Shown here piece after piece: positions 1 to 64,000 of a DNA stretch of 64,000 nt. Under the pieces are notes generated by a model that was not told where the DNA came from, did not search any database, and was given only the letters and a program-made list of their open reading frames with translations. The stretch's first letter is position 1; every line of letters begins with the position of its first letter. Location: contig NZ_JAAAKV010000015.1 of assembly GCF_009905725.1 (NCBI RefSeq), positions 1 to 64,000 of the forward strand, given 5' to 3'. The DNA is from Emticicia sp. CRIBPO (GTDB lineage Bacteria; Bacteroidota; Bacteroidia; Cytophagales; Spirosomataceae). The position numbers were made by a program, and so were the translations under genes.

Positions 1-17
1 AAAGGTAGAACCTTTTT
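1..17 (+). terminator. Possible edge-truncated terminator
   Basis: A short stem (aaaggt / acctttt, loop aga) followed by a T run sits exactly at the left edge. It could be the end of a terminator for a + strand gene outside the window. The stem may be cut by the edge, so this is weak. Confidence 0.25.
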
Positions 18-271
18 CCGCAATTCCAAAAACCTCCCACAAACTTTTTTGTGAATATTTTAACACATCCCCATAACGCCCTCTGTACCAAAGAAATAAC
101 AATAGAAAAAAAATAAGAAAAAAACCACCGATTGGTAAAAACCTATCCAGAACTCGTTACAAAGGGCTTTCTGACTCCGAAAAAGAACTTCATAAATTTT
201 AAAAATATTTCTAAAATCATCCATTCTCTCATCAAACCCACCACTTAACACTTCAAAAACTTTGATTCCCT
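18..271. other. AT-rich stretch without a supported gene
   Basis: I see no convincing gene here. A 79-codon minus-strand frame covers most of it, but its start codon lies inside the terminator hairpin of the next gene and its product (Phe/Tyr-rich, no motif) looks like chance translation of AT-rich DNA. Confidence 0.5.
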
Positions 272-310
272 TAAAATAAAACGGGCTGCCGATCTTCATC
301 AGCAGCCCAT
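272..310 (-). terminator. Terminator of the ABC-F gene
   Basis: Read on the minus strand, a 7-bp GC-rich stem (gggctgc / gcagccc, at 302-308 and 283-289) is followed by a T-rich tract. It begins about 20 nt after the stop codon of the ABC-F gene. Confidence 0.8.
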
Positions 311-330
311 CCTTATATATAATGTAGTTA

Positions 331-1950
<1,620 letters not shown>

Positions 1951-2186
1951 TTATTTAAACTAATGTTAGAAACCGAAGGAATATGAATATAAAAACGGCT
2001 GCAAAGATACTGATTTTTGATCTACAAACAGAGACAAAACCAATCTTAAAGTTTTCGTGACCTGTATATAAGGAACGCTTTCAGGTGCTGTAAAAGTTTC
2101 TGGGACTTTGTTTTTCATCCCAAAAGCTTGTTAAACCGGATTTTACTTTGTTGTTCTTCCCAAAGGTTTGTCAAAGACCCCTTTGA

Positions 2187-2219
2187 TTTGCATGGGCCTG
2201 ACAGCCTCCTATACCTTTG
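2187..2219 (+). promoter_or_regulatory. Bacteroidota-type promoter (-33 / -7)
   Basis: TTTG at 2187-2190, a 21-nt spacer and TACCTTTG at 2212-2219 match the TTTG-N17-23-TAnnTTTG consensus of Bacteroidota sigma-A promoters. It lies about 30 nt upstream of the DUF2141 start codon. The rest of the stretch 1951-2250 shows nothing else I can name. Confidence 0.7.
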
Positions 2220-2250
2220 TCCCAATCAAAAAATAAACAAAATTAAAACA

Positions 2251-2676
2251 ATGAAAAAATCAATCGTTCTTATCGCCCTTATGTTGTTTGCCTCTGTTTC
2301 AGGTTTTGCCCAGCAAACCTATACCGTTAAAGTCGTAGTAAAAGGTTTAATGGAAAAGTCAGGTAAAATGTACGCCGCCATTACCAGAGACTCACAGGAT
2401 TTCCCGGCAGTGACTGGTTTCAAAACCGCCAGCGTGGACGTGAAAGCGGATGGGGAAATTACCTTAAACCTGGAAGGAATTCCTGCCGGACGCTACGCCA
2501 TCTTCCTGTTCCAGGATATGAACGGCAACCAGAAACTGGACATGAACGGCCAAATGCCTGCCGAGCCTTTCGGGTTCTCAAACTTAAGCACACTGATGGG
2601 GCCTCCGAGTTTTGATGAATGTGCTTTTGAGGTAAATGAAAACAAGGTAATTGAAATCGGTCTTTTCTCACTTTGA
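2251..2676 (+). CDS. DUF2141 family secreted protein
   Basis: Secreted protein of 141 residues with an N-terminal signal peptide (MKKSIVLIALMLFASVSGFAQ). The mature part fits the DUF2141 family: small beta-sandwich proteins with GMYAAI-like and DxNGNxKLD elements; here DMNGNQKLDMNG is visible and ends in a short Phe/Leu strand. The function of the family is unknown; periplasmic or surface location is inferred. I chose the ATG at 2251 rather than 2128 because it begins a perfect signal peptide and sits at the right distance from the promoter at 2187-2219. The DxNG loop looks like a calcium or carbohydrate-contact loop, which is only inference. The next gene follows after 43 nt. Confidence 0.8.
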   Translation: MKKSIVLIALMLFASVSGFAQQTYTVKVVVKGLMEKSGKMYAAITRDSQDFPAVTGFKTASVDVKADGEITLNLEGIPAGRYAIFLFQDMNGNQKLDMNGQMPAEPFGFSNLSTLMGPPSFDECAFEVNENKVIEIGLFSL

Positions 2677-2719
2677 TAATATAATTATCCCTATTCTATA
2701 CATTATATATATACAAATT

Positions 2720-3427
2720 ATGGAAACGCTCATTTTTAAATATGCTCTTATCATTCATGTGATTTGCGGATTTCTTTCCCTGGTAACAGGAGCGGTGGCT
2801 ATGTCGGTAAAAAAAGGAGGAAAAACCCACAATGTGGCAGGCCTGATTTTTTATTGGGCAATGTTCGGGATATTCGTCACAACAGTCCTCTTCTTTGTTC
2901 TTTATCCCGAGAAAATAAAATACCAGTTCTTCCTTACTATTGGGATCGTCAGTTTTTACCCGAACTGGTCCGGAAAACGCATGCTTCAGATGAAAAAAGG
3001 CCTCAGCCCTACGCTGACAGACAAAGTTGCTGCTTTTGGAATCGGAATTTCGGGACTGGTTATGCTGGGCTACGCCTTTTACGGATTTTTAAATGGAAAT
3101 ATCCAGGATGTTTTTCAGATACTCTTCGTGATCTTCGGAATCGTCAGTCTTTTTAATGCCTATGGTGACCTCAAACTGTACCTTGGCTTCCAGCAAGCAC
3201 CAAAAATGCACTGGTTCTTTGCCCATGCGGGTAAAATGACGGGGGCCTATGCTGCGGCTATGACTGCTTTTTTTGTCAACATTGTCCCGAGATATTTACC
3301 GGACAACCTGCCTTCTGCTTACCAGGTGGCCACCTGGGTGGTACCAGGGATACTTATAGGGATTGTCGGTAACAGGATTTCTAAAAAATACAAAGTAAAG
3401 TTTAAACTCATTCCTGCAGGTAAATAA
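2720..3427 (+). CDS. DUF2306-like multi-pass membrane protein
   Basis: Integral membrane protein of 235 residues with about six to seven hydrophobic segments. The first 30 residues carry His-containing elements (HVICGFLSLVTGAVAM, then KGGKTHNVAGLIFYW) typical of small DUF2306-type inner-membrane proteins, where paired His residues in the helices suggest haem or metal ligation, though this is unproven. A third helix region has FFAHAGKMTGAYAAAM. The start at 2720 (METLIFKYAL) is preferred over 2651, which would add a segment overlapping the upstream gene. It probably forms a two-gene transcript with the DUF2141 gene. Function unknown. Confidence 0.75.
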   Translation: METLIFKYALIIHVICGFLSLVTGAVAMSVKKGGKTHNVAGLIFYWAMFGIFVTTVLFFVLYPEKIKYQFFLTIGIVSFYPNWSGKRMLQMKKGLSPTLTDKVAAFGIGISGLVMLGYAFYGFLNGNIQDVFQILFVIFGIVSLFNAYGDLKLYLGFQQAPKMHWFFAHAGKMTGAYAAAMTAFFVNIVPRYLPDNLPSAYQVATWVVPGILIGIVGNRISKKYKVKFKLIPAGK

Positions 3428-3598
3428 GATTACCTGCAGAAGGAAGTTTTCCCCTTTGGGTTATTTATAAAATTATCCGGAAGCTTTTATCGTTCTTATC
3501 TTAAAAATAATCGGAAAACGTTTTTTTCTTTTTCAATAAAACCCCTATTTTGTATAATAAACTATTTCAGAAGAGATAAGAACAATAGGGAGATAATA

Positions 3599-6500
3599 AT
3601 GAGTTTAAAGAATAAATGTAAGAAAATAGGCCTCACCGGTGCTTTGGGATTAGGAATAATTGTATCGTTCGGTTTTTTTAAAGAAGGCCCAGATTCCACA
3701 TCAAAATCATATGAAAAGAATCATAAGACACTATCATATGAAAAGAATCATAAGACACTTCCGCAAGACATAAAACACAGAGATTTTCATGCTGCACAAA
3801 GCAGATGGGCCGACAGTTTGCTGGCTACCATGACCTTGGAGGAAAAGATCGGTCAGCTATTTATGGTGGCCACTTTCTCAAACCGTAATGAGCAGGAATA
3901 CAGGAAAATCGAAGAGCAGGTCAGAAAATTCAAATTAGGCGGACTTATATTTTTCCAGGGAACGCCTATTCAGCAGGCGGTATTGACCAACAGATATCAG
4001 GCGGCCTCAAGGATACCCCTGATGATTGGTATCGACGGTGAGTGGGGACTGGGTATGCGTCTCGACGATGCGGTGTCTTTTCCGAAACAAATCACTTTAG
4101 GGGCTACCAAAGACCCTGAAGTAGTAGAACGAATGGGTTATGAAATCGGATTACAATGCAAACGCCTCGGTATCCACATCAATTTTTCTCCGGTTGTTGA
4201 TATTAATTCAAACCCGCAGAACCCGATCATTAATTTCAGGTCTTTCGGGCAATCCAAAGAAAATGTATCCATTCTGGCACAAGCCTACGCGAAGGGGATG
4301 AAGAGAGCAGGCATTATGGCCTGTGCCAAACACTTCCCGGGGCATGGTGACACCGATGCGGATTCCCATCTTTCCATGCCGGTGCTGGACCACAGCCGGA
4401 AACACCTGGAAGAACATGAAATGTATCCCTTCAGACAACTGATCGCAGACAGCATTGCCGGCATTATGACCGGGCACCTTTATGTACCGAATCTGGACAA
4501 TGCGATCAATATGCCTGCTTCTGTATCCAAAAGGATCATTAAGGAAACATTGCAGCAGGGTTTGAAATTTGAAGGGCTGACTTTTACCGATGCCCTGAAC
4601 ATGCGGGGATTGACCCGCTATTACCCGACCGGAACGGCAGAAGTAATGGCTTTTGAAGCCGGAAATGATGTACTGCTCCAAACCGGAAACGTTGAAGTGG
4701 CATTTAATAAGCTGAAAGAGAAGTTTCTCGACAGCACTCTTAACGTGGCTGACCTGGACATTAAAGTCCTTAAGATTCTCAGATCAAAATACTGGGCCGG
4801 GTTAAATCAGTACCGCCCTGTAGATTACAACAACATCAACAGGGACATCAATAACAATCAGTCGGTCGAAATAAAGAAAGAGATTTTCAGAAAGGCCACC
4901 ACCATTGTCAAAGATGACATCAGGATTCTGCCTTTCTTTGATATTGACACTACCCGGTTTGCGTCGGTAGCGATCGGTGCCAAGTCAGGAAACGCATTCC
5001 AGGAGAACCTTTCCAATTATGCCAACTTCAAACATTTTACGATCCCGTTTAAACCTTCTGCCTCTACCGACTGGAAATGGGTAGCTGATGAAGCTTCCAA
5101 ATACAGTGTGGTGGTTATCAGCGTGCATGAAATGCATAACCTTGGGTCAAAGAATTTTGGGGTAACAGCCTCTTCTATTGATCTTATCCGTGAAATAGCC
5201 CAGAAAACCAAAGTGGTGGTTTGTGCCTTCGGTAATCCATACAGTTTAAAATTATTTGATGAATTTAAAACACTGGTCTGCGGATATGAAGATGTAGATG
5301 AAGCCCACCAGATGATGCCGGGTGTACTTTTTGGGGGGAATACTTCTTTCGGGAAATTACCTGTGAGTCCGACCGCAAAAAATATGGAAACCTGGGAGGC
5401 CTCTCCTTCCGGGAATCTCGGAAGACTGGGCTATGCCGACGCTGAAGCTGTAGGGATGGACAGTAAAAAACTGGAAGAAATTGACAACATAGCCCAGGAA
5501 AGCATCCGTAGTAATGTTTTTCCCGGCTGCCAGATCCTTGTCGCCAGAAAAGGCAAGGTGGTTTTCCACAAGTCGTATGGCAAATTGAGATATGGTCTCG
5601 AAGAACCGGTCACCAATAATACTTTATATGACCTGGCTTCTATTACAAAAGTAGCGGCCACCCTGCAGGCCGTTATGAGACTTTCAGACCAGAACAGGCT
5701 GGATGTTAACAAAAAGGCTTCGGAGTATCTGCCTGAACTGGTGGGTACCAATAAAGAAAACCTGATCATCAAAGATATTCTGCTGCATCAGGCAGGATTA
5801 AAGGCATTTATACCTTTCTGGACCAGGACCAAAAAAGCGAACGGGAGTTTTGACGGCGATTATTATGCGATGAATATTCCGGAAAGCAATCTGCAGGTTT
5901 TTGAAAATCTTTATATTAAGCCATCTATCAAAGACTCGGTTTTCAAATGGATCATTGAAAGTCCTTTGAGCTCCAAAATAACCCCGGCTCCTTATGTTTA
6001 TTCAGATTTAGGTCTGATCATGATGCAAAGGGTGGTAGAAAAAATAACCGGACAACCGCTCGACGAATATGTGGACCAGAACATCTATCAGCCTCTGGGC
6101 ATGAATTCTACCTTGTTCAATCCCCTGAAAAGATTCCCGAAATCACAGATTGCTCCGACCGAATACGACCAGACTTTCAGAAATACTTCTATACAGGGCA
6201 CTGTTCATGACCCCAACGCCGCCCTTCTGGGTGGAGTAGCCGGGCACGCGGGCCTTTTCAGCACTGCCTGGGACCTGGCCAAGCTTTTTCAGATGAATCT
6301 TCAGGATGGATTTTACGGCGGGGCTCATTACCTGGTGCCTTGCACGATTGAGAATTTCGCGAGGAATACTTCCACCAAAAGCCACCGGGGCATCGGCTGG
6401 AACAAGCCATTGATCAATGATTCAAGTGTAGCCTCCATGGCCTCAAAAAATACGTTCGGGCATACAGGATTTACAGGAACCGTCGTGTGGGTAGACCCTG

Positions 6501-6625
6501 ACGAAGAACTGGTCTTTATCATGCTTTCCAACAGGGTTTACCCGAGTGTTGATAATAATAAAATCATACAATACAAGACCCGCAGACGGGTGCATGAGGT
6601 GATTTACGGAGCAATTAACAAATAA
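3599..6625 (+). CDS. GH3 beta-N-acetylhexosaminidase fused to a serine beta-lactamase-like domain
   Basis: Exported 1008-residue fusion. Residues about 13-28 are hydrophobic (signal or anchor). The GH3 domain (about 70-420) is NagZ-like: KHFPGHGDT at about 244-252, the following DSH loop that supplies the acid/base His, and FTDALNMRG with nucleophile Asp near 331. This predicts release of GlcNAc from peptidoglycan fragments or chitin. A linker domain follows, then a class C beta-lactamase/esterase fold (about 615-1000) with SITK near 681 (Ser nucleophile), YSD near 801 and HTG near 955. Such fusions are common in Bacteroidota and probably act on cell-wall fragments rather than antibiotics. 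The N-terminal linker holds a 27-bp tandem duplication. An SD-like aggga lies just upstream of ATG 3599. It is convergent with the GH95 gene. Confidence 0.9.
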   Translation: MSLKNKCKKIGLTGALGLGIIVSFGFFKEGPDSTSKSYEKNHKTLSYEKNHKTLPQDIKHRDFHAAQSRWADSLLATMTLEEKIGQLFMVATFSNRNEQEYRKIEEQVRKFKLGGLIFFQGTPIQQAVLTNRYQAASRIPLMIGIDGEWGLGMRLDDAVSFPKQITLGATKDPEVVERMGYEIGLQCKRLGIHINFSPVVDINSNPQNPIINFRSFGQSKENVSILAQAYAKGMKRAGIMACAKHFPGHGDTDADSHLSMPVLDHSRKHLEEHEMYPFRQLIADSIAGIMTGHLYVPNLDNAINMPASVSKRIIKETLQQGLKFEGLTFTDALNMRGLTRYYPTGTAEVMAFEAGNDVLLQTGNVEVAFNKLKEKFLDSTLNVADLDIKVLKILRSKYWAGLNQYRPVDYNNINRDINNNQSVEIKKEIFRKATTIVKDDIRILPFFDIDTTRFASVAIGAKSGNAFQENLSNYANFKHFTIPFKPSASTDWKWVADEASKYSVVVISVHEMHNLGSKNFGVTASSIDLIREIAQKTKVVVCAFGNPYSLKLFDEFKTLVCGYEDVDEAHQMMPGVLFGGNTSFGKLPVSPTAKNMETWEASPSGNLGRLGYADAEAVGMDSKKLEEIDNIAQESIRSNVFPGCQILVARKGKVVFHKSYGKLRYGLEEPVTNNTLYDLASITKVAATLQAVMRLSDQNRLDVNKKASEYLPELVGTNKENLIIKDILLHQAGLKAFIPFWTRTKKANGSFDGDYYAMNIPESNLQVFENLYIKPSIKDSVFKWIIESPLSSKITPAPYVYSDLGLIMMQRVVEKITGQPLDEYVDQNIYQPLGMNSTLFNPLKRFPKSQIAPTEYDQTFRNTSIQGTVHDPNAALLGGVAGHAGLFSTAWDLAKLFQMNLQDGFYGGAHYLVPCTIENFARNTSTKSHRGIGWNKPLINDSSVASMASKNTFGHTGFTGTVVWVDPDEELVFIMLSNRVYPSVDNNKIIQYKTRRRVHEVIYGAINK
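3707..3760 (+). repeat. 27-bp tandem duplication inside the GH3 gene
   Basis: Two adjacent 27-bp units (3707-3733 and 3734-3760) differ at only the last base. They are in frame and encode SYEKNHKTL twice in the linker after the export signal. Confidence 0.95.
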
Positions 6626-6658
6626 AAGAGAGCAGCCTTCCGGCTGCTCTCTTTTATT
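6621..6658. terminator. Bidirectional terminator between GH3 and GH95 genes
   Basis: A perfect 17-bp stem (6621-6637 with 6642-6658) and a 4-nt ttcc loop, flanked by A and T tracts on both sides. It begins inside the GH3 stop codon and serves both convergent genes. Confidence 0.95.
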
Positions 6659-6673
6659 CCGGTTCATATTTTC

Positions 6674-9064
6674 CTAAAATTTAAAAACAGCTCCTGCTTT
6701 CAAATCGATATCTTTCTTAACGTCTCCGTAAATAACGGTGGCTTTACCACCCGGTTTACCATGGATAAGGGCAGAGACCAGCTTGCCGTTTTTCCAGGTG
6801 ATGTCAATCTCAAAACCTCCGCGGGCTCTCAATCCTTTTACCGAGCCGGACGACCAGGCATCAGGAAGAGCAGGAAGAAGATAGATGTGTTCGTCATGGG
6901 ACTGCAACAACATTTCAGCTACAGCCGCCGCCCCACCGAAGTTTCCATCAATCTGGAAAGGCGGGTGAGCGTCAAAAAGGTTAGGATAAGTACCTCCCCC
7001 TCTCGCGTAGTCCGTCTTTACACCATCCGGCTCCACATATTTCAGCAATTCCCTGTACATTTTGTAAGCGTGGTTTCCATCTCTTAATCTTGCCCAGAGG
7101 TTGATTCTCCATCCTTTTGACCATCCGGTGGTTTCATCTCCTTTTATTTCGAGGGTTTTCCTGGCGGCATCAGCCAGTTTCGGTGTTTCAATGACGTTCA
7201 GGTGATTACCCGGGAATAAACCGAACAAGTGTGACTGGTGACGATGCAGTATTTCAGGTTCCTCAAAATCATGGTACCATTCCTGCAAACTGCCTTTTTT
7301 ACCGATCTGATAAGGTTTCAGTTTGCTTAAAGCACTTTCCAGTTTGTTTCTGAATGCCACATCTCCGTCAATAATATGAGTTGCTTCTATTAACTGGATG
7401 AAAAGTTCTTTAATCATGGCCAGGTCGGCTGTTGCACCATATGAGGTAGCTCCCCTGTAGCCGTCGGGAGCTGTAAACTTATTTTCCGGAGAACTGGAAG
7501 GCGAAGTCACCAATAGGCCGTCTTTGTCTTCCACCAGCATGTCCAGGCAGAATTCTGCAGCTCCTCTCATCAGCGGATAAGCATATTCCTTCAGAAATTT
7601 CTTGTCTTTTGTAAACGCGTAATGTTCCCACAGGTGCGTTGAAGCCCACGTGCCGCCCATGGCCCAGTTGGCCCATACAGGGTCGCCGTATCCGAAATCA
7701 CCCACAGGGTTGGTCATTGCCCAGATGTCGGAATTGTGTGCACAGGTCCATCCGTTGGCTCCGTAGAAAGTTTTGGCAGTGACTTTCCCGGTTTTTTCCA
7801 GGTTGGAAATAAAGTCGAGGAAAGGCTGATGTAATTCCGACAGGTTGGTGTTTTCAGCCAGCCAGTAGTTTTCCTCCGCATTGATGTTCATGGTATAATT
7901 GCTGCTCCACGGCGGCCTCATGTACGGATTCCATAATCCCTGGAGGTTCGCCGGAACGCCCGGTGTCCTCGAAGAAGCAATCAGCAAGTATCTTCCGTAT
8001 TGGAAATAAAGTGTTTCTAGGTATTTATCCGTGGTGCCTTTGGCATATTCCCTCAGTCTCTGATCTGTAGGCAGATTTTTACTCAGATCCGGTTCCAGGT
8101 CCAGTTTAACCCGGTCAAAGTATTTTCTATAATCCAGGACATGGGCAGCTTTTATGACCGCAAAAGTCTTCTTTGCAGCAGCATCCAGTTGTTTTTTTGC
8201 AATCGCCTGCTCATCAAGACCCTGTGTTGCAGGGTTCTTATCAAAACCATTGAAACTGGTGGCGATAGAAATAAGGATGACCGCTTCTTTCGTTCCGCGG
8301 ATACCAATGGTAGAGTCTGACGCTACCTGTTTTCCATCTTTGGGGATGATCCTGGCCAGGCTGACAAACGCTGTTCCGCGGCCGGGTTCAAAAACCACGG
8401 CATTTTTGCCGTTTTTGTTATGATAGGACGGATCTGCTTTGATGGGTGCTCTGCCCGACATTTTGAGTTGCCCGCCGGCGGCCTCAGTTTTGTGATTAAG
8501 CAAGCTGTTTTGCCTGATGTCAAAATCAAGCGGCAAAGTCGAGGTCACTTTAATGGCGATGATATTATCCGGGTAAGAGGCCAGGTATTCACGCGTTATT
8601 TTAGCTCCTGATTTTTCCGAGTTGATTTTAACGACTGCTTCGTTAAGGCTGAGTTCACGATAATAACTGCTGGCGGCAGTTTTATCTTTAAAATCGATAT
8701 AAAATGTTCCCAAAGGAGCAAAAGACTCTGAGTATTTCCCCTGCAGTTTTCTCATCAGGGAGTCAGCCACTTTGTATTTTTCGTTTTTCAGGGCTTCCCT
8801 GATGGCCGGCATAAACTTGTAGGCTTCCGGGTTCATGTTGGGATTGACGGGTTCTCCGGACCAGAGGGTGATGTCATTCAGAAAGATTTTATCGGTGGTA
8901 TTTCCGCCGAAAACCGTGGCTCCGGCTTTCCCGTTTCCTAACACCAGCGTTTCTTCAAAATACTCGGCAGGTTTGTTGTACCAAAGTTTCAGGTTGGCCT
9001 GCTTTTGAGAAAATGACACAAAAGACATCAGTAACCCAAAAAAAGTAAGGGTAATTTTTTTCAT
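6674..9064 (-). CDS. GH95 family alpha-L-fucosidase, secreted
   Basis: Secreted glycosidase of 796 residues with signal peptide [20 protein letters not shown]. The N-terminal beta-domain starts with [20 protein letters not shown] and [11 protein letters not shown], hallmark GH95 sequence. The (alpha/alpha)6 barrel has NIN at about 393-395, SPSSSPEN with the likely general-acid Glu at 527, and FQIDGNFGG with Asp at about 706, matching the Asn/Asn/Glu/Asp catalytic set known for Bifidobacterium AfcA. It is predicted to remove alpha-1,2-linked fucose (some relatives prefer galactose) from plant or host glycans, by inversion. Family length is normal. A FucP-like symporter is encoded near 25-26 kb, which would be a logical partner, though not linked. 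Confidence 0.92.
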
Positions 9065-9088
9065 AGAAATTGAATAAATGATTGTTCA

Positions 9089-9096
9089 CAAAAATA
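9089..9096 (-). promoter_or_regulatory. -7 element upstream of GH95 gene
   Basis: TATTTTTG on the minus strand fits TAnnTTTG and lies 25 nt upstream of the GH95 start. No clear TTG is seen at the -33 position, so the promoter call is partial. Confidence 0.4.
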
Positions 9097-9189
9097 GCCT
9101 TTTTTGACATAGTTTTCAGGAAATGAATTAAAATCCCCTGCTTTTTAAATTATCAGTCTTAATTTGCAGTATTCAAACCAGAAATTAAA

Positions 9190-10134
9190 ATGAAAATAGT
9201 TTACCTCGACGATTACACCGTCCATCTGGAAGAACTTGATGCTTCCAGGCTTTTTACCCTCGGAGATTACACTGCCTATCCTAGAACATCAAAAGAACAA
9301 ATCGTTGAAAGAGCAGCAGAAGCAGATATTATCCTGACCAATAAAGTGAAGTTGGGCGAAGATATTCTGAGTCAGTTGCCACGTCTTAAATACATTGGCG
9401 TAACGGCTACGGGATACAACATTATTGATATTGAAGCTGCCAGGAAAAGAAACATTATAGTTACTAATGCCAAAAACTACAGCTCCATGTCTGTAGCCCA
9501 GCAGACTTTTGCGATGATTCTTGCCTTTGCCAATCGCCTGGCCGAACATGCTGATCCTCAAAAATGGGTGGCTACACCTGATTTTTGTTATTATGATTTT
9601 ACGCTGACAGAATTGGCCGGAAAGAAACTGGGCCTGATCGGTTATGGTGACATCGGCAAAAAAGTAGCCCAGATAGCCAAGGCCTTTGAGATGGAAATCC
9701 TGGTCCATAAAAAAACACCGATGAAAGAACAGGAAAAGGGCGTTACAGAAGTATCACTTGATGAGGTCTTATCTCAAAGCGATTACCTCAGCCTCCACTG
9801 TCCGCTAACACCTGAAAACGAGGCCTTCATTAACAAGGAGAACATCAGCAAGATGAAGAAAACGGCCTTTCTGATTAACACGTCAAGGGGTGGGCTGATT
9901 CATGAATCTGATCTGGCGGAAGCTTTGAACGAAGAAAAAATTGCGGGTGCGGCTTTGGACGTATTGACGGTTGAACCTCCGTCTGCAGACCAACCCTTGC
10001 TGAAAGCCAAAAACTGCAAAATCAGTCCGCATATAGCCTGGGCAACCCTCGAAGCAAGGAAAAAACTGATGCAGATTGTGATTGATAACATCGAAGCCTT
10101 CATGGCTGGAAGTCCGAAGAATGTGGTGAGTTAG
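9190..10134 (+). CDS. D-2-hydroxyacid dehydrogenase (glycerate dehydrogenase-like)
   Basis: Cytosolic NAD-dependent oxidoreductase of 314 residues. The Rossmann motif GYGDIG (about 151-156) is preceded by ELAGKKLGLI. The catalytic Arg is in NTSRGGLI, Glu in the following LDVLTVEPP segment, and His in SPHIAWAT. The closest functional match by motif pattern is glycerate/hydroxypyruvate reductase (HprA) and related 2-hydroxyacid dehydrogenases; substrate cannot be settled from sequence. It is divergent from the GH95 gene and appears monocistronic with its own terminator at 10201-10243. The start has a short AAAATG context without a clear SD, as usual here. Confidence 0.88.
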   Translation: MKIVYLDDYTVHLEELDASRLFTLGDYTAYPRTSKEQIVERAAEADIILTNKVKLGEDILSQLPRLKYIGVTATGYNIIDIEAARKRNIIVTNAKNYSSMSVAQQTFAMILAFANRLAEHADPQKWVATPDFCYYDFTLTELAGKKLGLIGYGDIGKKVAQIAKAFEMEILVHKKTPMKEQEKGVTEVSLDEVLSQSDYLSLHCPLTPENEAFINKENISKMKKTAFLINTSRGGLIHESDLAEALNEEKIAGAALDVLTVEPPSADQPLLKAKNCKISPHIAWATLEARKKLMQIVIDNIEAFMAGSPKNVVS

Positions 10135-10200
10135 TGTTTAATGTCTGAATGAGTGAATGATAGAATGTAAGGAATATTAAATTCTGGAGTGACATCAATA

Positions 10201-10243
10201 AAAAAGGTAGCTTCCGGAGTTCCGGATAAGCTACCTTTTTTTC
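10201..10243. terminator. Bidirectional terminator
   Basis: Stem aaaaaggtagctt / aagctaccttttt with an inner ccgg/ccgg pair and T runs on both strands, between the convergent hydroxyacid dehydrogenase and DUF2911 genes. Confidence 0.9.
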
Positions 10244-10259
10244 TTTGAATATTATTTTC

Positions 10260-10751
10260 TCAGAATTTCAACGGAACGCTCACGGTGGTCATATCCCATG
10301 TGATGGTCAGGCTGGTGTTATCTGAGTTGATCAGTAATTTCTCCTGAACGGCGGAAGTTTTAGCTGGTTTTACTTTTACTTCAGCAATATTTTTTTCTTT
10401 GATACTGCCATAATTAGACGATCCCATCTGCTTCAATTCAGGATTCAGGATAACCGTCCATTCTTTTTCTCCCGGAATAGAGAAAAGGGTATAAGTACCT
10501 GCCTTAACACTTTTACCTCCGAAATTAACGTCTTTAGCAAAGGTGATTTCGGTACCCATGTTGGCACCTGTACGCCAGACCTGGTCGAAAGGCACCAGGG
10601 TTCCGAAGATTTCACGGCCTTTTTTAGAAGGTTGACTGTAAGAAATTTTGATGTTCTGGCTTTCTGAAGTAACGAGTGGACTAGCCGGTGACTGAGCATG
10701 CACGGTGCTTACGAAAAGAATAGCACTCAAAAACAATAGGACTTTTTTCAT
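10260..10751 (-). CDS. DUF2911 family secreted protein
   Basis: Periplasmic or surface protein of 163 residues with signal peptide MKKVLLFLSAILFVSTVHAQ. It carries the DUF2911 core: KISYSQPSKKGREIFG, then VPFDQVWRTGANMGTEITF, KAGTYTLFSIPG and EWTVILN. The domain is an all-beta fold found in many Bacteroidota; its role is unknown. Monocistronic; the terminator at 10201-10243 follows its stop codon. The nearest upstream gene on this strand is an ABC ATPase whose end is about 57 nt away, so cotranscription is possible. Confidence 0.85.
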   Translation of the reverse strand: MKKVLLFLSAILFVSTVHAQSPASPLVTSESQNIKISYSQPSKKGREIFGTLVPFDQVWRTGANMGTEITFAKDVNFGGKSVKAGTYTLFSIPGEKEWTVILNPELKQMGSSNYGSIKEKNIAEVKVKPAKTSAVQEKLLINSDNTSLTITWDMTTVSVPLKF

Positions 10752-10808
10752 TTCAAGAATGTCGTTTATTTTGTTGTTTAATATATACGCACCCTTAGAA
10801 CGAACAAA

Positions 10809-11546
10809 TCAATGCTTTATTTTTTCTTTCATCTTTTCGGCCATCTCTCTCGGGTTCGTAGGATTCGGATTGACCACATCAGACTCTATCAATCCATCCC
10901 TTAGCCTCACAATCCTGTGGGCATACATCGCAATGTCTTCTTCGTGTGTTACCATGATGATGGTATTGCCCTTGGCATGGATCTCATTAAAAAGCTCCAT
11001 GATCTCATAGGAAGTTTTGGTGTCCAGGTTACCGGTAGGCTCATCGGCCAGCAGGATACTCGGATCATTGACCAAAGCCCTGGCCACAGCCACACGTTGC
11101 CTCTGACCACCCGACAGCTCATTGGGCTTGTGCAACGACCGGTCTCCCAGGCCTACACTCGCCAGTACCTTCTGGGCTTTTTCTGTTCTGGCTGCTTTTC
11201 CATAACCTGCGTAGATCAGCGGCAGGGCTACGTTTTCAAGGGAAGATTGTCTCGGCAAAAGGTTAAATGTCTGGAATACAAAACCGATTTCCTTGTTACG
11301 TACTTCGGCGAGCTCGTTCTCCGTCATGCTGCTGACATCCTTGCCATTAAGGACATAAGTGCCGCCTGTAGGGGAATCAAGGCATCCTACAATGTTCATT
11401 AACGTAGATTTTCCGGAACCTGAAGGTCCCATAAATGCCACATATTCGCCTTTGTTTATACTGATGGTCACGCTTTTTAAAGCGTCAACGACTTCAGCAC
11501 CCATGATGTACCTTTTCGAAATATGATCGGTCTCGATTATTTTCAT
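10809..11546 (-). CDS. ABC transporter ATP-binding protein, MacB/LolD-like
   Basis: Cytoplasmic ATPase subunit of 245 residues with Walker [11 protein letters not shown]-loop VFQTFNLLP, signature LSGGQRQRV, Walker [14 protein letters not shown] and switch-His VTHEED. The pattern ([20 protein letters not shown]) is that of the MacB/LolD group, which drive mechanotransmission-type exporters for lipoproteins, peptides or macrolides. No cognate FtsX-type permease is adjacent, so the partner must be encoded elsewhere. The C-terminal extension ([17 protein letters not shown]) is slightly longer than in LolD. It follows the MsbA-like exporter gene on the same strand but is separated from it by 249 nt with a strong palindrome. 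Confidence 0.88.
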
Positions 11547-11734
11547 TTATTTCTGCATTAGACTTTCCGGAAACAAATGTATCATTAAATCATCTTCACA
11601 GATATTATTTTTCTACTAATGATAAAATTAACGGATGGATGGCTATGAAGGCTTGATGGTCGGTAAAGCGTCATGGCTGAAGCTCTCCGGAGGGCTTGGT
11701 TCGTGTGCTCAGATCTTCCGGAATCCGGGCTGAT

Positions 11735-11784
11735 TTTTTGATTGATTTTTAGATACGCACGGCCGTGCGTATCTAAAAATGTCA
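11735..11784. repeat. Long perfect palindrome, REP/MITE-like
   Basis: A 36-bp perfect palindrome centred near 11762 (half site attttt-agatacgcacgg) has no loop, and extends on both sides by attg/caat if two bases (gt) bulge on the right. Read on either strand it is not followed by a fresh T run, so it is an unusual terminator. The cgcacggccgtgcg core resembles dispersed palindromes that recur in many Bacteroidota genomes, from memory and not checked here. Confidence 0.75.
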
Positions 11785-11795
11785 ATAACCTGAAT

Positions 11796-13619
11796 TTATA
11801 ATTCCTGCATGGTAACCAGTTTCTTGTAGAAACCGTCTTCTATAGCGGCCAGCTCATCGTGTCGGCCTCTTTCTATGATTTTACCCTGATGGATGACCAG
11901 GATTTCGTCTGCATTCTGAATTGTGCTCAGACGGTGGGCAATGACCAGCGTGGTCCTGTTTTTCATCAGCTGCACCAGAGCATCCTGTACCAGTTTTTCA
12001 GATTCCGTGTCCAGGGCAGAAGTGGCTTCGTCAAGAATCAGGATCGGCGGATTATGTAAAATAGCCCTGGCAATGGAAATCCTCTGGCGTTGTCCGCCCG
12101 AAAGCTTGGTTCCCCGGTCTCCGATCACCGTTTGATAACCATCCGGCTGATTGACAATAAACTCGTGAGCATTGGCAATTTTGGCCGCCCTTACGATAGA
12201 AGTCTCAGGTACTTCAAAACCAAAAGCGATGTTATTAAAAATGGTATCATTAAACAGGATGGGTTCCTGGGTTACAATACCCATTCTCCCTCTCAGCGAT
12301 TTCTGTGAGATTTCGCGGATATCTTTACCGTCAAAAGTGATGGCTCCGCCCGTTACATCATAAAACCTTGGAATCAGGTCGGCGATTGTAGACTTACCTC
12401 CACCCGACGAACCCACCAGGGCTACTGTTTTACCTTTCTCCAGTTTAAAATTAATATCGCTCAGTATCTCTCTGTCAGCAGCATAGGAAAAACTGACATT
12501 TTTAAATTCTATGGCTTTTTCAAATGACTTCACTTCAACGGCATGCGTATCGTCTACAATTTCAGAACGCTGATTGATCAGGTCCAGGATTCTCTGACCG
12601 GAAGCCAACCCTCTTTGTGCCGAACTAAAAGCCTGGGCTATTTCTTTGGCCGGTCTGACCACTTGCGAGAAAATAGCAATATAAGTAATGAATGCGGATG
12701 CCTCCAAAAGACCGTCGTTGTTCAGGATCATGCTTCCTCCGAACAAAAGCAAGCCGGCTACCATCGTCACGCTGATCACTTCAGAAAACGGGTTGGCCAG
12801 TTCTCTTTTTGAGGCGTAGGCAAACAATGACTTTTTATAAGCCTGGTTTTCAAACCTGAATTTATTCTGGATAAAGTTTTCGGCCACAAACGCTTTGATC
12901 ACCCGCATTCCACCGAAAGCCTCGTCCATCAGACTGAGCAGATTCCCGAGCCTTTCCTGGCTGTCTCCGGCGTTGTGTCTCATTCTTTTGAGTGTCACTC
13001 CCAGAAAACCACCTGTTATCGGTATAATAATCAGTGAAAATAAAGTAAGATGCCATGACATCACAAAAAGGGTGATGAGGTAAGAGACCAGCAGGATCAG
13101 CTCTTTAATGGCTGCCGAAAAGGTGTTCGCAATTGAATTTTCAACCTCCTGCACATCGGTGATGATCCTTGAAATGAGATCTCCTTTACGTTCGTTGCTG
13201 AAAAACCCAAGGTTCAGATTAATGGCTTTGCCAAAAACCGCCTGGCGAAGGTTAGCCACCATGTTGACTTTGAAACCTTCCAGTAAGCGTAAACTGAGGT
13301 AACGGAATACATTGGAAATCAGGATACCGCAGACGATCGTCCCACAAACAAACTGCAGGGCTCCGATCTTGCCATGCTCTATGGAAATCCGGGCGAAAGT
13401 ACCGTAAAACAAATCGCTGATGTTATAAGAAACCGGCAGAGCGGCCATTTCCTGCAATTTTTCAGGACCGACCTGCCCGAACAGGATGTCCATCAGTGGT
13501 TTAAGCAAAACGAAGTTAAGAACACCGAAAACACCGGCAATCAGGGAGGTTATCGCAAACGGGATAATGAATTTTCTCAGGTTTCCGGCATACCGGAGGA
13601 TAGTAAAGTAGACTTTCAT
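11796..13619 (-). CDS. ABC exporter, MsbA-like (fused permease and ATPase)
   Basis: Half-transporter of 607 residues for a homodimeric exporter in the inner membrane. About six transmembrane helices occupy residues 15-330, including the ISRIITDVQEVENSI coupling region. The ATPase domain follows: Walker A VGSSGGGKST, Q-loop VTQEPILFNDTI, signature [10 protein letters not shown], Walker B ILILDEATSALD and H-loop IAHRLSTI. The architecture matches MsbA/lipid A and multidrug exporters; the substrate is not determined by sequence. It is divergent from the lipoprotein gene at 13773 and followed by the palindrome at 11735-11784. Confidence 0.88.
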   Translation of the reverse strand: MKVYFTILRYAGNLRKFIIPFAITSLIAGVFGVLNFVLLKPLMDILFGQVGPEKLQEMAALPVSYNISDLFYGTFARISIEHGKIGALQFVCGTIVCGILISNVFRYLSLRLLEGFKVNMVANLRQAVFGKAINLNLGFFSNERKGDLISRIITDVQEVENSIANTFSAAIKELILLVSYLITLFVMSWHLTLFSLIIIPITGGFLGVTLKRMRHNAGDSQERLGNLLSLMDEAFGGMRVIKAFVAENFIQNKFRFENQAYKKSLFAYASKRELANPFSEVISVTMVAGLLLFGGSMILNNDGLLEASAFITYIAIFSQVVRPAKEIAQAFSSAQRGLASGQRILDLINQRSEIVDDTHAVEVKSFEKAIEFKNVSFSYAADREILSDINFKLEKGKTVALVGSSGGGKSTIADLIPRFYDVTGGAITFDGKDIREISQKSLRGRMGIVTQEPILFNDTIFNNIAFGFEVPETSIVRAAKIANAHEFIVNQPDGYQTVIGDRGTKLSGGQRQRISIARAILHNPPILILDEATSALDTESEKLVQDALVQLMKNRTTLVIAHRLSTIQNADEILVIHQGKIIERGRHDELAAIEDGFYKKLVTMQEL

Positions 13620-13772
13620 GCTGGAATTTGGAAAGTTAAAAGGCCTCCATCCTGAGAGACCTGAAACTCAATTAACTAATTTGTATTTTTATATCTTGTA
13701 CTCCGGGTGTTGCCGAAAAACGGCACAAATTTCATTAAAATAGGTTAGATTTAAAACCTTAAACTCTATTTT

Positions 13773-14807
13773 ATGCGAAAGTGCATTTTATTCAACCTGG
13801 TTTTCATTTTTACAAGCGGCTTGTTATCCTGCACTGCCCCGGAAGAAAAACTATCTGTCAGCCGTGCATTTTATCATTGGAAAACCATTTTTGACCTTCA
13901 ACCTGCTGAAAAAGAATATCTTGAAAAACTGAAAGTCAATAAACTATATCTTCATTTTTTTGATGTCGACCTTGAACCTGTTACATACAGGGCCACACCC
14001 AAAGCCACCGTTGTCCTTAAAACAACACCTGACCGTGAAATAATTCCAACGGTTTTTATTACCAATAAAACCCTCGAGCTAAGCCCGCAAAATGAAATAG
14101 AGCCGCTGGCCGAAAATATTGTTCAGAAAATCAATGCGATAGCCTCCGCAAACCACATCAGATACCATGAAATCCAGATAGACTGTGACTGGTCAAAATC
14201 AACCCGGAAAAAGTATTTCAGGTTACTGAGCCGGATCAAAGAAGGTCTCCCGGCAGATAAAAAACTTTCAGTCACCATCCGGCTGCACCAAGTCAAATTC
14301 CCGGACATCACCGGCGTTCCCCCAGCAGACCGGGGCACGCTGATGATTTACAATACAGGCGACTGGAGAAATATCCGCACCAAAAACTCCCTTTTTGATC
14401 TTAATATCATTGGTCAGTACCTTGATAATCTTCCTGACTACCCTTTGGATCTTGACATTGCTCTTCCTGTTTTTGAGCAAACGCTCGTGTACAGGAACTC
14501 GGTTTTTCTACATTTTATCAAAGAGCAGACGTCCGAAAATTTAAATGCTCTTGATTTCTTAAAAAAAACTACAAATCCTGCTATTTTTGTTTGTACAAAA
14601 GATACCGTTTACACAGATGTATCGTTCAGGAAAGGAGATGTTTTCAGACATGAGAGGGCTTCTTTTGAAGACATCCTGGAAATCAAAAAAAATGTAACAA
14701 CAAAACTGAGAAATAAGAACTTAAGTATCATAATCTATCATCTTGATGAAAAATCCGTTAAAAACTACAGCCTCAACCAACTGGAAGAATTATTCGCCGA
14801 AAACTAA
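13773..14807 (+). CDS. Lipoprotein with predicted TIM-barrel-like domain (DUF3142-like), unknown function
   Basis: Predicted lipoprotein of 344 residues: hydrophobic signal then lipobox LLSC (Cys at 20). The mature part has FYHWKTIFDL at about 32, a strand-helix series with IQIDCDWSKSTRKKYF at about 131 and LSVTIRLHQVKF, GVPPADRGTLMIYN following. I recall this architecture from DUF3142-type proteins that look like (beta/alpha)8 barrels with an acidic loop near the end of strands, but the family assignment is tentative. No catalytic role can be named. The 3' end overlaps the next gene by 65 bp, which suggests translational coupling. Confidence 0.7.
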   Translation: MRKCILFNLVFIFTSGLLSCTAPEEKLSVSRAFYHWKTIFDLQPAEKEYLEKLKVNKLYLHFFDVDLEPVTYRATPKATVVLKTTPDREIIPTVFITNKTLELSPQNEIEPLAENIVQKINAIASANHIRYHEIQIDCDWSKSTRKKYFRLLSRIKEGLPADKKLSVTIRLHQVKFPDITGVPPADRGTLMIYNTGDWRNIRTKNSLFDLNIIGQYLDNLPDYPLDLDIALPVFEQTLVYRNSVFLHFIKEQTSENLNALDFLKKTTNPAIFVCTKDTVYTDVSFRKGDVFRHERASFEDILEIKKNVTTKLRNKNLSIIIYHLDEKSVKNYSLNQLEELFAEN

Positions 14808-17124
14808 AAAAGCCCTTAAGCTCCTTGCGGTATTTATCATTCTCGCCTGTGGACCGATGCCGCTTGATTTCGGGGAGTTTTACAGTTTTTTCTATCCGGA
14901 AAATGCTACAAACCCTGAGAATACACAGAAATACATTTATACCCCGCTGTTTCTGAACGAAGATGCTTACGAAAACCAACCGGCCACGCATTTTGACGAC
15001 TCCGTCAATATAGAAGCCTGGAAGAAATACCTCGATGATAAAATCAGTTTTGCGGAAATCAAAAAAGGCCTTTATGAAAAACAGGCCATGGAAAGCCTCA
15101 TTGCCAAAGTAAAGTCTCACGGAGACACAGAAGCGGCTGAATACCTCAAATTCTGTTCTGAAATAGATAGAAGTATCCCTTTAAAAGAAAATTACTGGGA
15201 CGAAACCCTTCCGGCAGATACAGCTGCCCTTAAAAATCTCTATGCTACTTCAAAGGCCCGTTTTTCAAGTGTTAAAAGTGATTTTGTTAAGGAAAGATAT
15301 GCTTTTCAAACCGTCAGGCTGGCAGCGGTAACGGCCAAACCTGAGCAGGCTATCAAGGATTATGAAACGCTGGTAGTGCCGATAAAGAACAAAACATTTA
15401 TCAGCGGATGGGCCCGCAGCCGTAAAGCAGGCGTGATGATGAACGCGGGAGACGTGCCCCAGGCCATTTGTGAGTTTGCACAGGTGTTTGAAACCTGCCC
15501 TTCCAAAAGATACCAGGCAGACCTGAGTGTAAGACGTCTGGAAAAACCAAAGTTTGAAGAAGCTCTCGGTTTCTGTAAAAATGACCAGGAGAAAGCGGCC
15601 GTTTATACCCTGTGGGCTATTCAGCCGTTCCAGGACGGCATGTCGCTGGTCAAAAAAATATACGCCATTGATCCTCAGCATCCGATGCTGGAACTGGTGA
15701 CCGCCAGGGAGATCAACAAAAACGAATACGGTTTTTTCGCATCTAAAAACGCGGAGTCATTTAATAACTACGGCGAGTTTAACGATGACAATTATAACGT
15801 TGATCCTAAGAAAGTAAAAGCGGCTGAAGACAAGTCGTCTGATTATTTTAAAGAGATTTTCGATTTTATTAACACGGTCATCAAAGACAAAAAAGCAAAA
15901 TCAAACCAGTTCTGGCTGGCTTCTGCAGCTTATCTCTCTTATCTGAACCACGAGAATGAACAGGCCAAAAAATACATTGAAGAGGTAAAAAAAGAGAAAA
16001 TCAGCAACCCATACCTGATCAGGCAGATGGACTTCCTGGAAATAGAACTGGCTGATAAGACCATGAATGCTGAAAATGAAGCTTTCCTCATTCAAAAAGT
16101 CGAAGGGCTTAAGGACGTTCAGAATTTCAGGGACAATATAGTGCTGGTCAATGCTTCCAAAAAACTTTCGGATTTCTATGCCGGAAAAGGTGAAAAGGTA
16201 AAGAAAAAAGGCGGATGGCTGAAGTCGTGTACCAGTTCTGACAAGCAAGACAAAGCACCCGGCAATGAAATCAAGGCTTTCCTGGCCGCGAATATCGGGG
16301 CCTTGCCTCCGGGTGAGTATGGTTACCAGTTCAGTGAATCGAAAATAAAGTTTATTGATACCTGTTCCGCTGCTTTTCTGAGAAAAGTGATTGCCTTTGT
16401 ACCTAAAACAGAGAACGACAAAAAGCTGGTGGCACTGGCCGGCCTGAAGACCGACGATCTTAACCTTGCCCTGGTCAGGAGGCTGACCACAGACGGAGCC
16501 TACCAGCAGGCTGCAGAGGTAGTGACCAAAGTTCCGGAAGAAACGCTTCTCAATGCCCAGTTTGGTGAATATTTCAAAGAATCTCCAACACAGATCAACG
16601 GCAAAAAACCTGTAGGCGATGACGTTCTGTCTTTTCTGAAAAACATGGCCCTTTACAAAAAACAAACGGAGCAGAATCCAGGTAACGCCGAGGCGTGGTA
16701 CCAATTGGGTGTAGGCCAATACAATCTCAGCTATCACGGCAATGCCTGGCTTCTGATCAAAAGAGAAAAAAGCAGTTATGAACTGGAATACGGAGAAGTT
16801 CATAAAGAAGATTACTATACCACGGAAAAAGCCAGGAGCTATTTTGAAAAAGCACTTGCTGCTAATCCGAATGCTGAACTCGGGGCAAAAATCTGTTACG
16901 CCGGAGCCTTGTGTGAACGCAACCAGTACCTGATCAAATATTACGAAGGAAGACCGGATACCTATGACGAAAAAGAAATAGATGACTATTATAAAAAGAT
17001 GGTAGCCAACGAGTTGCCCGGCTTCAGGACATTCTTTGAAAAATTGAAAACGACCTATCGTGAAACCCAGTATCAGAAAATGATATTGAAAGAATGCGAA
17101 ACCTACTCTGCCTATCTAAAATAA
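14743..17124 (+). CDS. Large TPR-like lipoprotein, unknown function
   Basis: Predicted lipoprotein of 793 residues. A hydrophobic stretch ends in the lipobox IILAC (Cys near 37). The middle is helical and lysine-rich; the C-terminal third (NAEAWYQLGVGQYNLSY, EKARSYFEKALAANPNAE) looks like degenerate tetratricopeptide repeats, implying protein binding. Start candidates are only the adjacent ATGs at 14743 and 14746; no later ATG, GTG or TTG precedes the lipobox, so the 62-65 bp overlap with the upstream lipoprotein gene is real. This supports cotranslated partners that probably meet at the cell surface or periplasm. No enzymatic motif is visible. The EamA permease gene follows after 9 nt. Confidence 0.75.
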   Translation: MMKNPLKTTASTNWKNYSPKTKKALKLLAVFIILACGPMPLDFGEFYSFFYPENATNPENTQKYIYTPLFLNEDAYENQPATHFDDSVNIEAWKKYLDDKISFAEIKKGLYEKQAMESLIAKVKSHGDTEAAEYLKFCSEIDRSIPLKENYWDETLPADTAALKNLYATSKARFSSVKSDFVKERYAFQTVRLAAVTAKPEQAIKDYETLVVPIKNKTFISGWARSRKAGVMMNAGDVPQAICEFAQVFETCPSKRYQADLSVRRLEKPKFEEALGFCKNDQEKAAVYTLWAIQPFQDGMSLVKKIYAIDPQHPMLELVTAREINKNEYGFFASKNAESFNNYGEFNDDNYNVDPKKVKAAEDKSSDYFKEIFDFINTVIKDKKAKSNQFWLASAAYLSYLNHENEQAKKYIEEVKKEKISNPYLIRQMDFLEIELADKTMNAENEAFLIQKVEGLKDVQNFRDNIVLVNASKKLSDFYAGKGEKVKKKGGWLKSCTSSDKQDKAPGNEIKAFLAANIGALPPGEYGYQFSESKIKFIDTCSAAFLRKVIAFVPKTENDKKLVALAGLKTDDLNLALVRRLTTDGAYQQAAEVVTKVPEETLLNAQFGEYFKESPTQINGKKPVGDDVLSFLKNMALYKKQTEQNPGNAEAWYQLGVGQYNLSYHGNAWLLIKREKSSYELEYGEVHKEDYYTTEKARSYFEKALAANPNAELGAKICYAGALCERNQYLIKYYEGRPDTYDEKEIDDYYKKMVANELPGFRTFFEKLKTTYRETQYQKMILKECETYSAYLK

Positions 17125-17133
17125 CCAGCATAT

Positions 17134-18045
17134 ATGATTTACCTGATCGGGAGCATCGCTCTTTCTGTCCTTTTACTGATTAACTTCCGGATATTCCCGA
17201 AGTATTCGGTGAACACCTTTCAAGCCATTGTGTTCAATTACCCGGTTTGTTTCCTGATCGGTATGGCCCTCATGCCCGAGGGGCAGCATTTCAGCCTTGA
17301 TCTTTCCCAGAACTGGACCTGGTATTGCCTGGCTTTGGGGGTTGGGTTTATTGTTACCTTTCTGCTATCCGGCATCTCAACACAGCAGGTAGGCATTACC
17401 ATTACCTCTCTGGCCAATAACATCTCGCTCGTCATTCCGGTACTTTTCAGTTTATTTGTGTTCAAAAGCCAGAACAAGGTTTTTGACAACTGGAATTACC
17501 TGGGCCTTGTTTTGGCCATCGTAGCCGTCGCGGCAGCTACCTACAAACCTTCGACAGGCGAAAAAAAGGTTTTTGAATGGAAATCGTTCTGGTACTCAGG
17601 AGGCGTTACCCTTTCTGTTTTTCTCATGTACGGCATCACCAATACCGTCGTCAACTATCTGAACATCCACTACATTCCAAATCCCGAACAAACCGTACCT
17701 GTTACGCTTGTCATGATTTTCGGGGCTCTGATCAGCGGGTTTGTCGTTCTGATTTTCAGACTCTTCAAAGGCACCGAGAAGATAGAACTGAAAAGTCTCG
17801 TGGGCGGTGTGAGTCTCGGTATCCCCAATTTCCTGTCCTTCTATTTCCTGATTCTGGCCCTGAGTCAGTTCGGAAACAGCGGAGCTTTTGTGTATCCGAT
17901 CTATAATATCGGGGTTATTCTGGGTTCCAGCCTGGTTGCTTTTCTGTTTTTCAAAGAAAAGATCAGCAGCTTCAACCGTTTTGGTTTATTTCTGGCACTT
18001 CTGGCCATTATTCTCATTTCTTACCAGGAAATTATGAGTTATTGA
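17134..18045 (+). CDS. EamA/DMT-type permease
   Basis: Ten-helix membrane protein of 303 residues of the drug/metabolite transporter superfamily. Two repeats of five helices are apparent, joined by a hydrophilic segment (STGEKKVFEWKSFW) near 147. The second repeat ends with YPIYNIGVILGSSLVAFLFFKEKIS, the typical EamA end. Substrate unknown. It begins 9 nt after the TPR-like lipoprotein gene, so the three genes from 13773 may be one operon. Confidence 0.82.
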   Translation: MIYLIGSIALSVLLLINFRIFPKYSVNTFQAIVFNYPVCFLIGMALMPEGQHFSLDLSQNWTWYCLALGVGFIVTFLLSGISTQQVGITITSLANNISLVIPVLFSLFVFKSQNKVFDNWNYLGLVLAIVAVAAATYKPSTGEKKVFEWKSFWYSGGVTLSVFLMYGITNTVVNYLNIHYIPNPEQTVPVTLVMIFGALISGFVVLIFRLFKGTEKIELKSLVGGVSLGIPNFLSFYFLILALSQFGNSGAFVYPIYNIGVILGSSLVAFLFFKEKISSFNRFGLFLALLAIILISYQEIMSY

Positions 18046-18194
18046 CCTTTTATTTTGAACTAATTCAGAAATAATATCCTTGTGATTTGACATACTGCGT
18101 TAAAATCGGAGCATAAAACTCAAAAAAAGATGAATGAATGGAATGATTTTTAAGGAGATTTAAAGAATCATTTTAGAGTTTCTGCAAATTTAAG

Positions 18195-18202
18195 TATCTT
18201 TG
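18195..18202 (+). promoter_or_regulatory. -7 element upstream of der
   Basis: TATCTTTG matches TAnnTTTG about 80 nt upstream of the der start. The -33 position reads ttttag, an imperfect match. Confidence 0.45.
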
Positions 18203-18280
18203 CGTCCTTTTTGACTTTTCAAAAGTTTGATTATTAATTATTTATAAAATTTGTCTTATTAATTTAGACAATTCAGGGAT

Positions 18281-19591
18281 ATGTCGAATATAGTAGCTAT
18301 AGTAGGAAGACCCAATGTGGGCAAATCTACATTATTTAATAGATTGATTGAGGAAAGAGTAGCCATTACTGATAATGTTCCGGGTGTGACCCGCGACAGA
18401 CACTACGGTAATGCCACATGGACTGAGAAATTCTTTACCGTTATTGATACAGGTGGTTATGTCGTAGGATCAGAAGATACTTTCGAAGACGCCATCAGAA
18501 GCCAGGTTGAAATGGCTTTGGAAGAAGCCAACGTGATCTTGTTTGTGGTGGATACCATGACAGGACTTACTGATCTGGACAAAGACTTCGCGAACGTACT
18601 CCGCAGGTCTAAAAAACCGATTTACATTGTGGCTAACAAAGCCGAAACATTCGAACGCCAGACGCTGGTGGCTCCTGAGTTTTATGCCTTGGGAATAGCG
18701 GATGTTTATCCGATTTCAGCCATGGATGGCTCAGGTACAGGTGATTTGCTTGACGAAGTAGTGAAACACTTCGAAGATGAGGGCATTGAATACCCCAATG
18801 ACGGCATCCCGAGAATCTCAATCCTCGGAAGACCAAATGTAGGTAAATCTTCGTTTTTGAATGCCCTTCTGGGTAAAGACAGAAGTATCGTTACGGACAT
18901 TGCCGGAACCACCCGTGACTCGATAGATACCCGTTACAAGATGTTCGGGAAGGATTTTATCCTGACTGACACCGCCGGTATCCGTAAAAAAGCCAAGGTC
19001 AATGAAAACATAGAATTCTATTCTGTACTCCGTTCTATCAAGGCCCTTGACAATTCTGACGTGTGCGTGATCCTTATTGACGCCGAAAAAGGTCTGGAAG
19101 CTCAGGATGTCCACATCATTGCCCAGGCCCATAATGCCAAAAAGGGTATTGTGATCATGGTCAACAAATGGGATTTGCTTGAAAAAGATTCAAAGACTGC
19201 CGATAAGATGAAAAAGGAAATCCTGGATCGTCTGGCTCCGATGAATTACATGCCGGTGATCTTTGCGTCAGTGATCGAAAAACAAAGGATTTTTCAGGTG
19301 ATCGAAAAGGCGATGGAAGTGTATGAGAACCGTAAAGTTCAGATCACAACCTCTAAAATCAATGACGTCATGTTGCCGATCATTGAAAAAACACCTCCGC
19401 CTGCATTGAAAGGAAAGCATATCAAAATCAAATACATTATTCAATTGCCCACGCCTTCTCCTACTTTTGTGTTCTTCTGTAATTTACCACAATACCTCCG
19501 CGAGGCTTATGAGCGTTTCTTACAGAATCAGATCAGGGAGAATTTCGGGTTTGAAGGGGTGGCCATCACAGTTTTCTTCCGCAAAAAGTAA
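18281..19591 (+). CDS. der: Ribosome biogenesis GTPase Der
   Basis: Essential tandem GTPase of 436 residues acting in 50S subunit maturation. Domain 1: GRPNVGKST (about 8), DTGG, NKAE. Domain 2: GRPNVGKSS (about 185), DTAG, NKWD. A C-terminal KH-like domain (about 355-436) ends [15 protein letters not shown]. Length is normal for the family and all G motifs are intact. Confidence 0.97.
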
Positions 19592-19618
19592 AGCTGAATT
19601 TAAAATTTGATCGTATCA

Positions 19619-20458
19619 ATGACCAAACATATCCTGTTAATGGATGGCCCCGATGCCAAGGGGCTGATTCTTCATGTCGCTACTGTCTTATTTGCCAATG
19701 GGTGTAACATCATTCGTCAGGATGAATATGTGAGCCCCTCAGGCCAGTTTTTTATGCGTACCGAGTTTGTCGGTAATGACGAAACTGCCACCGACAAAAT
19801 ACTCAGCGACCTGAGGGCTAAAGTGCCTAACGAAGCCATTTCATTCAGGATCAACCCGAAAAGGAAGAAAGACATTGTCATACTGGCCACCAAAGAACAT
19901 CACTGTTTATCAGAATTGCTGATCCGTTACCATTTTGATGAACTGGACGCCAACATCCTGGCGGTGGTCAGCAATTATGACACTCTGCTTCCTTTTGTCA
20001 GCAAATTCGGAATTCCTTTCCATTATATCTCACATGAAAACAGGACCCGAGAAGAGCACGAAGAGCTGTTATTACAGGTACTTAAGTCCTATCAACCGGA
20101 ATTACTGGTACTTGCCAAATATATGCGGGTACTGACACCTGAATTCGTCAGTCATTTTTCAGACAAGATCGTCAACATCCACCATTCATTCTTACCCGCC
20201 TTCATCGGGGCCAATCCTTACAGACAGGCCTACGACAGGGGCGTGAAGATCATCGGAGCTACGGCTCACTTTGTTAATAATAACCTCGACGAAGGGCCGA
20301 TCATCGCCCAGGACATCAAAGAAGTAGACCACAGGTATACTGCCACCGATATGTCAAGAGAAGGGAAAGACGTAGAAAAGATGGTACTGACCAAAGCCCT
20401 GAAGCTTGTATTAAACGACAGGGTGTTTATCTACGGCAACCGTACGATCATTCTCTGA
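19619..20458 (+). CDS. purU: Formyltetrahydrofolate deformylase
   Basis: Cytosolic enzyme of 279 residues hydrolysing 10-formyl-THF to THF and formate. The N-terminal ACT domain (about 1-80, LLMDGPDAKGLILHVATVL) is followed by the formyltransferase fold with LAKYMRVLTPEF, NIHHSFLPAF and the catalytic Asp in LDEGPIIAQD. I use ATG 19619; a TTG at 19607 would add four residues. It runs on from der (27 nt) but a functional link is not obvious. Its stop is 2 nt from the end of the convergent OMP-like gene. Confidence 0.92.
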   Translation: MTKHILLMDGPDAKGLILHVATVLFANGCNIIRQDEYVSPSGQFFMRTEFVGNDETATDKILSDLRAKVPNEAISFRINPKRKKDIVILATKEHHCLSELLIRYHFDELDANILAVVSNYDTLLPFVSKFGIPFHYISHENRTREEHEELLLQVLKSYQPELLVLAKYMRVLTPEFVSHFSDKIVNIHHSFLPAFIGANPYRQAYDRGVKIIGATAHFVNNNLDEGPIIAQDIKEVDHRYTATDMSREGKDVEKMVLTKALKLVLNDRVFIYGNRTIIL

Positions 20459-20460
20459 TC

Positions 20461-21102
20461 TTAAAAGAAGAATCCGAATCTGAGTACCAAAGGCGAATCG
20501 CTGCCTCCCAGCCGCTGCGGACTGACAAAACCGTAGTTGGGATACCCGAGGTTATACATCACTGAAATAAACGATCCCTGCTGTTCTCTGAAGTTCGTGT
20601 AAACACCCAGCCCTATCAAAGGCGAGCCTCCCCATTTACGCTTGTATTCCGGATTGACACCGGGCGTTGACCTGTCAACAAAATTATAGAAATAATATTC
20701 GGGGGCATTGATGAGTTCATATTCCGCCTGGGCAAATACAGGCTTCCAGATCGGCTGTCTGACAAAGATCTTTGGACCACCCATAAACTCTCCCGACTGG
20801 GCAATAATCGATGCTCCTAATCCGACAATGGTTCCGCGATTGGTCACTTCATATCCGGCCATAGGCGAAGCATCCAGATAAAACGACCCGAAAAATCCCA
20901 GCCAGATATTCCCACCGTAATGCAGTTTATCTTTCCAGGCAGGCCTGGGTTCTTCAAAAAAGACAGGTTTCTCTTTGACGATAGGTTCTTGTTTCTCCTC
21001 TTCCTCTCCTTCTTTTATGGTTTCAACGGTTGGTTGAGTCTGTGCGACGACTCTGAATGATAATCCTGCACCAAAAAATAATAACAATAGTACCTTACGC
21101 AT
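20461..21102 (-). CDS. Predicted small outer-membrane beta-barrel protein
   Basis: Secreted protein of 213 residues: signal peptide to about AQ (residue 21), then an acidic Pro/Glu-rich stretch (EGEEEEKQEPIVKEK) and a run of amphipathic strands ending in LVLRFGFFF, a C-terminal aromatic typical of outer-membrane barrels. No known family is recognised. Its start overlaps the stop of the upstream gene by 8 bp, so the two are probably coupled. Function unknown. Confidence 0.7.
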   Translation of the reverse strand: MRKVLLLLFFGAGLSFRVVAQTQPTVETIKEGEEEEKQEPIVKEKPVFFEEPRPAWKDKLHYGGNIWLGFFGSFYLDASPMAGYEVTNRGTIVGLGASIIAQSGEFMGGPKIFVRQPIWKPVFAQAEYELINAPEYYFYNFVDRSTPGVNPEYKRKWGGSPLIGLGVYTNFREQQGSFISVMYNLGYPNYGFVSPQRLGGSDSPLVLRFGFFF

Positions 21103-21559
21103 AATTTGTTTCTTTAATGAATCGGGGAAGGGTAATTTCCTCTAATAGCTTTTCTTCCAGCATATCTGCCCACTCGTTGAGATAAACGACCACATCGTCT
21201 TTGCAATTGTGACGGAGGTGCCGTTTTTCTAAGGGTATCCTGTTTAAAATATCATGATCCGAGAGCCTTTCCAGGTTTTTCAGATCGTCTGTTGTAAATC
21301 CAAAACTGATCAGATCAAAAATCACAAGGTCCAGGGGAATACTGGTATTGCTGCAGTAATCATTGAGCTGTTCACTCCAGTCTCCTTTTCCCTGCATGGC
21401 AAAAGCATGTATTTCGGCCTTGGTCCGCCGTGTCACCTGCTGGGCCAGGTTTCCGCAATTGCAGCTTCCCATGTGTCCCCACATATAGGGAGCGTCTTCT
21501 TCAAGAGCCCTCGCTGTTTTCCTCAGGGCCTCAATCACTTCCAACTTTACCGCTGCCAT
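21095..21559 (-). CDS. Conserved-looking unknown protein with Cys pair and His residues
   Basis: Cytosolic, mostly helical protein of 154 residues from the chosen ATG (MAAVKLEVIEALRKTA); a longer start at 21583 adds eight residues. It has MWGHMGSCNCGNLAQ near 31, with CxC and nearby His, and later EKRHLRHNCKDDVV, so metal or cofactor binding is possible but not shown. I cannot name a family. It is directly upstream of, and overlaps, the predicted outer-membrane protein gene. Confidence 0.65.
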   Translation of the reverse strand: MAAVKLEVIEALRKTARALEEDAPYMWGHMGSCNCGNLAQQVTRRTKAEIHAFAMQGKGDWSEQLNDYCSNTSIPLDLVIFDLISFGFTTDDLKNLERLSDHDILNRIPLEKRHLRHNCKDDVVVYLNEWADMLEEKLLEEITLPRFIKETNYA

Positions 21560-21872
21560 ATGATTTAAGTTTAAAGTTCTCACAAAGATCGTGAAATTAA
21601 CGCAATCCCTTACCTAATCATACGCTATTTAGCGTATAAATGTTTCTTAAAATGGCTTTATGGGTTAAAAATTCTCTTAATAAATCTTAAAAAGTGCATT
21701 TGACTGCCGGCAGTTCTTAGGTTTTTTTATCATATTTTGTTATGTTTGTAAACATCGGGTTTTCAACCACTTTGTTTTGCACAGGTTATTTTCCTGACAG
21801 ATTTGAACACATTTTCCTGTTCAATACCCCTTATTTATTTCATCAACCCTTTAAATCCCTGATTCGCAAATT
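21560..21872. other. Divergent intergenic region with two inverted repeats
   Basis: Holds two inverted repeats, atacgct-attt-agcgtat at 21620-21637 and the 12-bp palindrome actgccggcagt at 21703-21714, and a -7-like TATGTTTG at 21741-21748 directed toward the antiporter gene. These may be operators or promoter elements for the divergent pair. A short ORF near 21742 is not convincing. Confidence 0.45.
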
Positions 21873-23126
21873 ATGGAGTTATATTATTCATTTTCCGTTC
21901 TCATCGTTCTTGCCTCTTTTTTTTCTTACCTGAATCTACGCTACCTGAAACTTCCGTCAACCATCGGTGTGATGCTCATTGCCATGGCTCTGTCGGCTTT
22001 CCTTGTTATTTTCGGCAATATTTTCCCCAAGACCCTCAGCAATTTTTCCGAGCTCATTAACCGCTTCGATTTTTCAGAACTGCTGATGGGGGCCATGCTC
22101 AACTTTCTTTTGTTTGCAGGGGCCATTCACATCAATATCGCGGACCTGAGAGAACAGAGATTACCGGTCATTGTCTTTTCGACGGTGAGTGTGATCATCT
22201 CCACTTTTTTTGTCGGCATTATCATGTATTATATTTTCCCGGTTTTCACTCTCCAGGTTCCTTTTATTTATTGCCTTCTTTTCGGAGCCCTGATTTCTCC
22301 TACCGACCCGATTGCGGTATTGAGTATCCTGAAAGATGCCAAGGTGCCTAAATCATTGGAGACCAAAGTAGCCGGAGAATCCCTTTTCAATGACGGGGTC
22401 GCGGTTGTGGTGTTTGCGGTTATCCTTCAGCTTGCCCATGGTAAAGAAATTGACATCTCGTTTTTAAATATTTCGTGGCTTCTCATCAAAGAAGCGGCCG
22501 GTGGATTCGTTCTGGGTATTGTGCTCGGCATCAGTGCCTCCAATGCCATGAAAAGGATTGATGACTATATTGTCTCGGTGCTCATTACCCTTTCTGTGGT
22601 GATGGGCGGATATCTTATTGCCAGGGCCATGCACATATCAGGTCCGCTGACGATGGTAGCAGCCGGGTTGATGATCGGTAATTACGGAAAGAAAGCGGCC
22701 ATGTCCGCTGTTACCAAAGATTACCTGAACAAGTTCTGGGAGCTGATAGATGAAATCCTGAACGCTATATTGTTCCTTTTCATCGGCTTTGAATTATTGC
22801 TTATTCCTCATATCATTAACTATTGGGCTATCGGATTGATCTGTATTGTAATAGTCCTGTTCTCACGCTTACTTTCCATCTGGTTGCCAACCTTATTCAT
22901 ACCTTTCAAAAAGAAGTTTTCGAGTGGTACGATCAAAATCCTTGTCTGGGGTGGTCTGAGAGGTGGAGTTTCCATAGCCCTGGCTCTTTCGACCGGAGAA
23001 GGACCTTATTATCAACTGATTATTGCCATTACTTACTTTGTCGTAGTATTTTCTATTGTAGTCCAGGGGCTCACGATCGGAAGGCTGGCCCACAAGGTGC
23101 TGCCTCATGTTTCGAAGCAATCCTGA
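21873..23126 (+). CDS. CPA1 family cation:proton antiporter
   Basis: Membrane protein of 417 residues with about 12 helices. It has the SPTDPIAVLSILK motif (about 141) and GESLFNDGVAVVVFAV (about 170), where the Asp residues bind the cation and proton; RGGVSIALALS follows near the end. This is the NhaP/NHE-type Na+/H+ antiporter family, with a role in sodium and pH homeostasis. Start ATG 21873 (MELYYSFSVLIV) gives the first helix. A strong terminator follows at 23143. Confidence 0.9.
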   Translation: MELYYSFSVLIVLASFFSYLNLRYLKLPSTIGVMLIAMALSAFLVIFGNIFPKTLSNFSELINRFDFSELLMGAMLNFLLFAGAIHINIADLREQRLPVIVFSTVSVIISTFFVGIIMYYIFPVFTLQVPFIYCLLFGALISPTDPIAVLSILKDAKVPKSLETKVAGESLFNDGVAVVVFAVILQLAHGKEIDISFLNISWLLIKEAAGGFVLGIVLGISASNAMKRIDDYIVSVLITLSVVMGGYLIARAMHISGPLTMVAAGLMIGNYGKKAAMSAVTKDYLNKFWELIDEILNAILFLFIGFELLLIPHIINYWAIGLICIVIVLFSRLLSIWLPTLFIPFKKKFSSGTIKILVWGGLRGGVSIALALSTGEGPYYQLIIAITYFVVVFSIVVQGLTIGRLAHKVLPHVSKQS

Positions 23127-23142
23127 AAAGAATAAAAGCCCG

Positions 23143-23191
23143 AAAAGATCTTATCCGGAGGTGTAAAGCCACGGATAAGATCTTTTTTTTA
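23143..23191 (+). terminator. Terminator of the antiporter gene
   Basis: 15-bp stem aaaagatcttatccg / cggataagatctttt with a 14-nt loop and a T8 tract, 17 nt after the stop codon. Confidence 0.9.
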
Positions 23192-23326
23192 TACAAATTC
23201 AGAAAATTTTCGAGAGGAGATAATCCAAAAAATTACTACTGCCGTATCTTAATCAAACAATTAGATTGAAAATAGGGTTTACTGAGAATCTTATTGTAAA
23301 TTTAAACCTCTAAACATAAAATAAAA

Positions 23327-23869
23327 TTGGCAACGAATTTAGTAAAATACACTGAAGAATCGTTGGTAATATCCTTAAAAGAGAACGACAAGAAAGCATT
23401 TGAACATCTCTATGACAATTATTCTTCGGCATTATACGGGGTCATTTACAAGATCCTTAATAATGAAGAAAAAGCAGAAGATGTGATGCAGGAAGTTTTT
23501 CTCAAAATATGGAGAAAAATCAATGAGTTCGATCCTTCACGAGGGCGGTTGTTTACGTGGATGATCAACATTGCAAGAAATTCTTCTATAGACCTTCTGA
23601 GGAAAGAGAAGAATGTTTTCAAAGAGGATATCGAAGATTCGGTAGGAAAAGTTGATCGCCTTTTCTCTGAGTCCAAAGAAATTTCTCATATCGGAATTAA
23701 GGATTTGATAGAAAATCTGAAACCCGAGAGGAAGGATTTGGTTGATTTGGTCTATTTTCAAGGTTACACCCAGGAAGAGGCGGCAGAAAAGCTGAGCATT
23801 CCCTTAGGGACAGCTAAATCGAGAATCAGGGTGGCCTTACAGGAATTAAAAAATTATTTTGAGTTATGA
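23327..23869 (+). CDS. ECF-type RNA polymerase sigma factor (SigK-like)
   Basis: Sigma-70 family factor of 180 residues with region 2 (FEHLYDNYSSALYGVI, EDVMQEVFLKIW, MINIARNSSIDLLR) and region 4 (LVYFQGYTQEEAAEKL, LGTAKSRIRVAL). It starts with TTG (MATNLVKYTEESL). The stop codon overlaps the anti-sigma gene by 4 bp (ATGA), so the pair is translationally coupled; the partner carries an RskA domain, as in SigK/RskA systems. Regulon unknown. Confidence 0.92.
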   Translation: MATNLVKYTEESLVISLKENDKKAFEHLYDNYSSALYGVIYKILNNEEKAEDVMQEVFLKIWRKINEFDPSRGRLFTWMINIARNSSIDLLRKEKNVFKEDIEDSVGKVDRLFSESKEISHIGIKDLIENLKPERKDLVDLVYFQGYTQEEAAEKLSIPLGTAKSRIRVALQELKNYFEL

Positions 23870-24651
23870 ATATCAAAGATTATATAGCTTCTGGCATTCT
23901 GGAAGAATATGTGATGGGAGTAACTTCTGAGCAGGAAACGCAGGAAGTGAAGTGTATGTCACATATATATCCTGAGATAAAAGCGGAACTACTGAAGCTG
24001 GAGGATGCCCTGGGGCAGTACGCCAGATTATATGAAAGAAAACCATCGACGACTTTAAAAGACAAGATTTTTGCCCAGATGGAGTTCAAAGGTCACGAGG
24101 AGAGCAAGGAAAGTGTGGAAGAGGAGTCAACGGCATCTGTGGTAAAGGTTGTGCCTTTGTGGAGCAAAATTTCGATAGCAGCGGCAATATTGTTGGGGAT
24201 CTATGCAGGTTCATTATATTATGACAACCAGCAGACCAAGGCTGACATGAATGCATTGAGTGCGAGAATGACGGAGATGGATAAGCAGAATGCTGTCAAT
24301 CAGGATTTCCTGGCCATGTATAAGAACGCCGACATGAAAATTGTCAAACTGAGCGGAAAAGAGATATCCCCTGAAAGTTCTGTGGATGTATTCTGGAATC
24401 AGAAAAGCCAGGAAGTAGCACTGAATGTACTTAATCTTCCAAAACCTGAGAGTGGTAAACAATACCAGCTCTGGACGATTGTCGACGGCGTGCCTGTTGA
24501 CATGGGAATGATTGACAAAGATTTTCAGGGTAAAATTTTGAAGATGAAAGCTACAGCCGGTAAGGTGATAGCATTTGCCATTACACTTGAGAAAGAAGGA
24601 GGAAGCCCGTCCCCAACATTAGAAAAAATGTATGTAATGGGCTTGGTTTAG
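23866..24651 (+). CDS. Membrane anti-sigma factor, RskA-type
   Basis: Membrane protein of 261 residues. The N-terminal cytoplasmic zinc-finger-like/anti-sigma region (EEYVMGVTSEQETQEVK) is followed by one transmembrane segment at about 102-120 (SIAAAILLGIYAGSLYY) and an extracytoplasmic RskA domain with QYQLWTIVDGVPVDMG and FAITLEKEGGSPSPT. It should hold the sigma factor inactive until proteolysis at the membrane. Coupled to the sigma gene by a 4-bp overlap. Confidence 0.9.
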   Translation: MNIKDYIASGILEEYVMGVTSEQETQEVKCMSHIYPEIKAELLKLEDALGQYARLYERKPSTTLKDKIFAQMEFKGHEESKESVEEESTASVVKVVPLWSKISIAAAILLGIYAGSLYYDNQQTKADMNALSARMTEMDKQNAVNQDFLAMYKNADMKIVKLSGKEISPESSVDVFWNQKSQEVALNVLNLPKPESGKQYQLWTIVDGVPVDMGMIDKDFQGKILKMKATAGKVIAFAITLEKEGGSPSPTLEKMYVMGLV

Positions 24652-24668
24652 AGGTAAAAAGTGTATTC

Positions 24669-24703
24669 AGACACCATTGTCTTTGACTTTGGTGTCTTTT
24701 TTT
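24669..24703 (+). terminator. Terminator after the sigma/anti-sigma pair
   Basis: Stem agacacc / ggtgtct followed by a T tract, about 18 nt after the anti-sigma stop codon. Confidence 0.8.
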
Positions 24704-24763
24704 GCCCTCGTGCTTCCGTTTTAAAATGATACCGGCATCAGGATAAGATAATCAGAAAGTCAA

Positions 24764-25086
24764 ATATGTCACCCCTCCGGGGTTTGTTTTAAGATGGCAT
24801 ATCTGTTGTTTCCACCGATGTTTCGCCCCTAAGGGGCTTATTGACACGGAGATTTATTGAAAATCTTCATCCGCAGATAATTTCAATTCCCACAAGGCAT
24901 ACACAAGACCCATAGGAGCGACATCCAGACAGCCAAGAGAATACAAGCCCGATCGGGCGGCATTGCGGCAGCCAATAATTTCTACAATATATTTCAAACA
25001 GCTCAGGGCCCTTAGCCCCATCGGGGCGACACCCCGGTAGCCAAAAATGTACGCAATGTGTTTCAAACCCCGGAGGGGTGGCATAT
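24764..25086. repeat. Cluster of GC-rich intergenic repeat units with inverted ends
   Basis: Gene-free stretch. Its ends are near-perfect 21-bp inverted repeats (left atgtcacccctccggggtttg at 24766-24786, right at about 25063-25084). Inside are cccc-nnnn-gggg hairpins (tttcgcccctaaggggctta, cccgatcgggc, agccccatcggggcg) alternating with degenerate about 60-bp direct units (CGACATCCAGACAGCC, CGGCATTGCGGCAGCC, CGACACCCCGGTAGCC). Translations in both frames share repeated peptides and are not genes. The layout recalls the dispersed intergenic repeats of Bacteroidota, judged from pattern, not from a search. Confidence 0.75.
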
Positions 25087-25179
25087 TGGAAGGATCCATT
25101 GTTATAGTTATTTTGAATGATATTTCCATCCGGATAAACCTGTCTGAAAATACCATTCAAAATGCTAAACCCGGATATT

Positions 25180-26436
25180 TCAATGCTTGCTCTCCACAGT
25201 CACCGCATCTTTTGCCGTGGTTTTTAAGGCAAAATAGAGGGTAACCAGGAAACAAACCGCAGGAACGATATAAGCCGTCTGTATGCTGCTGATGTCTGAT
25301 ATCCTTCCCATAATCACCGGGAAGATGGCACCACCAACGATCGACATGATCAATAACGAAGAGCCCAGTTTGGCCTGAGAGCCCAAGCCATGAAGTCCCA
25401 GCGAAAATATAGTCGGGAACATAATCGACATAAAGAACTCCACTCCTATTAACGCATAGATGGAAACATTTCCACCCACAAAAATCGCCACCAGAAGCAG
25501 AACAATATTGATCAGACTATAAATAAAAAGCAATTTATGAGGAGCTACATAACGCATGATAAAGGTCCCGATAAAGCGGCCCAGCATAAAACTGAACAAG
25601 GCTACAGCAAGATATCTGGCCGCCGGTTGCTCGCCGATTCCGGCAGTTTTTTCCAGAAATCGGATAAAGAAACTGGAAATACAAACCTGGGCACCCACAT
25701 AGAAAAACTGGGCGATCACCCCCAATACAAGGTTCTTTTGTTTAAGAATACTCTCACCTGAATTGGTTTGTTCTTCGTTTTCTTCTTTGATTTCCGGCAA
25801 ATTGATTCTCCAGATGATCACAGCAACAAGAAGCACCACCACACCGATGATGACATAAGGAATCTGAACTGTTGAGGCCTCTTTTAATAAATACTCATCC
25901 AGTTGTTCCGCACTCATGGCAGACTGCTCGGTCTCTGTCAGTTTTTTCCCGGATAATATGAAAATACCTCCTAAAAGAGGGGCCAGCGAAGCCGCCAGAC
26001 CATTAAACGCCTGCGAAAAATTAAGACGCTGGGTAGAAGTAGACGCATCTCCCAACACCGTTACATAAGGATTGGCTGCTGTTTCCAGAAATGTAAGGCC
26101 ACTGGCTATCACAAAAAGAGCAAATAAAAACAAAGGGAAAGTACGGAAACCCGCCGCAGGATAAAACAGGAAAGCCCCTGCCGCAAAAATGATCAGCCCC
26201 AGGATGATCCCTGATTTATAGCCGTACTTTTTCATATAAACACCCGCCGGAAGTGCCATCACGAAATAGGCAATAAAAAAAGCGGAATCGATAAAAGCAG
26301 ACTGTAGATCGGTTAGCTGACAGGCTTTTTTGAGGTGAGGAATGAGAATCGGGTTGAGGTTATGAGCAAATCCCCACAGAAAGAAAAGTACAGTAATAAA
26401 TATAAACGGAATAAGGTAAGGGTTTTTCTTTGCCAT
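25180..26436 (-). CDS. MFS sugar symporter, FucP-like
   Basis: Inner-membrane protein of 418 residues with about 12 helices of the L-fucose/galactose:H+ symporter family. The start (MAKKNPYLIPFIFITVLFFLWGF) and HNLNPILIPHLKKACQL match FucP. The sugar could be fucose, glucose or galactose. A longer start at 26469 would add 11 residues. Divergent from tadA. Its neighbour GH95 gene releases fucose, so fucose uptake is a reasonable guess. Confidence 0.88.
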   Translation of the reverse strand: MAKKNPYLIPFIFITVLFFLWGFAHNLNPILIPHLKKACQLTDLQSAFIDSAFFIAYFVMALPAGVYMKKYGYKSGIILGLIIFAAGAFLFYPAAGFRTFPLFLFALFVIASGLTFLETAANPYVTVLGDASTSTQRLNFSQAFNGLAASLAPLLGGIFILSGKKLTETEQSAMSAEQLDEYLLKEASTVQIPYVIIGVVVLLVAVIIWRINLPEIKEENEEQTNSGESILKQKNLVLGVIAQFFYVGAQVCISSFFIRFLEKTAGIGEQPAARYLAVALFSFMLGRFIGTFIMRYVAPHKLLFIYSLINIVLLLVAIFVGGNVSIYALIGVEFFMSIMFPTIFSLGLHGLGSQAKLGSSLLIMSIVGGAIFPVIMGRISDISSIQTAYIVPAVCFLVTLYFALKTTAKDAVTVESKH

Positions 26437-26615
26437 ACGTTTAAGGTTGAATTTTTTAATGGTATGCAAATAAATGAAAAATAAAAGAGGAATAATACCA
26501 TGGCCTTTAATTTTAATTTATGTCTGCCATATCTTCAGGGATTATTCCAGAGCAGCAGATTCATTTTTTTCATAATCTCAGGATAAATACTTAGCATTGC
26601 AGAAAAAGCCGGCCG

Positions 26616-27083
26616 ATGCCAATTAAAAAAGAATCTTACCCCTTGTTTTCTCATGAATATTTTATGAGTAAAGCCCTGCAACTCGCTGTTGAAGCGGGTG
26701 AGAAGGGTGAAGTCCCTGTCGGAGCCATCGTCGTGGCAGAAGGCAAGAGAATCATCGGGAAAGGCTCTAACCAGACCGAGCAGCTGCAGGATGTAACAGC
26801 CCATGCCGAAATTCTGGCCATAACGGCCGCTTCACAATACCTGGGAGGAAAATACCTTAAAAACTGCACCCTTTACGTCACACTCGAACCCTGTGTGATG
26901 TGTGCCGGGGCACTGGCCTGGTCGCAGATCGACCGGATCATCTTTGCCGCTTCCGACCAAAAGAAAGGCTTCACATTGATCAACCAGCGGATTATACACC
27001 CCAAAACGGAAATTTTATCGGGAATTCTGGCCGAAGAAGCCGGATTTCTTCTGAAAGCTTTTTTTAAGAATCTCAGAAAGTAA
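26616..27083 (+). CDS. tadA: tRNA-specific adenosine deaminase
   Basis: Cytosolic deaminase of 155 residues converting A34 to inosine in tRNA-Arg. Zinc ligands and catalytic Glu are in HAEILAI (about 62) and PCVMCAGAL (about 92). N-terminal part MPIKKESYPLFSHEYFMSKAL is as in TadA. Conserved across bacteria; length normal. Confidence 0.93.
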   Translation: MPIKKESYPLFSHEYFMSKALQLAVEAGEKGEVPVGAIVVAEGKRIIGKGSNQTEQLQDVTAHAEILAITAASQYLGGKYLKNCTLYVTLEPCVMCAGALAWSQIDRIIFAASDQKKGFTLINQRIIHPKTEILSGILAEEAGFLLKAFFKNLRK

Positions 27084-27188
27084 GCTTTGCCATCTCTCTT
27101 TTTTTGTTTGAAAATAAGTGTCAAACGAACATAATTTCGAATACCTGTGTTATCAAAAATATAAGTTTAACTCAAAATTCAAAATATT

Positions 27189-27797
27189 ATGGCTTTTACA
27201 CTAGCTCCGCTGCCTTACGCAAACGACGCCCTCGAACCTCATTTCGATGCTTTGACAATGGAAATTCACCATGATCGTCATCATAATGCATATGTAACCA
27301 ATCTTAATAACGCTATTGCCGGAACAGAACTGGAAGGTAAAACCCTGAAAGAACTTCTTGCCGGAATCAGCAAACTTCCGCCGGCTGTCCGTAACAACGG
27401 TGGTGGTCACTTCAACCATGATCTGTTCTGGAATATCCTTTCGCCAAACGGCGGCGGTGCTCCGTCAGGTGAATTGGCTGAAGCTATCAACAAAGCTTTC
27501 GGTTCATTTGACGAGTTCAAAACAGCTTTCAAAGCTGCGGCGACCACCCGTTTCGGTTCAGGATGGGCCTGGTTATTGGTAAAAGCAGACGGTTCTGTGG
27601 CTATTTCTTCTACTCCAAACCAGGATAACCCTTTGATGGACGTAGCTGAGGTACAAGGAACGCCTCTTTTGGGTCTTGATGTATGGGAACATGCCTATTA
27701 CCTGAAGTTCCAGAACAAAAGACCTGATTATATAGATACTTTCTGGAATGTAGTAAGCTGGGAAGCTGTAGCTGAACGCTTTGCTGCTGCCAAATAA
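27189..27797 (+). CDS. sodA: Superoxide dismutase, Mn-type
   Basis: Cytosolic Fe/Mn superoxide dismutase of 202 residues. Metal ligands are His27, His77 ([10 protein letters not shown]), Asp164 and His168 (LDVWEHAYY). The Gly-Gly before His77 region and NQDNPLM resemble Mn-SODs rather than the Gln of Fe-SODs, so manganese or a cambialistic metal is favoured. Length 202 is normal. A terminator with a nested hairpin follows. Confidence 0.95.
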
Positions 27798-27810
27798 TTT
27801 CTGAAGAACG

Positions 27811-27855
27811 GAGGAAGGAGTTCGGAGAAAAATCTCCAGATTCCTTCCTCTTTTT
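27811..27855 (+). terminator. sodA terminator with nested hairpin
   Basis: Outer stem gaggaagga / tccttcctc with an inner ggaga / tctcc hairpin and a T run, 14 nt after the sodA stop. Confidence 0.85.
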
Positions 27856-27916
27856 ACATTTCTCTTTCTATCTTTTCCAGTTTTCTGTTTTCGTCCCTCC
27901 TTTTTCCATAAATTAT

Positions 27917-27946
27917 TTTGATTTATAAAAAACATTCATACATTTG
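27917..27946 (+). promoter_or_regulatory. trp operon promoter
   Basis: TTTG (27917-27920), an 18-nt spacer and TACATTTG (27939-27946) match the Bacteroidota promoter consensus. The expected start point is about 27950, next to the leader-peptide ATG at 27951, so the leader transcript would have almost no 5' UTR. Confidence 0.75.
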
Positions 27947-27950
27947 CGAC

Positions 27951-28010
27951 ATGAAATCATTCAAAAGCATAGCAAACATCTGGTGGTGGCGTTCTACTCT
28001 TCGAAGTTGA
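27951..28010 (+). CDS. trpL: trp operon leader peptide
   Basis: A 19-residue peptide, MKSFKSIANIWWWRSTLRS, with three consecutive Trp codons (27981-27989). It lies between the promoter and a rho-independent terminator just ahead of trpE, the classic arrangement in which ribosome stalling at Trp codons stops formation of the terminator. Too short for ordinary gene calling. Confidence 0.92.
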   Translation: MKSFKSIANIWWWRSTLRS

Positions 28011-28081
28011 ACGGTTAGTGCTATGCAATGAATTCAAAGAAATTTTGCGGCTTGCTGTTCACACGGCAAGCCGTTTTTTTT
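27967..28081 (+). promoter_or_regulatory. trp attenuator (pause helix and terminator)
   Basis: An 8-bp pairing links the leader-peptide codons (gcatagca, 27967-27974) with tgctatgc (28019-28026). The terminator stem cggcttgctgt / acggcaagccg (28048-28058 with 28063-28073, one G-U pair) and T tract follow. The antiterminator pairing was not resolved by eye. Confidence 0.85.
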
Positions 28082-28119
28082 GACCTTTTTTTGACAAAAT
28101 ATTAAAATGTATCATTAAA

Positions 28120-29574
28120 ATGACCGCAAATAGCCCGAATATTGAAATGAAAACAACCTATCATGTCTCTACAAGACATAAAAAACTACTGGCAGATACC
28201 CTGACTCCGGTAAGTATTTTCCTCAGATTGAGAAAACAATATCCGTTTTCTGTGATCCTGGAAAGTGCCGATTATCATGCCATGCAAAACAGCTTCAGTT
28301 ACATCGCCTGCGACCCGGTGGCTTACTTCCAGATTGACAATGATGAAGTGACCGAAAGTTTCCCGGACGGCAAAAAAGAAAAATATAAACTGGCCTCACG
28401 CAAGGATGCCGTAGGGGCATTAATGGAATTTACCAAACAATTCAAAGCTCCTGAAAACAAATATCCTTTTATTTCCAACGGACTGTTCGGACACATCACT
28501 TATGACTCTGTCGAGTATTTCGAAGACATTGAAATACAGGAGAAAAGTCCGGAAACAGCCATCCCACAGATTCTTTACAGGGTGTACCGTTATGTGATTG
28601 CCATCAACCATTTCAAAGATGAGATGTATCTTTTTGAACACACCTACACTCCTGAAGGAGCGGAGCCTAAGCCGATAGAAAACGGACTGGAAACGCTGGA
28701 GATTTTTGTAAAAACACCAAAAATATCAACAGGCCATTTTAAAGCTTCTGAACACGAAGACACCAATATCCAGGACGACGACATGCGTGAAATCATCGGT
28801 CAATGTCAGAAACATTGTCTCAGAGGTGATGTTTTCCAGATTGTTCCTTCCCGCAGGTTCTCCAGGAAGTTCGAAGGCGACGATTTTAATGTTTACAGGG
28901 CTTTAAGAAGCATCAATCCTTCTCCTTACCTGTTCTATTTTGACGGAGGAGACTACCATATTTTCGGATCATCCCCTGAAAAACAAATCTATATCAAAAA
29001 CGGCCAGGCGGAGATTCACCCGATAGCCGGAACATTCAGAAGGACGGGTGATGACATCAAAGATGCCCAGCTGGCTAAAGACCTCCACGCAGACCCTAAA
29101 GAATCTGCGGAGCATGTGATGCTGGTCGATCTGGCCAGAAACGACCTTTCAAGAAGTTCGGATGGCGTGAAGGTTGAAGTTTTCAAAGAAGTTCAGTTCT
29201 ATTCCCATGTCATTCACCTGGTTTCAAAAGTAACAGGCTCCATGACTGAGGGCACTAACCCGATGCAACTGGTAGCAGATACCTTCCCGGCCGGAACGCT
29301 CTCAGGGGCTCCGAAACACAACGCCATGACCATTATCAACAGACTGGAGCCTACCAACCGCAGTATTTACGGTGGAGCCATCGGATTTATGGATTTTGAT
29401 GGTAATTTTAACCACGCTATCGCAATCAGGACCTTCCTGAGCAAAAATGATACCTTGTTTTATCAGGCCGGGATGGGTGTGGTAGCCAAGTCAAACATTG
29501 AATCTGAAATGCAGGAGGTACACAGCAAATTAGGGGCCCTGAGAATGGCAATTGAAATGGCTAATGAACTGTAA
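28120..29574 (+). CDS. trpE: Anthranilate synthase component I
   Basis: Cytosolic enzyme of 484 residues that converts chorismate to anthranilate with ammonia from TrpG. The N-terminal Trp-feedback site is ILESADYHAM (about 46). The chorismate-binding fold has PSPYLFYFDGGDYHIFGSSPE, HPIAGTFRRTGDD, SAEHVMLVDLARND and TFPAGTLSGAPK. An alternative start is ATG 28147 (MKTTYHVSTRHK). Sits behind the trp attenuator. Confidence 0.95.
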   Translation: MTANSPNIEMKTTYHVSTRHKKLLADTLTPVSIFLRLRKQYPFSVILESADYHAMQNSFSYIACDPVAYFQIDNDEVTESFPDGKKEKYKLASRKDAVGALMEFTKQFKAPENKYPFISNGLFGHITYDSVEYFEDIEIQEKSPETAIPQILYRVYRYVIAINHFKDEMYLFEHTYTPEGAEPKPIENGLETLEIFVKTPKISTGHFKASEHEDTNIQDDDMREIIGQCQKHCLRGDVFQIVPSRRFSRKFEGDDFNVYRALRSINPSPYLFYFDGGDYHIFGSSPEKQIYIKNGQAEIHPIAGTFRRTGDDIKDAQLAKDLHADPKESAEHVMLVDLARNDLSRSSDGVKVEVFKEVQFYSHVIHLVSKVTGSMTEGTNPMQLVADTFPAGTLSGAPKHNAMTIINRLEPTNRSIYGGAIGFMDFDGNFNHAIAIRTFLSKNDTLFYQAGMGVVAKSNIESEMQEVHSKLGALRMAIEMANEL

Positions 29575-29585
29575 ATAATCAACCT

Positions 29586-30047
29586 ATGAATCCTTTATTA
29601 AAAAAGCTGAATTTTAAAGACCATAAGGAAATAATTATCCTTAACCCACCGCAGGAATTTGCTGAGCAAATGAAGGATTTCGGGCTTTACGGTGCTGTTA
29701 TCAATGCCATTCCTGAAGGTAAAATTCAATTTGTGATGGTGTTTGTCACTAAACAAGTTGAAGTAGATGACCTGGCTCCGGAAATCGCAGAAAAGCTGAA
29801 AGGAGATGCTGTTTTCTGGTTTGTGTACCCTAAAGGTACTTCCAAAAGATACAAATGTGATTTTAACCGTGACACCGGCTGGCAAATCATGGGAAAACTG
29901 GGACTCGAAAGTGTCCGAATGGTGGCCGTTGATGAAGACTGGTCAGCTCTGAGATTCAGAAAAGTGGAATATGTGAAAGTGATCAACCGCGATCCAAGCT
30001 GGATTGCCACAGAAGAAGGAAAAGCAAAAGCAAAAAAACAATCATGA
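29586..30047 (+). CDS. Unknown protein inside the trp operon (DUF3052-like)
   Basis: Cytosolic protein of 153 residues with DAVFWFVYPKGTSKRYKCD near 83 and VRMVAVDEDWSALRFRKVEYV near 118. The second motif recalls DUF3052-type small proteins; the assignment is tentative. No catalytic motif is seen. It begins 11 nt after trpE and overlaps trpG by 4 bp (ATGA), so it must be translated with the pathway genes. Possible roles include regulation or stabilisation of the TrpE/TrpG complex, which is inference only. Confidence 0.8.
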   Translation: MNPLLKKLNFKDHKEIIILNPPQEFAEQMKDFGLYGAVINAIPEGKIQFVMVFVTKQVEVDDLAPEIAEKLKGDAVFWFVYPKGTSKRYKCDFNRDTGWQIMGKLGLESVRMVAVDEDWSALRFRKVEYVKVINRDPSWIATEEGKAKAKKQS

Positions 30048-30610
30048 AAATATTAGTATTAGACAATTACGATTCATTTGTATATAACCTGGTTTATATC
30101 CTTAAAGACCTGGGTGGCGATGTGGATGTATTCAGAAACGATAAAATAGCCCTGGAAGACGTAAAGAAGTATGATAAAATACTACTTTCTCCAGGCCCGG
30201 GGATTCCTGAAGAAGCCGGAATCATGCTGGACCTGCTCAAAGAATATGCCGCTACAAAAAGCATCTTCGGCGTGTGTCTGGGTCACCAGGCCATCGGCGA
30301 GGCTTTCGGCTCCAAGCTTCACAACATGGGAGAAGTTTTGCACGGCGTAACCACCAAATGCATCATCAAAGACACTGAGGAAGTACTTTTCAAAGGCGTT
30401 CCAACCGAATTTGAAGTGTGCCGCTATCACTCGTGGACGGTTGTTCCGGAAACCATGCCTGCAGACCTTAAAATCACTGCTGTGGATGAAAAAGGTTTTG
30501 TATTGGGCGAAGCCCATCAGAAGTATGATATCCGTGGCGTTCAGTTTCACCCGGAAGCTTACCTGACTCAGCACGGTGTAAAAATGGTGGAGAACTGGCT
30601 GAGAAGCTGA
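30044..30610 (+). CDS. trpG: Anthranilate synthase component II (glutamine amidotransferase)
   Basis: Class I glutamine amidotransferase of 188 residues that supplies ammonia to TrpE. Catalytic Cys in FGVCLGHQAIGEAFG (about 79), His-Glu in FHPEAYLTQHG (about 170). Starts within the stop codon of the preceding gene. Confidence 0.95.
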   Translation: MKILVLDNYDSFVYNLVYILKDLGGDVDVFRNDKIALEDVKKYDKILLSPGPGIPEEAGIMLDLLKEYAATKSIFGVCLGHQAIGEAFGSKLHNMGEVLHGVTTKCIIKDTEEVLFKGVPTEFEVCRYHSWTVVPETMPADLKITAVDEKGFVLGEAHQKYDIRGVQFHPEAYLTQHGVKMVENWLRS

Positions 30611-30612
30611 AA

Positions 30613-30637
30613 GTCCCCCCGGCGTGACCGCCAGGGG
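30613..30637 (+). other. GC-rich hairpin between trpG and trpD
   Basis: tcccc / gggga and ggcg / cgcc pairs form a hairpin (loop tgac), with no T tract. It might be a pause or RNA-processing signal in the trp transcript; no firm role. Confidence 0.35.
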
Positions 30638-30688
30638 ATTGAGACTCATTCTGTCATTAAAGCATTCAATATTCATAATTAATATAAC

Positions 30689-31672
30689 GTGAAACAATAT
30701 TTAAACCAGCTGATCAGCCATACATCCCTTTCAGAGGATGAGGCTAAAGCAGCTTTGTTAAAAATCGGTCAGGGCGAAGTAAATCCCTCCCAGATGGCCG
30801 CATTCCTGATGGGCATACAGGCCAAAGGAGTTACTGTGGATGAACTGATCGGATTCAGGGAAGCCATGCTCGAACTGGCGGTTATCGTAGATCTGACAGA
30901 GTTTGATGCCATGGATTTATGCGGAACCGGTGGCGACGGCAAAGACACCTTCAATATTTCCACCACCGCCTCTTTTATAGTGGCAGGAGCCGGGCAGAAA
31001 GTCGCCAAACATGGTAACCACGGTGTATCTTCTTCCGTAGGATCAAGCACTGTCCTCGAATATCTGGGGGTGAAGTTTTCAAATGACCAAGATTTTTTGA
31101 AACATAAAATAGAAACAGCAGGCATATGCTACCTGCACGCCCCCCTGTTTCATCCGGCTATGCGGCATATCGGTCCGATCCGCAAAGAACTGGGTATCAA
31201 AACCTTTTTTAACATGCTGGGGCCGCTGCTCAATCCGGCCAAAGTAGAAAAACAGCTTACCGGGATATATGACCTTTCGATATTCGACCTGTATCACCAG
31301 CTGTTTAACCGCTCTGTCAGTCAATACGGTATTCTACACAGTCTTGACGGCTACGATGAAATTTCACTTACCGGCGACTTCAAACTGGCGACCAACGACT
31401 TTAACAAAAATTACTCTCCCTCAGATATCGGACTTGAAGTCCTGCTTCAGGATCAGCTGCACGGAGGCGATTCGCTGGAAGCTTCAGCCAAGATCATGGT
31501 GTCCATCCTGGAGAACGAAGGCACTCCTGCTCAGAATGCCGCAGTGCTGGCCAATGCGGGTGTAGCACTGAGTGTATCACGGGGATTGGATCTGGCTGAA
31601 GGTATTGCCTTAGCGAGGGTTTCTCTCGAAAGTGGTAAGGCCTTGGAGAGTTTCCGGAGATTGGTGGAGTGA
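30689..31672 (+). CDS. trpD: Anthranilate phosphoribosyltransferase
   Basis: Cytosolic enzyme of 327 residues joining anthranilate to PRPP. Starts with GTG (MKQYLNQLISHTSL). Motifs: DLCGTGGDGKDTFNISTTASF (about 76; PRPP site), KHGNHGVSSSVGSSTVLEYLG and RKELGIKTFFNMLGPLLNPA. Follows trpG after 78 nt including a hairpin. The remaining trp genes (trpC, trpF, trpB, trpA) are not next in this window; the following gene is a transporter. Confidence 0.95.
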   Translation: MKQYLNQLISHTSLSEDEAKAALLKIGQGEVNPSQMAAFLMGIQAKGVTVDELIGFREAMLELAVIVDLTEFDAMDLCGTGGDGKDTFNISTTASFIVAGAGQKVAKHGNHGVSSSVGSSTVLEYLGVKFSNDQDFLKHKIETAGICYLHAPLFHPAMRHIGPIRKELGIKTFFNMLGPLLNPAKVEKQLTGIYDLSIFDLYHQLFNRSVSQYGILHSLDGYDEISLTGDFKLATNDFNKNYSPSDIGLEVLLQDQLHGGDSLEASAKIMVSILENEGTPAQNAAVLANAGVALSVSRGLDLAEGIALARVSLESGKALESFRRLVE

Positions 31673-31829
31673 TCAGGTTTCACTCGTGGTAATGCTTTTT
31701 AAATAGAAAAGCAGGTATCTTTCTTCCTTACAAATAATATTTTATACCTGATGTGCATCATTCTATCAAGAATTCATGCACATCCTGGCATTGCTTTTTC
31801 CAATATTGTCATTTAACCATCAAATTTTA

Positions 31830-32825
31830 ATGTACATCATTGAAAGTTACTCTACCGCCGTATTTTTTTGCATCATCACCATGATTGCCTGGGGTTCCAG
31901 CTCAAACACCCAAAAACTCGTCAGCCCAAACTGGAGAGTTGAACTTTTTTGCTGGGACTATGCTTTCGGGATACTGATAACTTCACTGATCTTTGCATTA
32001 ACAATAGGTAGCTACGGAGCTGAGGGTCGAAGCTTCATTGAAGATCTTCAACAGGCCAATACCAAAAACATCGGCAATGCCTTGCTGGGAGGCATTATTT
32101 TCAATGCTGCCAACATTTTATTTATTTCTGCCGTGTCAATGGCCGGAATATCTGTGGCCTTTTCAGTGGGTTCCGGCTTATCTCTTGTCATTGGGGTCGT
32201 GGTTAATTACCTGGATTCACCCATCGGAAATGTTACCCTGCTCTTCTCAGGTGTCTTCCTTATTATTGTGGCTATTCTGCTGAATACAACCGCTTATGCC
32301 AGGATGTCTGCAGGAACAAAATCGTTTTCTGTAAAAGGACTGTTGATATCCATCAGCAGCGGGATTTTGATGGGGCTTTTCTTTAAATATGTCGCTAATT
32401 CAATGTTTCCCGATTTCAAGATTCCTGTCGAAGGAAAACTCAGTCCTCATTCTGCGGTTTTCATCTTCGCATGCGGTGTTTTCCTCAGTAATATTTTCTT
32501 CAACACGTTCATCATGTTCAAACTGTTTACCGGCACCCGGGTTAGTTTTGCCGGCTATTTCAAAGGAAGTTTCAAAAATCACTTTTTAGGAGTTATGGGT
32601 GGTTCTATATGGTGTATCGGGATGTGTTTTAGTATTATCGCCTCTGACAAAGCAGGAACAGCTATTTCATATGGGTTGGCATCCGGAGCAATCGTCGTAG
32701 CCTCTATATGGGGTATTTATGTCTGGAAAGAATTCAAAACAGCTCCCAAAGGCACCAATGTCTTACTGAACATCATGCTGATTTCATTTCTCTCCGGATT
32801 AATATTAATTGTCACTTCCAGGTAA
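31830..32825 (+). CDS. DMT/GRP-type sugar or metabolite permease
   Basis: Ten-helix membrane protein of 331 residues. The start MYIIESYSTAVFFCII at 31830 precedes ITMIAWGSSSNTQKL, a signature found in Bacteroidota permeases of the DMT superfamily related to glucose/rhamnose transporters. The longer ORF start at 31776 adds a hydrophobic stretch that is not needed. Substrate unknown. A terminator at 32866 ends the transcript. It may be cotranscribed with trpD (157 nt gap) but a functional link is not evident. Confidence 0.8.
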   Translation: MYIIESYSTAVFFCIITMIAWGSSSNTQKLVSPNWRVELFCWDYAFGILITSLIFALTIGSYGAEGRSFIEDLQQANTKNIGNALLGGIIFNAANILFISAVSMAGISVAFSVGSGLSLVIGVVVNYLDSPIGNVTLLFSGVFLIIVAILLNTTAYARMSAGTKSFSVKGLLISISSGILMGLFFKYVANSMFPDFKIPVEGKLSPHSAVFIFACGVFLSNIFFNTFIMFKLFTGTRVSFAGYFKGSFKNHFLGVMGGSIWCIGMCFSIIASDKAGTAISYGLASGAIVVASIWGIYVWKEFKTAPKGTNVLLNIMLISFLSGLILIVTSR

Positions 32826-32865
32826 TTTTATCTGTATTTCCCTTTTGCAGCCTGTCTCTTATAGG

Positions 32866-32901
32866 AAACGCCTTCTCTGCATTGCAAAGAAGGCGTTTTT
32901 T
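32866..32901. terminator. Bidirectional terminator
   Basis: Stem aaacgccttct / agaaggcgttt with a T tract between the convergent permease and ASKHA-like genes. Confidence 0.85.
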
Positions 32902-32923
32902 AATCAGGCTATCTGATGCAGGC

Positions 32924-33955
32924 TTAAGGAAGCGACAACAAAAATCCGATGGTAAAGTTAGCATCCCAGTCAAACACAAATTGTTCTGTTCCGGTAGCGT
33001 CTTTGATGCCTTTGTAGATGTTAAGCCCGGCTTTGGCTTTCGCATCTTCCAGTTTATATTCCTTCGGATCTTTCAACACTGTGTATCTTTCTTTTCCTGC
33101 ACGCACTTTTTTAGCCAGTTCAAAAGGTACCCCACCGATGATAAAACAGGTTTTGCGTTTCAGGCTTGGAACGTCAGAAGCGAGTTTTTTCACTTCGTTA
33201 TACACTTTTCCGTCATCATCACCATTCTGGAAATACTTGGCTCCGTAAGTTTCAAAAGCTGAAATAGAGCTTCCGCTGATCCATGAAATTTTGGTGTTAC
33301 CCGAACCGATATCTGTTACAAACGCTTCTTCTTCGTAATCTTTCGGCAATACACATTTCAAAGCCAGGGCTCCTTCCTGCTGCGGGGTCACGGTATTGAC
33401 CTGGTAGTTAAGCGATTTCAACGCCTTGATGATTTTCTGGGTTACCTCGGCTTTTGCCGCTCCGGAACTTACCACAAAGTGGATATTCTTGCCGTTAACA
33501 CCATAATCCAGCATAGACCCGATGTATTTTTTCAAACCGATTCTAACATCGTCATCTGTGGCCATGTTTTCAGTAACGAGGCTGTTACCAAATTCCGGCT
33601 TTACAAGTTTCCAGTTTTTATCCTTATCAATTCTGACGATGAATGAGTTAAAACCACTGGCTCCCAGTTCAACCACTCCTTTCAACGTGCCGTTGATCGG
33701 CTCAGGAGCTACGTAAGTGAAGCCTGAGTTGCTTTCAGCAGTAGCTTCAGTATCTGTGGCAGCAGAACCTTTGGTCTCTGCTCCGGGGATGCTCGGACTT
33801 TCAACCTCATCGGTTGTTTCTTCTGTCTGGCTCTGGGCTTTCAGTTTCTGACCCAGGGATGTATTTTCAAGAAACCATTTTCCTCCAAAAAACAGGGCCG
33901 CCACAATGGCGATGATCATCATGAATTTTGAAAAAGGCGTTAATCGTGTTTTCAT
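32924..33955 (-). CDS. Membrane-anchored ASKHA (actin/Ppx-like) protein
   Basis: Predicted inner-membrane protein of 343 residues. One transmembrane helix near 11-28 (MMIIAIVAALFFGGKWFL), then a low-complexity Ser/Thr/Glu linker to about 75, then an actin-like fold: GVVELGASGFNSFIVRID (phosphate-1 loop type) near 93 and FVTDIGSGNTKISWISG (phosphate-2 type) near 216. The pattern resembles Ppx/GppA or the FtsA/Hsp70 group more than MreB, but no Ppx active residues can be confirmed. It is the last gene of a three-gene unit with two coiled-coil proteins; 22 nt separate it from the upstream gene. ATP binding and assembly are inference. Confidence 0.75.
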   Translation of the reverse strand: MKTRLTPFSKFMMIIAIVAALFFGGKWFLENTSLGQKLKAQSQTEETTDEVESPSIPGAETKGSAATDTEATAESNSGFTYVAPEPINGTLKGVVELGASGFNSFIVRIDKDKNWKLVKPEFGNSLVTENMATDDDVRIGLKKYIGSMLDYGVNGKNIHFVVSSGAAKAEVTQKIIKALKSLNYQVNTVTPQQEGALALKCVLPKDYEEEAFVTDIGSGNTKISWISGSSISAFETYGAKYFQNGDDDGKVYNEVKKLASDVPSLKRKTCFIIGGVPFELAKKVRAGKERYTVLKDPKEYKLEDAKAKAGLNIYKGIKDATGTEQFVFDWDANFTIGFLLSLP

Positions 33956-33977
33956 TGTTTAAAAGTATAGTTTATAA

Positions 33978-34964
33978 TTAATTATCAAATAATTTATCGT
34001 ACTGGTTACCGCTTCTTTCGGAAGAGCTGACCTGGTTACCAGCCACCAACAGCTTTTTGTCACTTCCTAAAAGCATAGATACCCCTTCTTTTTCCCATTT
34101 TTCGAGCATATCCAGACCTTCTTCTTCAAATACACCATTTTGCAGGTCAATTGAATTCATAAAGTTAGAAGACAAATCCATGAATCTCTCCATTTCTCCG
34201 ACTTTCTGACTCACATCTTCAGCGATATTCTCCAAAGCCATGTCAAACATGTGTCTCTGATCTTTGTTACCCGAAAGAATGTTCATCGCAGAGGTCATGG
34301 CAGAGTGACTCGCACGGATGGCTTTACGCTCCTGCTCTTTCACCATCACCTGGTCTTTGATGTCCTCCAGCATGATCTCTGAGTTTTCATACATTTTACC
34401 CAAGACACGGTACAGGATCTCCATCTTCTTATAAAGGTCTTCCAGTTTCATGTTAGACTCTTTCAGACGGCCGGCTTTTCTGGCCTTCAGCACCATCAGG
34501 GCTTGTTTATCCGTTTCCTTGGCTTTGCTGGCCAGGCTCAGGTCGTTCTGAATCTGCTTCGAATTATTATCGATGATGGTCTTAAGATTCACCATCTGGC
34601 CTTTCAACTGAGTAATCTGCTGGTTCATTTTACCCAGGTTGCTTCTCAGCTCTTCCACGTAGGTTTTAAGGATACCGATCGGGTCGATCTGTACGAAAAT
34701 ACCGGTAATCCAACGCATGATACCCCTGTAGATATAAAACACCATCTGACGCATTTTAGAGTCAAACACCATATAAAGCAAAGCAGCCAGGGCCACCAGG
34801 AGCAGGGCAAGATAAAGCGTATTTGAAGCCAGCGAAATTAGAAAAGGTAAAGACTTATAAAGAAAATATCCACCGGCGATGATACCTGTTGCTAAAAAAA
34901 GCATACCGGTCGTACCTTCCGGTTTCTCCCAAAATGATTTTGGTTTGATTTCCTGTAGTTCCAT
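33978..34964 (-). CDS. Membrane coiled-coil protein (PspA-like layout), unknown function
   Basis: Protein of 328 residues: two close hydrophobic helices at about 18-37 and 43-66, then a long helical, charged coiled-coil region (about 100-290) with IDPIGILKTYVEELRSNLG and NQQITQLKGQMVNLKTII, resembling in arrangement the PspA/IM30 or ESCRT-III-like helices though with a membrane anchor added. C-terminal tail is Ser-rich. No enzymatic motif. It sits between the soluble coiled-coil gene and the ASKHA gene in one transcription unit, so an assembled membrane complex is plausible. Confidence 0.75.
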   Translation of the reverse strand: MELQEIKPKSFWEKPEGTTGMLFLATGIIAGGYFLYKSLPFLISLASNTLYLALLLVALAALLYMVFDSKMRQMVFYIYRGIMRWITGIFVQIDPIGILKTYVEELRSNLGKMNQQITQLKGQMVNLKTIIDNNSKQIQNDLSLASKAKETDKQALMVLKARKAGRLKESNMKLEDLYKKMEILYRVLGKMYENSEIMLEDIKDQVMVKEQERKAIRASHSAMTSAMNILSGNKDQRHMFDMALENIAEDVSQKVGEMERFMDLSSNFMNSIDLQNGVFEEEGLDMLEKWEKEGVSMLLGSDKKLLVAGNQVSSSERSGNQYDKLFDN

Positions 34965-35016
34965 AGTTTTTATTTGTTTTAAATTTAATCCGAAAGTTTA
35001 TTTTATGAGTATTAAT

Positions 35017-35679
35017 TTATTTGAGATATTGACTGATTTTCTGGATATCCGTTTCAATCTGACCAGCCAGATCCATGTAAGTCGTTTTAAAATCATTTTT
35101 CGTCGCATCCAGTTTTAAAACCGACTCTGAGATTTCAGCTTTCAGTTTTTCCATAGCAGCCTGACCCTCCTGGATCTCTTTGGTCAGCTGGGCTATTTTC
35201 TCTCCTTTTTGTTTTAGCCCGAGTTCCATATCCTGGATGTTCTTTTCCTTGTCACCGATCTGCTTGGCCCTCTGCACACTCAAAGCTTCCTGAAACTTGC
35301 TTTCTTCTTCTTTAAGGGTTTTCAGGTAAACGTTTGCCGTGTCTGTCAATCGCTGCTGCGAAGTACCCATGGCCTGGGCCGCAGCATAAGCCGACTGGTA
35401 ACGGGTGGCTTCATCCATAGGCAACTTGGCCAGGCTTTGCAGGGATTTTTTAAATTCAAGGTAATCAAAACCTTCCTGATTGTTCTTTTCCAGCGAACTG
35501 AACAATAAATCGTAGAACTGCTCACTGACTGACCCCTTGACTTCAACTGGTGCTGAAGCGGCAGCCTGCGACTTGGTTTCCGGTTTTTCAGATGCTTTTT
35601 CAGAGGGCTCTTCAGTAGCCGAACCGCTGGCATCATCCACAATAAAAACGCTTTTGATTTTCTTTAAAAAATCGCTCAT
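35017..35679 (-). CDS. Soluble coiled-coil protein, unknown function
   Basis: Protein of 220 residues: an amphipathic N-terminus (MSDFLKKIKSVFIVDD), a Glu/Ser/Ala linker to about 45, a helical middle (SVSEQFYDLLFSSLEK, LEFKKSLQSLAKLP) and a C-terminal coiled coil (about 105-205, KNIQDMELGLKQKGEKIAQL). The amphipathic start could bind membrane. It is the promoter-proximal gene of the three-gene unit; a weak promoter lies just upstream. No family recognised. Confidence 0.7.
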   Translation of the reverse strand: MSDFLKKIKSVFIVDDASGSATEEPSEKASEKPETKSQAAASAPVEVKGSVSEQFYDLLFSSLEKNNQEGFDYLEFKKSLQSLAKLPMDEATRYQSAYAAAQAMGTSQQRLTDTANVYLKTLKEEESKFQEALSVQRAKQIGDKEKNIQDMELGLKQKGEKIAQLTKEIQEGQAAMEKLKAEISESVLKLDATKNDFKTTYMDLAGQIETDIQKISQYLK

Positions 35680-35705
35680 GTTGTTTTGTTTTTAAGATTA
35701 CGGTC

Positions 35706-35735
35706 CAAATTTTAGATGAAATTAACGATTTTCAA
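35706..35735 (-). promoter_or_regulatory. Candidate promoter of the coiled-coil/ASKHA operon
   Basis: On the minus strand, TTG, an 18-nt spacer and TAAAATTTG (one base longer than TAnnTTTG) lie about 27 nt before the start codon of the first gene. Near-consensus only. Confidence 0.35.
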
Positions 35736-35915
35736 TGGATTTTTATGTGCTGCCTTGTAAAGACATGTCAATCGGTTAATTTTAATGATGATTTTTGAAA
35801 CGAGATGCAGTAAAGATTCCGGAAGGCAGATAATTTAAATGTTGCAGGATGTAAACCACAAAAAATCCATCCTTCTTAAATAATTAAAAAGGGCAGAAAC
35901 AAAAATGAGCAGGTA

Positions 35916-36830
35916 TCAGCGGTTAAACAGGCTGCTACACCAGTTGATGAGCTCTGTTTCATCTACAATACTCCAGGAATGCGGATGCCGGGAGCCGTCT
36001 TCTCTGAAACCTTTATTATTTGTGCTGATCAGCTCCGCATCTTTATTACCGTCTATCATCAGCTGATTGATAAGGGCCGCACAATCAATGGAATTCATGC
36101 CGTAATAATCCAGCCTGCGGTTTTCGAGCCACCAATTGACATCAGGTTCATGATAAATCCTGACGGGTGTTTTGTCAAGAAAGACGGCATTTCCTCCCTT
36201 TCTGGCCGAATAAGAGAACGGTGACCCGGTATGATAGTTTGACAGCTTTTGATAAGGCGTGCCCCCATATTTACTTTCCAGGAGACTCAGGACCATCTTC
36301 CCCTCCGCCACTGCCACCGAGCTGAAATTGAGTTCTACTTTCTTTTTACATTCTCTCCAGAATCTTTCATAGTCCAGCGGCGGATCAACGGCCATTACCC
36401 CGGCGACCTTTATGCCGCTGTGATTTTTCCCCTGTTCTCCATATTGGGCATACCGTATGGCCAGGGAACCGGCTGCCGAAAGACCACCGACAATCACCTT
36501 ATTCTTCGGGATATTGTATTTAACCGTAACCTCAGCAATCATTTCATCCAGTAATTGTAAAGGATAGTCTTCCACCATAATGTCCAGGTAATTGGAAGAT
36601 GGAATCCCCATCATCAGTACAATCCCTTTTTCGGCAGCCATGCTGACCATCGGGTGTGAAAACGGAAGATAGGTCAGGACAAACATGCCTTTGATCTGCC
36701 CTTTGGGCAAAACAAGCTGATATAAGTTAGCGGTGGAATCCCTGGGATTACGGAAAACAGTAATGGGTTCCTGGGCAAATGAGATATGAAAACCAGGTAT
36801 TAAAAAAAGAAGTAATAATAGCTTTTTCAT
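35916..36830 (-). CDS. Secreted alpha/beta hydrolase (esterase-like)
   Basis: Secreted protein of 304 residues with signal peptide MKKLLLLLFLIPGFHISFAQ; the longer ORF start at 36881 adds 17 unlikely residues. Nucleophile elbow GGLSAAGSL (Ser), then a C-terminal RHPHSWSIVDE segment that should hold the catalytic His. The substrate is unknown; polysaccharide or xenobiotic esterase is possible. No clear partner next to it. It is divergent from the isomerase gene at 36983. Confidence 0.75.
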   Translation of the reverse strand: MKKLLLLLFLIPGFHISFAQEPITVFRNPRDSTANLYQLVLPKGQIKGMFVLTYLPFSHPMVSMAAEKGIVLMMGIPSSNYLDIMVEDYPLQLLDEMIAEVTVKYNIPKNKVIVGGLSAAGSLAIRYAQYGEQGKNHSGIKVAGVMAVDPPLDYERFWRECKKKVELNFSSVAVAEGKMVLSLLESKYGGTPYQKLSNYHTGSPFSYSARKGGNAVFLDKTPVRIYHEPDVNWWLENRRLDYYGMNSIDCAALINQLMIDGNKDAELISTNNKGFREDGSRHPHSWSIVDETELINWCSSLFNR

Positions 36831-36923
36831 TTTATAAGCGGGGCTTTTGTCAAAGGTATCCGCATTGTTACTCCTCTCCAAAAATCTTAACTTTTATTAG
36901 CAATCTTTAACATATCCAAACTC

Positions 36924-36956
36924 TTGTGGTCATTTATCTTCTTTTCATTAGATTTG
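36924..36956 (+). promoter_or_regulatory. Promoter of the sugar isomerase/epimerase gene
   Basis: TTG (36924-36926), 22-nt spacer, TAGATTTG (36949-36956), 26 nt before the ATG at 36983. Confidence 0.6.
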
Positions 36957-36982
36957 TGAATCAATAAAACCAATTCAGCCTT

Positions 36983-37894
36983 ATGTTAAAATTAGGATTT
37001 GTAAGTGCCATATTAGCCGATTTCGGATTTGAGCACGTTGTGAATTTTGCTCAGAAAAATGAGTTTCAATGCGTCGAAATGATGTGCTGGCCGGGTGATA
37101 GCGGCGACAGCAGGAGATATGCCGGTGTGAGCCATATCGATGTTGAGAAAATGGACGTCGATTATATCAAACATTATATCGCAGAAAGAGGAATCAGCAT
37201 TTCAGGGCTCGGTTATTATCCCAACCCGATGGATCCGGACCCTAAAAAATCAGAATACTACGTAGAGCATATCAAGAAGATCATCAGGGCCTGTAATGCC
37301 CTGGGCGTGCCGGTCATGAACACTTTTATCGGCCGCGACCAATTTAAAAACGTGAAGGATAACCTGGAAATATTCAAAAAACTCTGGAAACCGATCATTG
37401 AAACAGCAGAACAGGAAGGCATCAAGATCGGTATTGAAAACTGCCCGATGTTTTTTACCAATGACGAATGGCCCGGTGGTAAAAACCTGGCGACAAGTCC
37501 GGCGATCTGGGACCAGATGTTTGAGATTTTCCCTACGCCGCTTTTTGGTCTGAACTATGACCCCTCTCACATGATCTTCCAGATGATGGATGAGATCAAA
37601 CCGATCTATCAATACAAAGACCGCCTGCATCATGTGCACATCAAAGACGTAAAAGTATACAAAGATAAACTGGACAGGGTGGGCATTATGGCCAATCCGC
37701 TGGAATATCACTCGCCTAAGCTTCCGGGGCTGGGAGATGTCAACTGGAGGGCTTTCTTTGCGGCTTTAACTGATGTCAGATACCGTGGACCGGTGGTGAT
37801 TGAAGTGGAAGACAAAGCTTACGAAGGCAGTCCTGAGGACGTCACCACCGCCATCAGAACGGCCAGAAACTACGTCAAACAATTTTTAGGATAA
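36983..37894 (+). CDS. Sugar phosphate isomerase/epimerase family protein (TIM barrel)
   Basis: Cytosolic (beta/alpha)8 protein of 303 residues in the xylose-isomerase-like TIM barrel family (AP endonuclease 2 fold). Metal ligands are suggested by ENCPMFF, NYDPSHMIFQ, HHVHIKDVK and VVIEVED. It probably interconverts or cleaves a keto-sugar or sugar acid. Its location a few kb from the DUF1080/cytochrome pair suggests a shared 3-keto-sugar pathway, which is inference. Own promoter at 36924. Confidence 0.85.
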   Translation: MLKLGFVSAILADFGFEHVVNFAQKNEFQCVEMMCWPGDSGDSRRYAGVSHIDVEKMDVDYIKHYIAERGISISGLGYYPNPMDPDPKKSEYYVEHIKKIIRACNALGVPVMNTFIGRDQFKNVKDNLEIFKKLWKPIIETAEQEGIKIGIENCPMFFTNDEWPGGKNLATSPAIWDQMFEIFPTPLFGLNYDPSHMIFQMMDEIKPIYQYKDRLHHVHIKDVKVYKDKLDRVGIMANPLEYHSPKLPGLGDVNWRAFFAALTDVRYRGPVVIEVEDKAYEGSPEDVTTAIRTARNYVKQFLG

Positions 37895-37961
37895 TTTTTT
37901 AAGGGTAAATTACAACTTTTAAGTCGCGTCAGGGGTCATAATAGCAAAAGACATTATACCC

Positions 37962-38321
37962 ATGATACGTAAAATAGTTGTATTTACCCTTTTAGCATTA
38001 GTTTCTTTTGCCTGCGAAAAAGAATCGGACACCATCAGTGATCTGAAACTGGTATCTTTCAGACCCAATCAATGCAGTGAACCATGGGATCTGGAAAAAT
38101 ACAATAGCCCCGGAGAAATCAGCCGGGAAAACCGCTTAAAGAACTACCTCAAAGAAAAGGGTATAACTACCATCACCAACTTTGAAGCGGTCACTTCAGA
38201 CAGCGGGTCCTATTGCAAGGCCTGCACCTGCCCGGATAATCATGTTTTTAAATTTACTGTCACTTTGCAGGATTATACAAAGCTGAAAAACATGGAGCCT
38301 TTTTCAACCTATCTGTCTTAA
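37962..38321 (+). CDS. Cys-rich lipoprotein, tandem paralog 1
   Basis: Small predicted lipoprotein of 119 residues: signal and lipobox FAC (Cys near 18). Mature part contains FRPNQCSEPWD, LKNYLKEKGIT and CKACTCPD, then an FTVTLQDY-KLKNMEPFSTYL end. The same pattern occurs in the next two genes. Four Cys in the mature part invite metal binding or disulfides. Function unknown. Confidence 0.82.
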   Translation: MIRKIVVFTLLALVSFACEKESDTISDLKLVSFRPNQCSEPWDLEKYNSPGEISRENRLKNYLKEKGITTITNFEAVTSDSGSYCKACTCPDNHVFKFTVTLQDYTKLKNMEPFSTYLS

Positions 38322-38388
38322 AGCCGGAAAAACCTGATTCCAACTTTCAGGACAGATGAAGAATCATCATAAAAAATACAAATTAATT

Positions 38389-38748
38389 ATGCTACGTAAA
38401 ACATTTGCCATCGCCCTTCTTGCACTTGCCTCTTTTTCGTGTGAGAGCAGTTCAGTTCCGGCTGAAAACGAAGTAAAACTAGTGGCTTTCAAGCCAAACC
38501 AATGCAGCGAACCATGGGATGCCGCCAAGTACACCTCCAATGAAAGCCTGAGCCGTGCAGACAGGTTGAAAAACTATCTCAAAGATAGTGGCATCGGACA
38601 GATTACAAATTTTGCTGTAACGACCGATAATAACGCCTACTGTGCAGCCTGTACATGCCCGAGCAGCGACAATATCAAGTTTACTGTAAGTCTGTCTGAC
38701 TTTGAGAAATTGAAGACCGTAGCTCCTTTTTCGACTTATCTCAAATAA
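38389..38748 (+). CDS. Cys-rich lipoprotein, tandem paralog 2
   Basis: Predicted lipoprotein of 119 residues with lipobox SFSC (start MLRKTFAIALLALASFSC; an earlier in-frame ATG at 38356 is rejected because this is the clean signal peptide). Contains FKPNQCSEPWD, RLKNYLKDSGI and CAACTCPS, and ends APFSTYLK. Close paralog of the neighbours; 67 nt after the first. Confidence 0.82.
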   Translation: MLRKTFAIALLALASFSCESSSVPAENEVKLVAFKPNQCSEPWDAAKYTSNESLSRADRLKNYLKDSGIGQITNFAVTTDNNAYCAACTCPSSDNIKFTVSLSDFEKLKTVAPFSTYLK

Positions 38749-38771
38749 CCGGCTGAGTTGCCGGATTGATT

Positions 38772-39137
38772 ATGACTCCCAGGATATTATTGCTATTACT
38801 CCTTTCAGTGAATTTTGTGGCCTGTGAAAATGAGCAGGAAGAAAAGTGGGAAGAAAGAGGACTGAAACTGGTAGCTTTCAAGCCTAATCAGTGTAATGAG
38901 CCCTGGGATGGTGCCGGATACAGAACTTCCGAAGCTCCTAGCCGCCCCGAAAGGTTGAAAAATTACCTCAGGGACAATGGTATCAGCCAGATTACAAATT
39001 TTGAGATCACAATAGACAACAAGATATACTGTGAGGCTTGCTCTTGTCTGAGTGGCGAAAACGTTAAGTTTACCGTAACCATCTCAGATTTTGAAAAATT
39101 GAAAACCATCGCTCCTTTTGATAATTATCTGAAGTAA
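38772..39137 (+). CDS. Cys-rich lipoprotein, tandem paralog 3
   Basis: Predicted lipoprotein of 121 residues, start at the second ATG (38772; a longer form begins 38766). Lipobox FVAC. Contains FKPNQCNEPWD, RLKNYLRDNGI, CEACSC and an IAPFDNYLK end. 23 nt after paralog 2, so the three are one transcript ending at the terminator at 39151. Confidence 0.82.
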   Translation: MTPRILLLLLLSVNFVACENEQEEKWEERGLKLVAFKPNQCNEPWDGAGYRTSEAPSRPERLKNYLRDNGISQITNFEITIDNKIYCEACSCLSGENVKFTVTISDFEKLKTIAPFDNYLK

Positions 39138-39150
39138 GTATCCTATAAAG

Positions 39151-39188
39151 AAAAGCCCCGGCATCATTTCTGATGCCGGGGCTTTTTA
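39151..39188. terminator. Bidirectional terminator
   Basis: 16-bp stem aaaagccccggcatca / tgatgccggggctttt with loop tttc between the lipoprotein genes and the convergent cytochrome dehydrogenase gene. Confidence 0.95.
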
Positions 39189-39205
39189 TATTTCCTGATG
39201 CCGTA

Positions 39206-41143
39206 TTATTTCAACGAGTTGATATAAGCAGCAATGGTTAATGCATCTTTTTTCGGAACCTGTGGCATCGGGGCCATTGGAGTGGCGTAATCAGGCCAGT
39301 TTTCAGGCTTAGGATTGTAGATCAGTTCTACGATCTTCTCAGCACTGTACTTTCTTTTAGCCACATCTTTGAATGCTGGGCCTACTACTTTCTTGTCTTC
39401 AGAGTGACAAGCCAGACAGGTGTGTTTCTGAAGAAGTGGTTTGATCTGTGCAAAAGTCATCGGAGCTGCTTTGGCTGGTGCCGCGGTAGTTGCTTTGCCT
39501 TTGCCGTCAGGGGAAACCGTTTCTTTAGCAGTTTTAGATGGAGCCTCCGCTTTAGCTTTACCTGAATCAAAAGTCTTCAGTTCAGCAGCACCCAGTTTAG
39601 CTCCTTCCGGAATCGCGTTCAGGGTGTAATAAGCCGTAGGGTGTACCAGTGACCATGAACCGGTCGTAGCTCTGATACCGCCTAAAGTAAGTTCATGAAC
39701 ATAATATTTTCTCAGACCGTCAGCTACAATTCTCAGTTTTTTACCGTCTTCCGAAAGCTTAACTCCTTTGATTTTCAGATCTTCACGGTTGATCGGAGGT
39801 GAACCGTAAACCGGGTGGTGCTTATAGATAAAGCTGCTCAGTGAAATTGAAGACAAATCTTCAGCAGATTTACGATCAACCGGCATGGTGAATTCTACTT
39901 CAAAACCGTCCGGCATAGCCTTCACCGTTGACATTTCGAAAGGTATTTTTCCATTCCAGATCAGTCTTTGCAAACCCTGGTTGGCATCTCCGGCCGATCC
40001 CCATCCACGGTTGGTTTCTCCGACAAACATCGATCCGTCCGGAGCGAAGGTCATACGCATGACACCCGACTGGAATCCTGAACGGAAATCCCAGGCAGCT
40101 CCCTGAAATTCGCCGTTTACTTTTTCAAGATAAACCCTCATGATTTTTGACTGACCCTGGTCACCTACAAACAACTGACCGGCAAACGGACCGAAGTCAC
40201 CCTGCGTTTCATCTTTGATGATCTCAGAGTTTGAAATTCCGAGAATACCGTGAGGAAGCCAGACTGCCGGCAACTGAACCGCAGGATATTTCTCTTTCAA
40301 TGTATACAGATAATCAGGTTTCTCATTAACCACGTTCTCAGGCTTAATGTAATTTCCACCTGCATTCTTCACTTTCCTGTTGTCTCTTTCTGCAAAAAAC
40401 TGTTCTTCAGTCAGTTTTACCGGAGAGTTTTTATCTACCCATTTTAAACTGGCCGGGTGTCCGGTGAAAGCTCCTTTTTTAACGTGCCATACTCCACCTG
40501 ATCCCATCCAGTCACCTTGGTTGTCTGCATAGAACAATTCGCCGTCTATCATACCCAAACCGGCCGGAGAACGCATACCTGCAGCCCATGCTTCGATTTT
40601 ACCATCTTTATGTACTTTGAATATCGAACCTCTGTTAGGTACTCTCGCTTCACCTCTCCACCATTCCTCATCACCGAAAGCCACATTACCACTGACGAAA
40701 AAGCTTCCGTCCGGAGCAGGCTTAGGCCCGAATGAATATTCGTGATAGTGACCTGAAACAGGCCATGCACTGACAGTTTCATAGCTGTCGGCTTTACCGT
40801 CGCCATTCTTATCAGTCAGCTTGGTTAACTCACCTCTCTGGGCACAATAGAATGAGCCGTCTTTGTAAATCAAACCAAGTACTTCGTGAAGTCCTGAAGC
40901 AAATTTCCTGAAATAGGGCTGACGGCTGGTCGGGTTCTCCACCACCCAGATGTCTCCGCGTCTGGTAGCCAGGGCAAGTGATCCGTTCGGAGTCATGGTT
41001 ACACCACCGACTTCCAATAAAACACCTTCAGGCACAGGCAGGGTAACGATTTTATAAAAATCCTCTTCTTTTGGCGATTCCTGGGCCAGAACGGCAGAAG
41101 AACAGGCCATCGTCAGTATTAAAGCTTTAAATATTTTTTTCAT
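39206..41143 (-). CDS. Secreted beta-propeller dehydrogenase with C-terminal cytochrome c
   Basis: Secreted protein of 645 residues (signal peptide to LAQ). The N-terminal part is beta-propeller-like (sorbosone/glucose dehydrogenase type: GVTMTPNGSLALATRRGD, MRMTFAPDGSMFVGETNRGWG); the C-terminal domain has a haem-binding CLACH (about 579) with ligands near MAPMPQ, preceded by an Ala/Lys-rich linker. It probably oxidises a sugar or alcohol and passes electrons out. Closely followed upstream on this strand by the DUF1080/PA14 gene (about 21 nt), so the two are one operon. Confidence 0.85.
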   Translation of the reverse strand: MKKIFKALILTMACSSAVLAQESPKEEDFYKIVTLPVPEGVLLEVGGVTMTPNGSLALATRRGDIWVVENPTSRQPYFRKFASGLHEVLGLIYKDGSFYCAQRGELTKLTDKNGDGKADSYETVSAWPVSGHYHEYSFGPKPAPDGSFFVSGNVAFGDEEWWRGEARVPNRGSIFKVHKDGKIEAWAAGMRSPAGLGMIDGELFYADNQGDWMGSGGVWHVKKGAFTGHPASLKWVDKNSPVKLTEEQFFAERDNRKVKNAGGNYIKPENVVNEKPDYLYTLKEKYPAVQLPAVWLPHGILGISNSEIIKDETQGDFGPFAGQLFVGDQGQSKIMRVYLEKVNGEFQGAAWDFRSGFQSGVMRMTFAPDGSMFVGETNRGWGSAGDANQGLQRLIWNGKIPFEMSTVKAMPDGFEVEFTMPVDRKSAEDLSSISLSSFIYKHHPVYGSPPINREDLKIKGVKLSEDGKKLRIVADGLRKYYVHELTLGGIRATTGSWSLVHPTAYYTLNAIPEGAKLGAAELKTFDSGKAKAEAPSKTAKETVSPDGKGKATTAAPAKAAPMTFAQIKPLLQKHTCLACHSEDKKVVGPAFKDVAKRKYSAEKIVELIYNPKPENWPDYATPMAPMPQVPKKDALTIAAYINSLK

Positions 41144-41164
41144 TTTCTTGATTCAGATTACTAA

Positions 41165-42985
41165 TTAAAACAAAAGTGAATAGATAATTTTACCGTTGGA
41201 AGGCGTCGCTACCAGCTCCTGACCGTTGGCAGTGCTTTTGATGGTAGCCCCTGATCCGGTGTCAATCTTAATAAAGTATGACTTGTTATCTACAGCATAA
41301 AGCCCTTCTTCCACTTTCTCTATCTGTTTACCTTCTGCAAGACGTGCCTGAACACTTTTTGCCGGGTTTTTAATATTTACTTCGCGGCTGAAATACTTAC
41401 CGTCCACAATTCTGATGGCATCACTTACGTCTGCTCCGAATATCTTGTATTTAAAAGTAGGCAGATCAGCATCATCAAGGTCGTATCCCAAAGGTTTGTA
41501 ACCGCTTCCGGTAGTATCTTTCGGCCAGGCCGCTGCAGAGGCATCTGCCAGCAAAAGGTCATGGTTAAGCAAGGTTACACTGCCCAAAGGTCTTGAAGAA
41601 CCGTCTCCCCTGTCGTTCCACATTGGTGTGGCATCAAGGAACCCGCCTTTCCAAACCTGCACCAAAGCACCTTTATCAAGGTCATAGGTATAGTGAAGAT
41701 TGTCAGGGGTTCCAACTGAAATCGCATGAACAATTCTGAATCTTGATTTGTCTTCCGGTTTTTTGAAATCCATGAAACTTCTCAATGTTGTATTGTTTGA
41801 AGCAGATACGATGATCGGATCTGATAGTTTACCGGCAATCAGTGAACCTACGGCATGGTGAGGCGTTTCTCTGAATCCAGGGCCTGATGACCAGAATGCC
41901 AGCACAGGTTTCATCCATCCGTCGCGTTTGTTGTTGAATATCTCAATGATATGGTCTCCGGCTTTCAGATCTACAGAGGCCTCACGGATGGTGTTGGTCT
42001 GAAACCACTGGTTATCCAGGACTTCCTTATTGTCGATTTTCAACCAACTGTGGCCTGATTCCTGTAGTTTGAAAGTATAATTTCCGTCGGTAGGGGCGGT
42101 ATATTTACCTCTGATCACAAATGCGTAATCATTCGGGTTTTTAGTAACTTCCCACGTCAGGCTCTCAATTTTACCTCTTTCGTCCACTTTAAGGGTTGAA
42201 AGGTCCGTATCATGCTGATAGCTTCCGTAGTACACCTTGTAAGTAAGGTCAGAAAGCGTTCCCGGTTTTTTGTCAAAATTCGTGATCTTAATGTCTTTGA
42301 TGGCCAATGAACCGTGGTCTCCCTGGATTCTCAAAGGACCCATTGCCACTTCATTTTCGGTCATTGCACCCCTCGTAACTCCTGAAAGCTCTACATTTTC
42401 ATGAACAGTAATGCCGTTCAGTTTTATGCTGATGATCCTGGCGTTGGCAATTTTCTTACCTGCTGCATCAAATTTAGGTGCCTGGAATGAGATTTTGATT
42501 TTCTGCCATAAGCCCGGGGCTTTAGAAACGTTGACTCTCGGAGCATAACCTTCATAACCTTTCTGGCCTTCAGGCATGGCTTCGTTCCAGCGTTCGTAGA
42601 TACCGCCGGCATCGCTGTATTTGGCAGTTTTCTTTCCCCAGCTATCAAAAAGCTGAATTTCATAACGTCCTTGCAGATAAATACCTGAGTTCGATCCTTT
42701 TGTCAGCATGTAATCCAGTTCTACATCCAGATCACCGTGTTCAAAATTGGAGAACAAATCATACTCTCTGCCGTATTTACCTTTTTCGTGGAAACAAGCC
42801 AGGACCCCTGTTCCGGGTGTAGTGTTGAGAACATTCTCTTTGGAGATGTCTGCCGATGCATTACCGACAATCTTCCAGTTGCCCGTTGTATTGGGTTTAA
42901 AGCTGCTTAAATCATTAAGCGGTAGCTGTGTCTGGGCAAATGCCGACCAGGACAGAAGAAGAAAAAAAGCGAGTTTTTTTTTCAT
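41165..42985 (-). CDS. Secreted PA14/DUF1080 (3-keto-disaccharide hydrolase) protein
   Basis: Secreted protein of 606 residues from MKKKLAFFLLLSWSAFAQ (longer start 43057 rejected). N-terminal DUF1080 fold (GIYLQGRYEIQLFDSWGK, WQKIKISFQAP) known to hydrolyse 3-keto-glycosides in some members; then a PA14 carbohydrate-binding domain (YTFKLQESGHSWLKIDNKEVLD, near 300) and a third unassigned C-terminal region. Paired with the cytochrome dehydrogenase downstream, which may create the 3-keto substrate. Confidence 0.85.
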   Translation of the reverse strand: MKKKLAFFLLLSWSAFAQTQLPLNDLSSFKPNTTGNWKIVGNASADISKENVLNTTPGTGVLACFHEKGKYGREYDLFSNFEHGDLDVELDYMLTKGSNSGIYLQGRYEIQLFDSWGKKTAKYSDAGGIYERWNEAMPEGQKGYEGYAPRVNVSKAPGLWQKIKISFQAPKFDAAGKKIANARIISIKLNGITVHENVELSGVTRGAMTENEVAMGPLRIQGDHGSLAIKDIKITNFDKKPGTLSDLTYKVYYGSYQHDTDLSTLKVDERGKIESLTWEVTKNPNDYAFVIRGKYTAPTDGNYTFKLQESGHSWLKIDNKEVLDNQWFQTNTIREASVDLKAGDHIIEIFNNKRDGWMKPVLAFWSSGPGFRETPHHAVGSLIAGKLSDPIIVSASNNTTLRSFMDFKKPEDKSRFRIVHAISVGTPDNLHYTYDLDKGALVQVWKGGFLDATPMWNDRGDGSSRPLGSVTLLNHDLLLADASAAAWPKDTTGSGYKPLGYDLDDADLPTFKYKIFGADVSDAIRIVDGKYFSREVNIKNPAKSVQARLAEGKQIEKVEEGLYAVDNKSYFIKIDTGSGATIKSTANGQELVATPSNGKIIYSLLF

Positions 42986-43240
42986 GAAATCGTTTAAGAT
43001 TGAAAAATGAGAAATACAAAAAATCAATATGGCCATTCCGAATAAGCTTTGCAGCATTCGTCAGAGCAGCGTTTTAATCAGGTTTTGCTACAAATTTACC
43101 ATCAAATCGTGATTAAAAAAATATTTTATTAAATGTCGCCCTGACACGACCAAAGTCAGCCCGGCAGCAGCATAAGCGGCTGATATATAATGCAGAATTT
43201 CAATCGATTTAAACCCGCAAATACCTTCTGGGGTCTATGA

Positions 43241-44515
43241 CTAAATCAGGAATTCGAAAAGCTCCGGCTTGTCGTTAATGTAGGTAAACTGAACGTTGGA
43301 GTTTTCCATTCTCTGGATCAGGCCTTCAAAATCGTCCTTTTTCTCAATTTCTATACCCACCAGGGCCGGGCCCCTCTCTCTTGCAGTTTTTTTAGAATAT
43401 TCAAAGAAAACAATATCCATGGTTGGCCCGAGTACATGCTCGAGGAATTCTTTCATTGCTCCGGAACGTTGCAAAAACCTGATGATGAAATAATGTTTTA
43501 GTCCTTCATATAGCAGTGACCTTTCCTTGATCTCTTCCGTACGGGTAATGTCATTATTCCCTCCGCCGATAATACAGACCACATTCTTACCTTTGATTTT
43601 ATCCCGGATAAAGTCAAGGGCCGAAACACTCAATGCCCCGGCAGGTTCGGCCACGATGGCTTCTTCATTGTACAGCTGGAGAATCGTCGAACAAACTTTA
43701 CCTTCAGGAATCAGCAGGATGTCGTCCAGCTTGTTTTTAACGATCTGGTAGGTCTTATCTCCCACCCTCTTAACGGCTGCTCCATCCACAAACTTATCTA
43801 TATGCTCCAGTGTAACCACCTCGCCCTGTTCAAATGACACTTTCATGGAAGGCGAGCCCAGCGGTTCTACGCCAATCAGTTTGGTTTTAGGGCTCAGTTG
43901 CTTAAAAACAGTCGAAACCCCGGCAGCCAGACCACCGCCTCCTATCGCAAAAAGTAAATAATCAATCTTAAAATCTGCATCCTTGAAAATCTCAAGGCCA
44001 ACCGTACCTTGTCCTTCCATGACCTGGAAATCATCAAAAGGGTGTACAAAAATCCCTCCGGTTTTCTCCACATATTCCTGGGCGGCATAGTAGGAGTCAT
44101 CATAAGTATCCCCGCTCAGTTTGATCTCGATCCAGTCTTTGCCAAACATGCTTACCTGCCGCACTTTTTGGGCCGGAGTGGTGGTAGGCATAAAAATGAT
44201 CCCTTTTACTTCCAGTTTACGGCAGGCGTACGCCACACCCTGGGCATGATTCCCCGCACTGGCACAAACCACCCCTCTCAATAATTCATCATGAGGGATA
44301 GCCGCCATTTTATTGTAGGCTCCGCGAATCTTATATGACCTTACGACCTGGAGATCCTCTCTTTTAAGAAAAATATTGGCCTGGTATTTCTCAGACAGGT
44401 TGCTGTTGAATGTCAATGGAGTTCTGATAGCTATATCCCGAAGCCTTTCCGAGGCCGCATAAATATTTTCGAGTTCTATTGAATCCTGATGGTCTTTTTG
44501 ATTTGAAGAGGACAT
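43241..44515 (-). CDS. ilvA: Threonine ammonia-lyase
   Basis: PLP enzyme of 424 residues that makes 2-oxobutanoate for isoleucine synthesis. PLP Lys in RSYKIRGAYNKM (about 63), Gly-rich loop AIGGGGLAAG, then a short C-terminal ACT-like regulatory part (HYFIIRFLQRSGAMKEFL, about 340-424). Separated from ilvC by 169 nt including a terminator, so separate transcription or readthrough. Confidence 0.93.
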   Translation of the reverse strand: MSSSNQKDHQDSIELENIYAASERLRDIAIRTPLTFNSNLSEKYQANIFLKREDLQVVRSYKIRGAYNKMAAIPHDELLRGVVCASAGNHAQGVAYACRKLEVKGIIFMPTTTPAQKVRQVSMFGKDWIEIKLSGDTYDDSYYAAQEYVEKTGGIFVHPFDDFQVMEGQGTVGLEIFKDADFKIDYLLFAIGGGGLAAGVSTVFKQLSPKTKLIGVEPLGSPSMKVSFEQGEVVTLEHIDKFVDGAAVKRVGDKTYQIVKNKLDDILLIPEGKVCSTILQLYNEEAIVAEPAGALSVSALDFIRDKIKGKNVVCIIGGGNNDITRTEEIKERSLLYEGLKHYFIIRFLQRSGAMKEFLEHVLGPTMDIVFFEYSKKTARERGPALVGIEIEKKDDFEGLIQRMENSNVQFTYINDKPELFEFLI

Positions 44516-44631
44516 ATTTGAAGAGAGATAAAAATACCGACAAACCTACAAAAAACTACTAAGTTTACCGGCAAATATCCGCATTTTTTATCCGGCTGTA
44601 TGAAATTACTTTTCACAGGTAATCTAAATGA

Positions 44632-44665
44632 AAAAGCCACCGGATTTAGTACTTCCGGCGGCTTT
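44632..44665 (-). terminator. ilvC-side terminator
   Basis: On the minus strand, stem aaaagccgccgga / tccggtggctttt (one G-U pair) with a T-rich tail, 20 nt after the ilvC stop. The + strand has an A-C mismatch, so it favours the minus transcript. Confidence 0.8.
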
Positions 44666-44684
44666 TAATAAGATCTATTTATTC

Positions 44685-45728
44685 TCAGCTGTTTTCTGGT
44701 CTCAGGCTGCGGACAGTCTTACCTGCTCTCCACATTTCTGATTCACGAAGTTCAGCCAGTTCAACCTCCAGTTTCTCACGGTAGTCAGACTGCGAGTTTC
44801 TTTCAATTGAGATGCTCGCTTCGTTCTGAGTTTTAACTGAGTTGTACAGTTGCTCAAAAACAGGTTTTGTAGCATCGCGGAAAGGCTTCCACCAGTCCAA
44901 AGCACCACGCTGAGCAGTGGTAGAACAGTTGGCATACATCCAGTCCATACCGTTTTCAGCTACCAATGGCATCAATGACTGAGTCAATTCTTCCACAGTT
45001 TCGTTAAACGCCTCAGAAGGTGAGTGGCCGTTCGCACGCAATACTTCGTACTGAGCCGCGAAAATACCTTGTATAGCTCCCATCAAAGTACCACGCTCTC
45101 CTGTAAGATCCGAGGTAACTTCTTTGTAAAAATCAGTTTCAAACAAATAGCCTGATCCCACACCGATAGCCATGGCGATACATTTCTGACGGGCAGTTCC
45201 TGTAGCGTCCTGATAGATTGCAAATGATGAGTTAAGACCTTTACCTTCTACGAACAGACGACGAAGTGAAGTTCCTGATCCTTTCGGAGCAGCAAGGAAC
45301 ACGTCAACATCAGCAGGAGGTACGATACCTGTTTTTTCTTTGTAAGTAATTCCGAAACCATGCGAGAAATACAGAGATTTACCCGGTGTAAGGAATTTCT
45401 TCACAGTTGGCCACAATTCGATTTGTGCAGCATCTGAAAGTAAATAACAAATGATGGTACCTTTTTCCAAAGCTTCTTCGATTTCGAAAAGCGTCTGACC
45501 AGGAACCCAGCCATCAGCAATTGCCTTGTCATAAGTTTTACCTTTACGCTGACCCACGATAACGTTCAAACCGTTATCACGCATATTCATCGCCTGACCC
45601 GGACCCTGAACACCATAACCGATTACAGCGATAGTCTCATTAGCCAATACTTCTCTTGCTTTTTCAAGGGGAAATTCTTCTCTTGTTACAACTTCCTCCT
45701 CAACGCCTCCAAAATTTAATTTTGCCAT
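44685..45728 (-). CDS. ilvC: Ketol-acid reductoisomerase
   Basis: NADPH-dependent enzyme of 347 residues in valine/isoleucine synthesis. GYGVQGPGQAMNMRDNG near 37 is the Rossmann motif; E and D metal ligands lie in TSDLTGERGTLMGAI. Part of ilvDBNC (order ilvD, ilvB, ilvN, ilvC on the minus strand). Confidence 0.93.
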   Translation of the reverse strand: MAKLNFGGVEEEVVTREEFPLEKAREVLANETIAVIGYGVQGPGQAMNMRDNGLNVIVGQRKGKTYDKAIADGWVPGQTLFEIEEALEKGTIICYLLSDAAQIELWPTVKKFLTPGKSLYFSHGFGITYKEKTGIVPPADVDVFLAAPKGSGTSLRRLFVEGKGLNSSFAIYQDATGTARQKCIAMAIGVGSGYLFETDFYKEVTSDLTGERGTLMGAIQGIFAAQYEVLRANGHSPSEAFNETVEELTQSLMPLVAENGMDWMYANCSTTAQRGALDWWKPFRDATKPVFEQLYNSVKTQNEASISIERNSQSDYREKLEVELAELRESEMWRAGKTVRSLRPENS

Positions 45729-45817
45729 TTTTAATTTAAAGAATAGTTTTTATTTACTTATTAACTGTTGTAAAAACCTGTTTACTCCGGTGGTTTTTAC
45801 GAATTTTGATACTGATT

Positions 45818-46354
45818 TTACAAATAATACTCCCACTCCATGTCTTCCGGGAGATACTCTACCAAACCTTGCGGGGTTTTTCCGACGGCTACCCTGCCCG
45901 ACCTTACAAACTCAATTATACCGTAAGGTTTCAGGTATTTGAAGAAGTCGAAAATCTCTACCTCGGTGCCGGTTTTCTGAATGGCCACATAGTCAAGTCC
46001 CCAGTAAACCACCCAGGCTTTATACACACGGTTGATGGTGTCTACATCCAGGGGTTTCGAGCCCAGCGGTGTGGCGATTTTGAACAGGGCAATCTCATTA
46101 TAAACGATGTCGTCATTGAGATACCCGAACACAGCCAGAACTTCCACGATTTTCCTGGTTTGGCGAACAAGCTTTTCAACTTCTTCCCTTTTCTCATGTT
46201 TGATAACGATGGTAAATCTTGAAATCCCTTTTCTTTCGGTTTCAGATACCGTCAAACTGTCAATATTGATTCTTCTGCGTGTAAAAATAACCGTGATCTT
46301 ATTCAATAAGCCAATGCTATTTTCAGTAAACACGCAAATGGTATATGTACTCAT
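45818..46354 (-). CDS. ilvN: Acetolactate synthase small (regulatory) subunit
   Basis: Protein of 178 residues with an N-terminal ACT domain (YTICVFTENSIGLLNKIT, RRRINIDSLTVSETE) for valine feedback and a C-terminal ALS_ss_C region. Its start is 27 nt after ilvB. Confidence 0.93.
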   Translation of the reverse strand: MSTYTICVFTENSIGLLNKITVIFTRRRINIDSLTVSETERKGISRFTIVIKHEKREEVEKLVRQTRKIVEVLAVFGYLNDDIVYNEIALFKIATPLGSKPLDVDTINRVYKAWVVYWGLDYVAIQKTGTEVEIFDFFKYLKPYGIIEFVRSGRVAVGKTPQGLVEYLPEDMEWEYYL

Positions 46355-46381
46355 AATCTGATTTTAAATGCCTTTGATCAA

Positions 46382-48148
46382 TTACTCCAACCTGATTTCA
46401 GAAACACTTCTTCCGGCAGGAACCATCGGGAATACGTTTTCTTCTTTTTCTACAACAACTTCCAGCAAATAAGAACCCTGGTGGTTCAGCATTTTATCAA
46501 TGGATTCTTCCAGGCTTTCTCTTTCCGTACATTTGTGGCCGTCTATTCCGAAACCCCTCGCAATCGTAATAAAATCAGGATTCTGAAGCTCCACAAATGA
46601 ATACCGCTTGTCAAAAAAGAGTTGCTGCCACTGGCGTACCATTCCCAAAAAGTTATTGTTAAGAATGATCAGTTTAACAGCCAGTCCGCTTTGTGCGATC
46701 GTACCCAGCTCCTGGATGGTCATCTGGAAACATCCGTCACCGATAAAGGCAATCACATTTCTGTCAGGTGCTCCCATTTTAGCTCCCAAAGCTGCCGGAA
46801 TGGCAAAACCCATAGTCCCCAATCCACCCGAGGCGATATAGGAATGTGGTTTTTTGAACTGGTAATATCTGGCGGCCACCATCTGGTGCTGTCCCACGTC
46901 TACCACCACACAGGCTTCTCCTTTTGTTTTATCTGAAACCATTTTAACCACTTCCGCCATCTTGATCTGGTCAGATCCGCCAAGGTCTCTGTCGGTTACT
47001 TTCAGTTTCTCTTCCGGCTCAAGTTTCCTGAATTCATTCTTCCAGGCCGTATAATCTCCTTTTTTAACCAAAGGCATCAGCAAATTCAGGACTTCCTTGA
47101 TGTCGCCTACTACCGGTGCTTCGGTTTTTTTGATCTTTTCTATCTCCGCCGGATCAATTTCAATGTGGATGATCCTGGCCTGTTTGGCAAAAAGCTCCGC
47201 ATCGCCGGTTACCCGGTCGTCAAAACGCATACCGATGGCAATCAGGACATCACACTCGTCGGTCATGACATTCGGAGCGTACATGCCGTGCATACCCAGC
47301 CATCCCATGTAGTTAGGGTGGTCAATCGGCATACCTGAAAGGCCCAGCAAAGTACTGGCACAAGGAATATCTGTTTTCTCTACAAACGCCTGGAACTCTT
47401 TTACCGCTTCTGAGATCAATACACCATGACCAAAAAGAATATAAGGCCTTTTGGCATTGTTGATCATTTCAGCAGCTTTCTCTACCTGTTCTATTTTCGG
47501 AACACGGCGTGGATGATACCCTGCCAGTTTCTCTACTTTTTTATATTCAAATTTCTTTGACATCAGTTTGGTCTGGGCATCCTTGGTAATGTCTATCAAA
47601 ACCGGACCCGGCTTACCCGCCTGAGCAATGAAAAAGGCTTTCGCTAAAATCTCAGGAATCTCATCAGGATCAATGATCTGATAGTTCCACTTACAGATCG
47701 GGGTCGTAATGCCGATCACATCCGTTTCCTGGAAAGCATCTGTTCCGAGAAGGTGAGAGGCTACCTGTCCGGTGATGGCTACCATCGGTGTACAGTCGAT
47801 GATGGCGTCAGCGATACCTGTCACCAGGTTAGTGGCTCCGGGACCCGAAGTGGCCATACAAACGCCTACGCGTCCGCTTGACCTGGCATAACCTTCTGCA
47901 GCGTGTGATGCACCCTGCTCATGCCTTACCAGTACGTGTCTGATCCTGTCGGTGTAATCATACAAGGCATCGTAAATGGGCATAATAGCTCCGCCCGGAT
48001 ATCCGAATATGGTGTCTACACCTTCAGCCAAAAGACATTCCATCAGAGCTTGTCCTCCGGAAAGCATCTTGGGCACCGTTCCTATTTCAGGAGCAGGACT
48101 TACTGAAGCGATTACTGGTTCTTCCATGATTTCTGCTATTTTGCTCAT
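46382..48148 (-). CDS. ilvB: Acetolactate synthase large subunit
   Basis: Catalytic ThDP enzyme of 588 residues. EQGASHAAEGYAR holds the catalytic Glu, GYPGG and GDGCFQMTIQEL are N- and C-terminal motifs, with NNNFLGMVRQWQ closing the ThDP-Mg site. Forms the first enzyme of the branched-chain path with ilvN. 36 nt after ilvD. Confidence 0.95.
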   Translation of the reverse strand: MSKIAEIMEEPVIASVSPAPEIGTVPKMLSGGQALMECLLAEGVDTIFGYPGGAIMPIYDALYDYTDRIRHVLVRHEQGASHAAEGYARSSGRVGVCMATSGPGATNLVTGIADAIIDCTPMVAITGQVASHLLGTDAFQETDVIGITTPICKWNYQIIDPDEIPEILAKAFFIAQAGKPGPVLIDITKDAQTKLMSKKFEYKKVEKLAGYHPRRVPKIEQVEKAAEMINNAKRPYILFGHGVLISEAVKEFQAFVEKTDIPCASTLLGLSGMPIDHPNYMGWLGMHGMYAPNVMTDECDVLIAIGMRFDDRVTGDAELFAKQARIIHIEIDPAEIEKIKKTEAPVVGDIKEVLNLLMPLVKKGDYTAWKNEFRKLEPEEKLKVTDRDLGGSDQIKMAEVVKMVSDKTKGEACVVVDVGQHQMVAARYYQFKKPHSYIASGGLGTMGFAIPAALGAKMGAPDRNVIAFIGDGCFQMTIQELGTIAQSGLAVKLIILNNNFLGMVRQWQQLFFDKRYSFVELQNPDFITIARGFGIDGHKCTERESLEESIDKMLNHQGSYLLEVVVEKEENVFPMVPAGRSVSEIRLE

Positions 48149-48184
48149 GGTTTTTTGTTGTTTATTGATTCTTTAATTATTCTC

Positions 48185-49870
48185 TTATTTGTCGGTAACG
48201 CATCCCTCTTCCGCACCGGACACGTTTTTAAAGTATTTCCTCAAGACACCTTTTTCGATGAAAGGAGGCACAAGCGGCACCCATGTTTTTCTTCTTTCTG
48301 CCAGCACCTCGTCGGTAACGTGGACAGTCAGTTCGCGGGTTTCAGCATCTATCGTAATCAAATCCCCATCTTCAACCAGGGCAATATTTCCACCTTCAAA
48401 GGCCTCCGGAGCAATGTGTCCTACCACAAATCCGTGCGTTCCACCGGAGAAACGGCCGTCGGTAATCAAAGCCACCTTATCTCCAAGGCCGGCACCCATC
48501 ACCGCGGAAGTCGGTTTAAGCATTTCGGGCATACCCGGTCCGCCTTTAGGACCTTCATATCTGATGACGATTACCTGCCCTGCTTTGATTTCGCCTTTAG
48601 CCAGGGCTTCCAGCATTTCTTCTTCTTTATTACATACCTTGGCAACGCCTTCGAACTTAAGACCTTCTTTTCCTGTAATTTTAGCGACTCCACCTCTTGT
48701 AGCCAGGTTACCATACAGCAACTGGATATGTCCTGACGGTTTGATCGGGTCTTCGAGTCTTCTTACGATGCTTTGTGATTCAAAATCAAGATCAGGCACC
48801 TCTTCAAGGTTTTCGGCAATGGTTTTACCGGTAATCGTCATACAATCACCATGGATCAGACCATTTTTATAAAGATATTTCATGACCGCAGGCACACCAC
48901 CTACAGACAGCATGTCTTCCATATAATATTTTCCTGAAGGTTTCAGATCGGCAATGAATGGTGTACGGTCTGAAATAGCCTGTATATCTGCATAAGTAAG
49001 TTCAAGTCCTGCCGAATGAGCAATAGCTATATAGTGAAGCACCGCGTTGGTCGATCCGCCCAGAGCCATTACGACGGTCAGGGCATTTTCCAATGACTTC
49101 TTCGTTACCACATCTCTCGGAAGAATCTGTTTTTCCAGGATATTTTTCATGGCTGCACCGATGGCTATACATTCTGCCTGCTTGCCTTCGTGTGTGGCCG
49201 GGTAGGTAGAGCTGTTAGCCAGACTCAGCCCCAAAGCCTCGATAGAAGAAGCCATCGTATTGGCCGTGTACATGCCACCGCAAGCCCCTTGTCCCGGAAT
49301 TGAGTTTTGTATTACTCCTTTATAATCCTCATCACTGATGTTGCCGGCAAGCTTTTGTCCGTAAGCCTCAAAAGCCGAAACGATGTCCAGTTTTTTACCT
49401 TTCCACGATCCTGACTTCACTGTTCCTCCGTACACCATAATCCCCGGCCTGTTAACACGGCACATGGCCATTACTGCACCCGGCATGTTTTTGTCACATC
49501 CTACCACAGTGATCACACCGTCATACCATTGTGCAGAAACCACGTTTTCGATTGAATCGGCGATGATATCACGGCTAGGAAGAGAATAACTCATCCCATC
49601 GTTACCGTTGGTCATCCCGTCAGACACACCGATGGTGTGAAAAATCAATCCGACCATGTCATTGGCCTGGATGCCTTTTTTCACGTGAACAGAAAGTCCG
49701 TTCAGGTGGATATTACATGGGTTTCCTTCGTAACCTGTGCTGGCGATACCAATCTGTGGCTTTGCCATATCCTCTTCCTTCATACCGATGGCATAAAGCA
49801 TGGCCTGAGCGGCCGGGTTACTTACTTCTTGTGTCAGGGTTCTGCTGTACTTGTTAAGTTCTTGACTCAT
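48185..49870 (-). CDS. ilvD: Dihydroxy-acid dehydratase
   Basis: Fe-S enzyme of 561 residues. Cluster Cys in [21 protein letters not shown] (about 130) and [15 protein letters not shown] (about 200); final [20 protein letters not shown]. First gene of the ilvDBNC transcript. Confidence 0.95.
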
Positions 49871-50223
49871 TATATTGATAAAATTAATACTTCTCTAAGT
49901 GCCAGACATCTTATAAAAAGAGTGTTTCTAAATGTTGGCAGAAATTCTTCATTGGCGAAAATTCGCTATTTTGATAAAAACTACTTCACAAATGAAAAAA
50001 TTATTATTTTTATTTCCAACAAAAAAATAAAGAAATTACTGAGCTTATTAAAAAACATTAATAAATCAAGATTTTCGAATGCAAAAATTATATTATTCCA
50101 AGAAGGCTTCCTTCTTTTTAAAAACTTTTATATATTCGTTTGACCATTTATTCAAGGCTTTAAGGAAATTCCTACTTTTAATAATTTTGTACTTTATCAA
50201 TTCAAACCTAATCTGTCTTTAAA
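49871..50223. other. AT-rich leader region upstream of ilvD
   Basis: Divergent intergenic region. Holds a 7-bp hairpin aagaagg-ctt-ccttctt (50100-50116), a TAATTTTG -7-like element at 50182-50189 toward the M19 gene, and a possible 25-codon minus-strand ORF (49981-50058) with a run of Ile codons and pairs of Leu. No attenuator terminator was found, so a leader peptide is not claimed. Confidence 0.4.
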
Positions 50224-51447
50224 ATGATCCGATTACTCTTTGCAGCGTTTTTACTCACTTCATGTGCCTCCTCAAAAATCAAAAGCTCTGTTTCTGACGA
50301 TGCTCAGAAAGAACTGGCCAATCGACTTGCCCAGAAATACATCATTGCTGATGGCCATGTCGATCTGCCCTACCGTCTGAAAGTGAAGAATTTTCAACTC
50401 GAAAAACAATATGTGGGTATTCCTGTAAAATCAGCTGAAGGCGATTTTGATTTCGAAAGGGCCAAAAAAGGCGGACTGAAAGCTCCATTCATGTCCATTT
50501 ATATTCCGGCATCTTACGAACCTGCGGGAGCCCAGCTTCTGGCCGACTCACTGATTACGATGGTGAAGTGGATTGCCGATCAGAACAAAACCTATTATGA
50601 AGTGGCCACCACGCCTGCAGATGTCATCAGGATTGCCGGTCAGGGCAAAATAGCCCTGCCGATGGGTATGGAAAACGGCTCTCCTATTGCCACGCTTGCC
50701 GATGTAAAAGGCTATCGCCAAAAAGGCATCAGCTACATTACACTGACACATTCCAAAGACAATAAAATCTGCGACTCTTCGTATGACACTACCAAAACCT
50801 GGAAAGGACTGAGCCCTTACGGCCGTGAGGTGGTGAAAGAAATGGCTAAAGAAGGCATCCTGATAGATGTATCCCATATTTCAGACAATTCGTTTTACCA
50901 GGTGATTGAAATTTCCCCGGTACCGGTGATAGCCTCTCATTCTTCGGCGAGGAAATTCACTCCCGGCTTTGAAAGAAACATGTCTGATGACATGATTAAG
51001 GTTATGGGTAAGAACAATGGCGTGATCATGGTCAACTTCGGTTCTACTTTTGTAGACGGGGAAGTAGCTAAAAAGAGAACAGAAAATCAAAAGAAACTGG
51101 GAGAAGTACTTAAAGCAAAAGGCCTTACTTTCAGAGACGACGCAGCCAAAGCTGTTATAGATGAATTTATGAAAGCCAATCCGAATGCTTTTGCCGATGT
51201 GGAGCAGGTGGCTGATCACGTGGACCATATTGTCAAACTGGCCGGCATTAACCATGTTGGTTTCGGCTCTGATTTTGACGGAGTGGGCGACTCCCTTCCC
51301 ACAGGTCTTAAAGATGTGGCAGATTATCCCAATTTGCTGTATGTACTGATCAAAAGAGGATATTCCCCTGCTGACATCGAAAAAATCTGCTCCGGAAATA
51401 TCTTCAGAGTATGGAATGCAGCCCTTGACTATGCCGCAAAAAATTAA
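50224..51447 (+). CDS. Membrane dipeptidase-like M19 lipoprotein
   Basis: Secreted lipoprotein of 407 residues (lipobox TSC near 14). Zn ligands: DGHVDLP (His-Asp), Glu in GMENGSPI, DVSHISD, ASHSSARKF and Asp in FGSDFDGVG. Hydrolyses dipeptides with D-residues or related substrates outside the cytoplasm. A TAATTTTG -7 element is upstream. Confidence 0.9.
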   Translation: MIRLLFAAFLLTSCASSKIKSSVSDDAQKELANRLAQKYIIADGHVDLPYRLKVKNFQLEKQYVGIPVKSAEGDFDFERAKKGGLKAPFMSIYIPASYEPAGAQLLADSLITMVKWIADQNKTYYEVATTPADVIRIAGQGKIALPMGMENGSPIATLADVKGYRQKGISYITLTHSKDNKICDSSYDTTKTWKGLSPYGREVVKEMAKEGILIDVSHISDNSFYQVIEISPVPVIASHSSARKFTPGFERNMSDDMIKVMGKNNGVIMVNFGSTFVDGEVAKKRTENQKKLGEVLKAKGLTFRDDAAKAVIDEFMKANPNAFADVEQVADHVDHIVKLAGINHVGFGSDFDGVGDSLPTGLKDVADYPNLLYVLIKRGYSPADIEKICSGNIFRVWNAALDYAAKN

Positions 51448-51484
51448 TGGTGCCTCTCCCACAGGGAAAGACACCATTACAGAT

Positions 51485-51520
51485 AACCGGGGAAATTAAC
51501 TTTCCCGGTTTTTTATTTTT
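51485..51520 (+). terminator. Terminator of the M19 gene
   Basis: Stem aaccgggg-aaa / ttt-cccggtt with one bulged G and a T-rich tail, overlapping the 3' end of the convergent fabI gene. Confidence 0.75.
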
Positions 51521-52334
51521 TTAACTCTCCCATTTTCTCCAGCAAATCTGTGGAAATCCCGGTATTGGAATAACCACCATCGTGGAAAAGGTTCTGCATC
51601 GTAACCATCCTGGTCAGATCAGAGAACAGGGTGATGATATAATCAGCACATTGGTCTGCAGAGGCATTACCCAAAGGAGAAATAATATCAGCAAAGTCAT
51701 AGAAAGACTCAAAACCTCCGATACCTGTACCGGCCGTGGTTTTGGTTGGCGACTGTGAAATGGTATTCACCCTTACATTCTTAGCCTTTCCGTAACGATA
51801 GCCATAACCTCTGGCGATCGACTCAAGAACAGCTTTGGCATCAGCCATATCCGTATAAAACGGGAAAGTACGCTGAGCAGCAATATAAGAAAGACCCACT
51901 ACAGATCCCCACTCATTGATGGCATCCAGCTTTTCAGCTACCTGCATAAACTTATGGAATGAAAGTGCAGAAACGTCAATGCTTTTCAAAAACCAATCAT
52001 AGTTAAGATCACCGTATTCTTTACCTTTTCTGATGTTTGGAGACATCCCGATAGAGTGAAGGACAAAATCCACTTTCCCTCCCAGGTGTTCCATGGATTG
52101 GGTATAAAGATTCTGAAGATCTTCTACAGAAGTAGCGTCTGCTGCGATGATTTTAGCATCACAAATTTCCGCCAGTTTATTGATTTCGCCCATACGCATT
52201 GCGATCGGGGCATTGGTCAGTACAAATGAAGCACCTTCTTCTTTTGCTTTCAGAGCAACTTTCCAGGCGATTGATTTTTCATCTAAAGCACCTGAAATAA
52301 TTCCTTTTTTACCTTTTAATAATCCGTAAGCCAT
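51513..52334 (-). CDS. fabI: Enoyl-ACP reductase (NADH)
   Basis: Short-chain dehydrogenase type reductase of 273 residues in fatty-acid elongation. Start MAYGLLKGKKGIISGALDE; catalytic Tyr and Lys in FYTDMADAKAV (Tyr-x6-Lys) and SQSPTKTTAGTGI. Cytosolic. A TAATTTTG -7 element lies at 52377-52384 (minus). Confidence 0.93.
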   Translation of the reverse strand: MAYGLLKGKKGIISGALDEKSIAWKVALKAKEEGASFVLTNAPIAMRMGEINKLAEICDAKIIAADATSVEDLQNLYTQSMEHLGGKVDFVLHSIGMSPNIRKGKEYGDLNYDWFLKSIDVSALSFHKFMQVAEKLDAINEWGSVVGLSYIAAQRTFPFYTDMADAKAVLESIARGYGYRYGKAKNVRVNTISQSPTKTTAGTGIGGFESFYDFADIISPLGNASADQCADYIITLFSDLTRMVTMQNLFHDGGYSNTGISTDLLEKMGELKK

Positions 52335-52647
52335 TCAGTTTAAGGTAGTTTGGTTTAATTAATAAATATTTCGCTACAAAATTATGATTTTTAGGTTAAT
52401 TGATACTATCAATCATGAATTAAAAAAATCAGGTCTCCTCTTTCTGCTAATATAAAAAGGCTTCATTTTTTACACCGCTGTCCGGCAGAAAACATGACAG
52501 CACAGTATATTACTTGTACGTATGGTAAGCACCTTGAGGTGTTTTTAGATCAAATTACACTTAAATCACAAAAAATATTACTTATCTTTGGTCATTATTA
52601 CCATGAAGACCGGATTTAAATTCTCTCATTAGTAAACCTTAAAAGAA
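52335..52647. other. Divergent fabI/galM control region
   Basis: Contains TAATTTTG (minus, 52377-52384) for fabI, the inverted repeat attgata-c-tatcaat (52399-52413) near the expected -33 region of fabI, and TATCTTTG (52583-52590) for galM. The inverted repeat could be an operator. Confidence 0.45.
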
Positions 52648-53808
52648 ATGACTTTTTATTCAACATTTTTAACTACTGCCTTGATAGTTGCAGGATCTAT
52701 GGCATGTACAAACACTGAAAGCAAAGAAGAAAACACTGAAATGAGTACAAAATTTATCGAAGTCGCAGATTACGGCGTTTTGCCTGACAGTTCAAAAGCC
52801 CAGCTTTTCACCCTTAAAAACGCTCAGGGGATGACTGTTAAAATCACTAATTACGGAGGTATTATCACCTCATTGACTGCTCCTGATAAGGATGGGAAAT
52901 ACGGAGAAGTAACTCTTGGATGCAACACCCTGGAGGATTACTTAAAAGGTACTCCGTTTTTCGGAGCCCTGGTAGGCAGGTACGGCAACCGTATCGCCAA
53001 CGGCGAATTCACTTTGGAAGGTAAAAAGTATACCCTTGAAAAAAACAACGGGGTAAACGCCCTGCATGGTGGCAAAAAAGGTTTTGATAAGGTATTATGG
53101 ACTGCTGTTCCGGTTGACGGAGAAGAGCCTCAGCTTAAATTGTCCTATACCTCAAAAGACATGGAAGAAGGATATCCGGGAAATCTTAAGGTACAGGTAA
53201 CTTACACGCTGCAAAAGGACAATTCTCTTAAAATAGATTATTCGGCTACAACAGATAAAACAACGGTGGTTAATTTAACCAACCATACTTATTTCAACCT
53301 GGCCGGAGACGACAGCAGGGATGTACTGGATCATGAAGTGACTTTGAAGGCAGATAAATTTACGCCTGTTAATTCTTCGCTTATCCCTACAGGTGAACTT
53401 AAAGATGTGAAAGGAACTCCTTTTGACTTTACGACTGCTCACAAAATCGGAGAACGCATCAATGATGAAAGTGATGATCAGATCAAAGCCGGCGGCGGGT
53501 ATGACCACTGCTGGGTCCTGAACGAGTCATCTACCCCGTTAAAAACATTCGCTACGGTAACTGAAGCCACCAGTGGCAGAGTGATGGAAGTGTCTACTAC
53601 AGAGCCTGGGGTTCAGTTTTATACCGGCAATTTCTTAAACGGCAGTGTGATTGGCAGAAATGGCAAACCTTATACCAAAAGATCAGGATTTTGCCTGGAA
53701 ACCCAACATTTCCCTGATTCTCCGAATCAGCCGAAATTCCCAAGTACTACTCTAAAACCCAATGAAGTATATAAAACCACCACTATTTACAAGTTCTCTG
53801 TAAAGTAG
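52648..53808 (+). CDS. galM: Aldose 1-epimerase (galactose mutarotase), lipoprotein
   Basis: Predicted lipoprotein of 386 residues: signal peptide to AGSMAC. The mutarotase fold has NLTNHTYFNLAG (catalytic His) and GFCLETQHFPDSPNQP (catalytic Glu). Extracytoplasmic mutarotation of released sugars. Fits the glycan theme of the window. Confidence 0.92.
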   Translation: MTFYSTFLTTALIVAGSMACTNTESKEENTEMSTKFIEVADYGVLPDSSKAQLFTLKNAQGMTVKITNYGGIITSLTAPDKDGKYGEVTLGCNTLEDYLKGTPFFGALVGRYGNRIANGEFTLEGKKYTLEKNNGVNALHGGKKGFDKVLWTAVPVDGEEPQLKLSYTSKDMEEGYPGNLKVQVTYTLQKDNSLKIDYSATTDKTTVVNLTNHTYFNLAGDDSRDVLDHEVTLKADKFTPVNSSLIPTGELKDVKGTPFDFTTAHKIGERINDESDDQIKAGGGYDHCWVLNESSTPLKTFATVTEATSGRVMEVSTTEPGVQFYTGNFLNGSVIGRNGKPYTKRSGFCLETQHFPDSPNQPKFPSTTLKPNEVYKTTTIYKFSVK

Positions 53809-53833
53809 GAAAGTACAGTTTCTTTTCTATCTG

Positions 53834-53866
53834 AAAGCCCGTAAGTCATTGCGGGCTTTTTTTATC
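53834..53866 (+). terminator. galM terminator
   Basis: Stem aaagcccg / cgggcttt and T run, about 25 nt after the galM stop. Confidence 0.85.
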
Positions 53867-53906
53867 TTTAAAATCAAAGCATTACTTTTGCCAAAAAAAA
53901 ACCAAC

Positions 53907-54764
53907 ATGCTCATTGGAATACTCACGTGTGACAGACTCCCGCAACTTAACCCCGCTGATCAGATACTCATACCCCTTCTGCTGGAAAAAGGAATAAAAG
54001 CAGAACCTGTCATCTGGAATGATAAAAATGTAAACTGGCAATCATTCGACTACCTGGTCGTCAGGAACATATGGGATTATTACCTTGAAGAAGAGGCATT
54101 TGAAGAGTGGCTGAGCCTGATGGAAGAACTGAGTATTCCTGTCCTTAATCCCATTCCGGTTATCAGGCAGAATAAGCATAAATTTTATCTGAAGGAATTC
54201 CGGAAAAACGGGATAAAAATCATCCCCACTTTATTTTCCGTTCAGGATTTTCCGGCATCCATAGAAGACATTAAGACACAGGGATGGAACAAAATAGTCA
54301 TAAAACCGGCAGTTTCTGCCGGATCACATCTGACCAATATTTTTGAAGCGGATAAGCTTAATGCTAAAGTTTTAGAAGAGGTAGTTTCGGGAAATGACTG
54401 GTTGATACAGCCTTTTTTAGAAGAAATCAGTACAAACGGAGAAATCTCTATGATTTTCTTCAACGGTCGGTTTTCACATGCGATACTCAAAAAGCCCAAA
54501 GACGGGGATTTCAGAGTACAAAGTCAATATGGCGGTCAGTATCAGCTATTTCAGCCTGATGAAAATCTCATTGCCACGGGTCAGAAAGTGATCAGCCAGA
54601 TCAAAGAGCCGCTGCTTTATGGACGCGTAGACGGTCTGATGATCAACGGAGAATTCAATCTGATGGAACTTGAGTTAATAGAGCCTGATCTGTATTTTCA
54701 ATATGATGAAAAAATAGCTCCGCGTTTTATAGAAGAAATACTCCGGAGAATCTCCGGAGTTTGA
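53907..54764 (+). CDS. ATP-grasp family protein (RimK/glutathione synthetase-like), unknown substrate
   Basis: Cytosolic protein of 285 residues with an ATP-grasp fold: KIVIKPAVSAGSHLTNIF near 130 (Lys, Gly-rich loop) and LMINGEFNLMELELIEPDLYF near 247 with the Mg-binding Glu/Glu-x-Asn type residues. Similar to proteins of the prokaryotic glutathione-synthetase or DcsG type that make amide bonds. Ligase substrates are unknown. Between galM (terminated) and a minus-strand gene. Confidence 0.75.
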   Translation: MLIGILTCDRLPQLNPADQILIPLLLEKGIKAEPVIWNDKNVNWQSFDYLVVRNIWDYYLEEEAFEEWLSLMEELSIPVLNPIPVIRQNKHKFYLKEFRKNGIKIIPTLFSVQDFPASIEDIKTQGWNKIVIKPAVSAGSHLTNIFEADKLNAKVLEEVVSGNDWLIQPFLEEISTNGEISMIFFNGRFSHAILKKPKDGDFRVQSQYGGQYQLFQPDENLIATGQKVISQIKEPLLYGRVDGLMINGEFNLMELELIEPDLYFQYDEKIAPRFIEEILRRISGV

Positions 54765-54773
54765 CTTAATCAA

Positions 54774-55115
54774 TTAGCCCCTAACAAGAAAAATAACAAT
54801 AAAAAGTGCCATTAAAAAACCAAGCATCAGTCTGAAGTCTTCATAGTTAATAAAAGCAAAAGCGTAAGCAACAATGGTAATCAAACCCAGGAAAACCCCC
54901 GTAATCCTGTTGTACCCCGCTTCAATCTTTATATTCTGAAAGACATGCAAACTCATCAAAAATCCTACGAAACCCGATCCTGCCACCCACAGCAGGCCGG
55001 TTTCATGCTCTTTGGCCGTAAACAAAACTAATATCTGAATAACTGTCAGTATCATCATCAGTTGTGACAAAACACTGAGTACATTGGCCTGATCTTTCTT
55101 TAAAATACTATTCAT
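54774..55115 (-). CDS. Small membrane protein of unknown function
   Basis: Membrane protein of 113 residues with four hydrophobic segments (about 13-34, 41-61, 68-86, 91-110). No family recognised. It ends 9 nt from the end of the ATP-grasp gene on the other strand. Confidence 0.6.
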   Translation of the reverse strand: MNSILKKDQANVLSVLSQLMMILTVIQILVLFTAKEHETGLLWVAGSGFVGFLMSLHVFQNIKIEAGYNRITGVFLGLITIVAYAFAFINYEDFRLMLGFLMALFIVIFLVRG

Positions 55116-55202
55116 TATACTATTTGTTTAATAGCACCAAGCTATAGTATAATACTGAAGAGAAGCTTAATTAAAAATAAAAAAATATTAAAATAGTGCA
55201 AT

Positions 55203-55237
55203 AAAAAAAAGAGACTGCCCGGAACCGGACAGCCTCT
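55203..55237 (-). terminator. Terminator of the large secreted esterase gene
   Basis: On the minus strand a 13-bp stem with two G-U pairs (agaggctgtccgg / ccgggcagtctct) and a T8 run, about 17 nt after the stop. Confidence 0.85.
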
Positions 55238-55253
55238 CCGAAAAAATAACCTA

Positions 55254-58200
55254 TTAATTGACCTTCACTACCTTCACAGTTTCTGTTTTTTGAACAGACC
55301 TAAGATTCAGATAATAAATACCCGCAGGATTATTCTTCAAGTCAAATTCGGTCTGGTTTGACCCGGCTTTTGACTCTACTTGTTTAGTAAGTATTGTTTT
55401 CCCAAGATTATCCGTAAAACTGAAAAATACTGTCGCTTGTCCGGTCAGGTGATACTTTACTTTTATAATACCATCAGTCGGATTAGGAGAAACAACGGTT
55501 TTGGTTGAGCCTTCATCCACATTACTCGCCACATATTCAGCTGAAATCCTTCCGTTAGGACAGGTCACAGACTGCATATACCATTTATTCCCACCCCAGC
55601 TTGCGTCACTTTTCAATTTCAGGTCTTTGGTATTAGGATCAGCGTCTCCACCATCCCATGCACCATTTCCTCCTCCTATAAACAAACCAGCATTGAGGCT
55701 GCTTTTGATGAAGTGATAAGATTGACCGGAAGCTTGCTCAAACTGCCACTTCTGACTTCCTGCTCCGGTGTAAGAAGCGACATTGACGATAGCATCAAAA
55801 CTCGCAGAGCCACCTTCTATAGTAATGGCTGTATTTTCATTCGTTACAGAAACCAGTTTTGAATAAGCTCCGTCCTCTATTTTTTTCCAGATGCTGTTGT
55901 TCGTATTGTCCCCATTGCTGGGAATATTCAATACGCTTCCGGATAAAGTGATTGGTCTGAAATCATTGGACGAATGATATCCGGCAATATAAAAACGATA
56001 GCAAGGGGATGGGTTGCAGGTAGTAACCGTTATCGCGTTAGATGGGCTGCTTTGTGTACATCCCGAAAGAGTACATGTGGCCGTATAGCTGCCGGCTGCA
56101 CTCACGGTTGTTCCGGTTCCAGTACCTCCGTTAGACCAGTTAATAGTACCTCCTGAGCATCCTGAAGTTGATAACGAAACCAGGCCTCCCCCGCACAGAC
56201 TTGTGGAACCATTGGCTGTAATGGTCAACGTCGGACTTGAACAGGTTGTAGGACATGTCACTGATTGCATATACCATTTATTACCTCCCCAACTCGCATC
56301 ACTTTTCAATTTCAGGTCTTTAGAGTTAGGGTCGGTGTCTCCGCCATCCCATGACCCGTTTCCGCCACCGATAAACAAGCCGGTATTTAAACTGCTTTTA
56401 ATAAAATAATAAGGCTGGCCTGAAGACTGTTCAATCGACCATTTCTGGCTCCCTGCCCCGGTATAAGCAGCCACATTGACAACAGCCTCAAAACTGGCCG
56501 ACCCGCTTTCTATCGTGATAGCAGTATTCTCATTGGTCACTGAAACCAGTTTTGAATAGGCTCCGTCCTGTACTTTTTTCCAGATGCTGTTGTTGCTGTT
56601 ATCGCCATTGCTCGGCAGATTCAATATGCTGCCCGACAAAGTAATCGGTCTGAAATCATTGGAAGAATGGAATCCGGCAATGTAGAAGCGGTAACAGGAT
56701 GATAATGGCTCACAGGTGGTGACTGTTACCCCTATCGAATTCGATTGACATCCCTGACTTGAACACTTGGCAGAATAGTTTCCTGCTGTACTGACAACAA
56801 TCGAATTTGCCGTTGTCCCGTTAGACCAAATTGGAGTGGTGCCGGAACAGCCGGAAGCCGTCAAAGTAACCGAAGAGCCTGCACAAAGGCTTGTCGTTCC
56901 GTTTGCAGTGATCGTTGGCGTAGGGCTAGAGCAACCGACTCCTGTGTAAAAAAAGGATATGGAATCAAATCCGTTACAAGTGGTCGATCCGGCCGGAGTA
57001 TTTTTAGTCACACACGTTTCAAATGTGTAGGTGCCCGTAGGAATCCCTGATGGAATAGAAAACGGAACATTGGCAGAGGTCGGTGATACATTCCCTGAAG
57101 CAACCACTGCACCTGAAGCGTTCTTCATCTTCCAGTCAATCCCGTAAGCATCACAGGCACTAAAACCAAATGTACCTGATTGACCTGTAATGGATACGCT
57201 CAATAAATCAAACCCACAACTACATGCCGGAGCAGAAGGATTACATCCGGCAGCATTACATCCTAAAGACACATCAACTGTCTGATTATTTTGGATGGGG
57301 TTTGAACTTTGGAAAAAAGTTTGCCCACCATATGGTGTAGTTAAAGCTGTAAGCCATTTCGATTTAAACTGCGATTGACCGGAAGGAGTTAAGTGCACTC
57401 CATCTACTGCAACGCGGTCACTACCAACAACATCGTCTGTAGATGGTCCGGGGTACATATATTTCGTCCCGTCTCCAACTGTAGCACTCCAATCTCCAAA
57501 TGCCGTTTTCCCATCTCCTATGACTCTTTGCTGAGCATCTAAGATAATAGTACTTGCGGATCCTGAGCCATATCTGCTTGCTTTTGATATAACCCAGGCA
57601 AGTTCATGACAATCAGTGCAAGAGCTTTGTCCGCTACCAGATTTATCACTTGCATCTATCCGGCTTTTTATTGTAAGCCATCTCAGGTACGCGGCATATG
57701 TATTAGCATTCATACCTCCCTGGGCATCCTTTTCTCCTTGATGCCAGAGAACTCCTCTTAGCCCCACTTGTTTTCTGACTTTAGTAAGAACATTTTTTAA
57801 ATTATTGTATGGAAATCCATTTGGATAACCTCCAAATGTCTGACTATCTCTACTGCTCCACCACGCCTCTACACTTGTTCCACTAAAAGCGGTTTGGTAA
57901 AATGCCACAGGTACTTGCTGGTTTATGGCTAAATCTTCACCTAATTTTCCCCAATAATAAGCAAACGCAAAGTCACTTGTCCCTGAACCAGAAGTTCCCG
58001 GATCGTTGCCGTTATCAAATCCTTCCAACTGACTTGTACCGGAAATTAAATTTGTGCTTTTTTCATTTTTAAATTTAACAAATGTGGAGTTATATGACAA
58101 TGCCTGATTCCCATTTTTAGCATACCCTGCTGCATTCGACTGTCCTGCTATAGCAAGTACCTCACCAACTCCAAAATTGATTTCTGGGCTTTCAGTTGCA

Positions 58201-58592
58201 CCATTAAACTGGGCTTTGACTCTATAATAGTTTCCTTTAACGGTTGCATTAAACAACACCTGGCAGGTACCTGATCCTGAAGTTATCGTATAACTTTTCC
58301 AGGAGTTATCGGTATTGCCGGTTTCCGGGTTAACATAGTCTCCCCATTGACTTGTAGAGATATTAAATTTCTGGAATTTAAGAGCTACTGAAGTAATATT
58401 CGACGAATGCTTCAGTACAAATTTAATTGTGGTGGTGTTGCTGTTACTTCTCTGGAAGATCATATCATTTTTTGGCCACTCTATAGCCTGACAAAAAGTC
58501 TTCCCTCCTGCCAGGGTCAGGAATAAGGGCATAAATAGTAAAAGTTTTACATGTAAATTGATTTTAAAGCGTCTGCTTGTAGATGTTTTCAT
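55254..58592 (-). CDS. Large secreted SGNH-type esterase with repeated domains and type IX C-terminal signal
   Basis: Secreted protein of 1112 residues. Start at MKTSTSRRFKINLHVKLL (longer start 58619). The N-terminal sialate O-acetylesterase-like domain has AIAGQSNAAGYAK and GVLWHQGEKDA and DGVHLTPSGQSQF (Ser/His). It is followed by Ig-like CSGTTPIWSNG repeats and two about 150-residue copies of a ricin-like domain (CYRFYIAGFHSSNDFRPITL). The C-terminal SPNPTDGIIKVKYHLTG... DLKNNPAGIYYLNLRS region is a type IX secretion sorting domain. Probably a carbohydrate esterase anchored to or released from the surface. Confidence 0.88.
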   Translation of the reverse strand: MKTSTSRRFKINLHVKLLLFMPLFLTLAGGKTFCQAIEWPKNDMIFQRSNSNTTTIKFVLKHSSNITSVALKFQKFNISTSQWGDYVNPETGNTDNSWKSYTITSGSGTCQVLFNATVKGNYYRVKAQFNGATESPEINFGVGEVLAIAGQSNAAGYAKNGNQALSYNSTFVKFKNEKSTNLISGTSQLEGFDNGNDPGTSGSGTSDFAFAYYWGKLGEDLAINQQVPVAFYQTAFSGTSVEAWWSSRDSQTFGGYPNGFPYNNLKNVLTKVRKQVGLRGVLWHQGEKDAQGGMNANTYAAYLRWLTIKSRIDASDKSGSGQSSCTDCHELAWVISKASRYGSGSASTIILDAQQRVIGDGKTAFGDWSATVGDGTKYMYPGPSTDDVVGSDRVAVDGVHLTPSGQSQFKSKWLTALTTPYGGQTFFQSSNPIQNNQTVDVSLGCNAAGCNPSAPACSCGFDLLSVSITGQSGTFGFSACDAYGIDWKMKNASGAVVASGNVSPTSANVPFSIPSGIPTGTYTFETCVTKNTPAGSTTCNGFDSISFFYTGVGCSSPTPTITANGTTSLCAGSSVTLTASGCSGTTPIWSNGTTANSIVVSTAGNYSAKCSSQGCQSNSIGVTVTTCEPLSSCYRFYIAGFHSSNDFRPITLSGSILNLPSNGDNSNNSIWKKVQDGAYSKLVSVTNENTAITIESGSASFEAVVNVAAYTGAGSQKWSIEQSSGQPYYFIKSSLNTGLFIGGGNGSWDGGDTDPNSKDLKLKSDASWGGNKWYMQSVTCPTTCSSPTLTITANGSTSLCGGGLVSLSTSGCSGGTINWSNGGTGTGTTVSAAGSYTATCTLSGCTQSSPSNAITVTTCNPSPCYRFYIAGYHSSNDFRPITLSGSVLNIPSNGDNTNNSIWKKIEDGAYSKLVSVTNENTAITIEGGSASFDAIVNVASYTGAGSQKWQFEQASGQSYHFIKSSLNAGLFIGGGNGAWDGGDADPNTKDLKLKSDASWGGNKWYMQSVTCPNGRISAEYVASNVDEGSTKTVVSPNPTDGIIKVKYHLTGQATVFFSFTDNLGKTILTKQVESKAGSNQTEFDLKNNPAGIYYLNLRSVQKTETVKVVKVN
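55560..56716 (-). repeat. Duplicated domain-coding segments in the esterase gene
   Basis: Two segments, about 55560-56003 and 56260-56700, are near-identical at the protein level and clearly related at the DNA level (I estimate above 80 percent by eye, not computed). They encode the two ricin-like domains. Confidence 0.85.
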
Positions 58593-59023
58593 AAGAATAT
58601 GGTTTGAATTTTGATTCACTAAAAAAATGGATGTTTGCTGCTGTCATGTAGCGGAGGTGCGTTGGGCATAATGGTAAAATTTAATGTGGGGATCTGTTTC
58701 CTGAAAAAACAGCTCCGATTTAGTTTATATATGAAATTTTAAGGTTGTACCATATCCCAAAACCCATTTCTAAGTTACCTTTTAAAAATCAAAAAGCGAT
58801 TCCCTGACGCTTCAGGACAAAAAGTATAATGTCTTATCGGAGCACAAAAGCCTTCCTGTACCCGGTAAAACGGGCTTTGAAACAGCTTGCCCAGGGCCTG
58901 TTAAGAAAAGTAAATCCATAAGCTGTAAAGAATTATCGGGTTGCATTAAACGACCCTGATCTTATTTTTTTTCTGAGTGTAAAATTATTACATATCAGGC
59001 TATATGACTGGCCAATTTTGTAC
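58593..59023. other. Gene-free region upstream of esterase gene
   Basis: I see no gene or clear promoter. It includes a hairpin ccaattttg / caaaattgg (59012-59043) that overlaps the terminator of the Crp gene. Confidence 0.4.
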
Positions 59024-59046
59024 AAAAAAATGTCCAAAATTGGACA
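59024..59046 (-). terminator. Terminator of the Crp-family gene
   Basis: On the minus strand, tgtcca-attt-tggaca followed by T7, five nt after the stop codon. Confidence 0.7.
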
Positions 59047-59050
59047 ATTT

Positions 59051-59620
59051 TCAAGACTTCTTCTTAGCCCTGATCAGATTAAGACACGACCTGGACAGAC
59101 CGAGGTATGAGGCCAGGTGCTGTGTCTTTGTCCTGGAAGCAATACCCGGGAATCGTTTTTGGAAACGATTGTACCGCTCGGCAGCGGATAGCCTGAGTGA
59201 ACGAACACGCTCATCGTGAAGCAGAAGATAATTTTCCGATATTTTTAGTGAGATATAGGCCATTTCCGGGAATTTCCGATAACATTCTTCCAATTGGGCA
59301 TGAGAAAGGCTGAAAACCGTCGAATCTTCCAGTAACTGGATGGTTTCAAAAGAAGGTTTCTGTTGGATAAAACTGTAAGTAGAACAAATAAAATTTTCCT
59401 CCGCGACTATCCAGGATGTGATTTCTTCATTTTTCTCAAAATAAAAACACCTCACCAGACCTTCCTGTATATAAAAAATCCTGTCCGAAATCTGCCCTTC
59501 CGAAAGCAGGATTGAGCCTTTATGCAATTTCTGTACACTTGTGATTTCCCTGATGTAACCCTCCACTTCGGGTTTAAGCGGTAAGATTCTTTCTAAAGCT
59601 CCGATAAATTCAGTCAGCAT
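59051..59620 (-). CDS. Crp/Fnr family transcriptional regulator
   Basis: Cytosolic regulator of 189 residues: cyclic nucleotide-binding-like beta-roll (GSILLSEGQISDRIFYIQEG, about 35) and a C-terminal helix-turn-helix region (TQHLASYLGLSRSCLNLIRA). No effector-binding Arg/Ser signature typical of cAMP sites, so the signal is unknown. Targets unknown. Confidence 0.85.
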   Translation of the reverse strand: MLTEFIGALERILPLKPEVEGYIREITSVQKLHKGSILLSEGQISDRIFYIQEGLVRCFYFEKNEEITSWIVAEENFICSTYSFIQQKPSFETIQLLEDSTVFSLSHAQLEECYRKFPEMAYISLKISENYLLLHDERVRSLRLSAAERYNRFQKRFPGIASRTKTQHLASYLGLSRSCLNLIRAKKKS

Positions 59621-59935
59621 AACTTTAAGCGAATTTAGACATTATAAAAGTAGATTCAGAAAATCAGGAGCCTATCTTTTAAACTATCAGATTCAGTAGG
59701 TATGTATGGATATGTTTCAAAGATGTGTCCGGTTTTCGATTCGAAATTATGGAAAAAATCGGCAAGAAAGAAGAAAGTGACGAAAAATACACGGGGTAAT
59801 GTTTCAATAAACGAAAAGAGCTCCATCAGAGCAGATTTTTACGCCTCCGGATATGTTTCCGGTGCCAGTAATCAAACGAAAAAAATGGAGAGATCGGATT
59901 TCGGGTTAAAATAAAAACTAACCGTTAGAGGAATT
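59621..59935. other. Gene-free region between Crp and histidine kinase genes
   Basis: A 70-codon plus-strand ORF at 59702-59914 has a Lys/Ser-rich, motif-free product and is not supported. I see no other feature. Confidence 0.4.
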
Positions 59936-60958
59936 TTAATAAGTAGCAATAGGGATTTTGATGATAAAATTGGTCTCTTCGTTTTCTACCGAAACCACTT
60001 CAATAAGGCCCTTGTGGTGCTTGACGATCCTGTGGACCAGAGGGAGTCCGATACCGTACCCTTTAAATGCTGCTGTGTTTTCGGCTCTGAAAAAAGGATC
60101 AAAAAGGTGCGGGATATCCTTTTCTTTGATACCAAATCCCCTGTTTTTGATAGAGATACAAACATACTTGTTTTCTACACCGCACATGACCATCACCTGG
60201 CCGTCATAAGAAAACTTACATCCGTTTTCGATGATGTTTACAAAGGCTGTCCTGAGCAAATGAGCGTTACCGATGATGGTCAGCTGCTCTTCTGTAAACA
60301 TATCGCCCTGGTAATCAATGATGATTTTGCATCCTTTCTGGCTTTCAATCAGAAATTCACGGGCGTCAAAAAGCAGCTCATCCACTCTGACGGTTGCAGG
60401 GATCAGATCTTTTGACTGGTCTCCTACTTTGGCCAGTTCAAGTAAAGTATCAGATAAATGCCCGAGTTCTATGAGGTCCTCAAGCACCGATTTGATTATT
60501 TCTTCGTATTCAGCCGGTTTTCTCTCCTTGATAATGACCAGCTCAAGCTGGGAAACCATTTTCATGAGCGGGTTTTTCAACTCATGCGAAAAATTGGAAA
60601 TAAAGGTTTGCTGAAGCTGAAAGGCCCCTTCTATCCTGTCAAGGAGTTTGTTGAATGACTCAGCCAGTTCTCCCAGTTCGTCTTCCCTGGTAAAAGTAAG
60701 CCTTTTCTCCAGGTTTTTAGGATAGATAGACTCCACGTCTTCTGTGATGCGGCCGATGGGACTCAGAAAATAAGTCATCAGCAGATTTCCGGAAATAAAG
60801 ATGAGGGCAACCGTTAATATATACCCGGTAATGCCCCAGAACAGCAGGTCCGAATTGAGATGTTGTTGAAACAATATAGCAAGAACAATCAGGATGATCA
60901 GCAGACCTCCGGCCAGTATGCCCGTAAAAGAAAAATTGATTCTGTCTTTTAATTTCAT
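59936..60958 (-). CDS. Sensor histidine kinase with minimal periplasmic loop
   Basis: Inner-membrane kinase of 340 residues. Two transmembrane helices (about 10-28 and 36-60) are separated by only a short loop, then HAMP, HisKA with SHELKNPLMKM (phospho-His), and HATPase_c with NIIENGCKF (N box), RGFGI and GYGIGLPLVHRIV. The missing sensor domain suggests sensing in the membrane or by a partner. 15 nt after the response-regulator gene. Confidence 0.9.
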   Translation of the reverse strand: MKLKDRINFSFTGILAGGLLIILIVLAILFQQHLNSDLLFWGITGYILTVALIFISGNLLMTYFLSPIGRITEDVESIYPKNLEKRLTFTREDELGELAESFNKLLDRIEGAFQLQQTFISNFSHELKNPLMKMVSQLELVIIKERKPAEYEEIIKSVLEDLIELGHLSDTLLELAKVGDQSKDLIPATVRVDELLFDAREFLIESQKGCKIIIDYQGDMFTEEQLTIIGNAHLLRTAFVNIIENGCKFSYDGQVMVMCGVENKYVCISIKNRGFGIKEKDIPHLFDPFFRAENTAAFKGYGIGLPLVHRIVKHHKGLIEVVSVENEETNFIIKIPIATY

Positions 60959-60973
60959 CTGAAAACCGGGTAT

Positions 60974-61651
60974 TTAATTGATTTTCATGACATAACCCAT
61001 CCCGTAAATGGTATAAATGAGTTTTTGAGGATAATCCTTATCAATTTTTCTTCTCAGCAAATTCATAAAAACCTCCACCACGTTGGTAGTCACGTCCGAG
61101 TCCATGTTCCAGACTTTGTCCAGCAGTTCTTCTTTTGACATTACCCTTCCCTGATTTTTCATCAGGCATTCCAGCAAACCAAACTCTCTTGCGGTTAGAA
61201 TGATCTGCTTTCCTCCCCGGATGACGGTTTTAGAATCAAGATTAAGCTCAAGATCTTCAAACTGCATTTTTTTGTAAGAAATCTGCACTCCGTTGGTTCT
61301 CCTGGTCACGACTTTGATTCTGGCCATCAGCTCCTTCAGCTCAAAGGGTTTCACGAGGTAATCATCGGCCCCGGCATCAAAGCCCCTCAATTTTTCGTCA
61401 AGCGAACTGAGGGCAGTCAATAAAATAATCGGGGTGACACTCCCCAGGTTTCTGAGCTCTTTTACAATTTCATAACCGTTTTTGTGAGGCAAAATAATGT
61501 CGGAAATGATAACATCATAAACATTTTTCCTGGCCAGTGTGGATCCTAAATCACCATCATACGCTATATCTACTTCAAAACCATTTTCTTCAAGACTCAA
61601 TTTTAAAGACTGTACGGTTTTAGGTTCATCTTCTATTAATAATATTCTCAT
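60974..61651 (-). CDS. OmpR-type response regulator
   Basis: Regulator of 225 residues. Receiver with IEDEP, phospho-Asp in IISDIILPHKNG (about 52), Lys in VKPFEL; C-terminal winged helix (REFGLLECLMKNQGRVMSKEEL, VEVFMNLLRRKI). Start at MRILLIEDEP (61651) is preferred to 61672. Pairs with the kinase; target genes unknown but the MreB-like gene is upstream on the same strand. Confidence 0.92.
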   Translation of the reverse strand: MRILLIEDEPKTVQSLKLSLEENGFEVDIAYDGDLGSTLARKNVYDVIISDIILPHKNGYEIVKELRNLGSVTPIILLTALSSLDEKLRGFDAGADDYLVKPFELKELMARIKVVTRRTNGVQISYKKMQFEDLELNLDSKTVIRGGKQIILTAREFGLLECLMKNQGRVMSKEELLDKVWNMDSDVTTNVVEVFMNLLRRKIDKDYPQKLIYTIYGMGYVMKIN

Positions 61652-61755
61652 CAGATTTTTAAACTTGTCCATTCTATCATTTAGGATGGGGTAAAAGTAT
61701 TTAACAATTTACTAACTATTCTTCACTTGTCCTTCTGTTGTGAGGATTATAAGCC

Positions 61756-62775
61756 TTAAGAAATAAAAACGTGCTGAAACGAATCAAAATTATTCAGGCA
61801 TTTGGTTATTCCCTGCATTACGGACAGCAGCGGGTTCTGCACGAGCTTTACCGGAAGCCTGGTTTTCAGGGAGAGTCTTTTAGCCAATCCCCGGATAAAG
61901 GCACCACCACCCGTCAGCATGATGCCATTAGAATAAATATCACCTGAAAGCTCCGGGGGACATTTTTCCAGGGTTTTCAGCACACCTTCTTCGATCTGGG
62001 AAATGGTTTTGTCCATCATCAGGAAAATATCGCTGTGGGTCAGGACGATGGAACGGGGAAGGCCGCTGGCCAGATCCCTGCCTACCACCTGCATCGGTGG
62101 CGGGGCGTCTTCCAGGTCATAAATGGCAGCTCCAAGGGCCAGTTTGGTCCTTTCAGCCGTTTTTTCGCTGATCATCAGGTTATAATTCCTTCTTACATGA
62201 TCCACGATGTCCTTATCAAAAGTATTTCCCCCGATTCTTAAAGATTGGTTACAAACTACGGAAGACAAAGACAAAACAGCCACCTCGATAGTACCTCCGC
62301 CAATGTCAACCAGCATGTGCCCTTTGGGTTCAAAAATATCCACTCCTGCCCCGATTCCGGCGGCTATGGGTTCGTGGATCATAAAAACTTCCGAAGCTCC
62401 GGCTGCCTGGGCTGAATCCCTGACCGCCCTCTTCTCCACCTCAGTGGTATAATACGGAATACAGATCAGGAATTTCTTTGCTCCCAGGCTGTATTTATTA
62501 TTTCCTGAAATCGACACAAACTCACGAAGCATTTTTTCTGCTGCAGAGTAATCGGCTATTACCCCGTCTTTCAGCGGTTTTATGGTCTTAAGATTGTAAT
62601 GCGTCTTCTCGTGCATGTCCAGTGCTTTCCTTCCGACCGCAACAATCGACGATGACCTCTTGTCAATCGCAATGATAGAGGGCTCATTCAGGAGAACCCT
62701 CTCATGGTTCACTATGATGGTATTGGCAGTTCCCAGATCTACCCCGATTTGCAGCGGATTTATTTTTTTTATCAT
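61756..62775 (-). CDS. MreB-like actin homolog
   Basis: Cytoplasmic actin-fold protein of 339 residues: start MIKKINPLQIGVDLGTANT (longer start 62808). Nucleotide motifs are IGVDLGTANT, VDIGGGTIEVAV and LTGGGAFIRGL. It resembles MreB rod-shape proteins; no mreC/mreD neighbours are present, so this may be a second, orphan copy. Next to a two-component system. Confidence 0.85.
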   Translation of the reverse strand: MIKKINPLQIGVDLGTANTIIVNHERVLLNEPSIIAIDKRSSSIVAVGRKALDMHEKTHYNLKTIKPLKDGVIADYSAAEKMLREFVSISGNNKYSLGAKKFLICIPYYTTEVEKRAVRDSAQAAGASEVFMIHEPIAAGIGAGVDIFEPKGHMLVDIGGGTIEVAVLSLSSVVCNQSLRIGGNTFDKDIVDHVRRNYNLMISEKTAERTKLALGAAIYDLEDAPPPMQVVGRDLASGLPRSIVLTHSDIFLMMDKTISQIEEGVLKTLEKCPPELSGDIYSNGIMLTGGGAFIRGLAKRLSLKTRLPVKLVQNPLLSVMQGITKCLNNFDSFQHVFIS

Positions 62776-63161
62776 TATCAAAACGTAACACAAATAATAT
62801 AAAATCAATTAGTTACGCGAATTACGACTAAGATAATAAAGAACTCATGAAGGAAAAATAAAGAAAAAATAAAATTATAAATTATGTAAATTTCCAATAT
62901 CCGGCCAATCTTTCACCAAACAAAAGAAAGGGGAATCAAGTGCTTCATTTACGAAATAAAGACGGCCTTTAACTACTTTTATCTTCATTTTTACCCTGAC
63001 AATTTCTATAAAACAATATTGTACTAAAACCGGAATCCGGCGAATGGTAGCTGAGATATAAATTTCTAAAAATTAAAAGAGGCATCTTTTAATTTCTTTG
63101 GGTATCATTGAGCCCGAAATCTGGTTCTATTTATTATTTTTAGCCCATAATTATCAATTGA
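62776..63161. other. Divergent region upstream of mreB-like and dehydratase genes
   Basis: AT-rich, no clear consensus promoter or gene found. It must hold the start signals for two divergent genes. Confidence 0.35.
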
Positions 63162-64000
63162 ATGAAAATACAGCAAATTCCTGTTAAAGCAGACATAGAA
63201 GAAGTTCACGAGAGAATCAGACCACTGATTCACAAAACACCTGTTTTTAAATCGCAGAGCATCAATGAGCTGGCGGGGTGTGAAGTGTATTTTAAATGCG
63301 AGAATTTTCAGAAGATCGGGGCTTTTAAGGCCAGAGGTGGTCTCAATGCTGCCCTTTCTCTTGACGAAAAGAGCCTTGAAAAAGGACTTTGCACTCATTC
63401 GTCCGGAAATCATGCCCAGGCCATTGCACTGGCGGCTAAAATGCTGAACACGAAAGCCTATATCGTGATGCCGGACAATGCTCCTGAAATAAAAAAGAAA
63501 GGTGTGCTGGCTTTGGGCGGAACGGTCATCGAGTGCGAACCGACTCTGGAAGCCCGTGAAAAAGGGGTACAGGAGGTGATTGAGCAATATGGTGCTACTT
63601 TCATACATCCCTTTGATAATTATGACGTCATAGCCGGGCAGGCTACGGCCTCAAAAGAGCTACTGGAAGAAGTTCCCGGCCTCAATTACCTTTTTGCCCC
63701 GGTGGGTGGCGGCGGGCTGCTGAGCGGAACTGCCCTTACTGCTCATTATTTCTCTCCCGAAACAGCAGTCATTGCCGGTGAGCCGGAAGGTGCGGCAGAT
63801 GCGGTACTTTCTTTTCAATCAGGGAATGTTGAAAAAGCTCCGTTTGTAAAAACCATTGCTGACGGCTTACTGACCAACTTAAGCACACGTACGCTGGAAA
63901 TCATCAGGAAATATGTAAAAGAGATTATCACTGTCAGTGACGAGGAGATTGTGGAGGCCATGCAGCTGATTTATGAGCGTCTCAAAATTGTGATAGAACC
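63162..64000 (+). CDS. Serine/threonine dehydratase-type PLP enzyme, partial (3' end outside window)
   Basis: Reads through the right edge, with 279 codons visible. Start ATG 63162 (MKIQQIPVKADIEEVHERI). PLP Lys56 in KIGAFKARGG, SSGNHAQAIALAA near 86 and the Gly-rich PVGGGGLLSGT near 180. Resembles serine racemase/catabolic threonine dehydratase proteins; distinct from the biosynthetic ilvA at 43241. Function and exact reaction cannot be settled on the partial sequence. Confidence 0.88.
   Translation, partial: MKIQQIPVKADIEEVHERIRPLIHKTPVFKSQSINELAGCEVYFKCENFQKIGAFKARGGLNAALSLDEKSLEKGLCTHSSGNHAQAIALAAKMLNTKAYIVMPDNAPEIKKKGVLALGGTVIECEPTLEAREKGVQEVIEQYGATFIHPFDNYDVIAGQATASKELLEEVPGLNYLFAPVGGGGLLSGTALTAHYFSPETAVIAGEPEGAADAVLSFQSGNVEKAPFVKTIADGLLTNLSTRTLEIIRKYVKEIITVSDEEIVEAMQLIYERLKIVIE

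Follow-up and report, generated by a model that had tools for sequence, protein, structure and literature searches.

A conserved coiled-coil gene pair of Emticicia sp. CRIBPO and other Bacteroidota, linked to a Ppx/GppA-like or a solute-binding/OmpA partner

Actin-fold domains have been known chiefly from ATPases and polymers of the cytoplasm, and the PspA/IM30 and ESCRT-III proteins are generally known as peripheral proteins without membrane helices. Operons of transmembrane Snf7/PspA-like proteins with an AAA+ protein, an ABC ATPase, a permease and a PBPB-OmpA protein are described in the part of Ravi 2024 used here (PMC11237479, mSystems), where OGG56892.1 is an example protein. The present locus lies in the window (the whole analysed stretch of 64,000 nucleotides) and comprises three genes, A, B and C. 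In other Bacteroidota, a solute-binding/OmpA protein (SBP-OmpA; hereafter S) is encoded after A-B. By description, these S operons resemble those in the same part of Ravi 2024 (membrane coiled-coil protein, solute-binding/OmpA protein, ABC transporter and sometimes AAA+), and the S-type operon is already described there in outline. The window shares with the S operons the A-B pair and a homologous anchor on the third protein, but S was not found in its genome (G000; E ≤ 1e-35), and a Ppx-like protein predicted to be exported, C, is encoded instead. GppA is not mentioned in the main text of that paper, and among the listed part of its 23 mentions of 'actin' none concerns an actin-fold partner; no published description of the C form was found. 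The preliminary description had found no described system with this trio, which stands for the C form but not for the wider kind of operon covered in PMC11237479.

Two further systems invite comparison. TelA-centred clusters of Vibrio plasmids likewise combine SBP-OmpA proteins with a coiled-coil partner (TelA), vWA and ABC parts, but A and B lack profile similarity to TelA and to its 257-aa neighbour (hhalign of A and B against TelA gave probabilities of 1.8 and 0.3, with no Pfam TelA match), and TelA/XpaC membership was therefore rejected. Triads of a kinase, a PP2C phosphatase and a vWA protein are mentioned in the part of PMC7159879 considered; such triads directly precede C-A in G024, G040 and G466, whereas none is present in the neighbourhood of the window locus.

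Layout and conservation of the locus

ORF calling confirmed the reported arrangement of three genes on one strand, separated by gaps of 52 and 22 nt. The features are:

35017–35679, minus strand: gene A (ORF), a soluble protein of 220 aa with a basic/aromatic N-terminal motif, a low-complexity linker, a small helical region and a C-terminal coiled coil.
33978–34964, minus strand: gene B (ORF and structural model), 328 aa, with two N-terminal membrane helices followed by long helices.
32924–33955, minus strand: gene C (ORF), 343 aa, with one N-terminal membrane helix, a Ser/Thr/acidic linker and a Ppx/GppA-type ASKHA domain predicted to be periplasmic.
33818–33955, minus strand: anchor module of C (RLTPFSK and membrane helix; the first 46 codons), common to the S proteins.
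32866–32898, minus strand: terminator-like hairpin 3' of C with a 15-bp stem, found by strand folding.

The hairpin (minus-strand z −7.9) has its U-tract on the plus strand and thus looks like a terminator shared by C and the convergent plus-strand transporter gene at 31776–32825; it is absent from the output of the consensus terminator scan. A sigma-70-type promoter scan found 3 candidates against 5.4 expected. None of A, B and C scores as high as the cut-off of any Pfam or NCBIfam family, and membership of a known anti-phage defence system was rejected because PADLOC models match none of the three at E ≤ 0.01.

All three genes are conserved as proteins in other genomes. B is present in 23 of the 59 relatives searched, and 20 of these matches were fetched as wide stretches. 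A homologues adjoin B in 20/20 stretches and C is adjacent in 14 of the 20, directly downstream in 13 and upstream in one, which supports the conserved gene order on which the preliminary description had been made to depend. The genes surrounding A-B(-C) are mostly unshared among the stretches. B and C co-occur genome-wide even where they are unlinked, 21 of the 23 B genomes also encoding C and the remaining two having S right after B. Furthermore, A was found in 68 of 80 named loci. Within the genus, the trio was found in only one of ten genomes. C occurs without B in G024 and G040, and without A and B in G144 and G367. Three B genomes (G095, G218, G234) have neither a strong C nor S and carry a second copy of B, for which no second A was seen. 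Spread by plasmids was rejected, given that B was not found on the plasmids of the collection and C-like proteins occur on only two of them, both from Hymenobacter.

The three proteins and the shared anchor

The basic/aromatic N-terminal motif of A is conserved, with Phe12 invariant in 21 rows. An amphipathic start had been proposed for A, but its helical moment is not above that of shuffled sequences (fraction 0.36 for the window segment; below 0.05 in one of 21 family members). The membrane helices and long helices expected for B are borne out by its predicted structure; a hydropathy scan gave one start only. B is weakly similar to PspA_IM30 (PF04012; E 4.9e-4, 20.2 bits, under the cut-off of 33.9 bits), a family that matches 8/52 B family members at E ≤ 1e-3, with the coiled-coil family TACC_C matching 3/52. 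The best Foldseek match of the B model is CdvB2 (E 0.044), BAR domains and Vipp1 are also listed, and none reaches E ≤ 0.001. With hhalign against six PspA proteins, the probability was 22% using alignment A5 (0.6% reversed), but only 3.2% using the more diverse alignment A1 (1.3% reversed). These matches, all sub-threshold, are only suggestive of kinship with PspA/ESCRT-III, and B differs from that peripheral type by the two N-terminal membrane helices of its model. A PF04012 match at E ≤ 0.001 was found in 4 of 19 genomes searched and not in the window genome or its nine congeners, so A-B does not serve a canonical PspA there. The earlier view that this is not the standard Psp set is upheld, and the link of B to PspA is weak.

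The ASKHA fold proposed for C is supported by two approaches. Its profile matches Ppx/GppA among solved structures (PDB; best E 8e-6), and its model, a modest one built from four sequences with a mean pLDDT of 64.9, matches 1t6d in Foldseek (E 3.9e-13, probability 1.00, TM 0.53/0.58). The 50 fold matches listed are Ppx/GppA and NTPDase structures, none of them actin, MreB or ParM. Legionella NTPDase1, which is exported, comes after Ppx/GppA and has the ASKHA fold in common with C (E 6.0e-10, 11% identity in the structural alignment); it is an enzyme, whereas C is a probable sensor. PF02541 matches 15/16 members of the C alignment at E ≤ 0.1 (best 1.4e-6), with window C at 15.9 bits, below the cut-off of 27 bits.

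In common with Ppx/GppA phosphatases, C retains the Glu of the TPEQEG motif (Glu194, aligned to Ppx), kept in 26/26 close rows (L023 and L129, both counted here and in the anchor counts, are one record) and in 8 of the 11 far rows listed; the other three (L140, L167, L188) are S proteins matched through the anchor, with a gap at this position. The phosphate-2 Asp (Asp215) is kept in the same rows. C is unlike these phosphatases in its membrane anchor and predicted export, and in two active-site positions. The phosphate-1 Asp is Glu96 in 25/26 close and 5/8 far rows, and an invariant Lys222 (26/26 close rows and the same eight far rows) stands where the DxGGGSTE loop has the Glu that was mutated in H. 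pylori 6pc1 (E143A). Because of this last replacement, canonical Ppx catalysis by C is doubtful.

The anchor of C was compared with that of S. Window C and the S of L120, which lies beside the closest relative of window B, are identical at 31 of 45 anchor residues. Their pairwise score is 172, compared with a mean of 22.7 and a best non-S/C score of 49 among 402 ORFs with an N-terminal membrane helix. A profile of 48 S anchors matches window C at E 2.1e-18; over 1744 ORFs, every match below 1e-3 is S or C and no other falls below 0.14. At E < 1e-3 this profile recovers 19 of the 26 C proteins, comprising 18 of the 20 that bear the motif plus L127, and the seven missed are L026 (0.13), L090 and five that start as lipoproteins or with a signal peptide. 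Judged from these sequences, C and S have one homologous N-terminal anchor and unrelated outer domains. The homology of the anchor, together with the lipoprotein or signal-peptide starts of some C relatives (read by eye), places the C domain very probably outside the cytoplasm, unlike a cytoplasmic actin-type ATPase.

Exchange of C and S, and neighbouring systems

Among 395 genomes of the phylum, S was found in seven, all of them among the 17 with B. In this search the match in G423 is weak (6e-4), and the stretch retrieved for it contains no labelled gene. Fourteen genomes were compared through named loci, with S judged beside B only and one locus (L145) being G001 again: seven have S beside B and lack C, and the seven without S beside B all have C. 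In 18 of the 23 B genomes among the 59 relatives, C is present and S was not found (E ≤ 1e-35). Strict mutual exclusion was withdrawn, since C and S are both present in three of the 59 genomes and G467 and G468 encode A-B-C-S-permease-ATPase in one row; thus C and S replace one another usually, not always. On a tree of B, the partner label changes at least eight times; this is a quick tree with long-branch warnings (L107 above all). It excludes the duplicates L129 and L145 as well as loci whose partner is unknown, and some of its C labels denote C anywhere in the genome rather than beside B. The sister of window B is L120 B (84% identity, SH-aLRT 97), whose neighbour is S; this 'S only' state holds for the 9-kb contig of L120 alone.

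In L024 and L039, S is followed by genes that Pfam identifies as permease and ATPase (in L039 the permease scores below the cut-off). A permease-like protein follows S in L108 (below the cut-off), and the proteins after S in other loci are similar in size and in their number of membrane helices, judged without a domain scan. The gene order in G024, G040 and G466 is vWA-PP2C-kinase-C-A, in triads that are presumably of the TerY type; C with such a triad also occurs without a transporter beside it. In L097, a lipoprotein-type C directly follows an MscS-family channel.

Alternative explanations and a possible envelope-sensing module

Several explanations were weighed. C may be an active exported phosphohydrolase of the Ppx/GppA-NTPDase kind, acting on periplasmic polyphosphate or nucleotides, with A and B merely placing it or recycling the product. 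Its fold, its leading structural matches and the retained Glu194 and Asp215 are those expected of such an enzyme, but Lys222 and Glu96 are not, and exchange with a solute-binding protein is more easily reconciled with binding than with catalysis; we regard this explanation as unlikely. About as unlikely is a role mainly in transport, with A-B as accessory scaffold of an SBP-OmpA ABC importer and with the full operon reduced, in C-only lineages, to a remnant for regulation or ligand handling. The G467/G468 row and the transporter-like genes after S suit that idea, and it is opposed by the 18 B genomes with C and no S and by the C genes that adjoin the kinase triad and no transporter.

The preliminary description, which had suggested a membrane-remodelling or stress-response complex, can be read as a cytoplasmic actin-type ATPase working with PspA-like coats in membrane remodelling. 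Its conserved unit, ASKHA fold and non-Psp character have held, and the PspA_IM30 match of B and its nearest folds (among them CdvB2, BAR and Vipp1, all with E above 0.04) give the coat some footing, weak as the PspA link is. The shared anchor and the lipoprotein and signal-peptide relatives place C very probably on the other side of the membrane, however, and actin, MreB and ParM do not appear among its listed fold matches, which makes the proposal improbable as a whole. Three unrelated neighbours held together by chance or slow rearrangement would fit the scarcity of the trio within the genus, but A-B adjacency amid unshared surroundings and the co-occurrence of unlinked B and C contradict this explanation and leave it almost no credence.

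The genes for A, B and C (or S) are linked or co-occur; a ligand, signalling and membrane remodelling are what we infer for them. The explanation preferred here, at about even confidence, is an envelope-sensing module across the inner membrane with exchangeable outer domains and possibly a PspA-like inner side. In such a module, a ligand, most naturally guessed to be of the phosphate type, would bind in the cleft of the two-lobed ASKHA domain of C. Whether the cleft is open or closed would be relayed by the single membrane helix to A and the PspA-like helices of B, both of which would assemble at the cytoplasmic face of the membrane. RLTxFSK, the short part of the anchor on the cytoplasmic side, may dock on the helices of B or A; across classes, more similar anchors do not go significantly with more similar B proteins (rho 0.116, a value reached in 100 of 1000 permutations), and co-evolution therefore does not demonstrate docking on B. 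In the S form, this input would be supplied by a solute-binding domain that OmpA fastens to peptidoglycan and that is coupled with an ABC transporter, and in some lineages the module may instead work with the kinase/PP2C/vWA triad. The output could be membrane protection or remodelling, a guess from the PspA resemblance. A more specific version, which we offer tentatively and consider rather unlikely, is an extracytoplasmic receptor of a new class, in which a Ppx/GppA domain with altered catalysis, carried on an exchangeable anchor, would read a phosphate-type ligand or the state of the envelope. From across the membrane it would control either a coat resembling PspA/ESCRT-III or a relay of Ser/Thr kinase, PP2C and vWA protein, and it would be interchangeable with a peptidoglycan-tethered solute-binding protein.

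If the envelope-sensing module is real, replacement of a solute-binding/OmpA protein by an exported actin-fold domain on a homologous anchor, beside a membrane protein possibly akin to PspA/ESCRT-III, would amount to a natural domain-swap experiment: the module's input must then lie in whatever both outer domains share, such as ligand sensing or tethering. What Psp-like SBP-OmpA systems sense would then become directly testable, and in Bacteroidota nameless genes would be linked to the sensing of envelope state, to proteins of membrane coats and to relays of kinases and phosphatases.

The three-gene unit and its conservation

Three closely packed minus-strand genes are found in the window, exactly as read in the preliminary description, with gaps of 52 nt between A and B and 22 nt between B and C:

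35017-35679, minus strand, gene A, ORF for a 220-aa soluble coiled-coil protein
33978-34964, minus strand, gene B, ORF for a 328-aa membrane coiled-coil protein
32924-33955, minus strand, gene C, ORF for a 343-aa protein with an N-terminal membrane helix and a Ppx/GppA-type ASKHA domain

None of the three matches a Pfam or NCBIfam family above its cut-off, or a PADLOC entry. Folding reveals a hairpin 3' of C with a 15-bp stem (minus strand -22.8 kcal/mol, z -7.9), which is absent from a consensus terminator scan. Since its U-run lies on the plus strand, it probably ends both the trio and the convergent transporter gene. Two further features were observed in the window:

37962-39137, plus strand, three tandem paralogues of ~120 aa (119, 130 and 123 aa) with lipoprotein-like starts, a common NQC(S/N)EPWD motif and no Pfam match at E<=0.01
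39206-41143, minus strand, 645-aa protein with a cytochrome c domain at its C-terminus

A match to B is present in 23 of 59 relative genomes, and wide neighbourhoods (L021-L040) were taken for 20 of these, leaving out the window genome (G000), G022 and G032. The gene order proved conserved: a homologue of A adjoins B in all 20 stretches (19 by BLAST, L039 by clustering and alignment), and C lies immediately downstream of the pair in 13. Elsewhere, the C gene immediately precedes A and encodes a signal-peptide Ppx-like protein (L040), lies ~6 kb away on the opposite strand (L037), or is located at another site in the genome (L022, L028, L029); searches of the stretch and the whole genome did not find it for L024 and L039. 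The flanking genes mostly differ between stretches. Genome-wide, C (E<=1e-8) occurs in 23 of the 59 genomes, comprising 21 of the 23 with B plus G024 and G040. In 395 genomes drawn from the phylum, which overlap the 59 by a few, B was found in 17 (one weak) and strong C (E<1e-50) in eight, six of them with B. At least 554 relatives of B were returned by a named scan; among the best 80, whose titles are Bacteroidota except for one untyped MAG, A is labelled at 68 loci, full-length S (a solute-binding/OmpA membrane protein) is present at 48 and C lies within the stretch at three.

Fold of C and nature of A and B

The profile of C matches Ppx/GppA structures (best E 8e-6), and a structure search with its predicted model (4 sequences, pLDDT 64.9, pTM 0.55) retrieved Aquifex Ppx/GppA (E 3.9e-13), followed by GppA, exopolyphosphatases and Legionella NTPDase1. 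The ASKHA fold previously assigned to C is thereby upheld, as the Ppx/GppA type. Like Ppx/GppA proteins, C keeps Glu194 (in a TPEQEG motif) and Asp215, both invariant across 26 close and 8 far relatives. However, Lys222 stands without exception where H. pylori has the loop Glu E143 (the residue mutated in 6pc1), and Glu96 takes the place of the first-loop Asp in 25/26 close and 5/8 far relatives. Because of these two differences, a role as a canonical phosphohydrolase is doubtful, and a binding domain is likelier.

The predicted model of B (pLDDT 71.0) contains two N-terminal membrane helices, as had been described, followed by long helices. B scores 20.2 bits against PspA_IM30, below the 33.9 cut-off; PspA_IM30 is matched at E<=1e-3 by 8/52 B relatives, and a generic coiled-coil family by 3/52. 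None of the structure-search hits, among them CdvB2, BAR domains and Vipp1, reaches E<=0.001. For hhalign against six PspA proteins, the probability was 22% for one alignment and 3.2% for a more diverse one, with reversed controls at 0.6% and 1.3%, respectively. This hints that B may be related to ESCRT-III/PspA proteins; of the PspA/IM30-like helices invoked earlier, a weak sub-threshold similarity of B stands, with no match above cut-off. No nameable relative of A was found, and its reported amphipathic start does not rise above shuffles.

The alternative third gene S and the anchor common to C and S

In G001, a genome of the window's genus group, the gene after B encodes S, which combines a single membrane helix with NMT1/THI5-like solute-binding and OmpA domains. 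Genes for an ABC permease and an ABC ATPase come next, then one for an AAA+ protein that has an AAA_lid_6 domain. G047 keeps this order through the ATPase, with OmpA clear and NMT1 and permease below the Pfam cut-off. L107, L108 and L111 encode B, S and then two further proteins, the first with 4-5 membrane helices and the second 276-285 aa long; in L108 the protein next to S is a sub-cut-off permease and an AAA+ protein is also present. The S proteins of L107 and L108 have OmpA and no Pfam solute-binding match. S also follows B in L112 and L113, where in L113 the next gene does not encode a multi-membrane protein. L120 S is 58% identical to G001 S.

S (E<=1e-35) was detected in 7/395 phylum genomes, all among the 17 with B, and in 6/59 relatives. 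The 23 B genomes of the 59 divide into 18 with C only, two with S only (G001, G047) and three with both (G015, G035, G036); G002 has S plus a divergent A-B missed by the B search. Across 14 genomes reached via named loci (L145 repeats G001), seven have S beside B and no C, and the other seven, where S was sought beside B only, all have C. Mutual exclusion of C and S is nevertheless a tendency and not a rule, because G467 and G468 hold both in one row of six genes (permease and ATPase by BLAST):

L251, 4145-10819, A-B-C-S-permease-ATPase
L252, 4135-10808, A-B-C-S-permease-ATPase

Phylum-draw searches found neither strong C nor S in G095, G218 and G234, which have B. Second B copies with no A labelled beside them were seen in these genomes at L103 9508-10545, L105 9502-10527 and L114 9638-10669.

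C and S have a homologous anchor. The motif M..LTxx(S/A/G)(K/R) precedes one membrane helix in 48/48 S and 20/26 close C proteins. We searched 1744 neighbourhood ORFs and window C, with every filter disabled, using a profile built from the 48 S anchors. It matched 19/26 C at E<1e-3 (18 of the 20 motif-bearing ones, plus L127, whose called start lies upstream) and window C at 2.1e-18. Every match at this threshold was S or C (best other ORF 0.14); the seven C missed were L026 (0.13), L090 and five with lipoprotein or signal-peptide starts. The anchors of window C and L120 S are identical at 31/45 positions (score 172), against a mean of 22.7 and a best non-S/C score of 49 for 402 other ORFs with an N-terminal membrane helix, a background that still contains S of L024, L039 and L107-L113 (three among its top eight shown). 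Past the anchor, the two proteins have no meaningful similarity. Their B partners are sisters (84% identity, SH-aLRT 97), and on a quick tree of 85 B proteins the partner label requires 9 changes, at least 8 forced by well-supported branches. Over 61 loci, the window C anchor has a higher mean similarity to S anchors (0.36) than to other C anchors (0.29), and anchor-B co-variation across the C/S classes was not significant.

The OmpA peptidoglycan-binding and solute-binding domains act in the periplasm. S proteins carry the former, and in clear cases the latter too; the C domain is placed in the periplasm because its anchor is homologous to that of S. Independently of this, and judged by eye, C relatives in L097/L098 have lipoprotein-like starts and those in L040, L099, L100 and L109 secreted-protein-like starts. 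The C domain is thus very likely exported.

The S form resembles, in outline, the operons of PspA/TM-Snf7 homologues with AAA+, ABC ATPase, permease and PBPB-OmpA for which membrane remodelling linked to transport is proposed in the main text of Ravi et al. (2024; PMC11237479), where no mention of GppA or TelA was found. No mention of OmpA or GppA was found in the portions of PMC9239133 covered, and portions of PMC2875224 and PMC7159879 treat related vWA/OmpA/kinase themes. In line with the preliminary remark that no described system with this trio could be found, a non-exhaustive search of open-licence literature (supplementary tables excluded) turned up no description of the C form; the S form is described in outline in PMC11237479. 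Two Vibrio plasmid clusters, domain-scanned in L223 only, are architectural cousins of the S operon:

L223 (NZ_AP019851.1), 8040-16815, ABC ATPase, two SBP-OmpA, vWA protein, 257-aa protein, TelA, another SBP and permease
L224 (NZ_AP025146.1), 8027-16811, the corresponding cluster

Other settings of C and a proposed role

In G024 and G040, which have C, a search with positive control G246 found no B. Together with G466, examined at the locus only and ordered by BLAST to G040 genes, they encode C and A behind a phosphorylation triad in place of B; two of the genomes belong to one genus and the third to another family:

L229, 7988-13357, vWA, PP2C, protein kinase, C, A
L230, 3637-9254, same order
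L250, 7097-12843, same order

G144 and G367 each have two lipoprotein-type C genes, with A and B not detected, and the second C directly follows a small membrane protein, in G367 an MscS-family channel by Pfam:

L097, 7386-14024, pair of C genes, the second directly behind the gene for the MscS-family channel; an AraC-type regulator is encoded close by
L098, 7535-14166, similar layout (domains scanned in L097 only)

These settings favour a role in envelope sensing and signalling over one in metabolism. The preliminary reading of the trio as a membrane-remodelling or stress-response complex is partly supported, and its observations are confirmed save the amphipathic start of A. As the likeliest reading, we give about even chances to the trio being a module in which the outer domain, C or S, would sense a ligand or the state of the envelope. 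The cytoplasmic end of the anchor would couple that domain to A, and to B where present, or alternatively to the kinase/phosphatase/vWA triad. The analysis establishes the linkage of the genes, the fold of C and the common anchor, and we infer the docking, ligand, signal and output of the module.
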